Below are positions 1-44,516 of a stretch of DNA of 44,516 bases, piece by piece. The stretch comes from Cryobacterium fucosi. Lineage in GTDB: Bacteria; Actinomycetota; Actinomycetes; Actinomycetales; Microbacteriaceae. The translations under genes and the position numbers were made by a program. Within the stretch, counting starts at the first letter, position 1. Each line of letters begins with the position of its first letter. The stretch spans positions 1 through 44,516 of the forward strand of contig NZ_SOHH01000097.1 in NCBI RefSeq assembly GCF_004403515.1, given 5' to 3'. Under the pieces are notes generated by a model. The model was not told the origin of the DNA. It saw only the letters and a list, made by a program, of their open reading frames with translations, and searched no databases.

Positions 1-279
1 GACCTCTGGCTCGCCGGCGGCGGCACGACCTCGACGCCCTGGCGCGGGATGCTGGCCGACCACCTCGGCCACGGGCTGGCCGCCCTTGAGGTGCCCGGGG
101 CATCCGCCCGCGGCGCGGCGATCGTCGCCGGGCTGGCCGTCGGGCAGGTCGAGAGGGCCGGGATATCCGGGGCGCTGGCCCCCGCGCGGCGGCACGTGGC
201 CGACCCGCGGCCGGGCTCCTTCACCCAGGTCGAGGAGCGGGCCGCGCTCTGGGCGGACGCCGTGCGGCGAAGCCTGTAG
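1..279 (+). CDS. FGGY-family carbohydrate kinase, C-terminal fragment
   Basis: The reading frame is open from the first base and stops at 277-279, so only the last 92 residues of a gene cut by the window edge are visible. A glycine-rich LAGGGTTS motif at visible residues 4-11, followed by W-R-x-M-L-A-D-H-L-G and later a GAA-x-V-A-G-L-A-x-G stretch, matches the ATP-binding C-terminal half of FGGY kinases such as xylulokinase and gluconokinase. These enzymes phosphorylate a cytosolic sugar or polyol with ATP. The substrate cannot be read from this fragment. The gene ends 10 bases before a strong palindrome that may terminate its transcript. Confidence 0.75.
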   Translation, partial: DLWLAGGGTTSTPWRGMLADHLGHGLAALEVPGASARGAAIVAGLAVGQVERAGISGALAPARRHVADPRPGSFTQVEERAALWADAVRRSL

Positions 280-288
280 GGATCCTTA

Positions 289-362
289 CGCCGAGATCGA
301 CCTTTCCGGCCCAGACCGACCGGTGTGCCGGTTAACCTCGACCGGAAAGGTAGATCTCGGCG
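289..362. repeat. Long inverted repeat, possible terminator
   Basis: Arms at 289-309 and 342-362 (21 nt each) pair with a single mismatch around a 32-nt loop that itself contains a small dyad (ACCGGTGTGCCGGT). It begins 10 nt after the kinase stop, so it may fold as a terminator. There is no U-tract, and a REP-like palindromic element is equally possible. Confidence 0.7.
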
Positions 363-420
363 GGAGTCGGGAGGCGGGAGGCGGGAGTCGGGAGGCGGGC
401 GGCGGGAGGCGGGAGGAAGG
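358..420. repeat. G-rich degenerate 7-bp tandem repeat
   Basis: About eight degenerate copies of GGGAGGC or GGGAGTC follow the palindrome directly, upstream of the dehydrogenase. The regularly spaced GGG runs on the plus strand could form a G-quadruplex, and the short unit makes copy-number change likely. No coding role is evident. Confidence 0.7.
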
Positions 421-474
421 TGCCCGCGGGGGGAGGTGGGGGCCGCGCGCGGAAAGTCTTGGGATGATGGAGCA

Positions 475-1311
475 ATGACTCGAACCGTATCCGGAGCCCG
501 CGTGCTGATCACCGGCGCAGCGATGGGCATGGGCCGCCTCTACGCCGAGCGGGCAGTCGCGGAGGGAGCGAAGGCCGTGATCCTCTGGGACCGCGACCCC
601 GCGGCGCTGGCCGTCACCACCGCCATCCTGAACGAACGCGCGGATGGTCGCAGCCAGGTTGCGCCGTACGTCGTCGACATCGCCGACCTGGGAGCGATCG
701 CCCAGACGGCCCAGCGGGTGCGCACCGAGGTTGGAAATCCCGACATCGTGATCAACAACGCCGGCATCGTGCGCGGCTCCTACTTCTGGGAACACGACAA
801 CGGCGACGACACCCGCCCGACCATGCAGATCAACGCCCTCGCCCCCATGTACATCACGCGTGAGTTCCTGCCCGCGATGATCTCGGGGGCCGGCCGCGAA
901 TCGCGCATCGTCAACATCGCCTCGGCGGCCGGGATGCTGTCCAACCCCCGGATGAGCGTCTACGCCGCCTCGAAGGCCGCGCTGATCGGCTGGAGCGATT
1001 CCCTCCGCCTCGAACTCACCCAGCAGGGCCACGGCCACGTCAAGGTCACCACTGTCTGCCCGAGCTACATCACGACCGGCATGTTCGAGGGCGCTCGCGG
1101 CCCCCTGCTCACCCCGCTGCTGACCCCGGAGCACGTCGTCGACCGGGTGTGGCGCGCCATGCTCGCGGGCCGTCCGATGCTCCTGATGCCGTGGACGGTC
1201 GGCCTGTCCAGCGCCTTGCGGGGCCTGCTCCCTCTCCCCGTCTGGGACTTCGTCGCCGGCCGGGTCTTCGGCGTCTACCGGTCGATGGACTCCTTCGTCG
1301 GCCGCCGCTGA
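475..1311 (+). CDS. SDR family NAD(P)-dependent oxidoreductase
   Basis: A 278-residue classical short-chain dehydrogenase, the usual length for the family. The Rossmann nucleotide-binding motif TGAAMGMG is at residues 13-20, NNAG at 94-97, and the catalytic Ser150, Tyr163 and Lys167 lie in IASAAG and YAASK. It should oxidise or reduce an alcohol/carbonyl in the cytosol with NAD(P). The C-terminal part is hydrophobic (PMLLMPWTVGLSSALRGLL), as in SDRs that act on lipid-like substrates. The ATG at 475 is chosen because it places the Rossmann motif at the usual distance from the N-terminus and has a close GGAG. An in-frame extension to 325 would read through the upstream repeats and is rejected. 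The substrate is unknown, and neither neighbour suggests a pathway. Confidence 0.85.
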   Translation: MTRTVSGARVLITGAAMGMGRLYAERAVAEGAKAVILWDRDPAALAVTTAILNERADGRSQVAPYVVDIADLGAIAQTAQRVRTEVGNPDIVINNAGIVRGSYFWEHDNGDDTRPTMQINALAPMYITREFLPAMISGAGRESRIVNIASAAGMLSNPRMSVYAASKAALIGWSDSLRLELTQQGHGHVKVTTVCPSYITTGMFEGARGPLLTPLLTPEHVVDRVWRAMLAGRPMLLMPWTVGLSSALRGLLPLPVWDFVAGRVFGVYRSMDSFVGRR

Positions 1312-1368
1312 CCTGCCCGCCCCGCCGCATCCGCAGCCCCGCCGGGCTCACACGTGCCCCGAACTGGG

Positions 1369-1386
1369 GTCCTCATTTATGAGGAC
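1369..1386. promoter_or_regulatory. Perfect 18-bp palindrome upstream of diguanylate cyclase gene
   Basis: GTCCTCATTTATGAGGAC is a perfect dyad with 8-bp arms and an AT centre. It lies about 18 bp upstream of a -10-like TACGTT (1405-1410), that is, over the -35 region of a promoter whose transcript would contain the riboswitch-like leader. It could be an operator, or the terminator of the dehydrogenase gene. Confidence 0.5.
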
Positions 1387-1447
1387 AAGACGGTGGTTCT
1401 CGCCTACGTTGAAGGTGCACCCCCGGGCGAGCCGACAACCGTCGTCC

Positions 1448-1527
1448 GGAGGACAGGCACACGCGTCGCAAGGCGGGGTCGCAAAGGCACGGGGCCTCAA
1501 GGTCAGCCGGCCCACCGGGAATAGGAA
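1448..1527 (+). promoter_or_regulatory. Candidate cyclic-di-GMP (GEMM-I) riboswitch
   Basis: The leader just upstream of a GGDEF gene contains, in order, AGGCACACG, a hairpin closed by a GCAA tetraloop, GGGGTCGCAAAGGCACGGGG, a short hairpin with TCAA loop (GGCC/GGTC), and AGCCGGCCCACCGG. This follows the order of the GEMM-I consensus (AGGGCAAACC, GNRA-capped stem, GGGACGCAAAGCCACGGG, tetraloop-receptor hairpin, AGCCGG...GCCG). There are a few substitutions, A to T in GGGACGCAAAG and C to G after GCAAAG. The element ends about 9-15 nt before the start codon, so it could govern translation initiation. Identification is by eye; a covariance search would settle it. Confidence 0.7.
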
Positions 1528-1535
1528 CCAGTTCG

Positions 1536-3074
1536 ATGAACACAGTGACCGACGGCCCCGCCGTCCGCACGGGTGGGTCGGAAATCTTCACGCGTCCGAC
1601 GGGCATTTCGGATGGCGCCCGCTGGCTCTTCCTCTGGCTCGCCGTCGTATCCGTGCTCCTGGCCCTTCCCGGAGTGCTGTTCACGGCGCGGGGCGGACTG
1701 CTGGCCCTGGGGCTCGCGGGTGCTGCTACGCTCGTGTTCTCGCTCGCCACCGGTTTCGTGCGCCGACGCATCCCCCTGGGCGTCGACCTGATCGACGCCC
1801 TGGCGATGATGGCCTTCGCGCTGGCGTCGCCGAAGGCCTTCTCCGTGGTCATGATCATGTTCGGCGCCCTCTGGTTCCGTTCGCTGTACGGCTCGGGCGG
1901 GCAGGCCCTGCTGCGGGTCAGCGTGTATGCCGCGGCCCTCGGCTCGCTGTTCGTGGCGTGGCCTCTGCTGCGCGAAGACTGGATAGGAACCGATTTCGGT
2001 GCCTTCCTCGGCGTTCTCCCCACGATGTTCTTCACCGTGTTCATCGCCCGTCAGTTGGGCAAGTCGCTCGCCGCCCGGGAGCAGAGCATGGGGCGCGACC
2101 GGGTGCTCGCCGCCACCGGGTCCCAGCTGCTCGGCGCCACAGGCACGGCCGCCATCCTGGCCCTGGCCTGGACGGCGTCGAAGGAGTTCTGCGCGGCGAC
2201 GCCGGGGCTCCGGCTGGTCCTGCTCGCGCCGGACGGCCGCACCCTTCGGATCGAGGGGACCGCAGGCCACTTCCGGAACGTCCCGGGCCGGCTGCCCGGC
2301 GAGGTCCTGTTCACCCGGCCGGGGGCATCCCTCGCACGCATCCTCGACCCGGCGCCGTTGAACGCGGTGGTCGGCGAACCGCTGATGTGGGAATGCCTCG
2401 AATTCGAGGGGCGGGACGAGCGAAGCTGGCTGCTGGTCGGCGCGCCGGGCCGGATCCCCACCGAGGCGATCCTCTCCGTGCGTGGCCTGGTCGGCCAGGT
2501 CGCGCTCGCCATCCGCAACAGCCACGCGCACGAGGAACTCTCGACCCAGGCGCGCACCGACTCGCTGACCGGGTTGCACAACCGCGCCTCGCTGCTCGCC
2601 GGGTTGTCCGCCAGCCTCGCCATTGCGGAGGGAGGCGAGGGGCTCCAGGTGCTCTTCCTCGACCTCGACGACTTCAAAGACGTCAACGACGAGCGGGGAC
2701 ACCGGGCCGGCGACGCCGTGCTGATCGAGGTTGCCGCCAGGCTGCGCGCCTCGGTGCGCCCGACCGACATCTGCGCGCGCCTCGGCGGCGACGAATTCGC
2801 GGTGCTCCTGCACGGCACCGGTCTGGTTGAGGCCACCGAAATCGCCCAGCGCATCGTCGACTCCGTGGCAGAGCCCTTCCTGGTCGGCGCGGACTCGATG
2901 AAGGTCGGCGCCAGCATCGGCATCGCAACGCCCGCCGCCGGAGTCGACATCGAAGAGCTCGTGCACCAGGCCGACGTGGCGATGTACGCCGCCAAGGCGA
3001 AGGGCAAGGGCCGGGTCGAGGCGTTCACCCCCGACCTCCTGACCGTGGATCGGTCCCAGGCCGTCCACGCCTGA
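1536..3074 (+). CDS. Membrane diguanylate cyclase (GGDEF domain)
   Basis: A 512-residue protein with about six hydrophobic segments in residues 27-210, a linker region of roughly 215-335 that looks GAF-like, and a C-terminal GGDEF domain. The signature GGDEF is at residues 417-421 and the product-inhibition site RxxD (RPTD, 408-411) lies exactly five residues before it, so the enzyme is probably active and feedback inhibited. It should make c-di-GMP from two GTP at the inner face of the membrane in response to a signal read by the N-terminal part. No EAL domain is present. The ATG at 1536 follows the riboswitch-like leader, which suggests a second layer of feedback by the product. It stands alone between the dehydrogenase and the ribose operon. 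Confidence 0.9.
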   Translation: MNTVTDGPAVRTGGSEIFTRPTGISDGARWLFLWLAVVSVLLALPGVLFTARGGLLALGLAGAATLVFSLATGFVRRRIPLGVDLIDALAMMAFALASPKAFSVVMIMFGALWFRSLYGSGGQALLRVSVYAAALGSLFVAWPLLREDWIGTDFGAFLGVLPTMFFTVFIARQLGKSLAAREQSMGRDRVLAATGSQLLGATGTAAILALAWTASKEFCAATPGLRLVLLAPDGRTLRIEGTAGHFRNVPGRLPGEVLFTRPGASLARILDPAPLNAVVGEPLMWECLEFEGRDERSWLLVGAPGRIPTEAILSVRGLVGQVALAIRNSHAHEELSTQARTDSLTGLHNRASLLAGLSASLAIAEGGEGLQVLFLDLDDFKDVNDERGHRAGDAVLIEVAARLRASVRPTDICARLGGDEFAVLLHGTGLVEATEIAQRIVDSVAEPFLVGADSMKVGASIGIATPAAGVDIEELVHQADVAMYAAKAKGKGRVEAFTPDLLTVDRSQAVHA

Positions 3075-3163
3075 CCTGGCACCGCGGACCCGAACGCGGC
3101 GCCAGGCACGGGACACAGCGCACCGCGCGCCAGCGCCATCGCGCAACCGCGGCGGCGGCCCGG

Positions 3164-3193
3164 TTGACGGATGCTCACCCAGGGACGTAGTAT
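3164..3193 (+). promoter_or_regulatory. Promoter of the ribose operon
   Basis: TTGACG at 3164-3169 and TAGTAT at 3188-3193 are separated by 18 bp. The -10 hexamer runs into the first LacI operator, so a bound repressor would block RNA polymerase. The predicted transcription start falls inside the operator. Confidence 0.6.
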
Positions 3194-3220
3194 GGAATCG
3201 TTTCCATGGAAACGATTCCA
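3193..3220. promoter_or_regulatory. Double LacI-family operator
   Basis: Two abutting 14-bp sites, TGGAATCGTTTCCA (3193-3206) and its exact reverse complement TGGAAACGATTCCA (3207-3220), together form a perfect palindrome extending from 3190 to 3223. Each site has the central CG and near-symmetric arms typical of LacI/GalR operators. They lie 26 nt upstream of the lacI-type gene and over its promoter, which predicts autorepression of the whole rbs operon, probably relieved by ribose. Confidence 0.85.
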
Positions 3221-3245
3221 TACCTACACGATGAGGTGACACCCG

Positions 3246-4280
3246 ATGGTTGCGATCACGATCAAGGACGTGGCGGCGCTCGCCGGCGTCTCGGCGGCCA
3301 CGGCCTCGCGGGTGCTCTCCGGCAACCCCGCCACTTCGCCGGACTCCCGGGCCAGGGTCGCCGCGGCCGTCACCGAACTCGACTACCGGCCCAACGCCCA
3401 GGCCCGCGCACTGCGCTCCACCAGGTCCGACTCGATCGGCCTCCTCGTCTCCGACGTGCGCAACCCGTTCTTCGCCGACCTGGCCCACACCGTGGAGCAG
3501 GCCGCGCTGGCCGCCGGCTACGTCACCCTGCTCGGCAACGCCAATGAGCGCAAGGAGCAGCAGGACCGCTACCTCGACACCCTGATCTCCCGCCGGGTGG
3601 ACGGCATCATCGTGGCCCCGCTCGGCGACGGCAGCGGCAGCATCCGTTCGCTCATCACCCGGGAGATCCCCACCGTCTTCGTCGACCGCACCGTGGACGG
3701 CCTCGACATCCCGAGCGTGACCACCGACAGTGAGGCCGGCATCCGGCAGGCCGTCGAACATCTCGCGGCTGCCGGGCACACCCGCATCGGCTACATCTCC
3801 GGGCCGCAGGCCACCTCGACCGGCCGGGACCGGTTCGCCGCGTTCACCCGGGCGATCGCCGACAAGGGCCTCAGCCAGGATCACGAACTGGTCTACTTCG
3901 GCGACTACCAGGCGGCCAGCGGTTCGGCCGGGGTGCACGCCCTCCTGCAACTGCGCCGCCCGCCCACCGCGCTGCTCGCCGCCGACAGCCTGATGGCCGT
4001 CGGCGCGATCGCCATCCTGCACAAGCTCGGCCGCCGGATCGGCGTCGACATCGCGCTGATCGCCTTCGACGACATCGAGTGGTTCGCCCTGCTCAACCCC
4101 GCGCTGAGCGTCATCTCGCACAGCGTCGAGGAGATGGGCCGGATCGCCGTGGACATGCTGCTCCAGGTCATCGACGGCGGCCAGCCGGAATCGGTGGTGC
4201 TGCCCAGCGAACTGATCGTGCGCGCCTCGTCGTCGACCCCCACCTCACCCGTATCCGGGCCCAGCCTAAGGACGAACTGA
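3246..4280 (+). CDS. LacI-family transcriptional regulator of the ribose operon
   Basis: 344 residues, normal for LacI/GalR proteins. The helix-turn-helix and hinge occupy residues 5-60 (IKDVAALAGVSAATASRVLS, then YRPNAQARAL), followed by a periplasmic-binding-protein-like sensor domain (IGLLVSDVRNPFF, VDGIIVAPLG, FVDRTVDG, FDDIEW). It should bind the double operator just upstream and control transport and use of ribose. The stop codon is one base from the next start, so it is the first gene of the operon and autoregulated. The sensor domain resembles that of RbsR. The ligand is inferred from the neighbours. Confidence 0.9.
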   Translation: MVAITIKDVAALAGVSAATASRVLSGNPATSPDSRARVAAAVTELDYRPNAQARALRSTRSDSIGLLVSDVRNPFFADLAHTVEQAALAAGYVTLLGNANERKEQQDRYLDTLISRRVDGIIVAPLGDGSGSIRSLITREIPTVFVDRTVDGLDIPSVTTDSEAGIRQAVEHLAAAGHTRIGYISGPQATSTGRDRFAAFTRAIADKGLSQDHELVYFGDYQAASGSAGVHALLQLRRPPTALLAADSLMAVGAIAILHKLGRRIGVDIALIAFDDIEWFALLNPALSVISHSVEEMGRIAVDMLLQVIDGGQPESVVLPSELIVRASSSTPTSPVSGPSLRTN

Positions 4281-4281
4281 A

Positions 4282-5817
4282 ATGAGCCAACAACCACTCG
4301 TCACCCTGCAGAACGTGGGCAAGACGTTCGGCCCGGTCACGGTCATCAAGGACGTCACCGTGAGCGTCTACGCCGGCAAGGTGCAGGTGCTGCTCGGCGA
4401 GAACGGCGCAGGCAAGTCCACGCTGATCAAGATGATGGCCGGCGTGTACCAGCCCGACGCGGGCCGGATCGTCGTCGACGGCAAGACCGTCACGCTGCCG
4501 ACCACCCGCGCCGCCGAGGAGCTCGGCATCGCCACCATCCATCAGGAGCTCAACCTGGTGCCCACCCTGAGCATCGCCGAGAACGTCATGCTGGGGCGGA
4601 TGCCGACCAGGCACGGCATGGTCGACCGCAGCGCCCTCCGCAACCGGGCGCGCGCCGCCCTCTCCCTGATCGGCCTCGACATCGACGTCGACACCCTGGT
4701 CGGGGAGCTCGGAATCGCCCGCCAGCAGCTCGTGGAGATCGCCAAGGCGCTCAGTATCAACGCCCGCATCCTCATCCTGGACGAACCGACGGCGGCCCTG
4801 ACCCGGCACGAGACCGAGAGCCTGTTCGCGGTGATGGCCGACCTGCGCAGCCGCGGCGTCGGGATGCTCTTCATCAGCCACCACCTCGACGAGATCGCCG
4901 AGGTCGGCGACACCGTGACCGTGCTCCGCGACGGCGAGTTCATCGCCGAGGTGCCGGCCTCCACCCCGGAGGACGAACTCGTCAAGCTGATGGTCGGCCG
5001 GAGCATCGAGGACCAGTACCCCCGCAACACCGGCGGCGCCCCGCAGCCGGCCGCCCCGCAGCCGGCCGAGACACAGTCGGCCGAGATCCTGTCGGTCGAG
5101 CACCTCAGCTCGAGCGGGCGGTTCACCGACATCAGCTTCACCGTGCGCGCCGGAGAGGTGCTCGGCATCGCCGGTCTGGTCGGAGCCGGCCGCACCGAAC
5201 TGATCCGTGCCATCGCCGGCGCCGACCACTACGACTCCGGGACCGTCACGGTGCGCGGCCGGGCACTGCCCAGGGGCAACATTCAGGCGGCGATCAAGGC
5301 CGGCATCGGTCATGTGCCCGAGGACCGCAAGGGCCAGGGTCTCGTGACGAGTGCCTCCGTCAACGACAACCTCGGCTACGCCACCCTCGCCTCCACCGCG
5401 CGGCTCGGCCTGGTTGACTTCGCCGGCCAGCGCAGCCGGGCGCAGGCGGTCGCGACCAAGCTGCGCATCCGGATGCACACCATCGACCAGCCGGTCGGCG
5501 CCCTCTCCGGCGGCAACCAGCAGAAGGCCGTGTTCGGCCGGTGGATCATCGCCGCCTCCACCGTGCTCCTGCTCGACGAACCCACCCGGGGCGTCGACGT
5601 CGGCGCGAAGGTCGAGATCTACGAGCTGATGAACGCGATCACCGCGGCCGGCGGCGCGATCGTCATGGTCTCCAGCGAACTGCCCGAGATCCTCGGGATG
5701 AGCGATCGCATCCTCGTGATGCGCGACGGCAGGCTGGCCGGCGAACTCACCGCGGCAGAGGCCACCCAGGACGCAGTAATGACACTCGCCGCCCGCGATG
5801 TCGACGAGAAGAACTGA
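4282..5817 (+). CDS. rbsA: Ribose ABC transporter ATP-binding protein
   Basis: 511 residues with two fused ABC ATPase domains, the architecture of RbsA/MglA/XylG. Domain 1 has Walker A GENGAGKST (39-47), an altered signature (GIARQQLVEIAKAL) and Walker B ILDEPT with D167-E168. Domain 2 has the usual degenerate Walker A (GLVGAGRTE), LSGGNQQK at 408-415 and LLLDEPTRGVDVG. It energises sugar import from the cytoplasmic face. It follows the regulator gene by one base and precedes the permease gene by 18 nt. Between the domains there is an Ala/Pro/Gln-rich linker (around 248-270) with short internal repeats of PQPA. Ribose specificity is inferred from rbsK and rbsD downstream. Confidence 0.93.
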   Translation: MSQQPLVTLQNVGKTFGPVTVIKDVTVSVYAGKVQVLLGENGAGKSTLIKMMAGVYQPDAGRIVVDGKTVTLPTTRAAEELGIATIHQELNLVPTLSIAENVMLGRMPTRHGMVDRSALRNRARAALSLIGLDIDVDTLVGELGIARQQLVEIAKALSINARILILDEPTAALTRHETESLFAVMADLRSRGVGMLFISHHLDEIAEVGDTVTVLRDGEFIAEVPASTPEDELVKLMVGRSIEDQYPRNTGGAPQPAAPQPAETQSAEILSVEHLSSSGRFTDISFTVRAGEVLGIAGLVGAGRTELIRAIAGADHYDSGTVTVRGRALPRGNIQAAIKAGIGHVPEDRKGQGLVTSASVNDNLGYATLASTARLGLVDFAGQRSRAQAVATKLRIRMHTIDQPVGALSGGNQQKAVFGRWIIAASTVLLLDEPTRGVDVGAKVEIYELMNAITAAGGAIVMVSSELPEILGMSDRILVMRDGRLAGELTAAEATQDAVMTLAARDVDEKN

Positions 5818-5835
5818 AAGAAAAGGGATCCACGC

Positions 5836-6807
5836 ATGTCAACGACAACCCAGCCCGCAACGCGGCGCGGCTTCGACTACAAGAAGTTCCTCGCCAACAA
5901 CGGCGCCCTGGTCGGCCTCGTGGTGCTCTGCATCGCACTGTTCATCGCGACCCCCGACTTCCTGACCGGGCAGAACCTGCTCAACATCGGCATCCAGGTC
6001 TCCACCGTGGCCGTGCTGGCCTTCGGCATGACGTTCGTCATCGTCGCCGGCGGGATCGACCTGTCGGTCGGCGCCGTGGCGGCCCTGTCGGCGATGGTGT
6101 CGAGCTGGCTGTTCGTCGGCGCCGGGCTGCCCGGCTGGCTCGCCCTCGCCGGCGGGCTCGTCGCCGGCCTGCTCGCCGGCGTGGTCAACGGCCTCGCCAA
6201 CGCCTATGGCAAGCTGCCCAGCTTCATCGCAACCCTCGCCATGCTCAGCGTCGCCCGCGGCCTGACCCTGGTCATCTCCGACGGCCGGCCGATCAAGACT
6301 CCCGCCGAGGTCTCCTTCCTCGGCGGAAACCTGGGCCCCGTGCCGATGCCCATCGTGGTGCTCCTCGTTGCCGCCCTGGTCGCGTCCTTTCTGCTCAACC
6401 GCACCGTCATCGGCCGCTCGATGTATGCCGTCGGCGGCAATGCCGAGGCCGCCCGGCTGTCCGGGCTGCCGGTCAAGCGCATCCTCGTCACCGTGTTCGC
6501 GCTCGCCGGGCTCTTCGCGGCGCTCGCCGGGCTGCTGCTGGCCGGCCGCCTCGACTCCGCCCAGCCCCAGGCCGCGGCCGGCTACGAACTCGACGCGATC
6601 GCCGCGGTCGTCATCGGCGGTGCCTCGCTCTCCGGCGGTCTCGGCAAGATCTCGGGCACCTTCGTGGGCGCCCTGGTGCTCGTGGTCATCCGCAACGGCC
6701 TCAACCTGCTCAACGTCACATCGTTCTGGCAGCAGGTCGTGATCGGCCTCGTGATCGCCCTCGCCGTCGGCGTCGACGTGCTGCGCCGCAAGACCCGCAG
6801 CAGCTGA
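5836..6807 (+). CDS. rbsC: Ribose ABC transporter permease
   Basis: 323 residues, almost entirely hydrophobic segments (about 8-10 helices), in the BPD_transp_2 family of RbsC-like permeases. Typical stretches are FGMTFVIVAGGIDLSVG near residue 65, GLANAYGKLPSFIATLAML, and AIAAVVIGGASLSGG near 255. It forms the membrane channel with RbsA and receives sugar from RbsB. The ATG is preceded by AAAAGGGA as ribosome binding site. It is the third gene of the operon, 59 nt before the binding protein. Confidence 0.93.
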   Translation: MSTTTQPATRRGFDYKKFLANNGALVGLVVLCIALFIATPDFLTGQNLLNIGIQVSTVAVLAFGMTFVIVAGGIDLSVGAVAALSAMVSSWLFVGAGLPGWLALAGGLVAGLLAGVVNGLANAYGKLPSFIATLAMLSVARGLTLVISDGRPIKTPAEVSFLGGNLGPVPMPIVVLLVAALVASFLLNRTVIGRSMYAVGGNAEAARLSGLPVKRILVTVFALAGLFAALAGLLLAGRLDSAQPQAAAGYELDAIAAVVIGGASLSGGLGKISGTFVGALVLVVIRNGLNLLNVTSFWQQVVIGLVIALAVGVDVLRRKTRSS

Positions 6808-6866
6808 GCCCTCCCGCTCGCACCCCGCGCCTTCCCTCACCCCGATCCACCAACAAAGGAAAAACA

Positions 6867-7811
6867 ATGAAGTCCTCCTCATTCCGCAAGATCGCCGCAC
6901 TGACCGCCACCGCGGCCCTGATCCTCGCCGGCACGACCGCCTGCGGCCGGGGCGGCGGCGACGCCGGCGGCAGCACCAAGATCGTGATGGCCATCTCCAC
7001 CCTGAACAACCCGTTCTTCGTCGAACTGCGCGACGGAGCCCAGGCGGCGGCGAAGAAGGCCGGCGTTCAGCTGAACATCGTCGACGCCCAGAACGACTCC
7101 GCCACCCAGGCCAACCAGCTGGCCACCGCGGCCGCCGGCGCCACCAAGGCCGTCATCGTCAACCCGGTCGACTCGGATGCCGCGGCCTCGGCCGTCAAGG
7201 CCCTGACCAAGGCTGACATTCCGGTCGTCGCCGTCGACCGCACCGTCAACGGCGCCGCCCTCACCTCCCTCGTCGCGAGCGACAACGTCGCCGGCGGACG
7301 CCAGGCCGCCGACGAGCTGGCCAGGTCGATGGGCGAGAAGGGCAGCGTCATCGCCCTGCAGGGCGTGTCGGGCACCTCCGCCAGCCGCGACCGCGGCGCC
7401 GGCTTCGCGGAGGGCATGAAGGCCTACCCGAACATCACGGTCGTCGCCAAGCAGACCGCGAACTTCGACCGCGCGGCCGCGCTCGACGTGACCACGAACC
7501 TGATGCAGGCGCACCCCGAGGTGACCGGCCTGTTCGCGGAGAACGATGAGATGGCCCTCGGCGCAGTGCAGGCCCTCGGCGCCCGCGCCGGCACGGTTGT
7601 CATGGTCGTCGGCTTCGACGGCACCGCCGACGGCCTCGCCGCCATCAAGAAGGGCACCCTCGTCGCGACCATCGCTCAGCAGCCGGCCGAGCTGGGCAAG
7701 CTTGCCGTCGAACTCGCCGTCAAGGCCATCAAGGGCACCAAGGTCGACAAGACCGTCCCCGTCGAGGTCGTCTCGGTCACGAAGACGAACGTGGGCGACT
7801 TCGCCAAGTGA
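6867..7811 (+). CDS. rbsB: Ribose ABC transporter substrate-binding lipoprotein
   Basis: 314 residues. A basic start (MKSSSFRK), a hydrophobic stretch and Cys26 in LILAGTTAC give a lipoprotein signal with a slightly atypical lipobox. The mature part is a type I periplasmic-binding protein (IVMAISTLNNPFFVELRDGA, DAQNDSATQANQL, VNPVDSDAA, VAVDRTV, VGFDGTADGL), closely matching RbsB. It is anchored outside the membrane and delivers the sugar to RbsC. The ATG at 6867 has AAAGGAAAAAC just upstream. Its TGA overlaps the GTG of rbsK. Confidence 0.93.
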   Translation: MKSSSFRKIAALTATAALILAGTTACGRGGGDAGGSTKIVMAISTLNNPFFVELRDGAQAAAKKAGVQLNIVDAQNDSATQANQLATAAAGATKAVIVNPVDSDAAASAVKALTKADIPVVAVDRTVNGAALTSLVASDNVAGGRQAADELARSMGEKGSVIALQGVSGTSASRDRGAGFAEGMKAYPNITVVAKQTANFDRAAALDVTTNLMQAHPEVTGLFAENDEMALGAVQALGARAGTVVMVVGFDGTADGLAAIKKGTLVATIAQQPAELGKLAVELAVKAIKGTKVDKTVPVEVVSVTKTNVGDFAK

Positions 7812-8731
7812 GTCCCTCCACAGCGTCGGTGGTCGTCGTCGGATCGATCAACGTCGACCAGCTGATCACCATCGAACGCCACCCCCTGCCCGGTGAGACC
7901 CTGATCGGGAAGTCGATGGAGTTCCTCCCGGGCGGCAAGGGCGCCAACCAGGCCGTCGCCGCAGCCCAACTGGGTGCCGCCGTAAGCCTGGTCGGCGCCG
8001 TCGGCCGGGACGCGCAGGCCCCGATTGCCACCGCGATCCTCACCCGTTCGGGTGTCGGCCAGTCGGCCGTGCGGGCCGTCGACGGCCCGACCGGCCTCGC
8101 GCTGGTGACCGTGGCCGACGACGGCGAGAACACCATCGTCGTCATCCCCGGCGCCAACGCGCTGATGGGCGCGGATGCCGTCACGGCCAGCGCGGGCGAG
8201 ATCGCCGCGGCCGCGGTGGTCGTGCTTCAGGGCGAGATCCCGGCGGCCGGCATCGACACCGCTGCCCGCCTCGCCACGGGAAGGGTGGTGCTGAACCTGG
8301 CGCCGGTCATCCCCGTCGCCGCCGAGACGATCCGGCGTGCCGATCCCCTCGTCGTGAACGAGCACGAGGCTGCCCTCGTGCTCGCCCAGATCGACCCCGG
8401 TGCGGCCATCCCCACGGCGGACGAGGATCTGGTGGCCCGCCTGCGCGAGTGGGGCGTGGCATCCGTCGTGCTCACCCGCGGCGCGAAAGGGGCGATCTGC
8501 GCCGACTCAGGCGGCACGACCAACCTGCCGTCACCGGTGGTGTCCGCGGTGGACTCCTCGGGGGCAGGCGACGCGTTCGTCGGGGCGTTGAGCGCGAGGC
8601 TGGCGACCGGCGCGTCGCTGCTGGACTCGGCGCGCTTCGCCGTGCGGGTCGGCGCCTTCGCGGTGCAGGGCCGCGGCACCCAGACGTCGTACCCGACCCT
8701 GGCCGATACCCTGCCGGAGGTGCTCGCATGA
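7808..8731 (+). CDS. rbsK: Ribokinase
   Basis: 307 residues of the PfkB sugar kinase family. The N-terminal GSINVDQL and substrate motif GGKGANQAVAAAQLGA (residue about 40) are diagnostic for ribokinase, and GAGDAFVGAL holds the catalytic base Asp255. It phosphorylates ribose to ribose 5-phosphate in the cytosol. The start is a GTG overlapping the rbsB stop by 4 nt (GTGA), indicating translational coupling. The end overlaps rbsD in the same way. The same kinase could take up ribose released by the nucleoside hydrolase encoded about 3 kb downstream. Confidence 0.93.
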   Translation: MSPSTASVVVVGSINVDQLITIERHPLPGETLIGKSMEFLPGGKGANQAVAAAQLGAAVSLVGAVGRDAQAPIATAILTRSGVGQSAVRAVDGPTGLALVTVADDGENTIVVIPGANALMGADAVTASAGEIAAAAVVVLQGEIPAAGIDTAARLATGRVVLNLAPVIPVAAETIRRADPLVVNEHEAALVLAQIDPGAAIPTADEDLVARLREWGVASVVLTRGAKGAICADSGGTTNLPSPVVSAVDSSGAGDAFVGALSARLATGASLLDSARFAVRVGAFAVQGRGTQTSYPTLADTLPEVLA

Positions 8732-9111
8732 AGCGCCGCGGCATCCTGAACGCCGAGCTGTCGGGGGCCATCGCCCGGCTCGGGCACACCGATCTGGTGC
8801 TGCTCGCGGACTGCGGGATGCCCATCCCGCGCGGCGTGCCGGTGGTCGACCTGGCGCTCGTGCACGGCGTGCCGCGGTTCGAGCAGGTGCTCGACGCGCT
8901 GCTCGGCGAGCTGGTCGTGCAGCAGTGCATCGCGGCCGATGAGGCGCACACTGCGCCGGCCGGGGCCTGGCTGGCCGACCGGTTCGACGAGATCGAGTAC
9001 ATCAGCCACGAGGAGTTGAAGGACCTCTCCGCTTCGGCGAAGCTGTTCATCCGCACGGGCGAGGCCACCCCGTTCGCCAACGCGGCGCTGGTCTGCGGCG
9101 TCTCGTTCTGA
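8728..9111 (+). CDS. rbsD: D-ribose pyranase
   Basis: 127 residues, the normal length for RbsD. The conserved His20 in LGHTD and the DCGMPIP stretch are present, as is the C-terminal TGEATPFANAALVCGV. The enzyme interconverts beta-pyranose and furanose forms of ribose so that RbsK can use it. ATGA overlap with rbsK makes it the last gene of the six-gene operon. A large inverted repeat follows about 50 nt after the stop. Confidence 0.93.
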   Translation: MKRRGILNAELSGAIARLGHTDLVLLADCGMPIPRGVPVVDLALVHGVPRFEQVLDALLGELVVQQCIAADEAHTAPAGAWLADRFDEIEYISHEELKDLSASAKLFIRTGEATPFANAALVCGVSF

Positions 9112-9161
9112 CACCCGTCCTGACACTCGCCCCGGGCCCGTTCCGCCACGTGCCCGTTCCG

Positions 9162-9239
9162 CCTCGCGGCGCAGGTTGGGGAAGCCGGCTCAGGTTAGAC
9201 CCTGCGCCCGCTTCCCTAACCTGCGCCGGGACGGCGAGG
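9162..9239. terminator. Inverted repeat after the ribose operon
   Basis: GGCGCAGGTTGGGGAAG (9168-9184) pairs with CTTCCCTAACCTGCGCC (9211-9227) with one mismatch, and outer CCTCGC/GCGAGG (9162-9167 and 9233-9238) extend the stem. It has no U-tract, so it may be a Rho-independent-like terminator or a palindromic repeat element. It separates rbsD from the next gene. Confidence 0.55.
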
Positions 9240-9269
9240 CGGTCCGGAGGGATGAGCGGGATGGCGGAG

Positions 9270-9275
9270 TAGGCT
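9270..9275 (+). promoter_or_regulatory. -10 box of a probable leaderless transcript
   Basis: TAGGCT stands 6 nt before the ATG at 9282. This spacing puts the transcription start at or next to the start codon, and no Shine-Dalgarno is seen. Confidence 0.55.
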
Positions 9276-9281
9276 CACCGG

Positions 9282-9809
9282 ATGACTGAAGCCTTCCGCC
9301 GCCGGCTGCGCGCCCTCCCGGATTTTCCCGACGATCTGCCGGTGTTCGACCCGGCCACCGCGCCGGACGACCCGATGGTGCTGTTCAAGGAGTGGTTCGA
9401 GGATGCCCTCGCCGCGGGGGTCCCCCAGCCGCACGCCTTCAGCCTCGCCACGGTCGGCCCGAAGGGAATGCCGTCCTCCCGGATGCTGATCCTCAAGAAC
9501 CTCGACGCCCGGGGCTGGCAGTTCGCGTCGGCGCGTACCTCCCGCAAGGGGCGGGAACTGGGAGAGAACCCGCGGGCCGCGATGAACTTCTACTGGTCGC
9601 GCCTCGGTCGGCAGGTGCGCGTGCTCGGGCCGGTCTCCGAACTGTCGGCGGAGGCATCCGCCCTCGACTGGGCCGAGCGACCGGCGGCGGACGGCGAGGC
9701 CAACCCGGCCTGGCAGCTCTACACACTGCTCCCGGTCGAAATCGAGTTCTGGCAGGCCAGCCCCGATCGCAATCACGTGCGGCACCGCTACGCCCTTCCC
9801 GCCGACTGA
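9282..9809 (+). CDS. Pyridoxamine 5'-phosphate oxidase-family protein (PdxH-like)
   Basis: 175 residues with the FMN-binding split barrel of PdxH: SSRMLILKNLDARGWQF, then SRKGRELGENPRAAMNFYW and LGRQVRVLG, and the C-terminal IEFWQ...NRxxxR-type stretch (DRNHVRHRY). PdxH makes pyridoxal 5'-phosphate from PNP or PMP with FMN and oxygen. This copy is shorter than typical PdxH (about 200-220), and its C-terminal end differs from the usual LSP ending, so it may be a PdxH paralogue rather than the housekeeping enzyme. Several PLP users lie in the window (MocR, aminotransferase). It stands alone, probably on a leaderless mRNA. Confidence 0.75.
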   Translation: MTEAFRRRLRALPDFPDDLPVFDPATAPDDPMVLFKEWFEDALAAGVPQPHAFSLATVGPKGMPSSRMLILKNLDARGWQFASARTSRKGRELGENPRAAMNFYWSRLGRQVRVLGPVSELSAEASALDWAERPAADGEANPAWQLYTLLPVEIEFWQASPDRNHVRHRYALPAD

Positions 9810-9940
9810 GCGGCGCAGACCCGCAGACCCGCCGATCCGCTGACCTGCCTGCACCGTCGTATCCCGAAGAGCACCTGCCGCTCGCGGCTGGGCGCTGCAG
9901 CGGACGGCCCAATCGACGACGGATGCGCGAGGCGCGAGTC

Positions 9941-10330
9941 CTATAGGTAGCTGCAGATCTCGTCGGGTTCGCATCTGGTGGGGTCTGCCGCGGCGACGTC
10001 CCGATAGAAGCCGGCGACTGTCGTGCGCAGTGCGGTCAGTTCCGTGATCCGCGCGTCCAGTTCGGACAGCCGCCTGGCGAGCAGGTCGCGCACGTGGGTG
10101 CAGGGGGAATCGCCGGAGTCGCGCAGGTGAAGGATGTCCTGGATGTGGGCCAGTGTCAGTCCGGTGGCGCGGGCGCGGCGAATGAAGTCCAGCCGGCTGA
10201 GGGCGTCCTGCCCGTACTCTCGGTACCCGTTGGCGGCGCGCTCTGCCGTCGGCAGCAGGCCGCGGTCCTCGTAGAACCGCAGTGTTTTCGTCGTCATCCC
10301 GGCCGCGTCGGCCGTTTCTCCTATGCGCAT
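9941..10330 (-). CDS. merR: MerR-family metal-responsive regulator, probably mercury
   Basis: 129 residues: N-terminal winged helix (MRIGETADAAGMTTKTLRFYE), dimerisation helix, and C-terminal metal loop. Cys77 (in C-x-H), Cys120 and Cys126 are placed like the three mercury ligands of MerR (Cys82, Cys117, Cys126). The divergent neighbour is a MerA-type reductase and a MerR-type promoter lies between them, which supports a mercury role. Zn- or Cu-type regulators have similar loops, so the metal is inferred. The start at Met 10330 is chosen because it opens the HTH directly. An extension to 10381 would run into the operator. Confidence 0.85.
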   Translation of the reverse strand: MRIGETADAAGMTTKTLRFYEDRGLLPTAERAANGYREYGQDALSRLDFIRRARATGLTLAHIQDILHLRDSGDSPCTHVRDLLARRLSELDARITELTALRTTVAGFYRDVAAADPTRCEPDEICSYL

Positions 10331-10366
10331 GCCGTGCTCCTGCCGTGACCGGATTTGCAGTCCGTC

Positions 10367-10398
10367 TTGACCTTCCAGCATAGGGGAAGGTGCATGCT
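10367..10398. promoter_or_regulatory. MerR-type operator and promoter
   Basis: TTGACC (10367-10372) and CATGCT (10393-10398) flank a 20-bp spacer, longer than normal, as MerR regulators require. ACCTTCC (10370-10376) and GGAAGGT (10385-10391) form a perfect 7-bp dyad within the spacer. It sits between merR and merA and reads toward merA. Confidence 0.75.
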
Positions 10399-10464
10399 TG
10401 GCTCAGCGCACACCGGCTCTGTCCAGCGGCGACGCGATGACCATTGGCGCCACCTGGAGGATTC

Positions 10465-11907
10465 ATGTCTGACGTAACACCGGCCCACTATGACCTGGCG
10501 ATCATCGGTTCCGGTGGCGGTGCGTTCGCCGCTGCAATCCGGGCGACCAAGCTCGGTAGGCGGGTGCTGATGGTCGAGCGTGGCACCATCGGCGGCACCT
10601 GCGTCAATACCGGGTGTATTCCCTCCAAGGCCTTGCTGGCGGCCGCCGAGTCCCGCCACGTTGCCCTGGATTCGAGCCGGTTCCCGGGCATCGTCGCTTC
10701 GGCCCAGCCGGTGGATATGGGAAAGCTCATCGGCGGGAAGCGTGACCTGGTCGACACGATGCGCGCGGGCAAGTATGTGGATTTGATCGCCGACTACGAC
10801 TGGGATCTGCGCCACGGCGACGGTACGTTCACCGGGACGGCGGAGGAGCCTCTGCTGAACATCACCGCGACCGACGGCTCGGTCGAAACAATGCGCGCCG
10901 ACCACTACCTCGTGGCCACCGGCTCCGCACCGTGGGCACCTCCGATCGAGGGGCTGTCGGAGGTGGGCTACCTCACCTCCACGACCGCAATGGAATTGGA
11001 GGAGGTTCCCAAGTCGCTTCTGGTCCTGGGCGGCGGCTACGTAGCCCTGGAACAGGCACAACTCTTCGCCCGGCTCGGCTCCCAGGTGACCGTGCTGGTG
11101 CGTTCCCGGCTGGCATCGCAGGAAGAACCCGAGGCCGCTCGGGCCCTGATGGGGGTCTTCGCTGACGAAGGCATCCGGGTCATCCGCCGGGCCACCGTGT
11201 CTGCGGTGCACCGCGACGAGAGAACCGGCGACGTGATCGCCGAGGTGACCAGCGCCGGCGGGAAGGAAAACGTCCGGGCCGGAAAACTGCTCGTGGCCAC
11301 CGGGCGCCGCCCGGTCACCGCGGGCCTGAATCTCGGCGCGGTCGGCGTGACGGTCGGTGACCTGGGCCAGATCGAGGTCTCCGACATGCTGACCAGCACC
11401 AACCCGCGGATCTGGGCCGCCGGGGACGTGACCGGACACCGCGAGTTCGTGTACGTGGCAGCTTCCCATGGCGCCCTGGTCGTGCAGAACGCGTTCACCA
11501 ATGCCGGGCGCACTGTGGGCTACCGCCACCTTCCCCGCGTCACCTTCACCAGCCCGGCCCTAGCCGCGGTGGGCATGACGGACAAGGAAGCAAACGCCGC
11601 CGGAATCTCCTGTGAATGCCGGGTGCTGCCCCTGGAATACGTGCCCCGGGCACTGGTCAACCGGGACACCCGCGGCTTCATCAAGATCGTCGCGGACTCC
11701 CAAACCGGACTGATAGTCGGCATCACCGCCGTCGCGAAAGACGCCGGCGAGATCGCCGCGGCCGGCGTATACATCCTGGAGGCCGGGATGACCGTCGACC
11801 AAGTCGCCACAATGTGGAGCCCCTACCTGACCATGGCCGAAGGCATCAAAATCGCCTGCCAGTCCTACGGCACTGACGTCTCCAAACTCTCCTGCTGCGC
11901 GATCTGA
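10465..11907 (+). CDS. merA: Mercuric reductase, without HMA domain
   Basis: 480 residues of the pyridine nucleotide-disulfide oxidoreductase family. It shows an N-terminal FAD-binding GSGGGAFAAAI, the redox disulfide in GTCVNTGCIPSK, an NAD(P)H-binding LVLGGGYVALEQA near residue 195, the second FAD motif IWAAGDVTG, and the dimerisation domain (TFTSPALAAVGMTD). The C-terminal pair Cys-Cys (SCCAI at the end) is the hallmark that separates MerA from lipoamide dehydrogenase. It reduces Hg(II) to Hg(0) with NADPH in the cytosol. The N-terminal HMA domain found in many MerA proteins is absent. GGAGG lies 4 nt before the ATG. No merT, merP or merB is nearby. Confidence 0.9.
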   Translation: MSDVTPAHYDLAIIGSGGGAFAAAIRATKLGRRVLMVERGTIGGTCVNTGCIPSKALLAAAESRHVALDSSRFPGIVASAQPVDMGKLIGGKRDLVDTMRAGKYVDLIADYDWDLRHGDGTFTGTAEEPLLNITATDGSVETMRADHYLVATGSAPWAPPIEGLSEVGYLTSTTAMELEEVPKSLLVLGGGYVALEQAQLFARLGSQVTVLVRSRLASQEEPEAARALMGVFADEGIRVIRRATVSAVHRDERTGDVIAEVTSAGGKENVRAGKLLVATGRRPVTAGLNLGAVGVTVGDLGQIEVSDMLTSTNPRIWAAGDVTGHREFVYVAASHGALVVQNAFTNAGRTVGYRHLPRVTFTSPALAAVGMTDKEANAAGISCECRVLPLEYVPRALVNRDTRGFIKIVADSQTGLIVGITAVAKDAGEIAAAGVYILEAGMTVDQVATMWSPYLTMAEGIKIACQSYGTDVSKLSCCAI

Positions 11908-12009
11908 CGCTCCGGCCCGGACGCGGTCAACGCCAACCGTGCCGTTGCGCGGCAGAAAACCCGGCTGCAGGACCGCTGGGAATCATGCAGGAGGTCCGGC
12001 CGACCTCGG

Positions 12010-13143
12010 TCAGGCGGCCACCGATTCGGACCGGCCGCCGGCGAAGGCAGGCTCGTGCGCGACCGGAGCCGCGGATCGTGCCGGCGTGAGGGCGAGGATG
12101 CGCTCGAGCAGGCGCGGCGCGGCATCCCGGCGCAGGGACAGCAGCACGCGCGCCTCGTGCGGGTTCTGCCCGTTGCGCACGTCGGCGCTGACCGCGCCCT
12201 CCACCTTGGCGAAGTAGGTCTGGCCCCGGCGCGGGCCGGTGCTCACGTCCACGCCGATGCGGAGGGTGGGCATCCGCTCCGGCTCGAGGTCGCCGGTGGC
12301 GAACGCCGCGGCCAGGCAGTCCTGCGGGGTCATCCGCCGGGTGCTGAAATGCTTCTCGTAGTAGGTGAAGCAGGTGCCGAGCATGTGGGCCAGCGCCTGT
12401 TGGGTCAGCCCGTCGGCGGCGGCCAGGGCGCGCCGGTGGGTCTCGTCGAACGAGTGCGCCATGGTCACGTCGAGCGGAACCAGGGTCACCGGCCAGCTGG
12501 CCGCGAACACGTCCGCGGCCGCCTCGGGGTTGGTGGCGATGTTGGTCTCGGCGAACTTGCCGGCGTTGCCCGGCACGAAGACGGCGCCGCCCATGACCGT
12601 CACGCGGCGCACCAGCCGCGGCAGCTCGGGGTCGAGGTAGAGCGCCTCCGCGAGGTTCGTCAGCGGGCCGGTGGCGATGATCTCGAGCTCGCCCGGGTGC
12701 TCGTGCGCGAGCCGGATCAGGAGCTCCGTGGCGCTCTCGTCCACGGGGTGCCGCCGCGAGCGGGGGAGCAGCACGTCGCCGATGCCGTTCTTACCGTGCC
12801 CGTTCCGGCCGTGCTCGATCTTGTTGTGCCCTGGGGTCCCCGGCCGCGTCGCATCGACGGGGTCGTAGCCGCCGACGGCGACGGGGATGTCGTCGCGGTC
12901 GGCCGTGGCCAGCAGGTTCAGGGTGTTGGCGGCGGCGACGGCCGCAGTGACGGACCCGGCCACGGTGCCGATACCGGCCAGGCGGATGCCGGGCGTCGCG
13001 AGCAGAAAGGCGAGCGCCAGCGCGTCGCCGACTCCCGTGTCGCAATCGAGGTAGATCGGGGTGATCGGCGTCTTCGGGGTGAGGTGGGAGTTCATCGGTG
13101 AACCATCCAGTTCTGGGGTCGGGTCTGGGGTCGAGGGGGTCAT
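12010..13143 (-). CDS. Nucleoside hydrolase (IUNH family)
   Basis: 377 residues from an ATG that overlaps the MFS stop (ATGA). An inner start at 13095 would give 361. Residues near 32 read YLDCDTGVGDALALAFLLA, the calcium- and ribose-binding loop. IATGPLTNLAEAL, TVMGGAVFVPGNAGKFAETNI and VPLDVTM follow the family pattern. It should hydrolyse a ribonucleoside to base and ribose. Two usual active-site positions differ: the loop has GD instead of DD, and QD replaces HD near residue 300 (TPQDCLAAAFATGD). Substrate range or activity may therefore be altered. A low-complexity His/Gly/Asn/Lys insert lies near residues 105-125. Coupling to a transporter suggests uptake followed by cleavage. Confidence 0.82.
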   Translation of the reverse strand: MTPSTPDPTPELDGSPMNSHLTPKTPITPIYLDCDTGVGDALALAFLLATPGIRLAGIGTVAGSVTAAVAAANTLNLLATADRDDIPVAVGGYDPVDATRPGTPGHNKIEHGRNGHGKNGIGDVLLPRSRRHPVDESATELLIRLAHEHPGELEIIATGPLTNLAEALYLDPELPRLVRRVTVMGGAVFVPGNAGKFAETNIATNPEAAADVFAASWPVTLVPLDVTMAHSFDETHRRALAAADGLTQQALAHMLGTCFTYYEKHFSTRRMTPQDCLAAAFATGDLEPERMPTLRIGVDVSTGPRRGQTYFAKVEGAVSADVRNGQNPHEARVLLSLRRDAAPRLLERILALTPARSAAPVAHEPAFAGGRSESVAA

Positions 13144-14546
13144 GCGCCGGTCTTTACGGCGGCGCGCAGGATCAGGGAGGCGAGGAAGGACCCCGCGGTC
13201 AGCAGCACGGAGATCCAGAGCGCGCTCTGGTAGCCGGCGGCGGATGCCGTCGCCACAAGTGGTGCCACGAGGGCGATGCCGGTGCCGATCCCGATCCCGA
13301 AGCAGGCGCCGTTGAGACCGGGCAGGGCGCCGCGGGCATCCGCCGGTGAATTGACGACGGACACGCCGTTGACCGCACTCTGGAACAGGCCGAGGTAGCA
13401 GATCCCCATCACGATGAGCAGGCCGAAGACGGCCCAGCGGTCGAGGGCGAACACGGCGAGGGCGAGGGCGACCAGCGCGATCAGGCCGCTGCTCAGCCGG
13501 AGAGAGGTGATCCAGCCGATCCGCACGGCCACCCAGCCGGAGAAGATCGCCGCGGTGACACCGAACAGCGCCGTGGGGGAGAGGTAGAGCAGCGCGGACA
13601 TCGACGCGTTCAGGCCGTAGCCGACCTGCTGGTCCTGGCTGAGCATGATGACCGTGAAGTTGAGCGCCGAGTATGCTCCCGCCATGGTCAGGACGGTGCT
13701 GACCAGGAGCGGCCACACCTGCCGGGAACGCAGGGCGCGGATCGGGATCAACGGGCGGGCGATGCGGTTCTCGACCATGACGAAGGCGACGGCGGTGACG
13801 AGGGTTCCGACGAGGTACGCGATCGTCAGCGGGTCGGACCAGCCGGCGGAGGAGGCCTGCGAGATCAGGCTGGTGACCGAGACCAGGAACAGGGAGAGGA
13901 TGCCGGCGCCCCACCAGTCCATCGACCCGGCCTGGTTCCCCGGCTCGTCCTGCGGCACGAACAGTGCGACGCAGATGATCGCGATCAGCCCGAGGGCGAG
14001 GGTGATCACGAACAGGAACCGCCAGCCGATGGTGTCGGTCACCAGGCCGCCGAGGAGTCCGTCGACCCCGAACAGGCCGCCGTTGACCGAGGTGATGATG
14101 CCGACCGCGATCCCGAACAGGCGGGAGTTCAGGCGCTCGGAGAGCAGGAGGAAGGAGATCGTGAAGGTGGCGCTGGCCGCACCCTGCAGCACCCGGCCGA
14201 CGAGCAGCATCGGGAGGCTGGGGGCGAGCACGCAGACGACGGTGCCGACGAGGAGCATCGTGAGCACGATGACGAGGCTCCGCTTGCGGCCGATGAAGTC
14301 ACTCCAGCGGGAGAACACCATGCCGAACACGGCACCGGCGAGGAAGAAGGTCGACTGCACCCGGGCGACGTCCCGCATGCTCTCGCCCAGCTGCACGCCG
14401 ATCGCCGGAAGCGCCGCGGAGAGGAGGGTGGCGTTCAGCTGGAAGGTGAGGATGGCCAGCACCAGCGTGCCGATCAGCACCGCGGCGGAACGGGGAGCCC
14501 GGTCCCGGACGGGTGCCGGGATCGCTTCGGGGGAAAGCACGAGCAT
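13140..14546 (-). CDS. MFS transporter, probably nucleoside-related
   Basis: 468 residues with 12-14 hydrophobic segments. The family loop between helices 2 and 3 reads FSRWSDFIGRKRSL and the next helices carry GRVLQGAASA, as in DHA1/DHA2-type major facilitator proteins. The start at 14546 is preceded by AAGGAG with 6-nt spacing. The gene overlaps the nucleoside hydrolase by 4 nt and is divergent from a GntR regulator, so the two are one transcription unit. Import of a nucleoside or related glycoside is inferred from this linkage. By sequence alone it could also be a drug-efflux-type carrier. Confidence 0.8.
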   Translation of the reverse strand: MLVLSPEAIPAPVRDRAPRSAAVLIGTLVLAILTFQLNATLLSAALPAIGVQLGESMRDVARVQSTFFLAGAVFGMVFSRWSDFIGRKRSLVIVLTMLLVGTVVCVLAPSLPMLLVGRVLQGAASATFTISFLLLSERLNSRLFGIAVGIITSVNGGLFGVDGLLGGLVTDTIGWRFLFVITLALGLIAIICVALFVPQDEPGNQAGSMDWWGAGILSLFLVSVTSLISQASSAGWSDPLTIAYLVGTLVTAVAFVMVENRIARPLIPIRALRSRQVWPLLVSTVLTMAGAYSALNFTVIMLSQDQQVGYGLNASMSALLYLSPTALFGVTAAIFSGWVAVRIGWITSLRLSSGLIALVALALAVFALDRWAVFGLLIVMGICYLGLFQSAVNGVSVVNSPADARGALPGLNGACFGIGIGTGIALVAPLVATASAAGYQSALWISVLLTAGSFLASLILRAAVKTGA

Positions 14547-14589
14547 GAACGAACTCCTTCGTTGGAGCAAAGGTCGATACGCTCAGTGT

Positions 14590-14608
14590 ACATGCATGTT
14601 ATACATGT
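14590..14608. promoter_or_regulatory. Candidate GntR operator
   Basis: The divergent region holds ACATGCATGT (14590-14599), a perfect palindrome, overlapping CATGTTATACATG (14595-14607), a 5-bp dyad around TAT. The AT-rich ATGT/ACAT pattern suits HutC-type GntR proteins. A TATACT box (14626-14631) precedes the gntR start. Confidence 0.5.
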
Positions 14609-14653
14609 GCGATAGATCTGCACGGTATACTCGGTCGCAACCGGGGGAGACGA

Positions 14654-15442
14654 ATGGATCGACGCACCGAGGCGGCCCTGACGGGGCCGCTCGAGAGCAC
14701 CGGCGGGATTCCGCTTCGCGTGGCCGTGTATTCACGGATCACCGAGGCCATCCGCGACGGTTCGCTGCCGATCGCGTCACTCCTGCCCTCGGAGACCGAA
14801 CTCGGCACCGCGATGGGCGTCAGCCGCACGGTCGTGCGCGAGGCGCTGATGCTCCTCGAGGAGGACCGCTTCGTGCGAAGCCGCCGCGGCATCGGCCGGT
14901 TCGTCGCCGATCGGCTGCCTCACCTCGGGCTGCAGAAGATCCGCCCGATCGAGGAACTGCTCGGCGAGACGGGCCAGCCGGTGCAGGTGCGGCGCACCCA
15001 GAACGCACTGCAGCCCTCGTCGCCGGCTTTCACCGCCGACGCGATCGGGATTCTTCCCGGTGAACCGTCCTGGTTCATCGAGAGTGTCATCTCCCGCGAC
15101 GGCGCGCCGATCGCCCTGCTGCAGGAACACGTGCCGGCCGAGAGCCTCGACCGGCTCGGGCCGACCGCCGTCGCGGCCGTGTCCGACGACCAGCCGGATG
15201 CCCGCAGCGTGCTCTCGGCCCTCATCGCGATGCTCGGGCCGACCTTCGGGCCCGGCGAAACCGACATCACGATCGGCGTGCCGGGTGCGACACGGGGCAA
15301 GCTGCTCGGGCTGCCCGCCGGCAGCCCCGTGCTCATCCTCACCCAGACCCTCGAACGCGAGGGGCACCCGTTCTACCTCTCCAAGGCCCTGATCAACACC
15401 GCCACCGTGCGGCTGACGATCAGCCACTCCGCGCAGTCCTGA
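14654..15442 (+). CDS. GntR-family (HutC type) transcriptional regulator
   Basis: 262 residues. The winged-helix domain spans about residues 20-85 (VAVYSRITEAIRDGSL, LPSETELGTAMGVSRTVVREAL, RRGIGRFVA). The rest is a UTRA effector domain (FIESVISRDGAPIALLQEHVP, ending FYLSKALINTATVRLTI). It is transcribed away from the MFS/nucleoside hydrolase pair and shares a short intergenic region with a palindrome, so it probably controls them and itself. The effector is not known; a nucleoside or its breakdown product is a reasonable guess. Confidence 0.85.
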   Translation: MDRRTEAALTGPLESTGGIPLRVAVYSRITEAIRDGSLPIASLLPSETELGTAMGVSRTVVREALMLLEEDRFVRSRRGIGRFVADRLPHLGLQKIRPIEELLGETGQPVQVRRTQNALQPSSPAFTADAIGILPGEPSWFIESVISRDGAPIALLQEHVPAESLDRLGPTAVAAVSDDQPDARSVLSALIAMLGPTFGPGETDITIGVPGATRGKLLGLPAGSPVLILTQTLEREGHPFYLSKALINTATVRLTISHSAQS

Positions 15443-15451
15443 TCAGGGCGG

Positions 15452-15543
15452 GGTCTCGACAGGCTCGACCACCGGTGATTGAGCTTGTCAGGCTGGCGGG
15501 GTCTCGACAGGCTCGACCACCGGGGATTGAGCCTGTCGAAATC
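15452..15543. repeat. TCTCGACAGGCTCGACCACC-type dyad repeat, block 1
   Basis: Two copies of GGTCTCGACAGGCTCGACCA, each followed by the partly complementary GATTGAGCTTGTC or GATTGAGCCTGTCGAAATC, form nested imperfect hairpins. The block ends exactly where a fragment of an HPr gene begins. The same element occurs at 17638, 31840 and 39889. Confidence 0.85.
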
Positions 15544-15742
15544 AGGCCTGCCGATCGAGGTCACCATCGGCCTCGCGAGCGCCCCGGCCGAGGACGCGAT
15601 GGATGCCTCGAGCATCCTGAGCCTGATGAGCCTCGGCGCCGCCAACGGCGACGTCGTCGTGCTCCGCGCCGAGGGCGCCGAGGCCGACGAGGCCCTCGAG
15701 GCCCTTGTCAAGATTCTCGAAACGGACCTCGACGCCACGTAG
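15544..15742 (+). pseudogene. HPr-like phosphocarrier remnant lacking its N-terminus
   Basis: From GLPIEV (about 15548) to the TAG at 15742 the frame encodes about 64 residues matching the C-terminal two-thirds of HPr: ASSILSLMSLGAANGD, VVVLRAEG and ADEALEALVKILETDL. The family's N-terminal 25-30 residues, including the phosphorylated His15 in G-L-H-A-R, are missing and replaced by the repeat block. The repeat stays in frame, so a peptide starting at 15479 could be made, but it would have no phosphorylation site. I read it as a gene truncated by recombination at the repeat. A role as a decoy domain cannot be excluded. Confidence 0.75.
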
Positions 15743-15810
15743 CTGCCGCTCCCACAGCGGAGATCGCTGGGTCCTCGTCAATGGCCGATCGATGGCGCGG
15801 GTGTGGTGGG

Positions 15811-16626
15811 CTACAGCCCGTTCTCGGCCAGCCAGGCCACGAGCACCCGCTCGAACTCCGCCGGGCGCTCCACGCTGGGCAGGTGCGCGGTGTCCCGAAA
15901 GGTGCAGCCGCTCGCTTTCGGCAGGGTCGACAGCAGGTATTCGTACTGCGCCAGCGCGGGGGTGATGTCGAATTCGCCGACCGTGACCAGTGCGGGCACC
16001 TCGATGTCGACCACCCGGATGCTCGCCGGCGGTTCCAACGGGATGGGAAGCGGATTCTCCTCGGCGTGCACCACGTTCACCCGGTTGAGGGCATAGGCCG
16101 TGGAGAGGAACTCGGGGTCGACGTCGGCTTCGGTGCGGAGCGGCCCGATCGCCCACAGGGCGACCTCGAGCCGGGCAAGCCGGTGCCAGTCCTTCGCGTC
16201 GAAGGCCAGGTCGAGTTCGTCGAAGAGGGCGTCCTCCGCCTCGGTCAGTTCCACCTCGGGGAATCCGCTGGGGCCGGACCCGATCGTGACGAGCCCGGCC
16301 ACCCGGTCGGGGTGCTCCAGGGCCACGTCGATGGCGATCGAGCCGCCGCGGGAGCAGCCGACCAGGGTTGCCACCGGCAGACCGAGGTGGTCGAGCACGG
16401 CGACGGCATCCGCCCGGTTGGAGAACGCCACGTCCTCGGTGGTGGTCTGGCCGAATCCGCGGCTGTCGAAACGGATGACGAAATGGCCGGCCGCCAGCGC
16501 GGCGACCTGCGGGTCCCACATCCGCAGGTTCGCGATGCCGGCGTGCAGCAGCAGGAGGGCCGGCGCCGAGGCGTGCCCGTCGGTCTCGTAGTACAGCGAT
16601 GCGCCTGGAACGGTGAGATGGGGCAT
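15811..16626 (-). CDS. Alpha/beta hydrolase
   Basis: 271 residues, typical for the fold. It shows the oxyanion region LLLHAGIANLRMWDPQ near residue 25, the FDSRGFGQT strand, the nucleophile elbow GCSRGGS with Ser92, a late acid in VGEFDIT, and the catalytic His in TAHLPSVERP. It resembles 3-oxoadipate enol-lactonase/esterase-type hydrolases, but the substrate cannot be assigned. The start at 16626 is supported by a TACGCT box 6 nt upstream and fits the fold's first strand (LTVPGASLYYETDG). The gene is divergent from the AEC permease. Confidence 0.85.
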   Translation of the reverse strand: MPHLTVPGASLYYETDGHASAPALLLLHAGIANLRMWDPQVAALAAGHFVIRFDSRGFGQTTTEDVAFSNRADAVAVLDHLGLPVATLVGCSRGGSIAIDVALEHPDRVAGLVTIGSGPSGFPEVELTEAEDALFDELDLAFDAKDWHRLARLEVALWAIGPLRTEADVDPEFLSTAYALNRVNVVHAEENPLPIPLEPPASIRVVDIEVPALVTVGEFDITPALAQYEYLLSTLPKASGCTFRDTAHLPSVERPAEFERVLVAWLAENGL

Positions 16627-16632
16627 GGCTCG

Positions 16633-16638
16633 AGCGTA
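16633..16638 (-). promoter_or_regulatory. -10 box of a probable leaderless transcript
   Basis: On the minus strand TACGCT stands 6 nt before the hydrolase ATG and there is no ribosome binding site. Confidence 0.5.
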
Positions 16639-16697
16639 GGCGGGCGGCTTCTCCGGCCGCAAGGACCCGGCAGACTATTCGGCCGCCGCCGCACCCC

Positions 16698-16703
16698 TAG
16701 GCT
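16698..16703 (+). promoter_or_regulatory. -10 box of a probable leaderless transcript
   Basis: TAGGCT stands 7 nt before the ATG at 16711 of the permease gene, with no Shine-Dalgarno. Confidence 0.55.
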
Positions 16704-16710
16704 CGGACTC

Positions 16711-17640
16711 ATGGGTGGTGTGCTGGTCGGATTCTCCATCATCGGGTTTGTGATCCTGGTGGGCTACCTGATCGAGCGAGCCGGAATCGCGGGCGCGGGC
16801 GCCGGGAGGGTGCTCAACCGGGTCGCCTTCTTCGTGGCGACGCCGGCCCTGCTGTTCACGGTGCTCTCCCACGCGGACGCCCGGGTGCTGTTCTCCTCGT
16901 TCCTGTTGACCAGCCTCTGCAGCGTTCTGCTCGGCGTGGGCGTCTATCTCCTGGTCGCCCGGCTGTTCTTCCACACCCCTGTCGCCGAGACCGTGCTCGG
17001 GGCCGCATCGTCCAGCTATGTCAATGCGAACAACATCGGTCTGCCCGTGGCGATCTACGTGCTCGGCAGCGCCCGCTTCGTCGCACCGATCCTGCTGCTG
17101 CAACTGCTCGTGCTCGCCCCGGTGATCCTGGCCGTGCTCGATGTGTCGACCAGCGGGCGGATGTCCGTGCGCGCCATCCTGACGCAGCCGTTGCGGAACC
17201 CGATGATCATCGCCTCCGCCGCCGGGGTGCTGGTCTCGGTCTCGGGGCTCCGGCTCCCTGCCCCGGTGCTCGCGCCGCTGGAGCTTCTCGGCGGAGCGGC
17301 GATCCCGATGGTGCTGCTCGCGTTCGGGATGTCGTTGCACGGGGAGCGACTGCTCAAGGCCGGTCCGGGCCGCATCCGGGTCGTGGTGGCCGCCGTGATC
17401 AAGGTGGCCGTGGTGCCCTTGCTTGCCTACCTGTTCGGCCGGTTCGTGTTCGCGCTCGACGCCGCAGAGCTGTTCGGGGTGGTCACGATCTCCGCGCTGC
17501 CCACCGCGCAGAACATCTACAACTTCGCCGCCCGGTATGACCGGGCCGTCGCGGTGACGCGGGACACCGTGCTGGTCACGACCCTCGCGTCGGTGCCTGC
17601 GCTGCTGCTGATCGCGGCTCTGCTGGCCCCGGGTCGGTGA
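16711..17640 (+). CDS. AEC family (auxin efflux carrier-like) permease
   Basis: 309 residues in about ten hydrophobic segments arranged as two halves. The first half carries YVNANNIGLPVAIYVLG near residue 105, and the second carries ISALPTAQNIYNFAARY near 265; both are hallmarks of the AEC family, which exports or imports organic acids and related anions. The protein lies in the cytoplasmic membrane. Its stop codon TGA lies inside the first unit of the repeat block that follows, so the repeat may have replaced the original 3' end. The substrate is unknown. Confidence 0.88.
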   Translation: MGGVLVGFSIIGFVILVGYLIERAGIAGAGAGRVLNRVAFFVATPALLFTVLSHADARVLFSSFLLTSLCSVLLGVGVYLLVARLFFHTPVAETVLGAASSSYVNANNIGLPVAIYVLGSARFVAPILLLQLLVLAPVILAVLDVSTSGRMSVRAILTQPLRNPMIIASAAGVLVSVSGLRLPAPVLAPLELLGGAAIPMVLLAFGMSLHGERLLKAGPGRIRVVVAAVIKVAVVPLLAYLFGRFVFALDAAELFGVVTISALPTAQNIYNFAARYDRAVAVTRDTVLVTTLASVPALLLIAALLAPGR

Positions 17641-17893
17641 TCGAGCCCGTCGAAGCCACGCCGCGCCGGTGATTGAGCCTGTCGAAATCGGCGCACCGGG
17701 TCTCGACAGGCTCGACCACCGGTGATTGAGCCTGTCGAAATCGGCGCCTCGGGTCTCGACGGGCTCGACCACCGTCGGTGATTGAGCCTGTCGAAATCGG
17801 CGCCCCGGGTCTCGACGGGCTCGACCACCGTCGGTGATTGAGCGTGTCGAAATCGGCGCCCCGGGTCTCGACGGGCTCGACCACCGTCGGTGG
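17638..17893. repeat. TCTCGACAGGCTCGACCACC-type repeat, block 2 (56-bp tandem)
   Basis: GGTGATTGAGCCTGTCGAAA recurs at 17668, 17721, 17777 and (with one change) 17833, alternating with GGGTCTCGACGGGCTCGACC. The last three units repeat with a period of exactly 56 bp. The block fills the gap between two convergent genes, so it may also terminate transcription in both directions. Confidence 0.9.
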
Positions 17894-17900
17894 TGCCCGA

Positions 17901-18526
17901 TCAGGTGCCTGTGGGCTTCCGGCGGTTCAGCCAGGGCCGCAGCATCCGGGTGACCCACGGCATCACCAGGAAGGTCATGGCGGGGGCCATCACGAGTGTC
18001 GTCACCAGGATCTTGGGGAGCATCTCCACGTCGTGCCAGCCCGGGATCAGCCAGGTCGCGAGCAGGGTGAAGGCCAGGTTAGAAGGGAGGAAGCCGAGGC
18101 CGATGCTCACGGCCTGTTTCCAGCGCGGCGGCTGGAAGGACGGCGCAGCGTCGGCGTCGTCATCGTCGGAGACGGGCGCGTCGAACCAGCCCTCGATGCC
18201 GGTGCGCTTCTCCACCCGGGCGTCGAGGATGAGATCGTGGCCGTCGATCAGCCAGTGCGCCCGTTCCGCTGAGCCTTCCCAGGCATCCAGCAGCTCGGAG
18301 TTCGCGAAGCGGTAGAGCATGTGCCAGCTCAGCGAGTCCGCGGTGGCGCGCACCCAGCCGGAGCCGAGGAAACCGGGGAAGCTGCTCGCCAGGTCCATGC
18401 CCTGCTGGGCCCAGTGGGTGGCCTCCTGGATGCGGGTGGGTTCGACCGGGTGACGGACACGGTGACGGAGGACGCTGGCCGCGCTTGTGGCGCTCCGGCG
18501 GCGTTCCCCGGGGGCACGGAAGACAT
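17901..18526 (-). pseudogene. ABM-domain membrane protein with a frameshift
   Basis: From 18398 downward a 165-residue frame reads SSFPGFLGSGWVR, WHMLYRFANSELLDAWE and two C-terminal membrane helices (about residues 95-118 and 128-150), as in antibiotic biosynthesis monooxygenase-like membrane proteins. Upstream, the expected N-terminus is split. ASSVTVSVTR lies in another frame that starts at ATG 18526, while its continuation (PVEPTRIQEATHWAQQG) is in the first frame. One inserted base near 18447-18451 (in CACCCGGTCG on the minus strand) would join them. It is either a true frameshift mutation or a sequencing error. ABM proteins of this type have no settled function. Confidence 0.75.
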
Positions 18527-18532
18527 GGTTCC

Positions 18533-18538
18533 AGTATC
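18533..18538 (-). promoter_or_regulatory. -10 box upstream of the frameshifted ABM gene
   Basis: Minus-strand GATACT stands 6 nt before ATG 18526, the leaderless spacing seen elsewhere in this window. It supports 18526 as the original start. Confidence 0.45.
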
Positions 18539-18606
18539 GCCGGTGCGTCCGCCCCCGCCGTTGCCGGCTCGTTTCCGGCTGGTTGCCGGGTGACGGGACG
18601 GGAGGG

Positions 18607-19443
18607 TCAGAAGATCATCGGCCGGTCGTCGTCCTGGCCCTCGAGGGCCAGTTCGACGACCACGGGCACATGGTCGCTGGGCGCGTCGCCCTTGCGTTCG
18701 TTGCGGTGGATGCTCGCGCCGGTGACCAGGTCGGCGAACGCCGGCGAGCCGAGGATGAAGTCGATTCGCAGTCCCTCGTTTCGCGGGAAGCGCAGCTGCT
18801 TGTAGTCCCAATAGGTGAAGCCCTCCGGCACCAGCGGGCGCACCACGTCGTGCAGGCCCGCGCCTTCGAAGGCCTCGAAGGCCGCGCGTTCCGGAGGCGA
18901 AATGTGGGTCGACACCCCCTGGATCAGGGTGGGGTCGCCGACGTCGCGCTCGAGCGGGGCGACGTTCCAGTCGCCCATCAGGGCCAGCGCGAGGTGTGGG
19001 TCGGCGGCGAGTTCCTGCCGCGCGTGCTCCTCGAGCCGGGCCAGCCAGTCCAGCTTGTAGGCGTAGTGCGGGTCGTCGAGGGAACGCCCGTTCGGCACGT
19101 ACAGGCTCCACAGTCGCAGGTCGCCGACGGTGGCGCCGAGCGCGCGCGCCTCGAGCGGCAGGCCGGGACCTTCCTCCCCCTTGAGGAAGCCGGGCATCCC
19201 GGGGAAGGCGGTGGCGACATCCGTCAGCTCGTGGCGGCTGGCGAACGCGACCCCGTTCCACTGACTCAGGCCGTGGATGGCCAGCTCGTAGCCGGCCTCC
19301 TCGAACTGGCGTGCCGGGAACTGTTCCGGCTTGCACTTGATCTCCTGCATCGCGAGCACGTCGATGTCCTCGCGCACCATCCAGTCGACGACCCGGTCGA
19401 CGCGGGCTCGGATCGAATTGACGTTCCAGGTGGCGATGCGCAT
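18607..19443 (-). CDS. xthA: Exodeoxyribonuclease III
   Basis: 278 residues, close to the E. coli enzyme. MRIATWNVNSIRAR opens the protein, and MQEIKC (Glu34), SLYVPNG, GDWNVAP, DYKQLRFPRNEGLRIDF and the final SDHVPV carry the metal and catalytic residues of the ExoIII/AP endonuclease family. It removes abasic and 3'-blocked ends in base excision repair. A TAGGCT box lies 6 nt upstream of the ATG, so the transcript is probably leaderless. It is divergent from the LLM enzyme gene with about 100 bp between the starts. Confidence 0.93.
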   Translation of the reverse strand: MRIATWNVNSIRARVDRVVDWMVREDIDVLAMQEIKCKPEQFPARQFEEAGYELAIHGLSQWNGVAFASRHELTDVATAFPGMPGFLKGEEGPGLPLEARALGATVGDLRLWSLYVPNGRSLDDPHYAYKLDWLARLEEHARQELAADPHLALALMGDWNVAPLERDVGDPTLIQGVSTHISPPERAAFEAFEGAGLHDVVRPLVPEGFTYWDYKQLRFPRNEGLRIDFILGSPAFADLVTGASIHRNERKGDAPSDHVPVVVELALEGQDDDRPMIF

Positions 19444-19449
19444 GCACCC

Positions 19450-19455
19450 AGCCTA
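19450..19455 (-). promoter_or_regulatory. -10 box of a probable leaderless transcript
   Basis: Minus-strand TAGGCT stands 6 nt before the exonuclease ATG at 19443. Confidence 0.55.
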
Positions 19456-19542
19456 TTTGACGGCTGCGGCGCCGCCCGGTACGGGGATACTCGGAGACAG
19501 GAATGGCAGGATTGAGGCACGACCAGAAGGCAGGGTGGACCC

Positions 19543-20544
19543 ATGACGGATTTGCAGATCGGCTACGCGGCGATGCTGGAGCAGTTCGCCCCGGCGGAGG
19601 CCGTTTCGCTCTCGGCCTACGCCGAGGAACACGGCTTCACCGGCGTGATGGCGGCGGACCACTTCCAGCCGTGGGTGCCGGCGCAGGGCCAGTCGTCGTT
19701 CGTCTGGAGCGTGCTCGCCGCGGTCGCCGAGCGCACGAAGGGCGACTTCGGCCCCGGCGTCACCGCGCCCACCTTCCGCTGGCACCCGGCCATGGTCGCC
19801 CAGGCCTCCGCAACGCTCGCGTCGATGTACCCGGGCCGGCACTGGCTCGGCCTCGGCTCAGGCGAGGCCCTCAACGAACACATCGTCGGCGGCTACTGGC
19901 CGGAGGCCCCCGAACGCATCAACCGCATGTTCGAGGCCATCGAGATCATCTCGAAGCTGTTCACCGGATCGATCGCCGGCAAGGACGTGAAGCACTCCGG
20001 CCAGTTTTTCAAGCTCGAGTCGACCCGGCTCTGGACCATGCCCGAGGTGGCGCCCGAGATCCTCGTCGCGACCGCCGGGCCGGTCACCGCCAAGCGCGCG
20101 GGGCGGCACGCCGACGGTCTGATCACGGTCGGTGCCCCGCTGGAGAAGATCTCGATGCTGTTCGGCAAGTTCGACGACGGCGCCCGCGACGCCGGCAAGG
20201 ACCCCTCGACCATGCCCAAGGTGCTGCAGCTGCACATGAGTTGGGCCGAGACCGACGAGGAGGCGATGACGAACGCGTTGCGCGAGTGGCCGAACGGCGG
20301 GATGAAGTTCCCGAAGGCGGACATCCGGTCGCCGTTCGAATTCGAGCAGATGGCGAAGCTGGTGCGGCCGGAGGACTTCGAGGGCCGGATGATCATCTCG
20401 GCCGACCCCGACGACCATCGCGCCTACATCCAGAAATTCGTCGACCTCGGCTTCGACCGGATCTACCTGCACAATGTGGGTCGCAACCAGCGCCAGTGGA
20501 TCGACGTGTTCGGCGCATCCGTGCTGCCGAAACTCGTGCGCTGA
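19543..20544 (+). CDS. F420-dependent oxidoreductase, glucose-6-phosphate dehydrogenase-like (LLM)
   Basis: 333 residues of the luciferase-like monooxygenase superfamily. [48 protein letters not shown] and [15 protein letters not shown] match F420-dependent glucose-6-phosphate dehydrogenase and its close relatives. Such enzymes reduce F420 to F420H2, here possibly from glucose 6-phosphate, although the sugar-phosphate pocket cannot be checked by eye. The start at 19543 is preceded by AGGGTGG. It is followed after 2 nt by cofE, so the F420 user and a biosynthetic enzyme are co-transcribed. A related but distinct LLM gene lies at 33610. Confidence 0.88.
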
Positions 20545-20546
20545 GC

Positions 20547-21482
20547 GTGGGCGGCCCCACCGGATTGCTCGTCTTCGCGCTCGAGGGGATCGGCGAGGTC
20601 CGGGCCGGTGACGACCTCGCCGCGCTCATCGCCGGTGCCGCCGGCTCGCGCCTGCTCGACGGGGACATTCTCGCCGTGACCAGCAAGATCGTCTCCAAGG
20701 CCGAGGGCCGCCAGGTCGCTGCCGCCGACCGGGAGCAGGCGATCACCGACGAGACCGTGCGCGTGGTAGCGACCCGCGCCTACCCGGGCGGGGTCACCCG
20801 CATCGTCGAGAACCGGCAGGGGCTGGTGATGGCCGCGGCCGGAGTCGACGCGAGCAATACCCCCGACGGCACGGTGCTGCTGCTGCCCGTCGACCCGGAT
20901 GCCTCTGCCCGTGCGCTCTGCGCCGCCCTCCGCGAACGCACCGGGCTTCGGCTCGGCGTGCTGATCACCGACACGGTCGGCCGCCCGTGGCGAGAGGGCC
21001 AGACCGACATCGCGATCGGCGCCGCCGGGGTGGCCGTGCTCGACGACCTGCGTGGCACGACGGATGCCTCCGGCCGGCGCCTCGACGTCACCGTCGCCGC
21101 CGTCGCCGACGAGATCGCCGGCGCGGCCGACCTGGTGAAGGGCAAGACCAGCGGCAACCCGGTCGCGGTCGTGCGCGGGCTCGGCCGGCTGGTCGATGCG
21201 GGGGTGCCTGGGGTCTCGGGGGTGCAGGATGCCGCGCGCGGCGCATCCGCGTTGCTGCGGCCCGGTGAAAACGACATGTTCCGGCTCGGCACGGCCGAGG
21301 CCGTGGCAGAGGGCTTCGCCGCGGGCTATGCCGCCGGACTCGCCGCGGCCGGCGGGGGAGTCGGCGCGGCCGGCGCGGTGGGGGCCACCTCGGTAGAAAC
21401 AGGGCGGGGCGCCGAACCAGGGCCGCAGCGGGCTAGATCCGGCCCAGGCTTCGCAGCTCGTCGCGGGAAGCCGACCTGCTGA
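20547..21482 (+). CDS. cofE: Coenzyme F420-0:L-glutamate ligase
   Basis: 311 residues. The conserved blocks of CofE are present: [12 protein letters not shown] near residue 45, [17 protein letters not shown] near 90, [17 protein letters not shown] near 140 and [10 protein letters not shown] near 197. The enzyme adds glutamates to F420-0 with GTP. The GTG at 20547 follows the LLM stop by 2 nt. Only the ligase part is present; the C-terminal nitroreductase-like domain of mycobacterial FbiB is absent. After about residue 265 an Ala/Gly-rich tail of some 45 residues, unlike the family, runs to just before a palindromic element and may be non-native sequence. Confidence 0.92.
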
Positions 21483-21492
21483 CATTCGGGAT

Positions 21493-21553
21493 GGAGCTTT
21501 TCGCGACGCGCCGATTGCCCCGGCGCGAATTGCGGCGTGTCGCGGAAATCTCC
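21493..21553. repeat. Palindromic element (GGAGATTTTCGCGAC type), copy 1
   Basis: Arms at 21493-21513 and 21533-21553 match at 18 of 21 positions when paired (left GGAGCTTTTCGCGACGCGCCG). It lies 11 nt after cofE and could terminate it. A second copy with the same ends and inner GCGAATTGCGGCG/CGATTCGCGGCG motif is at 23775. Confidence 0.7.
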
Positions 21554-21655
21554 GGCTGAACCGACCTGGCGGCCCAGCGGATGCCGTGACCTGCGCAGCC
21601 GACCGCCCGCCGAGAAACGCACTCCGACCCTTCTGCTCTGGGGCCGGCCGTCGAC

Positions 21656-21675
21656 CCAACCGACTGGTCGGTTGG
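21656..21675. promoter_or_regulatory. TetR-family operator
   Basis: CCAACCGACTGGTCGGTTGG is a 20-bp dyad with perfect 9-bp arms. It ends 5 bp before the -10 box of the tetR gene, covering the -35 region, which predicts autorepression of tetR and the overlapping membrane protein gene. Confidence 0.8.
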
Positions 21676-21680
21676 TGTGC

Positions 21681-21686
21681 TATCGT
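21681..21686 (+). promoter_or_regulatory. -10 box of a probable leaderless transcript
   Basis: TATCGT stands 6 nt before the tetR ATG at 21693 and just downstream of the operator. Confidence 0.55.
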
Positions 21687-21692
21687 GCTGCC

Positions 21693-22235
21693 ATGACCAG
21701 CCGAGACGACATCCTCGCCGGTATGCGCCGGCTCACCATCGACACGGGGGTGCTGCCCTCCATGGACGAGGTCGCCCGCGCCGCAGGTCTGTCGAAGGGT
21801 GGGCTGATCCACTATTTCCCGACCCGGGCCGCCCTTGTCGACGGGCTGATCGGGAGGGCCGTTGCCGAGGTCGACGAGGGGATGGCCCTGGCCGCGGCAG
21901 CCGGGCACGCCGCGCGCAGCTGGTTGCGGCTCTCCGCGCCGGATGGCGACGAGCTCGAGTTGTACCGCGCGATGACGGTGGCGCTGAAGGCGCTGGGCGC
22001 GGCGCAGGGAAGCGCGACGAATCAGGACTCGGCGCAGCCCGGGGCATCCGTTCTCGTCGCCGAGGCGATCGCGCGCTGGGACGCGCTACTCACGGCCGAA
22101 CTGGGCGACGCCACGGACGCACTGATCGTGCGGCTGGTCGGCGACGGCTTGTTCTTGAACGCCCTATCGGGAACACCGGTGCCGCAGCAGGACGTCGACG
22201 CGATCGAGCGCCGGCTCGGCGGGACTGTTTCGTGA
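21693..22235 (+). CDS. TetR-family transcriptional regulator
   Basis: 180 residues. The N-terminal HTH domain reads RDDILAGMRRLTIDTG, MDEVARAAGLSKGGLIHYFPTRAALVDGLI (residues 4-55). The C-terminal ligand domain is unlike any subgroup I can name but resembles the TetR_C_37-like domain of small actinobacterial regulators. It overlaps the next gene by 4 nt (GTGA) and probably regulates both through the dyad at 21656. It sits between cofE and cofC without an obvious link to F420. Confidence 0.88.
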   Translation: MTSRDDILAGMRRLTIDTGVLPSMDEVARAAGLSKGGLIHYFPTRAALVDGLIGRAVAEVDEGMALAAAAGHAARSWLRLSAPDGDELELYRAMTVALKALGAAQGSATNQDSAQPGASVLVAEAIARWDALLTAELGDATDALIVRLVGDGLFLNALSGTPVPQQDVDAIERRLGGTVS

Positions 22236-22894
22236 CCCCGGTGCTGCTCGCGGGCGTGGCCGGGCTGGCCCTGCTCGATTCCCTGAACCCGGCGACGATC
22301 CTCTCCATCACCCTGATCCTGCTGGCCGGCCTGCGGCGGCCCGTGGTGTCGGCCCTCGCCTTCGTGCTCGGGGCGTTCGCCACGGTCTTCACGCTCGGGT
22401 TGGCGATCTTCCTCAGCGCCGGGGCGGCGGCCGACGTGGTCTCGGGCGGGGTGGTCTGGCTGCGCCGGATCGCCTTCGGGGTGGCAGCGGTCGCGCTGCT
22501 GGTCGCGGCGTTCCGTCGCCTGCGCGATCGCCCCCGTGAGGGCGTCACCCTGCCCCGCTGGTTCTCGCCGGTCACGGCGCTGCCGCTCGGAGTGATGATG
22601 ACCGGCGCTGACCTTCCGAACGCCTTCCCCTACTTCATCGCGATCGAGCGGATGATCAATGCCGAGGTTCCGGCTGCGACCGGGGCGCTCGTTCTGGCGG
22701 GCTACGCCCTCGTCTATTGCCTGCCCTGCCTGGTGCTGCTCGTGCTCGGGATCCTGTTCCGGGAACGCGTGCGCCTCCGGCTGCAGGTGCTCGTCGACCG
22801 GTTCAGCACCGGCACGGTCAGGCGCAGCGCGGGGGCCGCCGTGCTGCTCGCCCTGGCTGCTCTCGGCGTGGCGTCGGTGGCGGCCTGGCCGTGA
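22232..22894 (+). CDS. GAP/LysE-superfamily membrane protein
   Basis: 220 residues with about six hydrophobic segments. The start LLDSLNPATILSITLILLAG and the central FPYFIAIERM motif are typical of GAP (Sap)-like and LysE/cytochrome c biogenesis-like transporters. The GTG start overlaps the TetR stop. A membrane exporter under control of a co-transcribed TetR repressor is a common detoxification arrangement, but the substrate is unknown. Position inside the F420 gene cluster could mean a role there or simple insertion. Confidence 0.7.
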   Translation: MTPVLLAGVAGLALLDSLNPATILSITLILLAGLRRPVVSALAFVLGAFATVFTLGLAIFLSAGAAADVVSGGVVWLRRIAFGVAAVALLVAAFRRLRDRPREGVTLPRWFSPVTALPLGVMMTGADLPNAFPYFIAIERMINAEVPAATGALVLAGYALVYCLPCLVLLVLGILFRERVRLRLQVLVDRFSTGTVRRSAGAAVLLALAALGVASVAAWP

Positions 22895-22925
22895 CGCTGC
22901 AGGGCCGGTCCGTTCCCCGCGACGG

Positions 22926-22931
22926 TAAACT
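22926..22931 (+). promoter_or_regulatory. -10 box of a probable leaderless transcript
   Basis: TAAACT stands 7 nt before the cofC ATG at 22939, with no ribosome binding site. Confidence 0.55.
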
Positions 22932-22938
22932 TCGGGGC

Positions 22939-23730
22939 ATGGAATCGGAGCAGTCGGCGCGGTGGGTGGCCGTCGTTCCGGTGAAGGGGAACCCGGGCGC
23001 GAAGAGCAGGCTCGGCGAGCGTCCCGATCGCGCCCGCCTGGCGGATGCCTTCGCCCTCGACACCGTCGCTGCCGTGCGTGCGGCACGCGGAGTGGACCTG
23101 GTCCTGGTGGTCACCGCCGACGACGAGATCGGCGCCCGCCTCGCCGATCTCGGCGCGGAGATCGTGCCGGAGGGGCCGGCGGCCGGCGGCCGCGCGCCCG
23201 GGCGGCCGGGGCATCCGCTCACCATGGCCGTGTCTGTGACGGGAGCGGCTGCGCCCGAGAACGGATCGGCGGCGACCCTGGCGGGCATGGCGTCGTCCGG
23301 GAGAGTCCCGGTTCCGGCCGACCCGATGAACGCCGCGATCCGCACCGGGCTGGCGGCGGCGCGGGCACGATTCCCGCGGGCGAACCTGATGGTGCTGACC
23401 GGAGACCTCCCGGCGCTCACGCCCGCAGACGTGGAGCGCGCCCTCGCGCTGGCCGCCGGGCACGAGCGTTCGATGCTGCCGGACGCCGCCGGCACCGGCA
23501 CGACGACCCTGTTCGCGCTCGCCGGGGTGCCCATCGAGCCCCGGTTCGGGCCGGGCTCCCGGGCCGCGCACGAGGCCGCAGGGCACGTGCCGCTGGACAT
23601 CCCGCCGTCCAGCAGCATCCGCTGCGACGTCGACACCGCCGCCGACCTGCTTGTCGCGGAGCGTCTCGGGCTCGGCGCGCATACCCTCCCGCTCGTCGCC
23701 GACGACTCGGTGGCGGCGGGCGGGAGCTGA
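22939..23730 (+). CDS. cofC: 2-phospholactate/phosphoenolpyruvate guanylyltransferase (CofC/FbiD)
   Basis: 263 residues of the CofC nucleotidyltransferase family: VVPVKGNPGAKSRLGE (nucleotide-binding loop, residues 11-26), LVVTADDEIGA, DPMNAAIRTGL (128-138), LMVLTGDLPAL, GTGTTTLFAL and FGPGSRAAH. It activates phosphoenolpyruvate or 2-phospholactate with GTP to give the side-chain donor for CofD. Between about residues 80 and 127 there is an insert of about 45 residues rich in Ala, Gly, Pro and Ser that the family normally lacks. All motifs around it remain. The gene converges with cofD. Confidence 0.88.
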   Translation: MESEQSARWVAVVPVKGNPGAKSRLGERPDRARLADAFALDTVAAVRAARGVDLVLVVTADDEIGARLADLGAEIVPEGPAAGGRAPGRPGHPLTMAVSVTGAAAPENGSAATLAGMASSGRVPVPADPMNAAIRTGLAAARARFPRANLMVLTGDLPALTPADVERALALAAGHERSMLPDAAGTGTTTLFALAGVPIEPRFGPGSRAAHEAAGHVPLDIPPSSSIRCDVDTAADLLVAERLGLGAHTLPLVADDSVAAGGS

Positions 23731-23763
23731 CCCCCGGTTCGGCGCGGCCTCGCCGGCCGGCGC

Positions 23764-24861
23764 TTACCGCTCGAGATGGAGTTTCTGGCGAGGCGCGGCG
23801 TTTCCGGTCACGATTCGCGGCGCGTCGTGAAAATCTCCATCCGGGCCATCGCGCCGGCCGCGTCGATCGGTGCCGACGGAGCGCCCGAGGGCGAGAGCGT
23901 CCGCCGCAATCCGGGCGGTCGACGCCACGTCACGCATCCAGAGCGGCACTGCTGCCGAGCGGATGCCCGCGGCCGCCAGCGCGGGCAGCGCCGCGGCATC
24001 CGTCTCGTCCACCAGCCACGCGTCGAGCACGCCCCCCGAGGCGCGGGAGCCGTAGTGCAGGCCGACGGCCTCGGCCGCGGTCTCGACTCCGATCGTGCGG
24101 AGGCAGGCGTCGGCCATGCCGCGCACGGCGGAACCGGCGATGATCGGCGACACCCCCACAACCGGCGCTGAGGTGCCGCGGAGCGCGTCGCGGATCCCGG
24201 GGACGGCCAGGATCGTGCCCACGGAGACGACCGGGTTCGAGGGCGGCAGGATGACCAGGTCGGCGTCCAGGAGTGCGGCGAGCACCCCGGGGGCCGGGGC
24301 GGCGTGCTCGAGGCCGACCTGCACGAACTCGGTGACGTCGACCTGGGCGCGGTAGCGCACCCACCACTCCTCGAAGTGGATCAGGTCGCCGGCCCCGTGC
24401 TCGTCGATCGCGGCGTCGAGCCGCACCTGGGTCTCGACCGGCTGGTCGCTCATCGGCAGCAGCCGGGCGCCCGGCTGCCAGCGCCGGCAGAGGAAATCTG
24501 TCGCCTCACTCAGGGTGGCCCCGCCGCGGAGCAGGTCGCTGCGCACGATGTGGGTGGCCAGGTCGAGGTCGCCGAGGGTGAACCAGGACCAGCCGCGACC
24601 GTAGGCGGCGATCTCGGCCGAGGTGCGCCGGGTCTCCTCCGGCCGACCCCAGCCCTGTTCCTCGTTGATGCCGCCGCCGAGCGTGTACATCACGGTGTCG
24701 AGGTCGGGGCAGATGCGCAGCCCGTCGAGCCACATGTCGTCGCCGGTGTTCACGATCACGGAAACGGCCGTGTCGGGGGCGGTGGCGGCCAGGTGGTGCA
24801 GCAGGCCGCGGGTGAACCTGGCGCCGCCGATTCCGCCGGCCAAGACGGTGATGCGTGTCAT
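23764..24861 (-). CDS. cofD: F420-0 synthase / 2-phospho-L-lactate transferase
   Basis: 365 residues. MTRITVLAGGIGGARFTRGL, VNTGDDMWLDGLRICPDLDTVMY, LGDLDLATHIVR, PSNPVVSVGTILAVPGI and VGVSPIIAGSAVRGMADACL are the CofD/FbiA blocks. It transfers the phosphoenolpyruvyl or phospholactyl group from the CofC product to the flavin Fo, giving (dehydro)F420-0. The ATG overlaps the stop of the transporter ATPase gene (ATGA), so it is the last gene of the transporter operon. The final 25 or so residues (GDFHDAPRIVTGNAAPRQKL) are encoded by a palindromic element, so the native C-terminus was probably replaced. Confidence 0.92.
   Translation of the reverse strand: MTRITVLAGGIGGARFTRGLLHHLAATAPDTAVSVIVNTGDDMWLDGLRICPDLDTVMYTLGGGINEEQGWGRPEETRRTSAEIAAYGRGWSWFTLGDLDLATHIVRSDLLRGGATLSEATDFLCRRWQPGARLLPMSDQPVETQVRLDAAIDEHGAGDLIHFEEWWVRYRAQVDVTEFVQVGLEHAAPAPGVLAALLDADLVILPPSNPVVSVGTILAVPGIRDALRGTSAPVVGVSPIIAGSAVRGMADACLRTIGVETAAEAVGLHYGSRASGGVLDAWLVDETDAAALPALAAAGIRSAAVPLWMRDVASTARIAADALALGRSVGTDRRGRRDGPDGDFHDAPRIVTGNAAPRQKLHLER
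23775..23841. repeat. Palindromic element (GGAGATTTTCGCGAC type), copy 2
   Basis: Left arm 23775-23800 and right arm 23816-23841 begin and end with GATGGAG/CTCCATC and pair imperfectly through GGCGNGG/CGCGTCG. It lies inside the 3' end of cofD, facing the end of cofC, and may work as a two-way terminator. It is related to the copy at 21493. Confidence 0.65.
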
Positions 24862-25805
24862 GCGGATGCTTCCTTCGTCGGGTCTGGATCCTCCAGCTCA
24901 GCCCTCACGGTCCGCCCCACGGGTCGGCCCCGTCGAATTCGACGGAGATTTTGCTTCGGATTGCGGTTTTTGGCCTCTACCGGGCCCGATGAACGAAAAT
25001 CCCCGTCGAATTCGACGGGCGGACGAGGCTCTTCCGCGGCCGGGGAGAAGACGATCACCGGATGCCCGCCCCGCGGATGCGCGACGATGTCGCAGGCCAC
25101 CCCGTAGACCTCGGCGATGGTCTCCGGAACGAGTACCTCGGCGGGGCTGCCGGCCGCAACGAGCCGTCCGCGGTGCAGCAGCAGGATCCGGTCGCAGTAC
25201 GCGGCCGCGAGGTTCAGGTCGTGCAGGGCCATGATCGCGGTCAGCCCCAGTTCCCGCACCTGGCCGAGCAGGCCCAACTGGGCGCTCACGTCGAGGTGGT
25301 TGGTCGGCTCGTCCAGCAGCAGCAGGCTCGGGCGTTGCGCCAGTGCCCTGGCGATCTGCACCCGCTGCTGTTCCCCGCCGCTGAGGCTGTGCCACAGTCG
25401 GGCCGCCAGCGCGCTGCCGCCGACCATGGCGAGCGATTCCTCGGCCACTCGGTGGTCCTCCTCGCCGCCGAAGCCGCCGAGCAGGCTGCTGCGGTGCGGG
25501 ATGCGGCCGAGCAGCACGACCTCGCGCACCGCCAGGTCGACACTCGGTGCCGCATTCTGTTCGAGCAGGGCCACCCGCCGCGCCGTCTCCCGGCGGGTCA
25601 GGCTGTGCAGCGCGGCCCCGTCGAGTTCGACCTGGCCGCTCGCCGGTGTGTCGAGGCCGGCGATCAGCCGGAGCAGGGTGGACTTGCCGGCGCCGTTGGG
25701 GCCGAGCAGCCCGGTCACCGAGCCGGTCGGCAGCTGCGCCGACACGTCGTCGAGGATGGCCGTTCCGTTGATCCGGAACGACACCCGATCGAGCGTCACG
25801 CCCAT
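24858..25805 (-). CDS. Putative F420-0 (or precursor) ABC transporter ATP-binding protein
   Basis: 315 residues, FecE/HmuV type: LLGPNGAGKSTLLRL Walker A near residue 35, VALLEQNA Q-loop, SLSGGEQQRVQIARAL signature, LLLLDEPTNHLDV Walker B and HDLNLA switch. By sequence alone it would be called a heme or siderophore ATPase. Known actinobacterial three-gene cassettes of this type located with F420 genes are described as proposed F420-0 transporters, and here the stop overlaps cofD. The family-like part ends near VIVFSPAAEE. The last 55 or so residues come from a palindromic element (24929-25019) and its flanks. The start overlaps the permease end by 10 nt. Confidence 0.8.
   Translation of the reverse strand: MGVTLDRVSFRINGTAILDDVSAQLPTGSVTGLLGPNGAGKSTLLRLIAGLDTPASGQVELDGAALHSLTRRETARRVALLEQNAAPSVDLAVREVVLLGRIPHRSSLLGGFGGEEDHRVAEESLAMVGGSALAARLWHSLSGGEQQRVQIARALAQRPSLLLLDEPTNHLDVSAQLGLLGQVRELGLTAIMALHDLNLAAAYCDRILLLHRGRLVAAGSPAEVLVPETIAEVYGVACDIVAHPRGGHPVIVFSPAAEEPRPPVEFDGDFRSSGPVEAKNRNPKQNLRRIRRGRPVGRTVRAELEDPDPTKEASA
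24929..25019. repeat. Palindromic element inside the 3' end of the ATPase gene
   Basis: Arms of about 31-34 nt (24929-24959 and 24986-25019) pair over most of their length. Each arm also contains the perfect 16-bp palindrome CCGTCGAATTCGACGG (24930-24945 and 25003-25018). The element is AT-richer than its surroundings and is read in frame as an Arg/Asn/Lys-rich tail of the ATPase. Confidence 0.8.
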
Positions 25806-26851
25806 GCCGCGGCCCTCCGGCTCTTGATCAGCGCGATGAAGACGGGCACACCGATGAGCGCGGTGATGATGCCGACCGGCAGTTCGCGCGGGTCGAAGAC
25901 CGTGCGGGCGAGTGTGTCCGCCACGACGAGGAACAGCGCGCCGAAGACCACGGTCAGCGGCAGCAGCCGGCGGTGGCCGGGTCCACTCAGCCCCCGCACG
26001 AGGTGCGGCAGGATCAGCCCGACGAAACCGATCGCTCCGCTGACGGCGACCATGGCCCCGGTGAGGAGGGCGACCGCGCCGAGCAGCACCCACCGGGTGG
26101 CGTTGACGTTGATGCCGAGGGATGCCGCGGCCGTGTCGCCGAACGCGAACGCGTCCAGCCGGGTGGCCGCGAGCACGATCCCGGTGCCCACGACCACGAG
26201 TGCGCCGCCGGAGATGAGCACGCTGGTCCAGGAACTGCCGGCCAGGGAGCCGAGGAGCCAGTTGAGGATCTCCCGGTAGGAGTCGCCCTTGGCCGACCAG
26301 AAGATGACGAAGGATGTCCCGGCCGCACCGAGCTGGGCGATCGCCAGCCCGGAGAGCACCGCCCGGCCGGGGGTGATGGTGCCGCCGACCCTGGCGATGC
26401 TCAGCGTGGCGACCAGGGCGGTGAGCGCGCCGAGGAACGCCGCTGCCGGCAGGGCGAAGGCGACGCCGAGGATGACCACGCAGACCGCGCCGAGCGACGC
26501 CCCGCTGGACAGGCCGAGCAGATAGGGGTCGGCGAGCGGGTTGCGGGTGACGCTCTGCATCACGGCGCCGGAGAGCGCGAGCCCCGCGCCGACAGCGGCC
26601 GCGGTGAGCACCCGCGGCAGGCGCAGCTGCCAGACGATGGAGTCGGCCAGCGGCGGGACATCCGCCAGGCCGGGCAGGCCCAGGTGCCCGCCGACGCTCG
26701 CGATGACGGCCGGGAGCCCCACGTCGGCCGGGCCGATGGCGACGGCGGCCGCACAGACGAACAGGAGCGCCAGGGCCGAGACCGCGACGAGGCCGAGGTA
26801 GCGCCCGCGCGCCGCGGCCCGGCCGGTCACGGTCCGTCCGCCTGCGGTCAC
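25796..26851 (-). CDS. Putative F420-0 (or precursor) ABC transporter permease
   Basis: 351 residues, FecCD/BtuC family with about 9-10 membrane helices: LPRVLTAAAVGAGLALSGAVMQ, NPLADPYLLGLSSGASLGA, GFVGLILPHLVRGL and ELPVGIITALIGVPVFI. It forms the channel for a bulky substrate carried by the lipoprotein upstream. The only early starts are GTG codons at 26851 and 26830 within copies of a repeated sequence, neither with a ribosome binding site. The N-terminus is therefore uncertain, and its translation may depend on the 17-bp repeat array just upstream. Confidence 0.82.
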   Translation of the reverse strand: MTAGGRTVTGRAAARGRYLGLVAVSALALLFVCAAAVAIGPADVGLPAVIASVGGHLGLPGLADVPPLADSIVWQLRLPRVLTAAAVGAGLALSGAVMQSVTRNPLADPYLLGLSSGASLGAVCVVILGVAFALPAAAFLGALTALVATLSIARVGGTITPGRAVLSGLAIAQLGAAGTSFVIFWSAKGDSYREILNWLLGSLAGSSWTSVLISGGALVVVGTGIVLAATRLDAFAFGDTAAASLGINVNATRWVLLGAVALLTGAMVAVSGAIGFVGLILPHLVRGLSGPGHRRLLPLTVVFGALFLVVADTLARTVFDPRELPVGIITALIGVPVFIALIKSRRAAAWA

Positions 26852-26930
26852 GGTGTGCCCCCGGTCACGGTGTGCCCCCGGTCACGGTGTGCCCCCGGTC
26901 ACGGTGTGCCCCCGGTCACGGTGTGCCCCC
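26846..26930. repeat. 17-bp tandem repeat (five copies) before the permease gene
   Basis: GGTCACGGTGTGCCCCC is repeated five times without change (26846, 26863, 26880, 26897, 26914). The related GGTCACGGTCCGTCCG lies on both sides (26825-26840, inside the gene, and 26931-26946). It fills most of the gap between the binding protein and permease genes and overlaps the permease start. Confidence 0.95.
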
Positions 26931-26984
26931 GGTCACGGTCCGTCCGTCCCCAGCCACGGTATCCCCAGTCACGGTGAGCCCCGG

Positions 26985-28013
26985 CTACTTGGTCTTCTGC
27001 TTGTCGAGCGCGGCCAGCTGGTCGATGGCCGACCCGGCGGCCTCCACGTTGCGGATGCCGGCCTCGGTGGACGCGAACGGCAGCACGATGTAGCGCTTGT
27101 CCTGCACGGCGGCGAGCCCCTGGGTTGCCGGGTTCGACTCGAGCGCGGCGATCTTCGACGCGGCCGTGTTCCAGGTGGCGTCGACCAGCACGATCACGCT
27201 CGGGTTCGCCTCGATCACCGATTCCCAGCCGACCGAGGTCCAGGTGTCGCGCACGTCGGCGAACACGTTGCTCAGGCCGGCGGCCGTCATGATCATCGCG
27301 GGCGAGCCGATCCCGGCCCCGACATAGGGACTGTCGGTGCCGCTGGAGTACCAGAGTGCCGTGGTCTTCGTGCCGGCGGGGGCAAGGTCGCCCAGCGCCT
27401 TCTTCTGCATCGTCACGAGCCGGTCGGCAGCATCCGCGCGGCCGAAGAGGGCGCCGGCCTCGGTGATCTCCGCGAACACGGAGTCGAAGGTCAGCGGGTC
27501 TGGCATGTAACGGGCGCCCTTGCATGCGGCGGGGGAGACGTAGCTGCCGATGCCGAGGCCGCCCAGCTGGCCGCGCTCGCCGACGCCGTCGGCCGTGAAG
27601 TTGGACTCCCAGCCGCCGTAGACGAAGTCGGGCGTGAGGGCCAGGACAGCCTCCTGGCCGGGCACGAAGTCGCTGACCACGTTGAGGCCCTTGCCCGCCT
27701 TGGCCAGGGATGCCGGCAGCGGGCCATCGAGGAACGCCGAGCCGACGATGCGGTCGCCGAGGCCGAGGGCGAGCAGCAGCTCCGTGGTCGACGATTTGAT
27801 GGTGACGATGCGCTCCGGCGCCTGGGCCACGGTCACCGGGGTGCCGCAGTTGTCGAGCGTGACAGGGTACCCCGCCGTTGCTCCCGCCGCGGTCGCCGTG
27901 CTACCCGCGGTCGGTGCCCCGCCGGCGGTGCCGCCGGCCCCGGCGCATCCGCTCAGCACCAACGCAACGGATGCCGCGCCTGCGACGAAAAGAAGAACAC
28001 TTCGACGGTTCAT
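26985..28013 (-). CDS. Putative F420-0 (or precursor) ABC transporter substrate-binding lipoprotein
   Basis: 342 residues. MNRRSVLLFVAGAASVALVLSGC is a clear lipoprotein signal with Cys at 23, followed by a Gly/Ala/Thr linker. The mature domain is of the TroA/BtuF/FepB fold (APERIVTIKSSTTELLLALGLGDRIVG, NVVSDFVPGQEAVLALTPDFVYGGW, ALWYSSGTDSPYVGAG, long helix, IVLPFASTEAG). GAGG lies 6 nt before the ATG. Gene order binding protein, permease, ATPase, cofD on one strand suggests one operon. F420-0 or the flavin Fo is the inferred ligand; heme or a siderophore is the alternative. Confidence 0.8.
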   Translation of the reverse strand: MNRRSVLLFVAGAASVALVLSGCAGAGGTAGGAPTAGSTATAAGATAGYPVTLDNCGTPVTVAQAPERIVTIKSSTTELLLALGLGDRIVGSAFLDGPLPASLAKAGKGLNVVSDFVPGQEAVLALTPDFVYGGWESNFTADGVGERGQLGGLGIGSYVSPAACKGARYMPDPLTFDSVFAEITEAGALFGRADAADRLVTMQKKALGDLAPAGTKTTALWYSSGTDSPYVGAGIGSPAMIMTAAGLSNVFADVRDTWTSVGWESVIEANPSVIVLVDATWNTAASKIAALESNPATQGLAAVQDKRYIVLPFASTEAGIRNVEAAGSAIDQLAALDKQKTK

Positions 28014-28048
28014 GAAGACCTCACGTTTCGAAACCGCCCACTCCCCTT

Positions 28049-28111
28049 CCGCGAGAGTGCACTTTCTGCCCTCACAGCGGTGCTGAAGGGGCGAGAACTG
28101 CACTCTCGCGG
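28049..28111. repeat. 63-bp palindrome (CCGCGAGAGTGCA type), copy 1
   Basis: Left arm starts CCGCGAGAGTGCA (28049) and right arm ends TGCACTCTCGCGG (28111), with mismatches in the inner stem. The loop contains TCACAGCG...CTGAA, as in the copy at 29314. It lies 36 bp upstream of the start of the binding-protein gene, in its leader or promoter. Confidence 0.9.
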
Positions 28112-28670
28112 CCGGAGACGGGGTGGCGGGGCGGGGGAGTAGCGGGGGAGCCGCGGGAGAGGGGGGAGTAAGTGGGGGGACCTGCCGCCCAAGTCAGGGT
28201 CGGCGCGACCGGTCAGAGCCAACCGGCGGTCTGCGTCAAGCCTAAACCCATCCTGTTCCGGGCGGGGCCTGTCGCCGACGACCCGGGCGGCACCGGCACG
28301 GAGGGGTGTTATGCGGACTGCTCCCACTGGGTCGGTCGGCCGTGATTTCGATGTTCCTGCCCCGGCGACCGAGCCTCGCGGCTCAGGATAGAGGTGCCGG
28401 CGCACGATATACCCCTCGCCCGCTTCCACGACCTGCGCCACGAGGAGAACCCGCCCGCCCGAACCCACCGAACCCGTCGCCAAGAAGTGAGCTGAGCATC
28501 CGTTCGCCCCTGGGAAGGCGGCCGAACTCTCGGTTCGGCGGCTCCCGGCGCGTTCGACGGATGCCGGCCGTTCACCAGAAGGGGCCTGCGGCATCCATCC
28601 GCCGCACGACAGGATCGAGACGAGCCACCGAATCGAGGCTTTCGGTTCGCGGCCGAACCGAGGAGTCCCC
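28112..28670. other. Long intergenic region with a G-rich tract, no gene seen
   Basis: Between the transporter lipoprotein gene and the divergent nuclease gene about 560 bp carry no convincing reading frame. 28120-28179 is a tract of eight or more G3-G6 runs on the plus strand with quadruplex potential. The rest has mixed codon pattern and several small dyads (for example CCGAACTCTCGGTTCGG near 28524). It probably holds the divergent promoters. Confidence 0.6.
28642..28661 (+). promoter_or_regulatory. Hairpin next to the nuclease ribosome binding site
   Basis: TCGGTTCGCGGCCGAACCGA forms a perfect 8-bp stem with CGGC loop and ends at the first base of AGGAG, 9 nt before the ATG. It could affect translation of the nuclease gene. 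Confidence 0.5.
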
Positions 28671-29303
28671 ATGAAGCGTCCATCCCCAGCCCTGTTCGTG
28701 ATCGGTGCACTCGTCGTCGTCGCGACGCAGCTGAGCACTACAGCAGCCTTCGCCTCGCCGCCCGACCCGCCGGCACTCGGCACGATAGCTGGCGAGCTGG
28801 CCGCGATCCCCACCCGCGTCGAGACCGGTTCGGCCGGGTACTCCCGAGACCTCTTCCCGCACTGGGCCACCCAATCCGGCAGTTGCGACACGCGGGAGAC
28901 CGTGCTGGCGCGCGACGGCGAGAACGTCGTGACCAGCAGCACGTGCTCCGCGATCTCGGGGAGCTGGTACTCGGTCTACGAGGGCGCCTGGAACTACGCG
29001 TCGTCGGACGTCGACATCGACCACGTCGTTGCCCTGTCCGAGGCGTGGGGATCCGGGGCGTCGACCTGGACGACGACCAAGCGTGGGCAGTTCGCCAACA
29101 GTCTCGGCGACGGCCAGCTGATCGCGGTCACCGACAACGTCAACGCGTCGAAATCCGACCGGGACGCGGCTGAGTGGCAGCCGCCGTTGGCCTCGTACCA
29201 CTGCACCTACGCCAAGCAGGTCGTGCACGTGAAGTACGGCTGGGGCCTGTCGATGGACTCCGCTGAAAAGGCCGCGATCAACGCGATGCTCGCCACCTGC
29301 TGA
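28671..29303 (+). CDS. Secreted HNH-type (DUF1524-like) endonuclease
   Basis: 210 residues with an N-terminal Sec signal peptide (MKRPS, hydrophobic core, cleavage near AFASPPD). The domain has VDIDHVVALSEAWGSGAS around residue 115 (metal-binding His in the DHVV motif), FANSLGDGQLIAVTDNVNASKSDRDAAEWQPP around 140-175, and paired cysteines (CDTRE, STC, YHCTY, ATC). This is the pattern of secreted HNH/GmrSD-type nucleases widespread in actinobacteria, probably used to degrade extracellular DNA. AGGAG lies 5 nt from the ATG. It is flanked by two 63-bp palindromes and converges with the MocR gene. Confidence 0.88.
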   Translation: MKRPSPALFVIGALVVVATQLSTTAAFASPPDPPALGTIAGELAAIPTRVETGSAGYSRDLFPHWATQSGSCDTRETVLARDGENVVTSSTCSAISGSWYSVYEGAWNYASSDVDIDHVVALSEAWGSGASTWTTTKRGQFANSLGDGQLIAVTDNVNASKSDRDAAEWQPPLASYHCTYAKQVVHVKYGWGLSMDSAEKAAINAMLATC

Positions 29304-29313
29304 CTGAGTGAGC

Positions 29314-29376
29314 CCGCGAGAGTGCAGTTTTCGCCCCCACAGCGAAACTGAAGGGGCGAAAACTGCACTCTCGCGG
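29314..29376. terminator. 63-bp palindrome (CCGCGAGAGTGCA type), copy 2, probable bidirectional terminator
   Basis: Arms 29314-29337 and 29353-29376 are perfectly complementary over 24 bp around a 15-nt loop. It lies between the convergent nuclease and MocR genes, 10 nt after one stop and 17 nt after the other, so it is well placed to end both transcripts. It has the same length and loop as the copy at 28049. Confidence 0.85.
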
Positions 29377-29393
29377 CCGTTGGCGAATGGCAC

Positions 29394-30764
29394 TCAGGCC
29401 CAGCGGGCGGCGGGCTCCGACCCGACGGCCCCGGCGCTGCGGCGCAGCACGGCGGCCAGGGCCAGCGCCACCTCCGCCGGGTCCCCGATCAGGGCGCCGG
29501 CGGTCACCCGGATGAACGCCTCCGGGCGCACCTCGGCCTGGAACGGTGAGCCCCCGGCAACACGGATGCCCGAGGCCGCCAACTGCACGATGGCATCCCG
29601 TTCGTCGGCCACCGGGAGCCAGGTGTTGATCCCGTCCGCCTGCCCGGTCGGCAGTCCGAGCGCGGTCAGCGCCTCGGCCAGGGACTTCTGCCTGGCGAAG
29701 TAGATCCGCCGTGCCTCGCCGATCTGGGCGATGCTGTCACCGTGGGTAAGCAGGTCGTAGAGGATCGACTGCAGCATCCGGCTGGTCCAGCCGGGCCCGA
29801 GCATCCGTCTGGCCACGATCCGGTCCACGAGGGCCGTCGGCCCGCCGAGCGCGGCGATGCGCAGGTCGGGGCCGTGCGACTTCGAGTAGCTGCGCACGTG
29901 CAGCACCCGGCCGGTCAGCCAGCGGCCCAGGCTCACGTCCGGGGCCACGCTGATCTCGCCGGAATGGTCGTCCTCGATCACGACGGTCTGCGCGTTGCGC
30001 CTGTGCACGCTGAGCAGCCGGGCCAGCTCCTGGGCTCTGGCGGCCGGCATCGACACCCCGGTCGGGTTCTGCGCGCGCGGCTGCAGGATGACCGCTGCCG
30101 GCGACCGCGAGAGGGCCGCCGCGAAGGCGGAGGGAACGATGCCATGCTCGTCGACCGGCACCGGCAGGCGCTCGATGCCGAGCTGGTCGAGCAGGTCGAA
30201 GAACGGCGGAAAGCCCGGGTCCTCCACGATGACCCGGTCGCCGAACCGGGCCACCACGTCGAGACTGCGGGAGATGGCGTCGAGGGCGCCGTCGACGACC
30301 GTGATCGACTCGGCCGGGAACGGCCAGGACTCCCGCAGCACCGCGAGGAGCTCCGGGATCACCGGCAGCTCCTGGTACACCACGGTGGCGGCCCGTTGGG
30401 AGACCCGGGAGAGCGCCGGCGCGAGGTCGGGCAGGAGCTGGGGGTCGGGCGTGCCCCTCGACAGGTCGATCCTGGCACCGCGGTGATAGCCGGCCATCGA
30501 CTGGCTGCGTGTCGGCAGCCAGCGGGGAGCAGCGTCGAGAACGAAGGTGCCGCTACGCCCCCGGGAAACGATCAGCCCAACCGCGGAGAGCGCCTGCCAG
30601 GCGCGGCTGACCGTCGCCGGGCTCACCGCCAGGGCCGCGGCCAGCGCCCGCACGGTGGGCAGCCGGTCGCCCGGGGCGAGCCTGCCGGAGCTGATCAGGC
30701 GGCCGAGCGCGGCCGCGATCCCCTCCGGGGTGCGGTGCTCGACCTCGTCGATAACGGTTTGCAT
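29394..30764 (-). CDS. MocR-type (GntR/aminotransferase fusion) regulator
   Basis: 456 residues. Residues 1-75 form a GntR winged helix (TPEGIAAALGRLISSGRLAPGDRLPTVRALAAALAVSPATVSRAW), followed by a class I aminotransferase-like domain. That domain carries LSRGTPDPQLLPDL, ITVVDGALDAIS, VIVEDPGFPPF, PRAQNPTG, IEDDHSGE and the Schiff-base region VRSYSKSHGPDLRIAALGG with its Lys. MocR proteins bind PLP or a PLP-substrate adduct and usually control a divergent operon. Here that is the pyrimidine/hydantoin operon, which contains a PLP aminotransferase. ATG 30764 is chosen because it fits the GntR domain and has AAGGGGTC upstream. An extension to 30869 would cross the promoter region. Confidence 0.88.
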   Translation of the reverse strand: MQTVIDEVEHRTPEGIAAALGRLISSGRLAPGDRLPTVRALAAALAVSPATVSRAWQALSAVGLIVSRGRSGTFVLDAAPRWLPTRSQSMAGYHRGARIDLSRGTPDPQLLPDLAPALSRVSQRAATVVYQELPVIPELLAVLRESWPFPAESITVVDGALDAISRSLDVVARFGDRVIVEDPGFPPFFDLLDQLGIERLPVPVDEHGIVPSAFAAALSRSPAAVILQPRAQNPTGVSMPAARAQELARLLSVHRRNAQTVVIEDDHSGEISVAPDVSLGRWLTGRVLHVRSYSKSHGPDLRIAALGGPTALVDRIVARRMLGPGWTSRMLQSILYDLLTHGDSIAQIGEARRIYFARQKSLAEALTALGLPTGQADGINTWLPVADERDAIVQLAASGIRVAGGSPFQAEVRPEAFIRVTAGALIGDPAEVALALAAVLRRSAGAVGSEPAARWA

Positions 30765-30956
30765 GACCCCTTGCCTCCGGCTGGTCAGGGCGACAGGATG
30801 ATTAACGCGTGCGTCACACACAGAAACAGAACTGAAATGTTTACGTCGAAGAATAACAAACACGGACAACGCAGTCCGATTCGACTCAACTGATTCGGCG
30901 CTGCGTCTCCCGGCCCCTGGGCCAGCTCAGCGCCGAGCTCGATGTGGAGGCAAAGG
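30765..30956. promoter_or_regulatory. Divergent promoter region of mocR and the pyrimidine operon
   Basis: 192 bp with a markedly AT-rich core (30795-30870), the natural site for two promoters and MocR binding. Short direct repeats GATTCG (30879 and 30892) and several ACA/TGT words occur, but no single strong operator stands out. GGAGG at 30946-30950 is the ribosome binding site of the first operon gene. Confidence 0.55.
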
Positions 30957-31835
30957 ATGACCGGGGACACCAGCACGACCGACGGGCGCACACTCGTGCG
31001 GGCCGCCATCACCCAGACCGACTGGACCGGCGACCAGGAGTCGATGATCGTCAAGCACGAGGGGTTCGTGCGCACGGCGGCCGAGGCCGGCGTGCAGGTG
31101 ATCTGCTTCCAGGAGCTCTTCCACGGCCCGTACTTCGGCATCGTGCAGGACCCGAAGTATTACGACTACGCCCAGGCCGTTCCCGGCCCGCTGGTCGAAC
31201 GTTTCCAGAAGCTCGCCGCGGAGCACAAGATGGTGATCGTCCTCCCCGTCTACGAGGAGGAGCAGCCCGGCGTGCTCTACAACACCGCCGCGGTGATCGA
31301 CGCCGACGGGAGCTACCTCGGCAAGTACCGCAAGCACCACATCCCCCACCTGCCCCAGTTCTGGGAGAAGTTCTACTTCCGCCCCGGCAACGGCGACTAC
31401 CCGGTCTTCGACACCATGGTCGGTCGGATCGGCGTCTACATCTGCTACGACCGGCACTTCCCGGAGGGCTGGCGCGTGCTCGGCCTGAACGGCGCCGAGA
31501 TCGTCTTCAACCCCTCGGCCACCAAGCCAGGCCTCTCCAACCGGCTCTGGGAGCTCGAACAGCCGGCCGCCGCGGTCGCCAACCAGTACTACGTCGGCGC
31601 GAACAACCGCATCGGCACCGAGAGCCGCGAGTTCGGCGATGAGGCGGTCACCTTCTACGGCAGCTCCTACTTCGTCGACCCGCGCGGCAATTACGTCGGC
31701 GAGGTGGCGTCGACGGATGCCACGGAGATCGTGATCCGCGACCTCGATCTCGGCGTCATCCGGGAGGTGCGAAATTCGTGGCAGTTCTACCGCGACCGCC
31801 GCCCCGACTCCTACGAGCCGATCGTCGAACCCTGA
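30957..31835 (+). CDS. Beta-ureidopropionase (N-carbamoyl-beta-alanine amidohydrolase)
   Basis: 292 residues of the nitrilase superfamily with the Glu53 (FQELFHG), Lys126 (KYRKHHIPH) and Cys163 (YICYDRHFPEGWR) triad. The HHIPHLPQFWEKFYFRPG stretch and NNRIGTE are typical of beta-ureidopropionase/N-carbamoyl amino acid amidase. It releases CO2 and ammonia from N-carbamoyl-beta-alanine (uracil route) or N-carbamoyl-beta-aminoisobutyrate (thymine route). It is the first gene of the operon; the GGAGG-led ATG at 30957 is preferred to an upstream ATG at 30942. A 270-bp repeat block separates it from the dihydropyrimidinase gene. Exact substrate (ureido acid or carbamoyl alpha-amino acid) is inferred. 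Confidence 0.88.
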   Translation: MTGDTSTTDGRTLVRAAITQTDWTGDQESMIVKHEGFVRTAAEAGVQVICFQELFHGPYFGIVQDPKYYDYAQAVPGPLVERFQKLAAEHKMVIVLPVYEEEQPGVLYNTAAVIDADGSYLGKYRKHHIPHLPQFWEKFYFRPGNGDYPVFDTMVGRIGVYICYDRHFPEGWRVLGLNGAEIVFNPSATKPGLSNRLWELEQPAAAVANQYYVGANNRIGTESREFGDEAVTFYGSSYFVDPRGNYVGEVASTDATEIVIRDLDLGVIREVRNSWQFYRDRRPDSYEPIVEP

Positions 31836-31839
31836 GCCC

Positions 31840-32109
31840 GGTGATCGAGCTTGTCGAGATCCCGGTGATCGAGCGTGTCGGTGATCGAGCTTGTCGGTGA
31901 TCGAGCTTGTCGAGATCAGGGTCTCGACAGGCTCGACCACCGGGGCGAGGGTCTCGACAGGCTCGACCACCGGGGCGAGGGTCTCGACGGGCTCGACCAC
32001 CGGGCAAGGCTCGACCACCGGGGCGAGGGTCTCGACGGGCTCGACCACCGGGCGGGCTCGACCACCGGGCGGGCTCGACCACCGGTCGGTGATTGAGCCT
32101 GTCGAAATC
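31840..32109. repeat. TCTCGACAGGCTCGACCACC-type repeat, block 3, inside the operon
   Basis: Begins 5 nt after the amidohydrolase stop with several GGTGATCGAGCTTGTCG units and continues with two exact 30-bp units (GTCTCGACAGGCTCGACCAC plus CGGGGCGAGG at 31921 and 31951) and degenerate ones. It ends in GATTGAGCCTGTCGAAATC. The two orientations can fold into one long hairpin. This is the whole gap of about 318 bp before the next gene. Confidence 0.9.
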
Positions 32110-32153
32110 ATGAACCAAGTCGACATCACGAACATCCAGGACGGGAACGGGCG

Positions 32154-33599
32154 ATGAAAACCTTGATCAGAAACGGCACCGTGGTCAGCGCCACCGGCCG
32201 CGTGCAGGCAGACGTGCTCATCGACGGCGAGACGATCGCCGCGGTGCTGGCACCCGGGTCCCGGCTCCTCGGCGCCGACCTGGCCTCCGGCGTCGACCGG
32301 GTGATCGACGCGACCGGGAAGTACGTGATCCCGGGCGGGATCGACGCGCACACCCACATGCAGCTGCCGTTCGGCGGCACCGCGGCATCCGACACCTTCG
32401 AGACCGGCACCCGCGCGGCCGCGTGGGGCGGAACGACCACGATCATCGACTTCGCCGTGCAGAGCTACGGCCAGCGCGTCTTCGACGGCCTCGCCGCGTG
32501 GCACGAGAAGGCCGCAGGCAACTGCGCGATCGACTACGCCTTCCACCAGATCATCGGCGACCTCAATGCGGACTCCCTCCAGGCGATGGACGGGCTGCTC
32601 GCCGAGGGGGTCTCCAGCTTCAAGCTGTTCATGGCCTACCCGGGGGTCTTCTACTCCGATGACGCGCAGATCCTCAAGGCGATGCAGAAGTCGGCCGAAA
32701 CCGGGCTGATGACCATGATGCACGCCGAAAACGGACCGGCGATCGACGTGCTCGTCGGCCAGCTGCTCGCCGAAGGCAAGACCGACCCGTACTACCATGG
32801 CGTCGCCCGCGCCTGGCAGCTCGAGGAGGAGGCCACCCACCGGGCGATCATGCTCGCCGACCTCACCGGGGCGCCGCTCTACGTCGTGCACGTCAGTGCC
32901 AAACAGGCCGTCGCCCAGATCGCGGCCGCCCGGGGCACGGGCCAGAACGTCTTCGGCGAGACCTGCCCGCAATACCTCTACCTCTCGCTCGAGGAGAACC
33001 TCGGCGCCCCCGGCTTCGAGGGCGCCAAATGGGTGTGCTCCACCCCGCTGCGCTCCCGAGCCGAAGGGCACCAGGACCACCTCTGGCAGAGCCTGCGCAC
33101 CAACGACCTGCAACTGGTCTCCACCGACCACTGCCCGTTCTGCATGAAGGGCCAGAAGGACCTGGGCCTCGGCGACTTCTCCAAGATCCCGAACGGGATC
33201 GGCTCGGTCGAGCACCGCCTCGACCTGCTCTACCAGGGCGTGGTCACCGGCCGGATCTCACTCGAACGCTGGGTCGAGATCACCTCCACCACGCCGGCAC
33301 GCATGTTCGGCCTCTACGGGAAGAAAGGCGTGATCCAGCCCGGAGCGGATGCCGACATCGTCGTCTACGACCCTGACGGCCACACGTCCATCGGCTACGG
33401 CACCGACGAGTTCGGCGAGCCGACCGGGCGCAGCCACCACATGAACATGGACCATTCGGCCTGGGAGGGCTACGAGATCGACGGTCACGTCGACGTCGTG
33501 CTCTCCCGCGGCAAGGTCGTCATCGAGGGCAACAGCTACCTCGGCGCCAAGGGTGACGGTCGGTTCGTCAAGCGCGGCCTGAGCCAGTACCTGATCTAG
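32154..33599 (+). CDS. Dihydropyrimidinase / hydantoinase
   Basis: 481 residues of the cyclic amidohydrolase family. Metal ligands are visible: His66 and His68 in DAHTHM, carboxylated Lys157 in SFKLFMAYPG, later His in MMHAENG and VVHVSAKQA, and Asp in STDHCPF. GGIDAHTH, GTTTIIDFAVQ and FGETCPQYL are characteristic. It opens the ring of dihydrouracil, dihydrothymine or a 5-substituted hydantoin to the N-carbamoyl amino acid, the substrate of the amidohydrolase upstream. Homology alone cannot separate the two substrates; the beta-alanine-type aminotransferase downstream favours dihydropyrimidines. It precedes the LLM gene by 10 nt. Confidence 0.92.
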   Translation: MKTLIRNGTVVSATGRVQADVLIDGETIAAVLAPGSRLLGADLASGVDRVIDATGKYVIPGGIDAHTHMQLPFGGTAASDTFETGTRAAAWGGTTTIIDFAVQSYGQRVFDGLAAWHEKAAGNCAIDYAFHQIIGDLNADSLQAMDGLLAEGVSSFKLFMAYPGVFYSDDAQILKAMQKSAETGLMTMMHAENGPAIDVLVGQLLAEGKTDPYYHGVARAWQLEEEATHRAIMLADLTGAPLYVVHVSAKQAVAQIAAARGTGQNVFGETCPQYLYLSLEENLGAPGFEGAKWVCSTPLRSRAEGHQDHLWQSLRTNDLQLVSTDHCPFCMKGQKDLGLGDFSKIPNGIGSVEHRLDLLYQGVVTGRISLERWVEITSTTPARMFGLYGKKGVIQPGADADIVVYDPDGHTSIGYGTDEFGEPTGRSHHMNMDHSAWEGYEIDGHVDVVLSRGKVVIEGNSYLGAKGDGRFVKRGLSQYLI

Positions 33600-33609
33600 G
33601 GCGGACCAA

Positions 33610-34626
33610 ATGGACTTCGGAGCAGTACTCCAGACCAACCCGCCGTCGGCGCGCGTCGTGCAGCTCGCCCAGCTCGCCGAGGTGCACGGCTTCAGCCACG
33701 TCTGGACCTTCGACTCGCATCTGCTCTGGCAGGAGCCGTATGTGATCCACAGCCGTATCCTCGCCGAGACCCGCAAGATCGTGGTCGGGCCGATGGTCAC
33801 CAACCCGGCCACCAGGGACTGGACCGTGACGGCGTCGACCTTCGCCACCCTGAACGAGATGTACGGCAACCGCACCATCTGCGGCATCGGCCGCGGCGAC
33901 TCCGCGGTGCGGGTCACCAACGGGGCGCCCACCACCCTGAAGACGTTGCGCGAATCGATCCACGTCATCCGGGAGCTGGCCAATTCCCGCGCGGTCCTGC
34001 ACAACGGCGCCACCCTCCGGTTCCCGTGGAGCACGGGCTCCAGCCTCGAGGTGTGGGTGGCGGCCTACGGCCCGCTCGCGCTCAAGCTTGCCGGCGAGGT
34101 CGGCGACGGCTTCATCCTGCAGATGGCCGACCTCGACGTGGCCGAATGGATGATCGGCACGGTGCGGGATGCCGCCGCGAACGTGGGACGCGACCCGGCG
34201 TCGATCTCCATCTGCGTCGCAGCGCCGATGTACATCGGCGACGACTGGGAGCACATGCGTAACCAATGCCGGTGGTTCGGCGGAATGGTCGGCAACCACG
34301 TCGCCGACATCGTCGCGAAGTACGGCACCGAGTCCCTCGTGCCCAAGGCCCTCACCGACTACATCGCCGGCCGAAGCGGCTACGACTACAACCAGCACGG
34401 CCGCGCCGGCAACACGCACGCCGACTTCGTGCCGGACGAGATCGTGGACCGGTTCTGCCTCCTCGGAACCTCGAAGGACCACATCGTGAAGCTGCAGGCC
34501 CTCAAGGAACTCGGGGTCGACCAGTTCGCCGGCTACCTCCAGCACGACAACAAGGAGGAGACCCTGCGCGTCTACGGCGAGACCGTGATCCCCGCTCTCA
34601 CCGACCCGATCGTGGCGAAGCTGTGA
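33610..34626 (+). CDS. F420-type LLM oxidoreductase of the pyrimidine operon
   Basis: 338 residues, a luciferase-like (beta/alpha)8 barrel close to methylene-tetrahydromethanopterin reductase and the CPS_4043-type family. Seen are MDFGAVLQTNPP, VWTFDSHLLWQEPYVI, GPMVTNPATRDWTVTASTFATLNEMYG, CGIGRGDSAVR, VWVAAYGPLALKLAGEVGDGFI and the C-terminal LGTSKDHIVKL. It should bind F420 (or FMN) and transfer hydride. It lies between dihydropyrimidinase and the importer, overlapping the permease by 4 nt, while no dihydropyrimidine dehydrogenase is in the operon. Reduction of uracil/thymine with F420H2 is my inference. A RutA-like ring oxygenase role is less likely, since dihydropyrimidinase would then be pointless. 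Confidence 0.85.
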   Translation: MDFGAVLQTNPPSARVVQLAQLAEVHGFSHVWTFDSHLLWQEPYVIHSRILAETRKIVVGPMVTNPATRDWTVTASTFATLNEMYGNRTICGIGRGDSAVRVTNGAPTTLKTLRESIHVIRELANSRAVLHNGATLRFPWSTGSSLEVWVAAYGPLALKLAGEVGDGFILQMADLDVAEWMIGTVRDAAANVGRDPASISICVAAPMYIGDDWEHMRNQCRWFGGMVGNHVADIVAKYGTESLVPKALTDYIAGRSGYDYNQHGRAGNTHADFVPDEIVDRFCLLGTSKDHIVKLQALKELGVDQFAGYLQHDNKEETLRVYGETVIPALTDPIVAKL

Positions 34627-35528
34627 CCACGGCCGTCCCCGCCCGTTCCCGCCGCGGCCCGCTCCCCGCGCGCCGGCTTGTCGTCGGCGCGCTCGGCCTG
34701 GTGCTGCTCGCCGGGATCTGGGAGCTGTACAAGCTGCTCGGCCCGGCGGGCGGCGTCGTGCTCGCCGGGGTCACCGTGCTGCCCCGCACCAGCGACCTGG
34801 CCATGCCGCACCTCTGGGTGATGGCCGGGCGCGCGCTCGAACCGGTCACCGGCGCCGGCGGCGCCGTGCCGCTCTGGCGGGCCGTTCTCGACGCCTCCCT
34901 GTTCACCCTCGGCATCTCCACGGTGGGCTGGCTCGTCGGCGTCACCGTCGGCCTCGCGCTCGCGCTCCTGATGCAGCGGTTCCGGCTGGCCGAGGCGGCC
35001 GTGCTGCCCTGGATCATCCTCAGCCAGACCGTTCCGCTGATCGCCCTGGCCCCGCTCGTACGGCGCTGGGGGGCCCAGATCCAGTTCGGCGCGTTCAGCT
35101 GGGAGAGCTGGATGTCGGTGGCCCTGATCGCCTCCTACCTCGCCTTCTTCCCGGTCTCGGTCGGCGCTCTCCGGGGCCTCGGCTCACCCGACGCCAACCA
35201 CGTCGACCTGATGCACTGCTATTCGGCCGGCTGGTGGAAGACCCTCTGGCGGCTGCGGCTGCCGGCGAGCGTCGGCTACCTGTTGCCCGCGTTGCGCCTC
35301 GCCGCGGCCAGCGCCGTGATCGGCAGCGTCGTCGCCGAGGTGTCGATCGGGCTGCGCGGCGGCATCGGCAGACTGATCGTCGAATACGCCGGCGCGGCCG
35401 GCGGCGACCCAGGCAAACCCTGGGCGCCGATCTTCGGCTCGGTGCTGGTCGGGCTCGTCGCCGCCGGGTTCGTCGGGCTGATCGGGCGGGGCCTCCGCCG
35501 GTTCCGGCGCGGGGAGGTCGCGGCGTGA
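34623..35528 (+). CDS. ABC transporter permease, NitT/TauT type (first subunit)
   Basis: 301 residues with about six membrane helices of the BPD_transp_1 fold. The coupling region reads LMHCYSAGWWKTLWRLRLPASVGYLLPALRLAAASAVIGSVVAE, near residue 200. The GTG start overlaps the LLM stop by 4 nt (GTGA) and the end overlaps the ATPase gene in the same way, so translation is coupled. With the second permease at 36394 it should form a heterodimer that imports the pyrimidine or hydantoin substrate. Related systems carry pyrimidine precursors, riboflavin, nitrate or sulfonates. Confidence 0.85.
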   Translation: MTTAVPARSRRGPLPARRLVVGALGLVLLAGIWELYKLLGPAGGVVLAGVTVLPRTSDLAMPHLWVMAGRALEPVTGAGGAVPLWRAVLDASLFTLGISTVGWLVGVTVGLALALLMQRFRLAEAAVLPWIILSQTVPLIALAPLVRRWGAQIQFGAFSWESWMSVALIASYLAFFPVSVGALRGLGSPDANHVDLMHCYSAGWWKTLWRLRLPASVGYLLPALRLAAASAVIGSVVAEVSIGLRGGIGRLIVEYAGAAGGDPGKPWAPIFGSVLVGLVAAGFVGLIGRGLRRFRRGEVAA

Positions 35529-36397
35529 GCGGGCTGGGACGGAATGCGACGCCAGACGTGAACGCCGGTCCGGTGCCCGGCGCGGGGGCCGCGAGCCTGG
35601 CCGTGGACGTGCGCGGGGTGAGCCGCGTGTTCGCCGGCCGGAAGGGGGCATCCGTCACGGCCCTCGACGATGTCAGCCTCACCGTGGCGCCGGGCGAATT
35701 CGTCTCGCTGATCGGGCCGAGCGGCTGCGGCAAGAGCACCCTGCTGCGGCTGATCGCCGACCTCGACACCCCGACCACCGGCGAGATCCGGGTCTTCGGC
35801 AAACCGGCCAGGCAGGCCAGGATCGACCAGGACTACGGCATCGCCTTCCAGCAGGCCGGGCTGCTGCCCTGGCGCACCGTCACCGGCAACATCGAGCTGC
35901 CGCTCGAACTGCACGGCGCCGGACGGGCGGCCCGTCGCGCCCGCGCGGCCGAGCTGATCGAGCTGGTCGGGCTGTCGGAGTTCGCCGGCCACTACCCCGA
36001 CCAGCTCTCCGGCGGCATGCAGCAGCGGGTGGCGATCGCCCGGTCGCTGGCGGAGAGCCCGAGCCTGCTGCTGATGGACGAACCGTTCGGCGCGCTCGAC
36101 GAGATGACCCGGGAGCGGATGCAGAACGAACTCGTCCGGATCTGCGGCGAAACGAGCGCCGCCGTGGTCTTCGTCACCCACTCCATCCCCGAGGCCGTCT
36201 TCCTCTCCAACCGGGTCGTCGTGCTGGAGCCGCGGCCGGGACGCATCCGGGATGTGCTCCGGGTCGGGCTCGGCAACCCGGGGGAGCGCGGCGAGACCCT
36301 GCGCGAGGACGAGGAGTTCTTCCGCGCGGTGAGCCAGGTGCGCGAGCTGCTGCACGGAGAGGCCCCGGCCGGGGCCAGGGGGGCCGCGACCCAATGA
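35525..36397 (+). CDS. ABC transporter ATP-binding protein, NitT/TauT type
   Basis: 290 residues. Walker A LIGPSGCGKSTLLRL is near residue 67, Q-loop FQQAGLLPWRTV, signature QLSGGMQQRVAIARSL, Walker B LLLMDEPFGALDEMTRE, and switch His in VTHSIPEAVFLSNRV. The PFGALDE and THxxxEA patterns are typical of nitrate/taurine/pyrimidine-type importers. The GTG start overlaps the first permease and the end overlaps the second (ATGA). Some 25 residues before the ABC domain are extra, so a later start is possible. Confidence 0.9.
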   Translation: MSGLGRNATPDVNAGPVPGAGAASLAVDVRGVSRVFAGRKGASVTALDDVSLTVAPGEFVSLIGPSGCGKSTLLRLIADLDTPTTGEIRVFGKPARQARIDQDYGIAFQQAGLLPWRTVTGNIELPLELHGAGRAARRARAAELIELVGLSEFAGHYPDQLSGGMQQRVAIARSLAESPSLLLMDEPFGALDEMTRERMQNELVRICGETSAAVVFVTHSIPEAVFLSNRVVVLEPRPGRIRDVLRVGLGNPGERGETLREDEEFFRAVSQVRELLHGEAPAGARGAATQ

Positions 36398-37203
36398 GCC
36401 AGGCATCCGTTCGACCGGGCGGCGCCGGAGCGGCCGGCCAGGCGCCGACCGGGCCGGTCCGCACCGTGCTGGCGCCGATCCTGCTCGGACTCGCCGTGGT
36501 ACTGCTGTGGCAGGGGGCGGTCACCCTGCTGGCCATCAAACCGTTCATCCTGCCCGGGCCGCTCGCGATCGCCGACCAGTTCGGCGCGAACCTGCAGAAC
36601 GTGGCCGACGGGATGCTCGCCACCGGCCGGAACGCCCTCGTCGGGCTCCTGATCGGCACCGTGCTCGGGGTGCTGCTGGCCGTCCTCGCCGCGCTCGTAA
36701 GGCTGCTCGACGAGATGGCCGCGCCGATCGTGGCTGCCATCGCGGTCGTGCCGATCGTGGCGCTCGCCCCGGTGCTCTACACGATGTACGGCGCCGGCGC
36801 CGAGACCGCCCGGCAGTTCGTGGCGGCGCTCGCCGTATTCGTGCCCGTGTACTTCAACACCCTCAAGGGGCTCCGTCAGGTGCGCCCGGTGCACCGCGAC
36901 CTGATGCGGTCGTATGCGGCCACGAGCTGGCAGGCCACCCGCACCGTGACCCTGCCGACCGCACTGCCGTTCGTCTTCACGGGCCTGCGGATCGCCTCCT
37001 CGCTTGCCGTCATCTCCGCCCTGATCGCCGAGTACTTCGGAGGCCCGGTCGGCGGCCTCGGCAAGTCGATCACGTCGTCGGCGTCGAGCAGCAACTACGG
37101 ACTGGCCTGGGCGTACGTGCTCGGCGGGGTCCTGCTCGGCCTCCTGTTCTATTCCGCAGCGCTCATCGTCGAGAAGCTCGTCAGCCGCCGGTCAGGCGGA
37201 TAG
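36394..37203 (+). CDS. ABC transporter permease, NitT/TauT type (second subunit)
   Basis: 269 residues with about six helices. FILPGPLAIADQFGANL near residue 50 and the coupling helix RSYAATSWQATRTVTLPTALPFVFTGLRIASSLAVISALIAEYFGG are typical of ThiX/SsuC/RibX-like permeases. It pairs with the product of 34623. The ATG overlaps the ATPase stop, and the binding-protein gene begins 84 nt later with its own GGAGG. Confidence 0.9.
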   Translation: MSQASVRPGGAGAAGQAPTGPVRTVLAPILLGLAVVLLWQGAVTLLAIKPFILPGPLAIADQFGANLQNVADGMLATGRNALVGLLIGTVLGVLLAVLAALVRLLDEMAAPIVAAIAVVPIVALAPVLYTMYGAGAETARQFVAALAVFVPVYFNTLKGLRQVRPVHRDLMRSYAATSWQATRTVTLPTALPFVFTGLRIASSLAVISALIAEYFGGPVGGLGKSITSSASSSNYGLAWAYVLGGVLLGLLFYSAALIVEKLVSRRSGG

Positions 37204-37287
37204 GCGTCCGCCGCGTGCGCGCGGCGGTCGATGCACCACGATGCACCATCCACAGCAGAGTCAGGCAACCACTTCACGGAGGTAGAC

Positions 37288-38439
37288 ATGAACCACAGCA
37301 CACGATGGTTGGGCGCGTTGGGCGCCCTCGCCGCCAGCAGCGCCCTCGTCCTCACCGGCTGCAGCACCGGGACCGCGTCGACCGGATCGACCTCGGGTCC
37401 CGGCGGCGACCTCGTTCCGATCACCCTGCAGCTGCAATGGGTCGCCCAGGCCCAGTTCGCCGGCTACTACGCGGCCGTCGACCAGGGCTTCTACGAGGAC
37501 GAGGGCCTCGATGTCACCATCGCCGAGGGTGCCGCGGACATCGTGCCGCAGGACGTCCTCGCGGCCGGCGACGCCGACTACGCCATTTCCTGGGTGCCCA
37601 AGGTGCTCGGCTCGATCGAGCAGGGCGCCAACATCACCGATGTCGCGCAGATCTTCGAACGCAGCGCCACCACCCAGATCTCCTTCAAGGACAAGGGCAT
37701 CACGTCGCCGGCCGACCTCACGGGCAAGAACGTCGGCAGCTGGGGCTACGGCAACGAATGGGAGCTCTTCGCCGGCATGCAGAAGAGCGGCGTGCAGGTG
37801 GGCGACATCAATCTCGTGCAGCAGGCCTTCGACATGAACGGGTTCCTCTCCGGGGACATCGACGCGGCCCAGGCCATGACCTACAACGAGTACGCCCAGG
37901 TGCTCGAGACCAGGAACCCGAAAACGGGCGAGCTCTACCAGCCGGCCGACCTCAACGTGATCGACTGGAACGACGAGGGCACGGCCAGGCTCCAGGATGC
38001 GATCTGGGCCGACGCCGACAAGCTCGCCTCCGACAAGGACTACGCCGCCAACACGGTCAAGTTCATCAAGGCGTCGATCAAGGGCTGGATCTACGCGGCA
38101 ACCGACCCGGACAAGGCCGCCGGAATCGTCACCGCGGCCGGTTCGCAGCTGCCCGCCGGCCACCAGCTCTGGATGACCAACGAGGTCAACAAGCTGATCT
38201 GGCCGTCCACGAACGGGGTCGGCCTGATCGATGCGGCCGCCTGGAAGAACACCGTCGACATCGCGATGAACACCAGGAACGAGACCGGCGCCACCATCAT
38301 CACCGCCGAACCGCCCACGACCGCGTACTCGAATGAGTACGTGCAGCAGGCGCTCGACGAGCTGAAGGCGGACGGCGTCGACGTGATGGGCGCAGACTGG
38401 AAGCCGAGCACGGTCACGCTCACCGAGGGCGGCAAGTAG
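37288..38439 (+). CDS. ABC transporter substrate-binding lipoprotein, NMT1/ThiY-like
   Basis: 383 residues. The start at 37288 has GGAGG at 5 nt. A signal peptide with lipobox LVLTGC places the anchoring Cys near residue 25. LQWVAQAQFAGYYAAVDQGFYEDEGLDVTI is the opening of NMT1/ThiY-family binding proteins, which capture thiamine precursors, riboflavin or pyrimidines. WGYGNEWELFAGM and the conserved Asn/Glu/Tyr positions (AMTYNEYAQV) line the ligand cleft in relatives. It probably captures the nitrogen heterocycle degraded by the operon. Confidence 0.9.
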   Translation: MNHSTRWLGALGALAASSALVLTGCSTGTASTGSTSGPGGDLVPITLQLQWVAQAQFAGYYAAVDQGFYEDEGLDVTIAEGAADIVPQDVLAAGDADYAISWVPKVLGSIEQGANITDVAQIFERSATTQISFKDKGITSPADLTGKNVGSWGYGNEWELFAGMQKSGVQVGDINLVQQAFDMNGFLSGDIDAAQAMTYNEYAQVLETRNPKTGELYQPADLNVIDWNDEGTARLQDAIWADADKLASDKDYAANTVKFIKASIKGWIYAATDPDKAAGIVTAAGSQLPAGHQLWMTNEVNKLIWPSTNGVGLIDAAAWKNTVDIAMNTRNETGATIITAEPPTTAYSNEYVQQALDELKADGVDVMGADWKPSTVTLTEGGK

Positions 38440-38560
38440 GCTCGCCCCACCGCTCCTCACTGCACAGGGCCGGGCGGTCAACCGGCCGCCCGGCCCCCGC
38501 GTCCCGAAACCTTCACTCCACGCATTTCCTTCACTCAACGCAGAGAAAGACACGATATTC

Positions 38561-39883
38561 GTGAATGACACCACCTCCGCCAGCCTGAACGACCCTGCCT
38601 ACGAGCTGGACCGGGCCTACGTCTTCCACTCCTGGTCGGCGCAGGCAGCCCTCACACCGCTCGTGATCGCGGGCGGCCAGGGCTCCCGGGTCTGGGACTA
38701 CGACGGGCGCAGCTACCTGGACTTCTCCAGTCAGCTCGTCAACGTGAACATCGGCCACCAGCATCCGGCCGTCACCCAGGCCATCATCGACCAGGCCGGC
38801 ACGCTCGCCACGGTCGCGCCGTCGGCCGCGAACCTGATGCGCGGCGAGGCGGCCAAACGCATCGTCGACCGCGCCCCTGCCCGCTTCAACAAGGTCTTCT
38901 TCACCAACGGCGGGGCGGATGCGATCGAGAACGCGATCCGGCTGGCCCGGCTGCACACCGGGCGGGACAAGGTGCTCTCCAGCTACCGCTCCTACCACGG
39001 CAACACCGGGGCGGCGATCGTCGCGACCGGCGACTGGCGGCGCATCCCGAACGAATTCGCGCGCGGCCACGTTCACTTCTTCGGCCCGTACCTCTACCGC
39101 AGCGAGTTCTGGGCGACGACGCCCGAGCAGGAGTCGGAGCGGGCGCTGCGCCACCTCGAGCGCGTGATCCAGAGCGAGGGGCCGACCACGATCGCGGCCG
39201 TGCTGCTCGAATCGATCCCCGGCACGGCCGGGGTGCTCGTGCCGCCGCCCGGCTACCTCGCCGGGGTGCGCGCGCTCTGCGACCGCTACGGGATCCTGCT
39301 GATCCTCGACGAGGTGATGGCCGGCTTCGGGCGCACCGGGCGGTGGTTCGCCTTCGAAGGCTACGACGTGACCCCCGACCTGATCGCCTTCGCCAAGGGC
39401 GTCAACTCCGGCTACGTGCCCACCGGCGGCGTGATCATCTCCGAGTCGATCGCGAACGACTTCGAGACCACGGTCTTCCCCGGCGGACTCACCTACAGCG
39501 GGCATCCGCTGGCGATGGCGTCCATCGTGGCCGCCCTCGACGCGATGGAGAACGAGGGCATCGTCGCCAACGCCGCCAGGATCGGACGAGACCGGCTCGC
39601 GCCCGGCCTCGCTGCGCTGCAGGAGAAACACCAGATCATCGGCGAGGTGCGCGGCGAGGGCGTGTTCTGGGCGCTGGAACTCGTCGCCGACCAGGGCACC
39701 CGCGCGCCGCTCAGCGGCGTCGTGATGGGCCGGATCAAGACCGAGCTCCTCGCCCGCAATCTCCTGCCCTTCCTCGCAGACAACCGGATCCACGTCGTGC
39801 CGCCCTGCGTGGTCACCGACGACGAGGTCGCCGAGGCGCTCGCCATCTACGACGAGGTCCTCGGCCTCGACCTCCTTGCCTGA
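38561..39883 (+). CDS. Class III aminotransferase, beta-alanine/beta-aminoisobutyrate type
   Basis: 440 residues of the omega-amino acid:pyruvate aminotransferase family. FTNGGADAIENAIRLAR near 117, SYHGNTGAAI near 142, LDEVMAGFGRTG near 250 and the PLP lysine Lys279 in AFAKGVNSGYVPTGG are present, then TYSGHPLAMAS. It should convert beta-alanine (from uracil) to malonate semialdehyde, or beta-aminoisobutyrate to methylmalonate semialdehyde. The start is a GTG; an ATG 4 nt further is out of frame. There is only a weak AGAGAAAGA upstream. Place in the operon between the importer and the semialdehyde dehydrogenase fits this order of reactions. Confidence 0.9.
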   Translation: MNDTTSASLNDPAYELDRAYVFHSWSAQAALTPLVIAGGQGSRVWDYDGRSYLDFSSQLVNVNIGHQHPAVTQAIIDQAGTLATVAPSAANLMRGEAAKRIVDRAPARFNKVFFTNGGADAIENAIRLARLHTGRDKVLSSYRSYHGNTGAAIVATGDWRRIPNEFARGHVHFFGPYLYRSEFWATTPEQESERALRHLERVIQSEGPTTIAAVLLESIPGTAGVLVPPPGYLAGVRALCDRYGILLILDEVMAGFGRTGRWFAFEGYDVTPDLIAFAKGVNSGYVPTGGVIISESIANDFETTVFPGGLTYSGHPLAMASIVAALDAMENEGIVANAARIGRDRLAPGLAALQEKHQIIGEVRGEGVFWALELVADQGTRAPLSGVVMGRIKTELLARNLLPFLADNRIHVVPPCVVTDDEVAEALAIYDEVLGLDLLA

Positions 39884-39888
39884 CCGGG

Positions 39889-40053
39889 ATCTCGACAGGC
39901 TCGATCACCGACAGGCTCGAGCCCCCCCGGTGGTCGAGCCCCCGGTGGTCGAGCCCCGCCGGTGGTCGAGCCCCGCCGGTGGTCGAGCCCGTCGAGACCA
40001 ACCCCCGACGCGTCCGATCGCTGTCCTCCCGGTGGTCGAGCCTGTCGAGACCA
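39889..40053. repeat. TCTCGACAGGCTCGACCACC-type repeat, block 4, inside the operon
   Basis: Starts 6 nt after the aminotransferase stop with ATCTCGACAGGCTCGATCACC. It then carries several CGGTGGTCGAGCCCC units in the opposite orientation and ends in GTCGAGCCTGTCGAGACC. It fills most of the gap before the dehydrogenase gene and can fold into stem-loops. Confidence 0.88.
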
Positions 40054-40106
40054 ACCCCCGACACCCCTGACCCCACCAATCCCTCGACGAAGAGAAACGA
40101 AGAACA

Positions 40107-41606
40107 ATGACTGATCTACCCGTAATCACCCACTGGATCGACGGGGCGCCGTTCGACGGCAGCTCCACCCGCACCGCGCCCGTCTTCAACCCGGCCCTTG
40201 GCGTCGTCGCCAGGAACGTGCGCCTGGCCGGCACCGGCGACGTCGACACCGCCGTCGCCTCGGCGCAGGCCGCCTACCCTGCGTGGCGGGACACGTCCCA
40301 GGCCAGGCGCCAGAGCGTCATGTTCAGCTTCCGCGAGCTGCTCAACGCGCGCAAGGGCGAGCTGGCCGACATCCTCACCGCCGAGCATGGCAAGGTGACC
40401 TCGGATGCCCTCGGCGAGATCGCGCGCGGCCTCGAGGTCGTCGAGTTCGCCCTCGGCATGCCGCACCTGACCAAGGGCGAGTACTCGGAGAACGTGTCGA
40501 CCGGCGTTGACGTCTACACGCTGCGCCAGCCGCTCGGCGTGGTGGGCATCATCAGCCCGTTCAACTTCCCGGCGATGGTGCCGCTGTGGTTCTTCCCGAT
40601 CGCGATCGCGGCGGGCAACACCGTGGTGCTCAAACCGAGCGAGAAGGACCCGTCGGCGTCGAACTGGATGGCCGCCCTGATGACCGAGGCCGGCCTGCCC
40701 GCCGGCGTGCTCAACGTCGTGCACGGGGACAAGGAAGCGGTCGACGCCCTGCTCGTGCACCCCGACGTGCAGGCGATCTCCTTCGTCGGCTCCACTCCGA
40801 TCGCGAAATACATCTACGAGACGGCGGCGCACCACGGCAAGCGCGTCCAGGCCCTCGGCGGCGCCAAGAACCACATGCTCGTGCTGCCGGATGCCGATCT
40901 CGACCTGGCGGCGGATGCCGCCGTCAACGCAGGCTTCGGCTCGGCCGGTGAGCGGTGCATGGCGATCAGTGTCGTGGTGGCCGTCGAACCGGTCGCCGAC
41001 GAACTGGTCGCGAAGATCACCGAACGGCTCACGGGGCTCAAGGTCGGTGATGGCATGCGCGGCTGCGACATGGGGCCGCTGATCACGAAGGCTCACCGGG
41101 ACAAGGTCGCCTCCTACATCGAGGTGGCCCGCACCGACGGGGCCGAGGTGGTCGTGGACGGGCGCGGCATCGAGGTGGACGGTGACGCATCCGGTTTCTG
41201 GCTCGGCCCGACCCTGTTCGACCGGGTCACAACCTCCTCGGCCGTGTACCTCGACGAGATCTTCGGCCCGGTGCTGTCGATCGTGCGGGTCGGCAGCTAC
41301 ACGGAGGGGCTCACCCTGATCAACCGCAGCCGCTACGGCAATGGCACCGCGATCTTCACCAACGACGGCGGCGCTGCCCGGCGTTTCCAGAACGAGGTGC
41401 AGGTCGGGATGGTCGGCATCAACGTGCCGATCCCGGTGCCCGTGGCGTACCACTCGTTCGGCGGCTGGAAGGACTCCCTCTTCGGCGACGCGAAGGCGTA
41501 CGGCCCGGCCGGGATCGCCTTCTACACCCGGGAAAAGGCCATCACCAGCCGCTGGCTCGATCCCAGCCATGGAGGCATCAACCTCGGCTTCCCCCACAAC
41601 GCCTAG
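40107..41606 (+). CDS. mmsA: CoA-acylating (methyl)malonate-semialdehyde dehydrogenase
   Basis: 499 residues of the aldehyde dehydrogenase superfamily, MmsA type: HWIDGAPFDGSS at the start, ISPFNFPAMVPLWFFPIAIAAGNTVVLKPSEKDPS around 150-180, GSTPIAKYIYETAAHHGKRVQALGGAKNHM, and the nucleophile Cys284 in GERCMAISV. MmsA lacks the general-base Glu of other ALDHs and uses CoA; GGAKNH in place of the usual GGK/E motif agrees. It turns malonate or methylmalonate semialdehyde into acetyl- or propionyl-CoA with NAD and CO2 release. It is the last gene of the operon. Confidence 0.93.
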   Translation: MTDLPVITHWIDGAPFDGSSTRTAPVFNPALGVVARNVRLAGTGDVDTAVASAQAAYPAWRDTSQARRQSVMFSFRELLNARKGELADILTAEHGKVTSDALGEIARGLEVVEFALGMPHLTKGEYSENVSTGVDVYTLRQPLGVVGIISPFNFPAMVPLWFFPIAIAAGNTVVLKPSEKDPSASNWMAALMTEAGLPAGVLNVVHGDKEAVDALLVHPDVQAISFVGSTPIAKYIYETAAHHGKRVQALGGAKNHMLVLPDADLDLAADAAVNAGFGSAGERCMAISVVVAVEPVADELVAKITERLTGLKVGDGMRGCDMGPLITKAHRDKVASYIEVARTDGAEVVVDGRGIEVDGDASGFWLGPTLFDRVTTSSAVYLDEIFGPVLSIVRVGSYTEGLTLINRSRYGNGTAIFTNDGGAARRFQNEVQVGMVGINVPIPVPVAYHSFGGWKDSLFGDAKAYGPAGIAFYTREKAITSRWLDPSHGGINLGFPHNA

Positions 41607-41673
41607 CCCCCGGCATCCCCCCTTTCCCTCTCTCCTCCCACACCCCGGTCTTTCGCGGACTGGGGGCGGGAGG

Positions 41674-42612
41674 TTAGGGGGAGGAGGGTGGGGCGGTCGA
41701 GGTGTGCTCGGCCTGCACCCGAGCGGCCTCGGCGCGCAGCACGTCGACGACCGTGCGCACCGCCAGGCGTTCGGCCCGATCGGGGCGCATCAGCGCCACG
41801 ATCTGCCGTTCGGCATCGACCCCTCGCAGCGGCTTGAGCGTGAGCCTGCCCGGCTGGTCGCCGCCCCAGGTGTAGCGCGGCACGAGCGCGATGCCGAGCC
41901 CGGCCATCACGAACGCCTCGATCAGGCGCATGTCCGCGAACCGCTGCGCCACCAACGCCCGGCCGCCGCCCTGCTGCTCGATCTGGTGCAGGATGCGTTC
42001 GAACGGGTAGCCGTCCGGCGCGCCGATCCAGGTCTCGCCGACCACGTCGGCCGGTCCGATCCAGGCCCGGGAGGCCAGGCGGTGGTCTGCCGGCAGGCCC
42101 ACGTCGAGCGGCTCGGTCATCAGCGGGACCACGGTGAGTCCCCGCCCGCCCCAGGGCAGTTGTCCGCGCAGGCTGTAGGCGAGCACGATGTCGAAGTCGG
42201 CGGTGAGGGCCGGGAAGTCGCTGAGCTCCGGGTCCTTGTCGGTGCAGTTCACAATCAGCCCGGGTACGGCCGCGATCTGCTGCAGCGCCCCCGGCAGCAG
42301 CATCTCGCCCGCGGTCGGGAAGGTGACCAGGCTCACCTCGCCGGTGGCGTGGTGCCGGAACTCGTCCCACACCGCGTTCGCCCGGGCGAGCGCGACCGCG
42401 ACATCGGTCGCGCTGCGGGCCAGCGCGCGCCCGGCATCCGTCAGGATGAGGCCGCGGCCGCTGCGCTCGGTGAGCGGCAGGCCGGCTTCCCGTTCGAGCA
42501 CCTTGAGCTGCTGCGAGACGGCCGAGGGCGTACGGTGCGTTGCCCGCGCGACCTCAGTGATGCTGCGGCGTTCGGCCAATTCCCTGAGCAATTCGAGCCT
42601 CTGCACATCCAT
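41674..42612 (-). CDS. LysR-family transcriptional regulator
   Basis: 312 residues. The winged HTH is at residues 1-60 (MDVQRLELLRELAERRSITEVARATHRTPSAVSQQLKVLEREAGLPLTER), followed by the two-lobed effector domain (VSLVTFPTAGEMLLPGAL, FDIVLAYSLRG, MAGLGIALVPRYTW). It converges with mmsA and is divergent from a 40-residue membrane protein gene. A 25-bp dyad with LysR-type TGCA...TGCA symmetry lies just upstream. An N-terminal extension to 42780 would run through the dyad and is rejected. Its target could be itself, the small gene or the pyrimidine operon. Confidence 0.88.
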   Translation of the reverse strand: MDVQRLELLRELAERRSITEVARATHRTPSAVSQQLKVLEREAGLPLTERSGRGLILTDAGRALARSATDVAVALARANAVWDEFRHHATGEVSLVTFPTAGEMLLPGALQQIAAVPGLIVNCTDKDPELSDFPALTADFDIVLAYSLRGQLPWGGRGLTVVPLMTEPLDVGLPADHRLASRAWIGPADVVGETWIGAPDGYPFERILHQIEQQGGGRALVAQRFADMRLIEAFVMAGLGIALVPRYTWGGDQPGRLTLKPLRGVDAERQIVALMRPDRAERLAVRTVVDVLRAEAARVQAEHTSTAPPSSP

Positions 42613-42633
42613 GTAGCTAAGCTTCACACTTAT

Positions 42634-42658
42634 TGCAGAACAATGCGATTGTGCTGCA
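42634..42658. promoter_or_regulatory. Candidate LysR binding site
   Basis: TGCAGAACAAT (42634-42644), GCG, ATTGTGCTGCA (42648-42658) form a dyad with 10 of 11 bp matching. It lies 22 bp upstream of the lysR start in the divergent region, in the usual place for autoregulation. Confidence 0.65.
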
Positions 42659-42748
42659 CTGTTTGTCGTGGTCGAATTAACACGTCGAACTCGTGCAATG
42701 GTGCCTCCGTCTCCCCGACACAACCCCCCATTCACGAAAGGTACGACC

Positions 42749-42871
42749 GTGTTCGTTCTCCTCGCCGTTCTCGTTCTCATCGTTCTCTCCTCCGTTGCCG
42801 CCGTCGTCGTCGACGTGCAGAAGGACGGCTACCGCCGTCTGCCAGAGCGCAAGCTCGTTCGCATCTTCTGA
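42749..42871 (+). CDS. Small single-helix membrane protein, function unknown
   Basis: A 40-residue frame starting with GTG, with GAAAGG 7 nt upstream. Residues 2-22 are almost all Val, Leu, Ala, Ile (one membrane helix). The rest, DVQKDGYRRLPERKLVRIF, is basic and probably cytoplasmic. Similar tiny proteins are found beside LysR genes in related actinobacteria as far as I recall, with no known role. It is divergent from lysR and may be its target. Confidence 0.6.
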   Translation: MFVLLAVLVLIVLSSVAAVVVDVQKDGYRRLPERKLVRIF

Positions 42872-42923
42872 GCAGCCGGAGCTCCCGGCCAGGATCCACG
42901 ATCCCGCTGACCGGCCGATGGCC

Positions 42924-42929
42924 TAAAGT
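42924..42929 (+). promoter_or_regulatory. -10 box of a probable leaderless transcript
   Basis: TAAAGT stands 6 nt before the GTG start of pyrE at 42936, with no ribosome binding site. Confidence 0.5.
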
Positions 42930-42935
42930 TGGATT

Positions 42936-43484
42936 GTGAAAGACACTCGCGAGCAGCTCATCGACCACATCTCGGCCGAGGCCGTCTTCCACGGTGATTT
43001 CACCCTCACCAGCGGCAAGAAGGCCACCTATTACGTCGACCTCCGCAAGGTGAGCCTCGACCACCGGGTTGCCCCGCTGATCGGCCAGGTCATGCTCGAT
43101 CTCATCGCTGAGATCCCTGACGTGTCCGCCGTCGGCGGGATGACCATGGGCGCCGACCCCGTCGCCGCCGCGATCCTGCACCAGGGGGTCAACCGAGGAC
43201 TCGCCTACGACGCCTTCGTCGTGCGTAAAGAACCCAAGGACCACGGCCGCGGCCGACAGGTCGAGGGTCCCGACCTTGCGGGCAAGCGCGTCATCGTGCT
43301 CGAAGACACCTCCACGACCGGCGGATCCCCGCTCGCCGCGATCGAGGCGCTGAAAAAGGTCGGCGCGATCATCGCCGGTGTCGCCGTGGTCGTCGACCGC
43401 GACACCGGCGCGCGCGAAGTGATCGAAGCGGCCGGCTACCCCTACTACGCCGCCATCGGCCTTGAGGACCTGGGGCTCCGCTGA
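42936..43484 (+). CDS. pyrE: Orotate phosphoribosyltransferase
   Basis: 182 residues. FTLTSGKKATYYVDLRKV near residue 24 (orotate and PRPP contact), GGMTMGADPVAAAIL near 67, FVVRKEPKDHGRGRQVEG (flexible catalytic loop) and the PRPP motif VIVLEDTSTTGGS near 113 identify PyrE. It joins orotate and PRPP to give OMP in pyrimidine synthesis. The start is a GTG with a close -10 box. It is the biosynthetic counterpart of the pyrimidine catabolic operon upstream, though on its own promoter. Its TGA overlaps the next ATG by one base. Confidence 0.93.
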   Translation: MKDTREQLIDHISAEAVFHGDFTLTSGKKATYYVDLRKVSLDHRVAPLIGQVMLDLIAEIPDVSAVGGMTMGADPVAAAILHQGVNRGLAYDAFVVRKEPKDHGRGRQVEGPDLAGKRVIVLEDTSTTGGSPLAAIEALKKVGAIIAGVAVVVDRDTGAREVIEAAGYPYYAAIGLEDLGLR

Positions 43485-44516
43485 TGCCGGACAAGGACGG
43501 ACAGGGCGAAGACGGCGTCGACTGGCTCGCGTCCCAACTGGGCGGCGGAGCGAAGCCCGCCAGCCCCGACCAGTTCGTCCCCCGCAAGGGCACTCCACGC
43601 GGCCCGAAGGCGACCGCCGCCCCGCCTGAGGACACTGCCCCGAAGGAGGTCGGTTTCCTCTGGGGCCTCAAGCCCACCACGGAGACCGACCCGCACGTGG
43701 CGTCGACGGATGCCGCGACTCCCGCCGCGTCCCCGGCGACCCCCGCGCCTTCCCCGGCTGCCACGGCGCCGCGTCCCGGCCGTGCCCCGGAGCCCGGAGT
43801 CGGAGCCGGCCATCGGGCCGATCCGCTCACGCCCGCACCGCCCGCTGACCTCACGCCCGCCGACCTGACCCCCGCCCGGACTGTCGGGCACACCCCGCTC
43901 ATCCCCGAAGCGACCGTCCGTCCCGAGGCGCCTGCGCCCGAGCGGCCTGCGGTCGTCGCGCCTGCTCCCGCTGTTCCGGCGTCCCGCTCCGAGGCCGACC
44001 TCGAGCCGGCACCGTGGTGGACGACCCCGGCCCTGTCTCCCCTCGTGCCGACCCCCGAGGAGACCGCAGCCGCGCTCCGTGACGGCGCACACGCCGCACC
44101 GGCTGCCGCAACGTCGCCGCCGGAGCCGGTTCCCGCCCCCGCGCTTCGCCGGTTCCGGGTGAGCGACGCCGCACCTGCTCCGCTGGAGAGTGAGGCCCCG
44201 GCGGCAGTGCCCGCCGCGCTTCCTGCACCGACCCCCGAGCCCGCGCCGACCAGTGCCCTGTCAACCGAGCCGGACTCGACCCAGGTCGCCGCCACGAGTC
44301 CCGGCGCAAACCAGCCCGCAGCAGACCAGCCCGAGACCCGCCATGCTCGCAGGCTGGCGAACGCGGCCAGGACTGACCAGCAGCCGACGCCGACCCAACC
44401 GACTGCGGCTCCGAGCGCGGCACCCACCGTCGCCATCCCGGCGGGACCTGCCGCGGCATCCGCCGGTGCAGCCGGCCCTGCCGCCCCCGTGCGCCGCCGC
44501 GGTCCCGGCGGTGGCC
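43484..44516 (+). CDS. Pro/Ala-rich protein of unknown function, N-terminal part
   Basis: The ATG at 43484 shares a base with the pyrE stop (TGATG), and the frame stays open for 344 codons to the window edge. The first 65 residues (DGVDWLASQLGGG, FVPRKGTPRG, VGFLWGLKP) look like short conserved motifs. The remainder is about two-thirds Ala, Pro, Thr and Glu, with no hydrophobic segment, and should be disordered. The RRRGPGGG at the edge may be the start of a following domain. I do not recognise the family; a large ATPase- or scaffold-type protein with a disordered N-terminus is possible. Confidence 0.7.
   Translation, partial: MPDKDGQGEDGVDWLASQLGGGAKPASPDQFVPRKGTPRGPKATAAPPEDTAPKEVGFLWGLKPTTETDPHVASTDAATPAASPATPAPSPAATAPRPGRAPEPGVGAGHRADPLTPAPPADLTPADLTPARTVGHTPLIPEATVRPEAPAPERPAVVAPAPAVPASRSEADLEPAPWWTTPALSPLVPTPEETAAALRDGAHAAPAAATSPPEPVPAPALRRFRVSDAAPAPLESEAPAAVPAALPAPTPEPAPTSALSTEPDSTQVAATSPGANQPAADQPETRHARRLANAARTDQQPTPTQPTAAPSAAPTVAIPAGPAAASAGAAGPAAPVRRRGPGGG

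Follow-up and report, generated by a model that had tools for sequence, protein, structure and literature searches.

Known routes of pyrimidine ring reduction

The variants of dihydropyrimidine dehydrogenase named in the accessible text of PMC7332683 are members of a single iron-sulphur flavoprotein family, and both the NAD(P)H-dependent PydA/PreAT and the ferredoxin-dependent PydAc of clostridia act before dihydropyrimidinase and ureidopropionase, the same place in the pathway that we propose for the LLM protein described here. The preA gene of Thalassospira has an oxidoreductase gene, presumably preT, upstream of it, and genes for MmsA, an aminotransferase and a nitrilase are found nearby. 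In Chloroflexota, a putative F420-dependent 'luciferase family' yanthine reductase has been proposed from gene neighbourhood (accessible part of PMC12507026). There too a PF00296 protein would take over the step of a different reductase in the reductive breakdown of an N-heterocycle, but the substrate is purine-derived and the phylum is a different one. For uridyl peptide antibiotics, the available portion of PMC10714638 describes SSGG-03002/NpsU, a putative F420/FMN-dependent oxidoreductase that reduces the C5=C6 bond of the uracil moiety in vivo, while in vitro assays gave its authors no product; this protein is biosynthetic, unlike the operon LLM protein. Finally, the pyrimidine monooxygenase RutA combines an LLM fold with a uracil substrate, as is proposed for the protein considered here.

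A probable pyrimidine catabolic operon containing an LLM gene

The window analysed is a stretch of 44,516 nucleotides from Cryobacterium fucosi (contig NZ_SOHH01000097.1), and positions 29394-41606 of it hold a real operon, with the named genes present, their frames open and their order as follows. A MocR-family regulator with a GntR head and an aminotransferase-like domain (29394..30827, minus strand) is divergent to the operon; it reaches 266 bits with PRK15481 (cut-off 573), and its matches to further MocR models likewise fall short of their cut-offs. On the plus strand, the first gene encodes a nitrilase-type amidase, a probable beta-ureidopropionase (30942..31835; CN_hydrolase, 225 bits), which stays under every equivalog cut-off (TIGR03381, 248 bits versus 410), finds CG3027-PA (2vhh), N-carbamoylputrescine amidohydrolase (5h8i) and beta-ureidopropionase (8pt4, 6ftq) as its best PDB matches, and shares 52% identity with the nitrilase encoded close to preA in Thalassospira. 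It is followed by dihydropyrimidinase (32154..33599; TIGR02033, 543 bits, cut-off 393), whose top PDB matches are dihydropyrimidinases and D-hydantoinases, and by the LLM gene (33610..34626).

The importer comprises an ABC permease (34623..35528; BPD_transp_1, 63 bits, cut-off 26; no NCBIfam match at 1e-10), an ATPase of the taurine/nitrate type (35525..36397; PRK11248, 219 bits, cut-off 357), a second permease (36394..37203; BPD_transp_1, 78 bits, with SaoP/SsuC/TauC-type models below cut-off) and an NMT1/THI5-type substrate-binding protein (37285..38439; PF09084, 127 bits), for which the first PDB match is an unnamed substrate-binding protein (4nmy) and the second a formylaminopyrimidine binder (3ix1). 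Downstream lie a class III aminotransferase, probably a beta-alanine/beta-aminoisobutyrate transaminase (38561..39883), and MmsA, a CoA-acylating (methyl)malonate-semialdehyde dehydrogenase (40107..41606; TIGR01722, 681 bits, cut-off 448), the latter 58% identical to the MmsA encoded close to preA in Thalassospira. The aminotransferase scores 737 bits (cut-off 472) with PRK06062, a subfamily model titled 'hypothetical protein', and its top PDB match is taurine:2-oxoglutarate aminotransferase (6jix). A LysR-family regulator (41674..42780, minus strand) is convergent to the operon end. The preliminary description had listed an importer, dihydropyrimidinase, beta-ureidopropionase, aminotransferase and MmsA, all of which are indeed encoded here, the ureidopropionase as a probable one, an amidase below equivalog cut-offs. 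It had also described the LLM gene as translationally coupled to the importer, and this is borne out by a GTGA at 34623-34626 in which the LLM stop overlaps the permease start; permease and ATPase genes overlap in the same manner at 35525-35528. Rfam gave one match, a c-di-GMP-I riboswitch.

The LLM protein resembles F420-dependent enzymes

Over residues 2-330 the LLM protein scores 583 bits with TIGR03842 (F420_CPS_4043), well above the cut-off of 295.45. Its domain content is Bac_luciferase only, with no DHO_dh domain, which sets it apart from PydA and PreA, FMN and iron-sulphur enzymes that combine DHO_dh with a ferredoxin domain, as does its predicted electron donor. In a structural comparison of its predicted fold, the 15 best matches are all F420 enzymes, placing it closest to the F420-dependent members of the LLM hydride transferases.

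The same ranking bears on whether the protein could instead be an FMN-dependent monooxygenase that attacks the pyrimidine ring oxidatively in the manner of RutA, with which it shares the LLM fold. No FMN monooxygenase precedes those 15 F420 enzymes, BLAST finds no significant similarity between the LLM protein and RutA, and F420 synthesis genes with npdG adjoin LLM homologues. Furthermore, oxidative ring opening by the Rut pathway needs no dihydropyrimidinase. On the strength of the ranking and the BLAST comparison above all, we judge a RutA-like oxidation highly improbable, the least probable of the readings considered.

The protein is not methylene-tetrahydromethanopterin reductase (Mer; 1z69, 1f07, 8qpl) itself, as it falls short of both Mer cut-offs (TIGR03555, 127 of 349 bits; PRK02271, 130 of 276 bits) and lacks Mer Glu6, the residue mutated to Gln in 8qq8: among 118 aligned TIGR03842-type sequences, 117 have V, T or C at this position and one has a gap. 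Since Glu6 is not conserved, no catalytic residue can be transferred from Mer to the LLM protein. Invariant residues are Asp35, Ser36, Asn65, Arg95, Gln171, His230 and Tyr260, which are candidates for lining the active site.

From the gene content and order, the co-occurrence described below, a PreA search without a match and the predicted fold, we infer that the LLM protein is, with good probability, a dihydropyrimidine dehydrogenase dependent on F420H2 that fills the place of PydA without being homologous to it; cofactor, substrate and direction of reaction are predictions.

The LLM gene travels with dihydropyrimidinase

Across 148 genomes of the class, dihydropyrimidinase is found in 30 of the 32 that carry TIGR03842 and in 4 of the 116 that do not, and the LLM gene adjoins dihydropyrimidinase in 80/80 actinobacterial loci, without PreA or PreT. 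This co-occurrence is tight; in one genome (G029) the LLM gene is present with dihydropyrimidinase not above cut-off, and a HydA match is missing in 7 of 36 class/phylum loci, some of them interrupted by contig or stretch ends. The downstream genes are less constant across loci than dihydropyrimidinase: with flanks that end within 10 kb, an aminotransferase is seen in 58/80 actinobacterial and 23/36 class/phylum loci, MmsA in 28/80 and 13/36, and a substrate-binding protein or NCS1 symporter in 59/80 and 23/36. In several loci the NCS1 symporter replaces the ABC importer, with the LLM gene and HydA retained.

Further pathway markers were sought in the window and 124 loci, 125 sequences in all, the queries being CodA, CodB, Cdd, RihA and RutA of E. 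coli and PyrE from the window. A cytosine deaminase (CodA) match occurs in one distant locus of the LLM family (L175), CodB matches L128 alone (26%) and Cdd L198 alone, while RutA has matches at 24-29% in four loci (L060, L082, L085, L110). PyrE matches 11 sequences including the window and is probably just a neighbour. RihA matches the window alone, at 12463-13059, far from the operon.

These data also speak to the possibility that the substrate of the operon is a different N-heterocycle, for instance a modified pyrimidine, the pyrimidine of thiamine or a hydantoin with substituents, on which the LLM enzyme would carry out a different reduction or oxidation. Dihydropyrimidinases open hydantoins as well, as the PDB names of the matches reflect, the substrate-binding protein is of the NMT1/THI5 family, as is the formylaminopyrimidine binder, the LLM gene overlaps that of the importer, and MmsA is limited to the minority of loci given above. 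However, beta-amino acids fit the aminotransferase and MmsA, the LLM-HydA pair persists where the symporter has taken the importer's place, and one locus holds the cytosine deaminase. Because the downstream genes are of a beta-amino-acid type and a cytosine deaminase accompanies one locus, pyrimidines are favoured over hydantoins, making a hydantoin pathway the less likely of the two; another N-heterocycle in general we consider unlikely, though less so than the other alternatives discussed here.

Other candidate reductases in the genome

A search of the strain's own genome with the PreA model NF006183 gave nothing at E<=1e-30, and none of the 148 class genomes has a match above cut-off, while controls including E. 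coli were detected. As PreA is below cut-off in the class genomes lacking the LLM gene too, the lack of it does not set LLM carriers apart. A DHO_dh search of the genome gave three matches: a class 2 PyrD (TIGR01036, 378 bits, cut-off 200), a DHOD-1B/PyrK pair on contig C68, and a sub-cut-off match on contig C93, which was set aside as a hidden PreA when the gene was read by eye as deoxyribose-phosphate aldolase.

The DHOD-1B-like protein on C68 is the nearest to PreA, and it could be argued that this pair is the real dihydropyrimidine dehydrogenase and that the LLM enzyme does something else: DHOD-1B and PydA have the DHO_dh domain in common, such a pair could reduce a pyrimidine, and with a class 2 PyrD already in the genome it would be redundant for pyrimidine synthesis. 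Against this, the protein passes the dihydroorotate dehydrogenase cut-off (284 bits versus 269) and lies far under that of PreA (98 versus 335), and reading by eye recognised no catabolic gene near the pair. Matches to it occur in 11/32 genomes that have the LLM gene versus 62/116 that lack it, and three LLM-carrying members of this strain's family (G094, G117, G138) show none at E<=1e-40. Given these scores and this distribution, we regard the pair as a very improbable candidate, and the LLM protein remains our preferred reductase.

F420 supply

The preliminary description had placed the genes for F420 synthesis 1.4 kb past the regulator. Such a locus starts 1.3 kb away from the MocR gene, separated from it by a single small gene on the plus strand, and does hold cofC, cofD and cofE, but no FO synthase was found (cofG, TIGR03550; no match at E<=0.001 in an assembly of 122 contigs, with a profile that covers CofG only). 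It encodes a putative F420-0 ABC importer, with a substrate-binding protein (26985..28103, minus strand; TIGR03868, 422 bits, cut-off 392) and an ATPase and permease (24858..26851, minus strand; open reading frames assigned to class by eye, starts not refined), the 2-phospho-L-lactate transferase CofD (23764..24861, minus strand; 342 bits, cut-off 257), the guanylyltransferase CofC (22930..23730, plus strand, start not refined; 131 bits, cut-off 105) and the F420-0:gamma-glutamyl ligase CofE (20544..21482, plus strand, start not refined; PRK13294, 310 versus 304; TIGR01916, 235 versus 181). A further LLM protein of the F420 glucose-6-phosphate dehydrogenase family (19543..20544, plus strand; TIGR03557, 285 bits, cut-off 210) is a possible source of F420H2; it scores 219 of 420 with the FGD equivalog and 318 with the FMN-dependent TIGR03885, below the cut-off of 399. 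As the genome has a putative importer of F420-0 along with cofC, cofD and cofE, and FO synthase was not found, the deazaflavin is probably scavenged in this genome and not made from scratch.

Among the class genomes, CofG occurs in 28/32 with and 68/116 without the LLM gene (p 0.003, uncorrected), a cofactor association weaker than the dihydropyrimidinase link. Neither FO synthase nor the F420-0 importer is above cut-off in 3 of 53 LLM-carrying genomes (G074, which is 84% complete, G185 and G194). On plasmids of two alphaproteobacterial genera, Leisingera and Paracoccus, TIGR03842 comes directly after a complete F420 synthesis operon that includes npdG; npdG is also present in the G016 operon.

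Proposed route and implications

In the route that we propose, the ABC importer would bring uracil, thymine or a close relative into the cell, and the LLM enzyme, with hydride from F420H2, would saturate C5=C6 and so yield the dihydropyrimidine. Dihydropyrimidinase would then open the ring, the nitrilase-type amidase would remove the carbamoyl group, and the aminotransferase and MmsA would convert beta-alanine or beta-aminoisobutyrate to acetyl- or propionyl-CoA. A dehydrogenase that reduces F420 would restore F420H2, candidates being the TIGR03557 protein in this genome and, for Leisingera, Paracoccus and the G016 operon, NpdG, and FO or F420-0 would here probably be imported and finished by CofC, CofD and CofE. 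Together this supports the initial interpretation of the LLM protein as an F420H2-dependent pyrimidine reductase, where catalysis, cofactor and substrate are predictions from sequence and modelled fold.

No F420-dependent entry to uracil breakdown was found among the literature matches listed, from a search that lay outside subscription papers and bioRxiv. For Alphaproteobacteria, the accessible part of a 2021 review (PMC8498797) states that no F420H2-dependent reductase had been investigated and that F420 had been observed only in traces in Paracoccus denitrificans. We lean towards a broader view in which TIGR03842 would be a further, non-homologous kind of dihydropyrimidine dehydrogenase with F420H2 as its reductant; it would be widespread in Actinomycetota, while alphaproteobacterial plasmids would carry it together with its own cofactor operon. 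In this view pyrimidine catabolism in many Microbacteriaceae would depend on deazaflavin scavenged from neighbours, an F420-0/FO importer replacing FO synthase. If this is true, an F420-driven LLM enzyme would account for the use of dihydropyrimidinase operons by actinobacteria that lack PreA, TIGR03842, a large 'hypothetical equivalog' family, would gain a function, and Alphaproteobacteria would have one concrete use for F420.

Probable pyrimidine operon with no PreA gene

The operon at 29394-41606 has the gene content that the preliminary description gave it: a divergent MocR regulator and, after it, nine plus-strand genes in the order amidase, dihydropyrimidinase (HydA), TIGR03842 LLM, permease, ATPase, permease, NMT1-type substrate-binding protein (SBP), aminotransferase and MmsA, with GTGA overlaps at the LLM-permease and permease-ATPase junctions. 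Each step of the Pyd pathway after the first has a gene here, the amidase being a probable beta-ureidopropionase. The best PDB relatives of the amidase include beta-ureidopropionases and Drosophila CG3027, which we take to be a beta-alanine synthase, and the aminotransferase is closest in a PDB comparison to taurine:2-oxoglutarate aminotransferase, a likeness that would fit a beta-amino acid substrate. GTCGAGCCTGTCGAGA-type repeats lie between the amidase and dihydropyrimidinase genes and again between the aminotransferase and MmsA genes; the window holds 13 copies (≤1 mismatch; 0.01 expected in shuffles) in four clusters, all between genes (15454-15517, 17701-17881, 31922-32045 and 39890-40050). 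A c-di-GMP-I riboswitch match at 1446-1519 is barely over its gathering score (37.6 vs 35).

Searching the whole assembly (3.44 Mb, 122 contigs, 99.99% complete), of which the window forms contig C74, for a PydA/PreA homologue gave no match to the PreA model at E ≤ 1e-30, and none of 148 genomes of the class scored over its cut-off, while the E. coli control was detected (PreA 688 bits, cut-off 335). A DHO_dh search of the same genome returned a class 2 PyrD, a DHOD-1B/PyrK pair and one match below cut-off. The pair (1417-3311 of L002, a stretch of contig C68, with the class 2 PyrD elsewhere) shares at most 42% identity with matches in other class genomes and has no match at E ≤ 1e-40 in four genomes of the same family.

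The LLM accompanies dihydropyrimidinase across Actinomycetota

We surveyed whether the LLM occurs with dihydropyrimidinase where PydA is absent, and it does. The first sample comprised the best 80 of 593 confirmed LLM matches and is therefore close-range; the window's own relatives are Cryobacterium, the C. algoritolerans LLM (L044) being 98% identical. Within these best 80, dihydropyrimidinase is present in every locus, at a median gap of 29 bases. The amidase accompanies it in 78, all but the short contigs L058 and L077; the aminotransferase occurs in 58, MmsA in 28 and an SBP or NCS1 transporter in 59, with PreA and PreT in none. A wider sample of 36 hand-picked LLM loci (7 class and 29 phylum genomes) likewise contains neither PreA nor PreT; it has HydA in 29, a nitrilase- or Zn-type amidase in 33, the aminotransferase in 23 and MmsA in 13, and its transporter is an ABC importer (SBP in 15/36) or an NCS1-like symporter (8/36).

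TIGR03842 is over cut-off in 53 of 246 genomes of the phylum sample and in 32 of the 148 class genomes. Thirty of those 32 also have the dihydropyrimidinase model TIGR02033 over cut-off, as do only 4 of the 116 class genomes without the LLM. P values carry no correction for shared ancestry. Of the two remaining LLM-bearing genomes, G074 has a HydA fragment beside the LLM at a contig end (L200) and G029 has no TIGR02033 match over cut-off. Split matches, from decay or sequencing error, were seen for the LLM of genome G094 (C1:2193491-2194476, two pieces in different frames) and for both HydA and the F420-0 SBP of locus L082, each again in two pieces.

G016 is one of the four genomes with dihydropyrimidinase and no TIGR03842 over cut-off. 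Its operon (L205, 5241-9230) combines npdG (199 bits, cut-off 150), dihydropyrimidinase (512, cut-off 393) and a Mer-like LLM (PRK02271, 156 bits, below cut-off) with an aminotransferase and an NMT1 importer; the SBP of this importer shares 49% identity with that of the window. G016 also has two amidases of the nitrilase type and an aldehyde dehydrogenase. On this gene content, G016 is an independent variant, with a second F420-linked LLM, Mer-like and other than TIGR03842, predicted in the same setting. The stretches read from the other three (G009, where only 7 kb was available, G031 and G068) contain neither LLM nor PreA.

F420 genes adjoin plasmid homologues

Outside Actinomycetota the search covered plasmid records, whose LLM homologues are 42% identical to the window protein (Leisingera, 506 bits against a cut-off of 295). 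Leisingera caerulea and Paracoccus alcaliphilus carry cofG, cofH, cofD, cofC, cofE and npdG followed by the LLM homologue, and CofD lies ∼2.1 kb from it in 11/11 Leisingera and Paracoccus records found. The divergent Leisingera genes (transhydrogenase, aminotransferase, Zn amidase, dihydropyrimidinase, NCS1 symporter) are a Pyd pathway without adjoining PreAT. In Paracoccus an ABC importer follows the LLM homologue, and no dihydropyrimidinase is annotated within the 25 kb shown. On a Caballeronia plasmid (L140, 7934-12991) a TIGR03842 fragment adjoins Zn amidase, alanine dehydrogenase and transhydrogenase genes, and the strain's PreA is on a different plasmid. Other CofD-bearing plasmids, e.g. 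of Sinorhizobium, have no TIGR03842 match at E ≤ 1e-30 and therefore point to other uses of F420 there.

Cofactor supply

The F420 locus reported near the operon stands in part: cofC, cofD, cofE and a TIGR03868 SBP are present in the genome, but own synthesis is not upheld, as a profile search found no CofG match, and F420 is probably scavenged. We compared 54 genomes, 53 with the LLM and one without (G106), chosen to spread over genera and not at random (48 from 50 close-range loci among the best 80 of 593, plus six class genomes). Of these, 21 have CofG over cut-off and 29 have TIGR03868, with no genome having the two together, counting as absent the sub-cut-off TIGR03868-like matches of five CofG genomes (G138, G167, G182, G187, G191); both are below cut-off in G074, G185, G194 and G106. 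This mutual exclusion between FO synthase and TIGR03868, the putative importer of F420-0, is a pattern from the present 54-genome comparison; TIGR03868 was named an F420-0 transporter by the NCBIfam curators, and the idea of import is therefore theirs. CofD is over cut-off in 43/54; the other 11 divide into seven with the importer, one with CofG and three with neither, and the seven (e.g. G160, G161, G162) suggest that F420-0 or FO is taken up like a vitamin.

Substrate and first enzyme

Two neighbourhoods favour uracil/thymine over hydantoins as predicted substrates. L175, a locus from a different family within the phylum, encodes on one strand a cytosine deaminase (566 bits, cut-off 483; the only CodA match in 124 loci), an NCS1-like protein (23% identity), HydA, aminotransferase, Zn amidase, NCS1 and the LLM. 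Genes for MmsA (58% identity to that of the window), a nitrilase (52%) and an aminotransferase (29%) are found close to the preA gene of Thalassospira and the oxidoreductase gene upstream of it, presumably preT.

The proposal that the LLM takes the place of dihydropyrimidine dehydrogenase is well supported by comparison, through its pairing with HydA, the absence of PreA over cut-off from the actinobacterial loci and class genomes searched, and the cof and npdG genes beside the plasmid homologues. Compared with the Pyd pathway that uses PreA, the first enzyme would be a non-homologous LLM with a different predicted electron donor: a known pathway with what would be, on this well-supported reading of the sequences, a new first enzyme.
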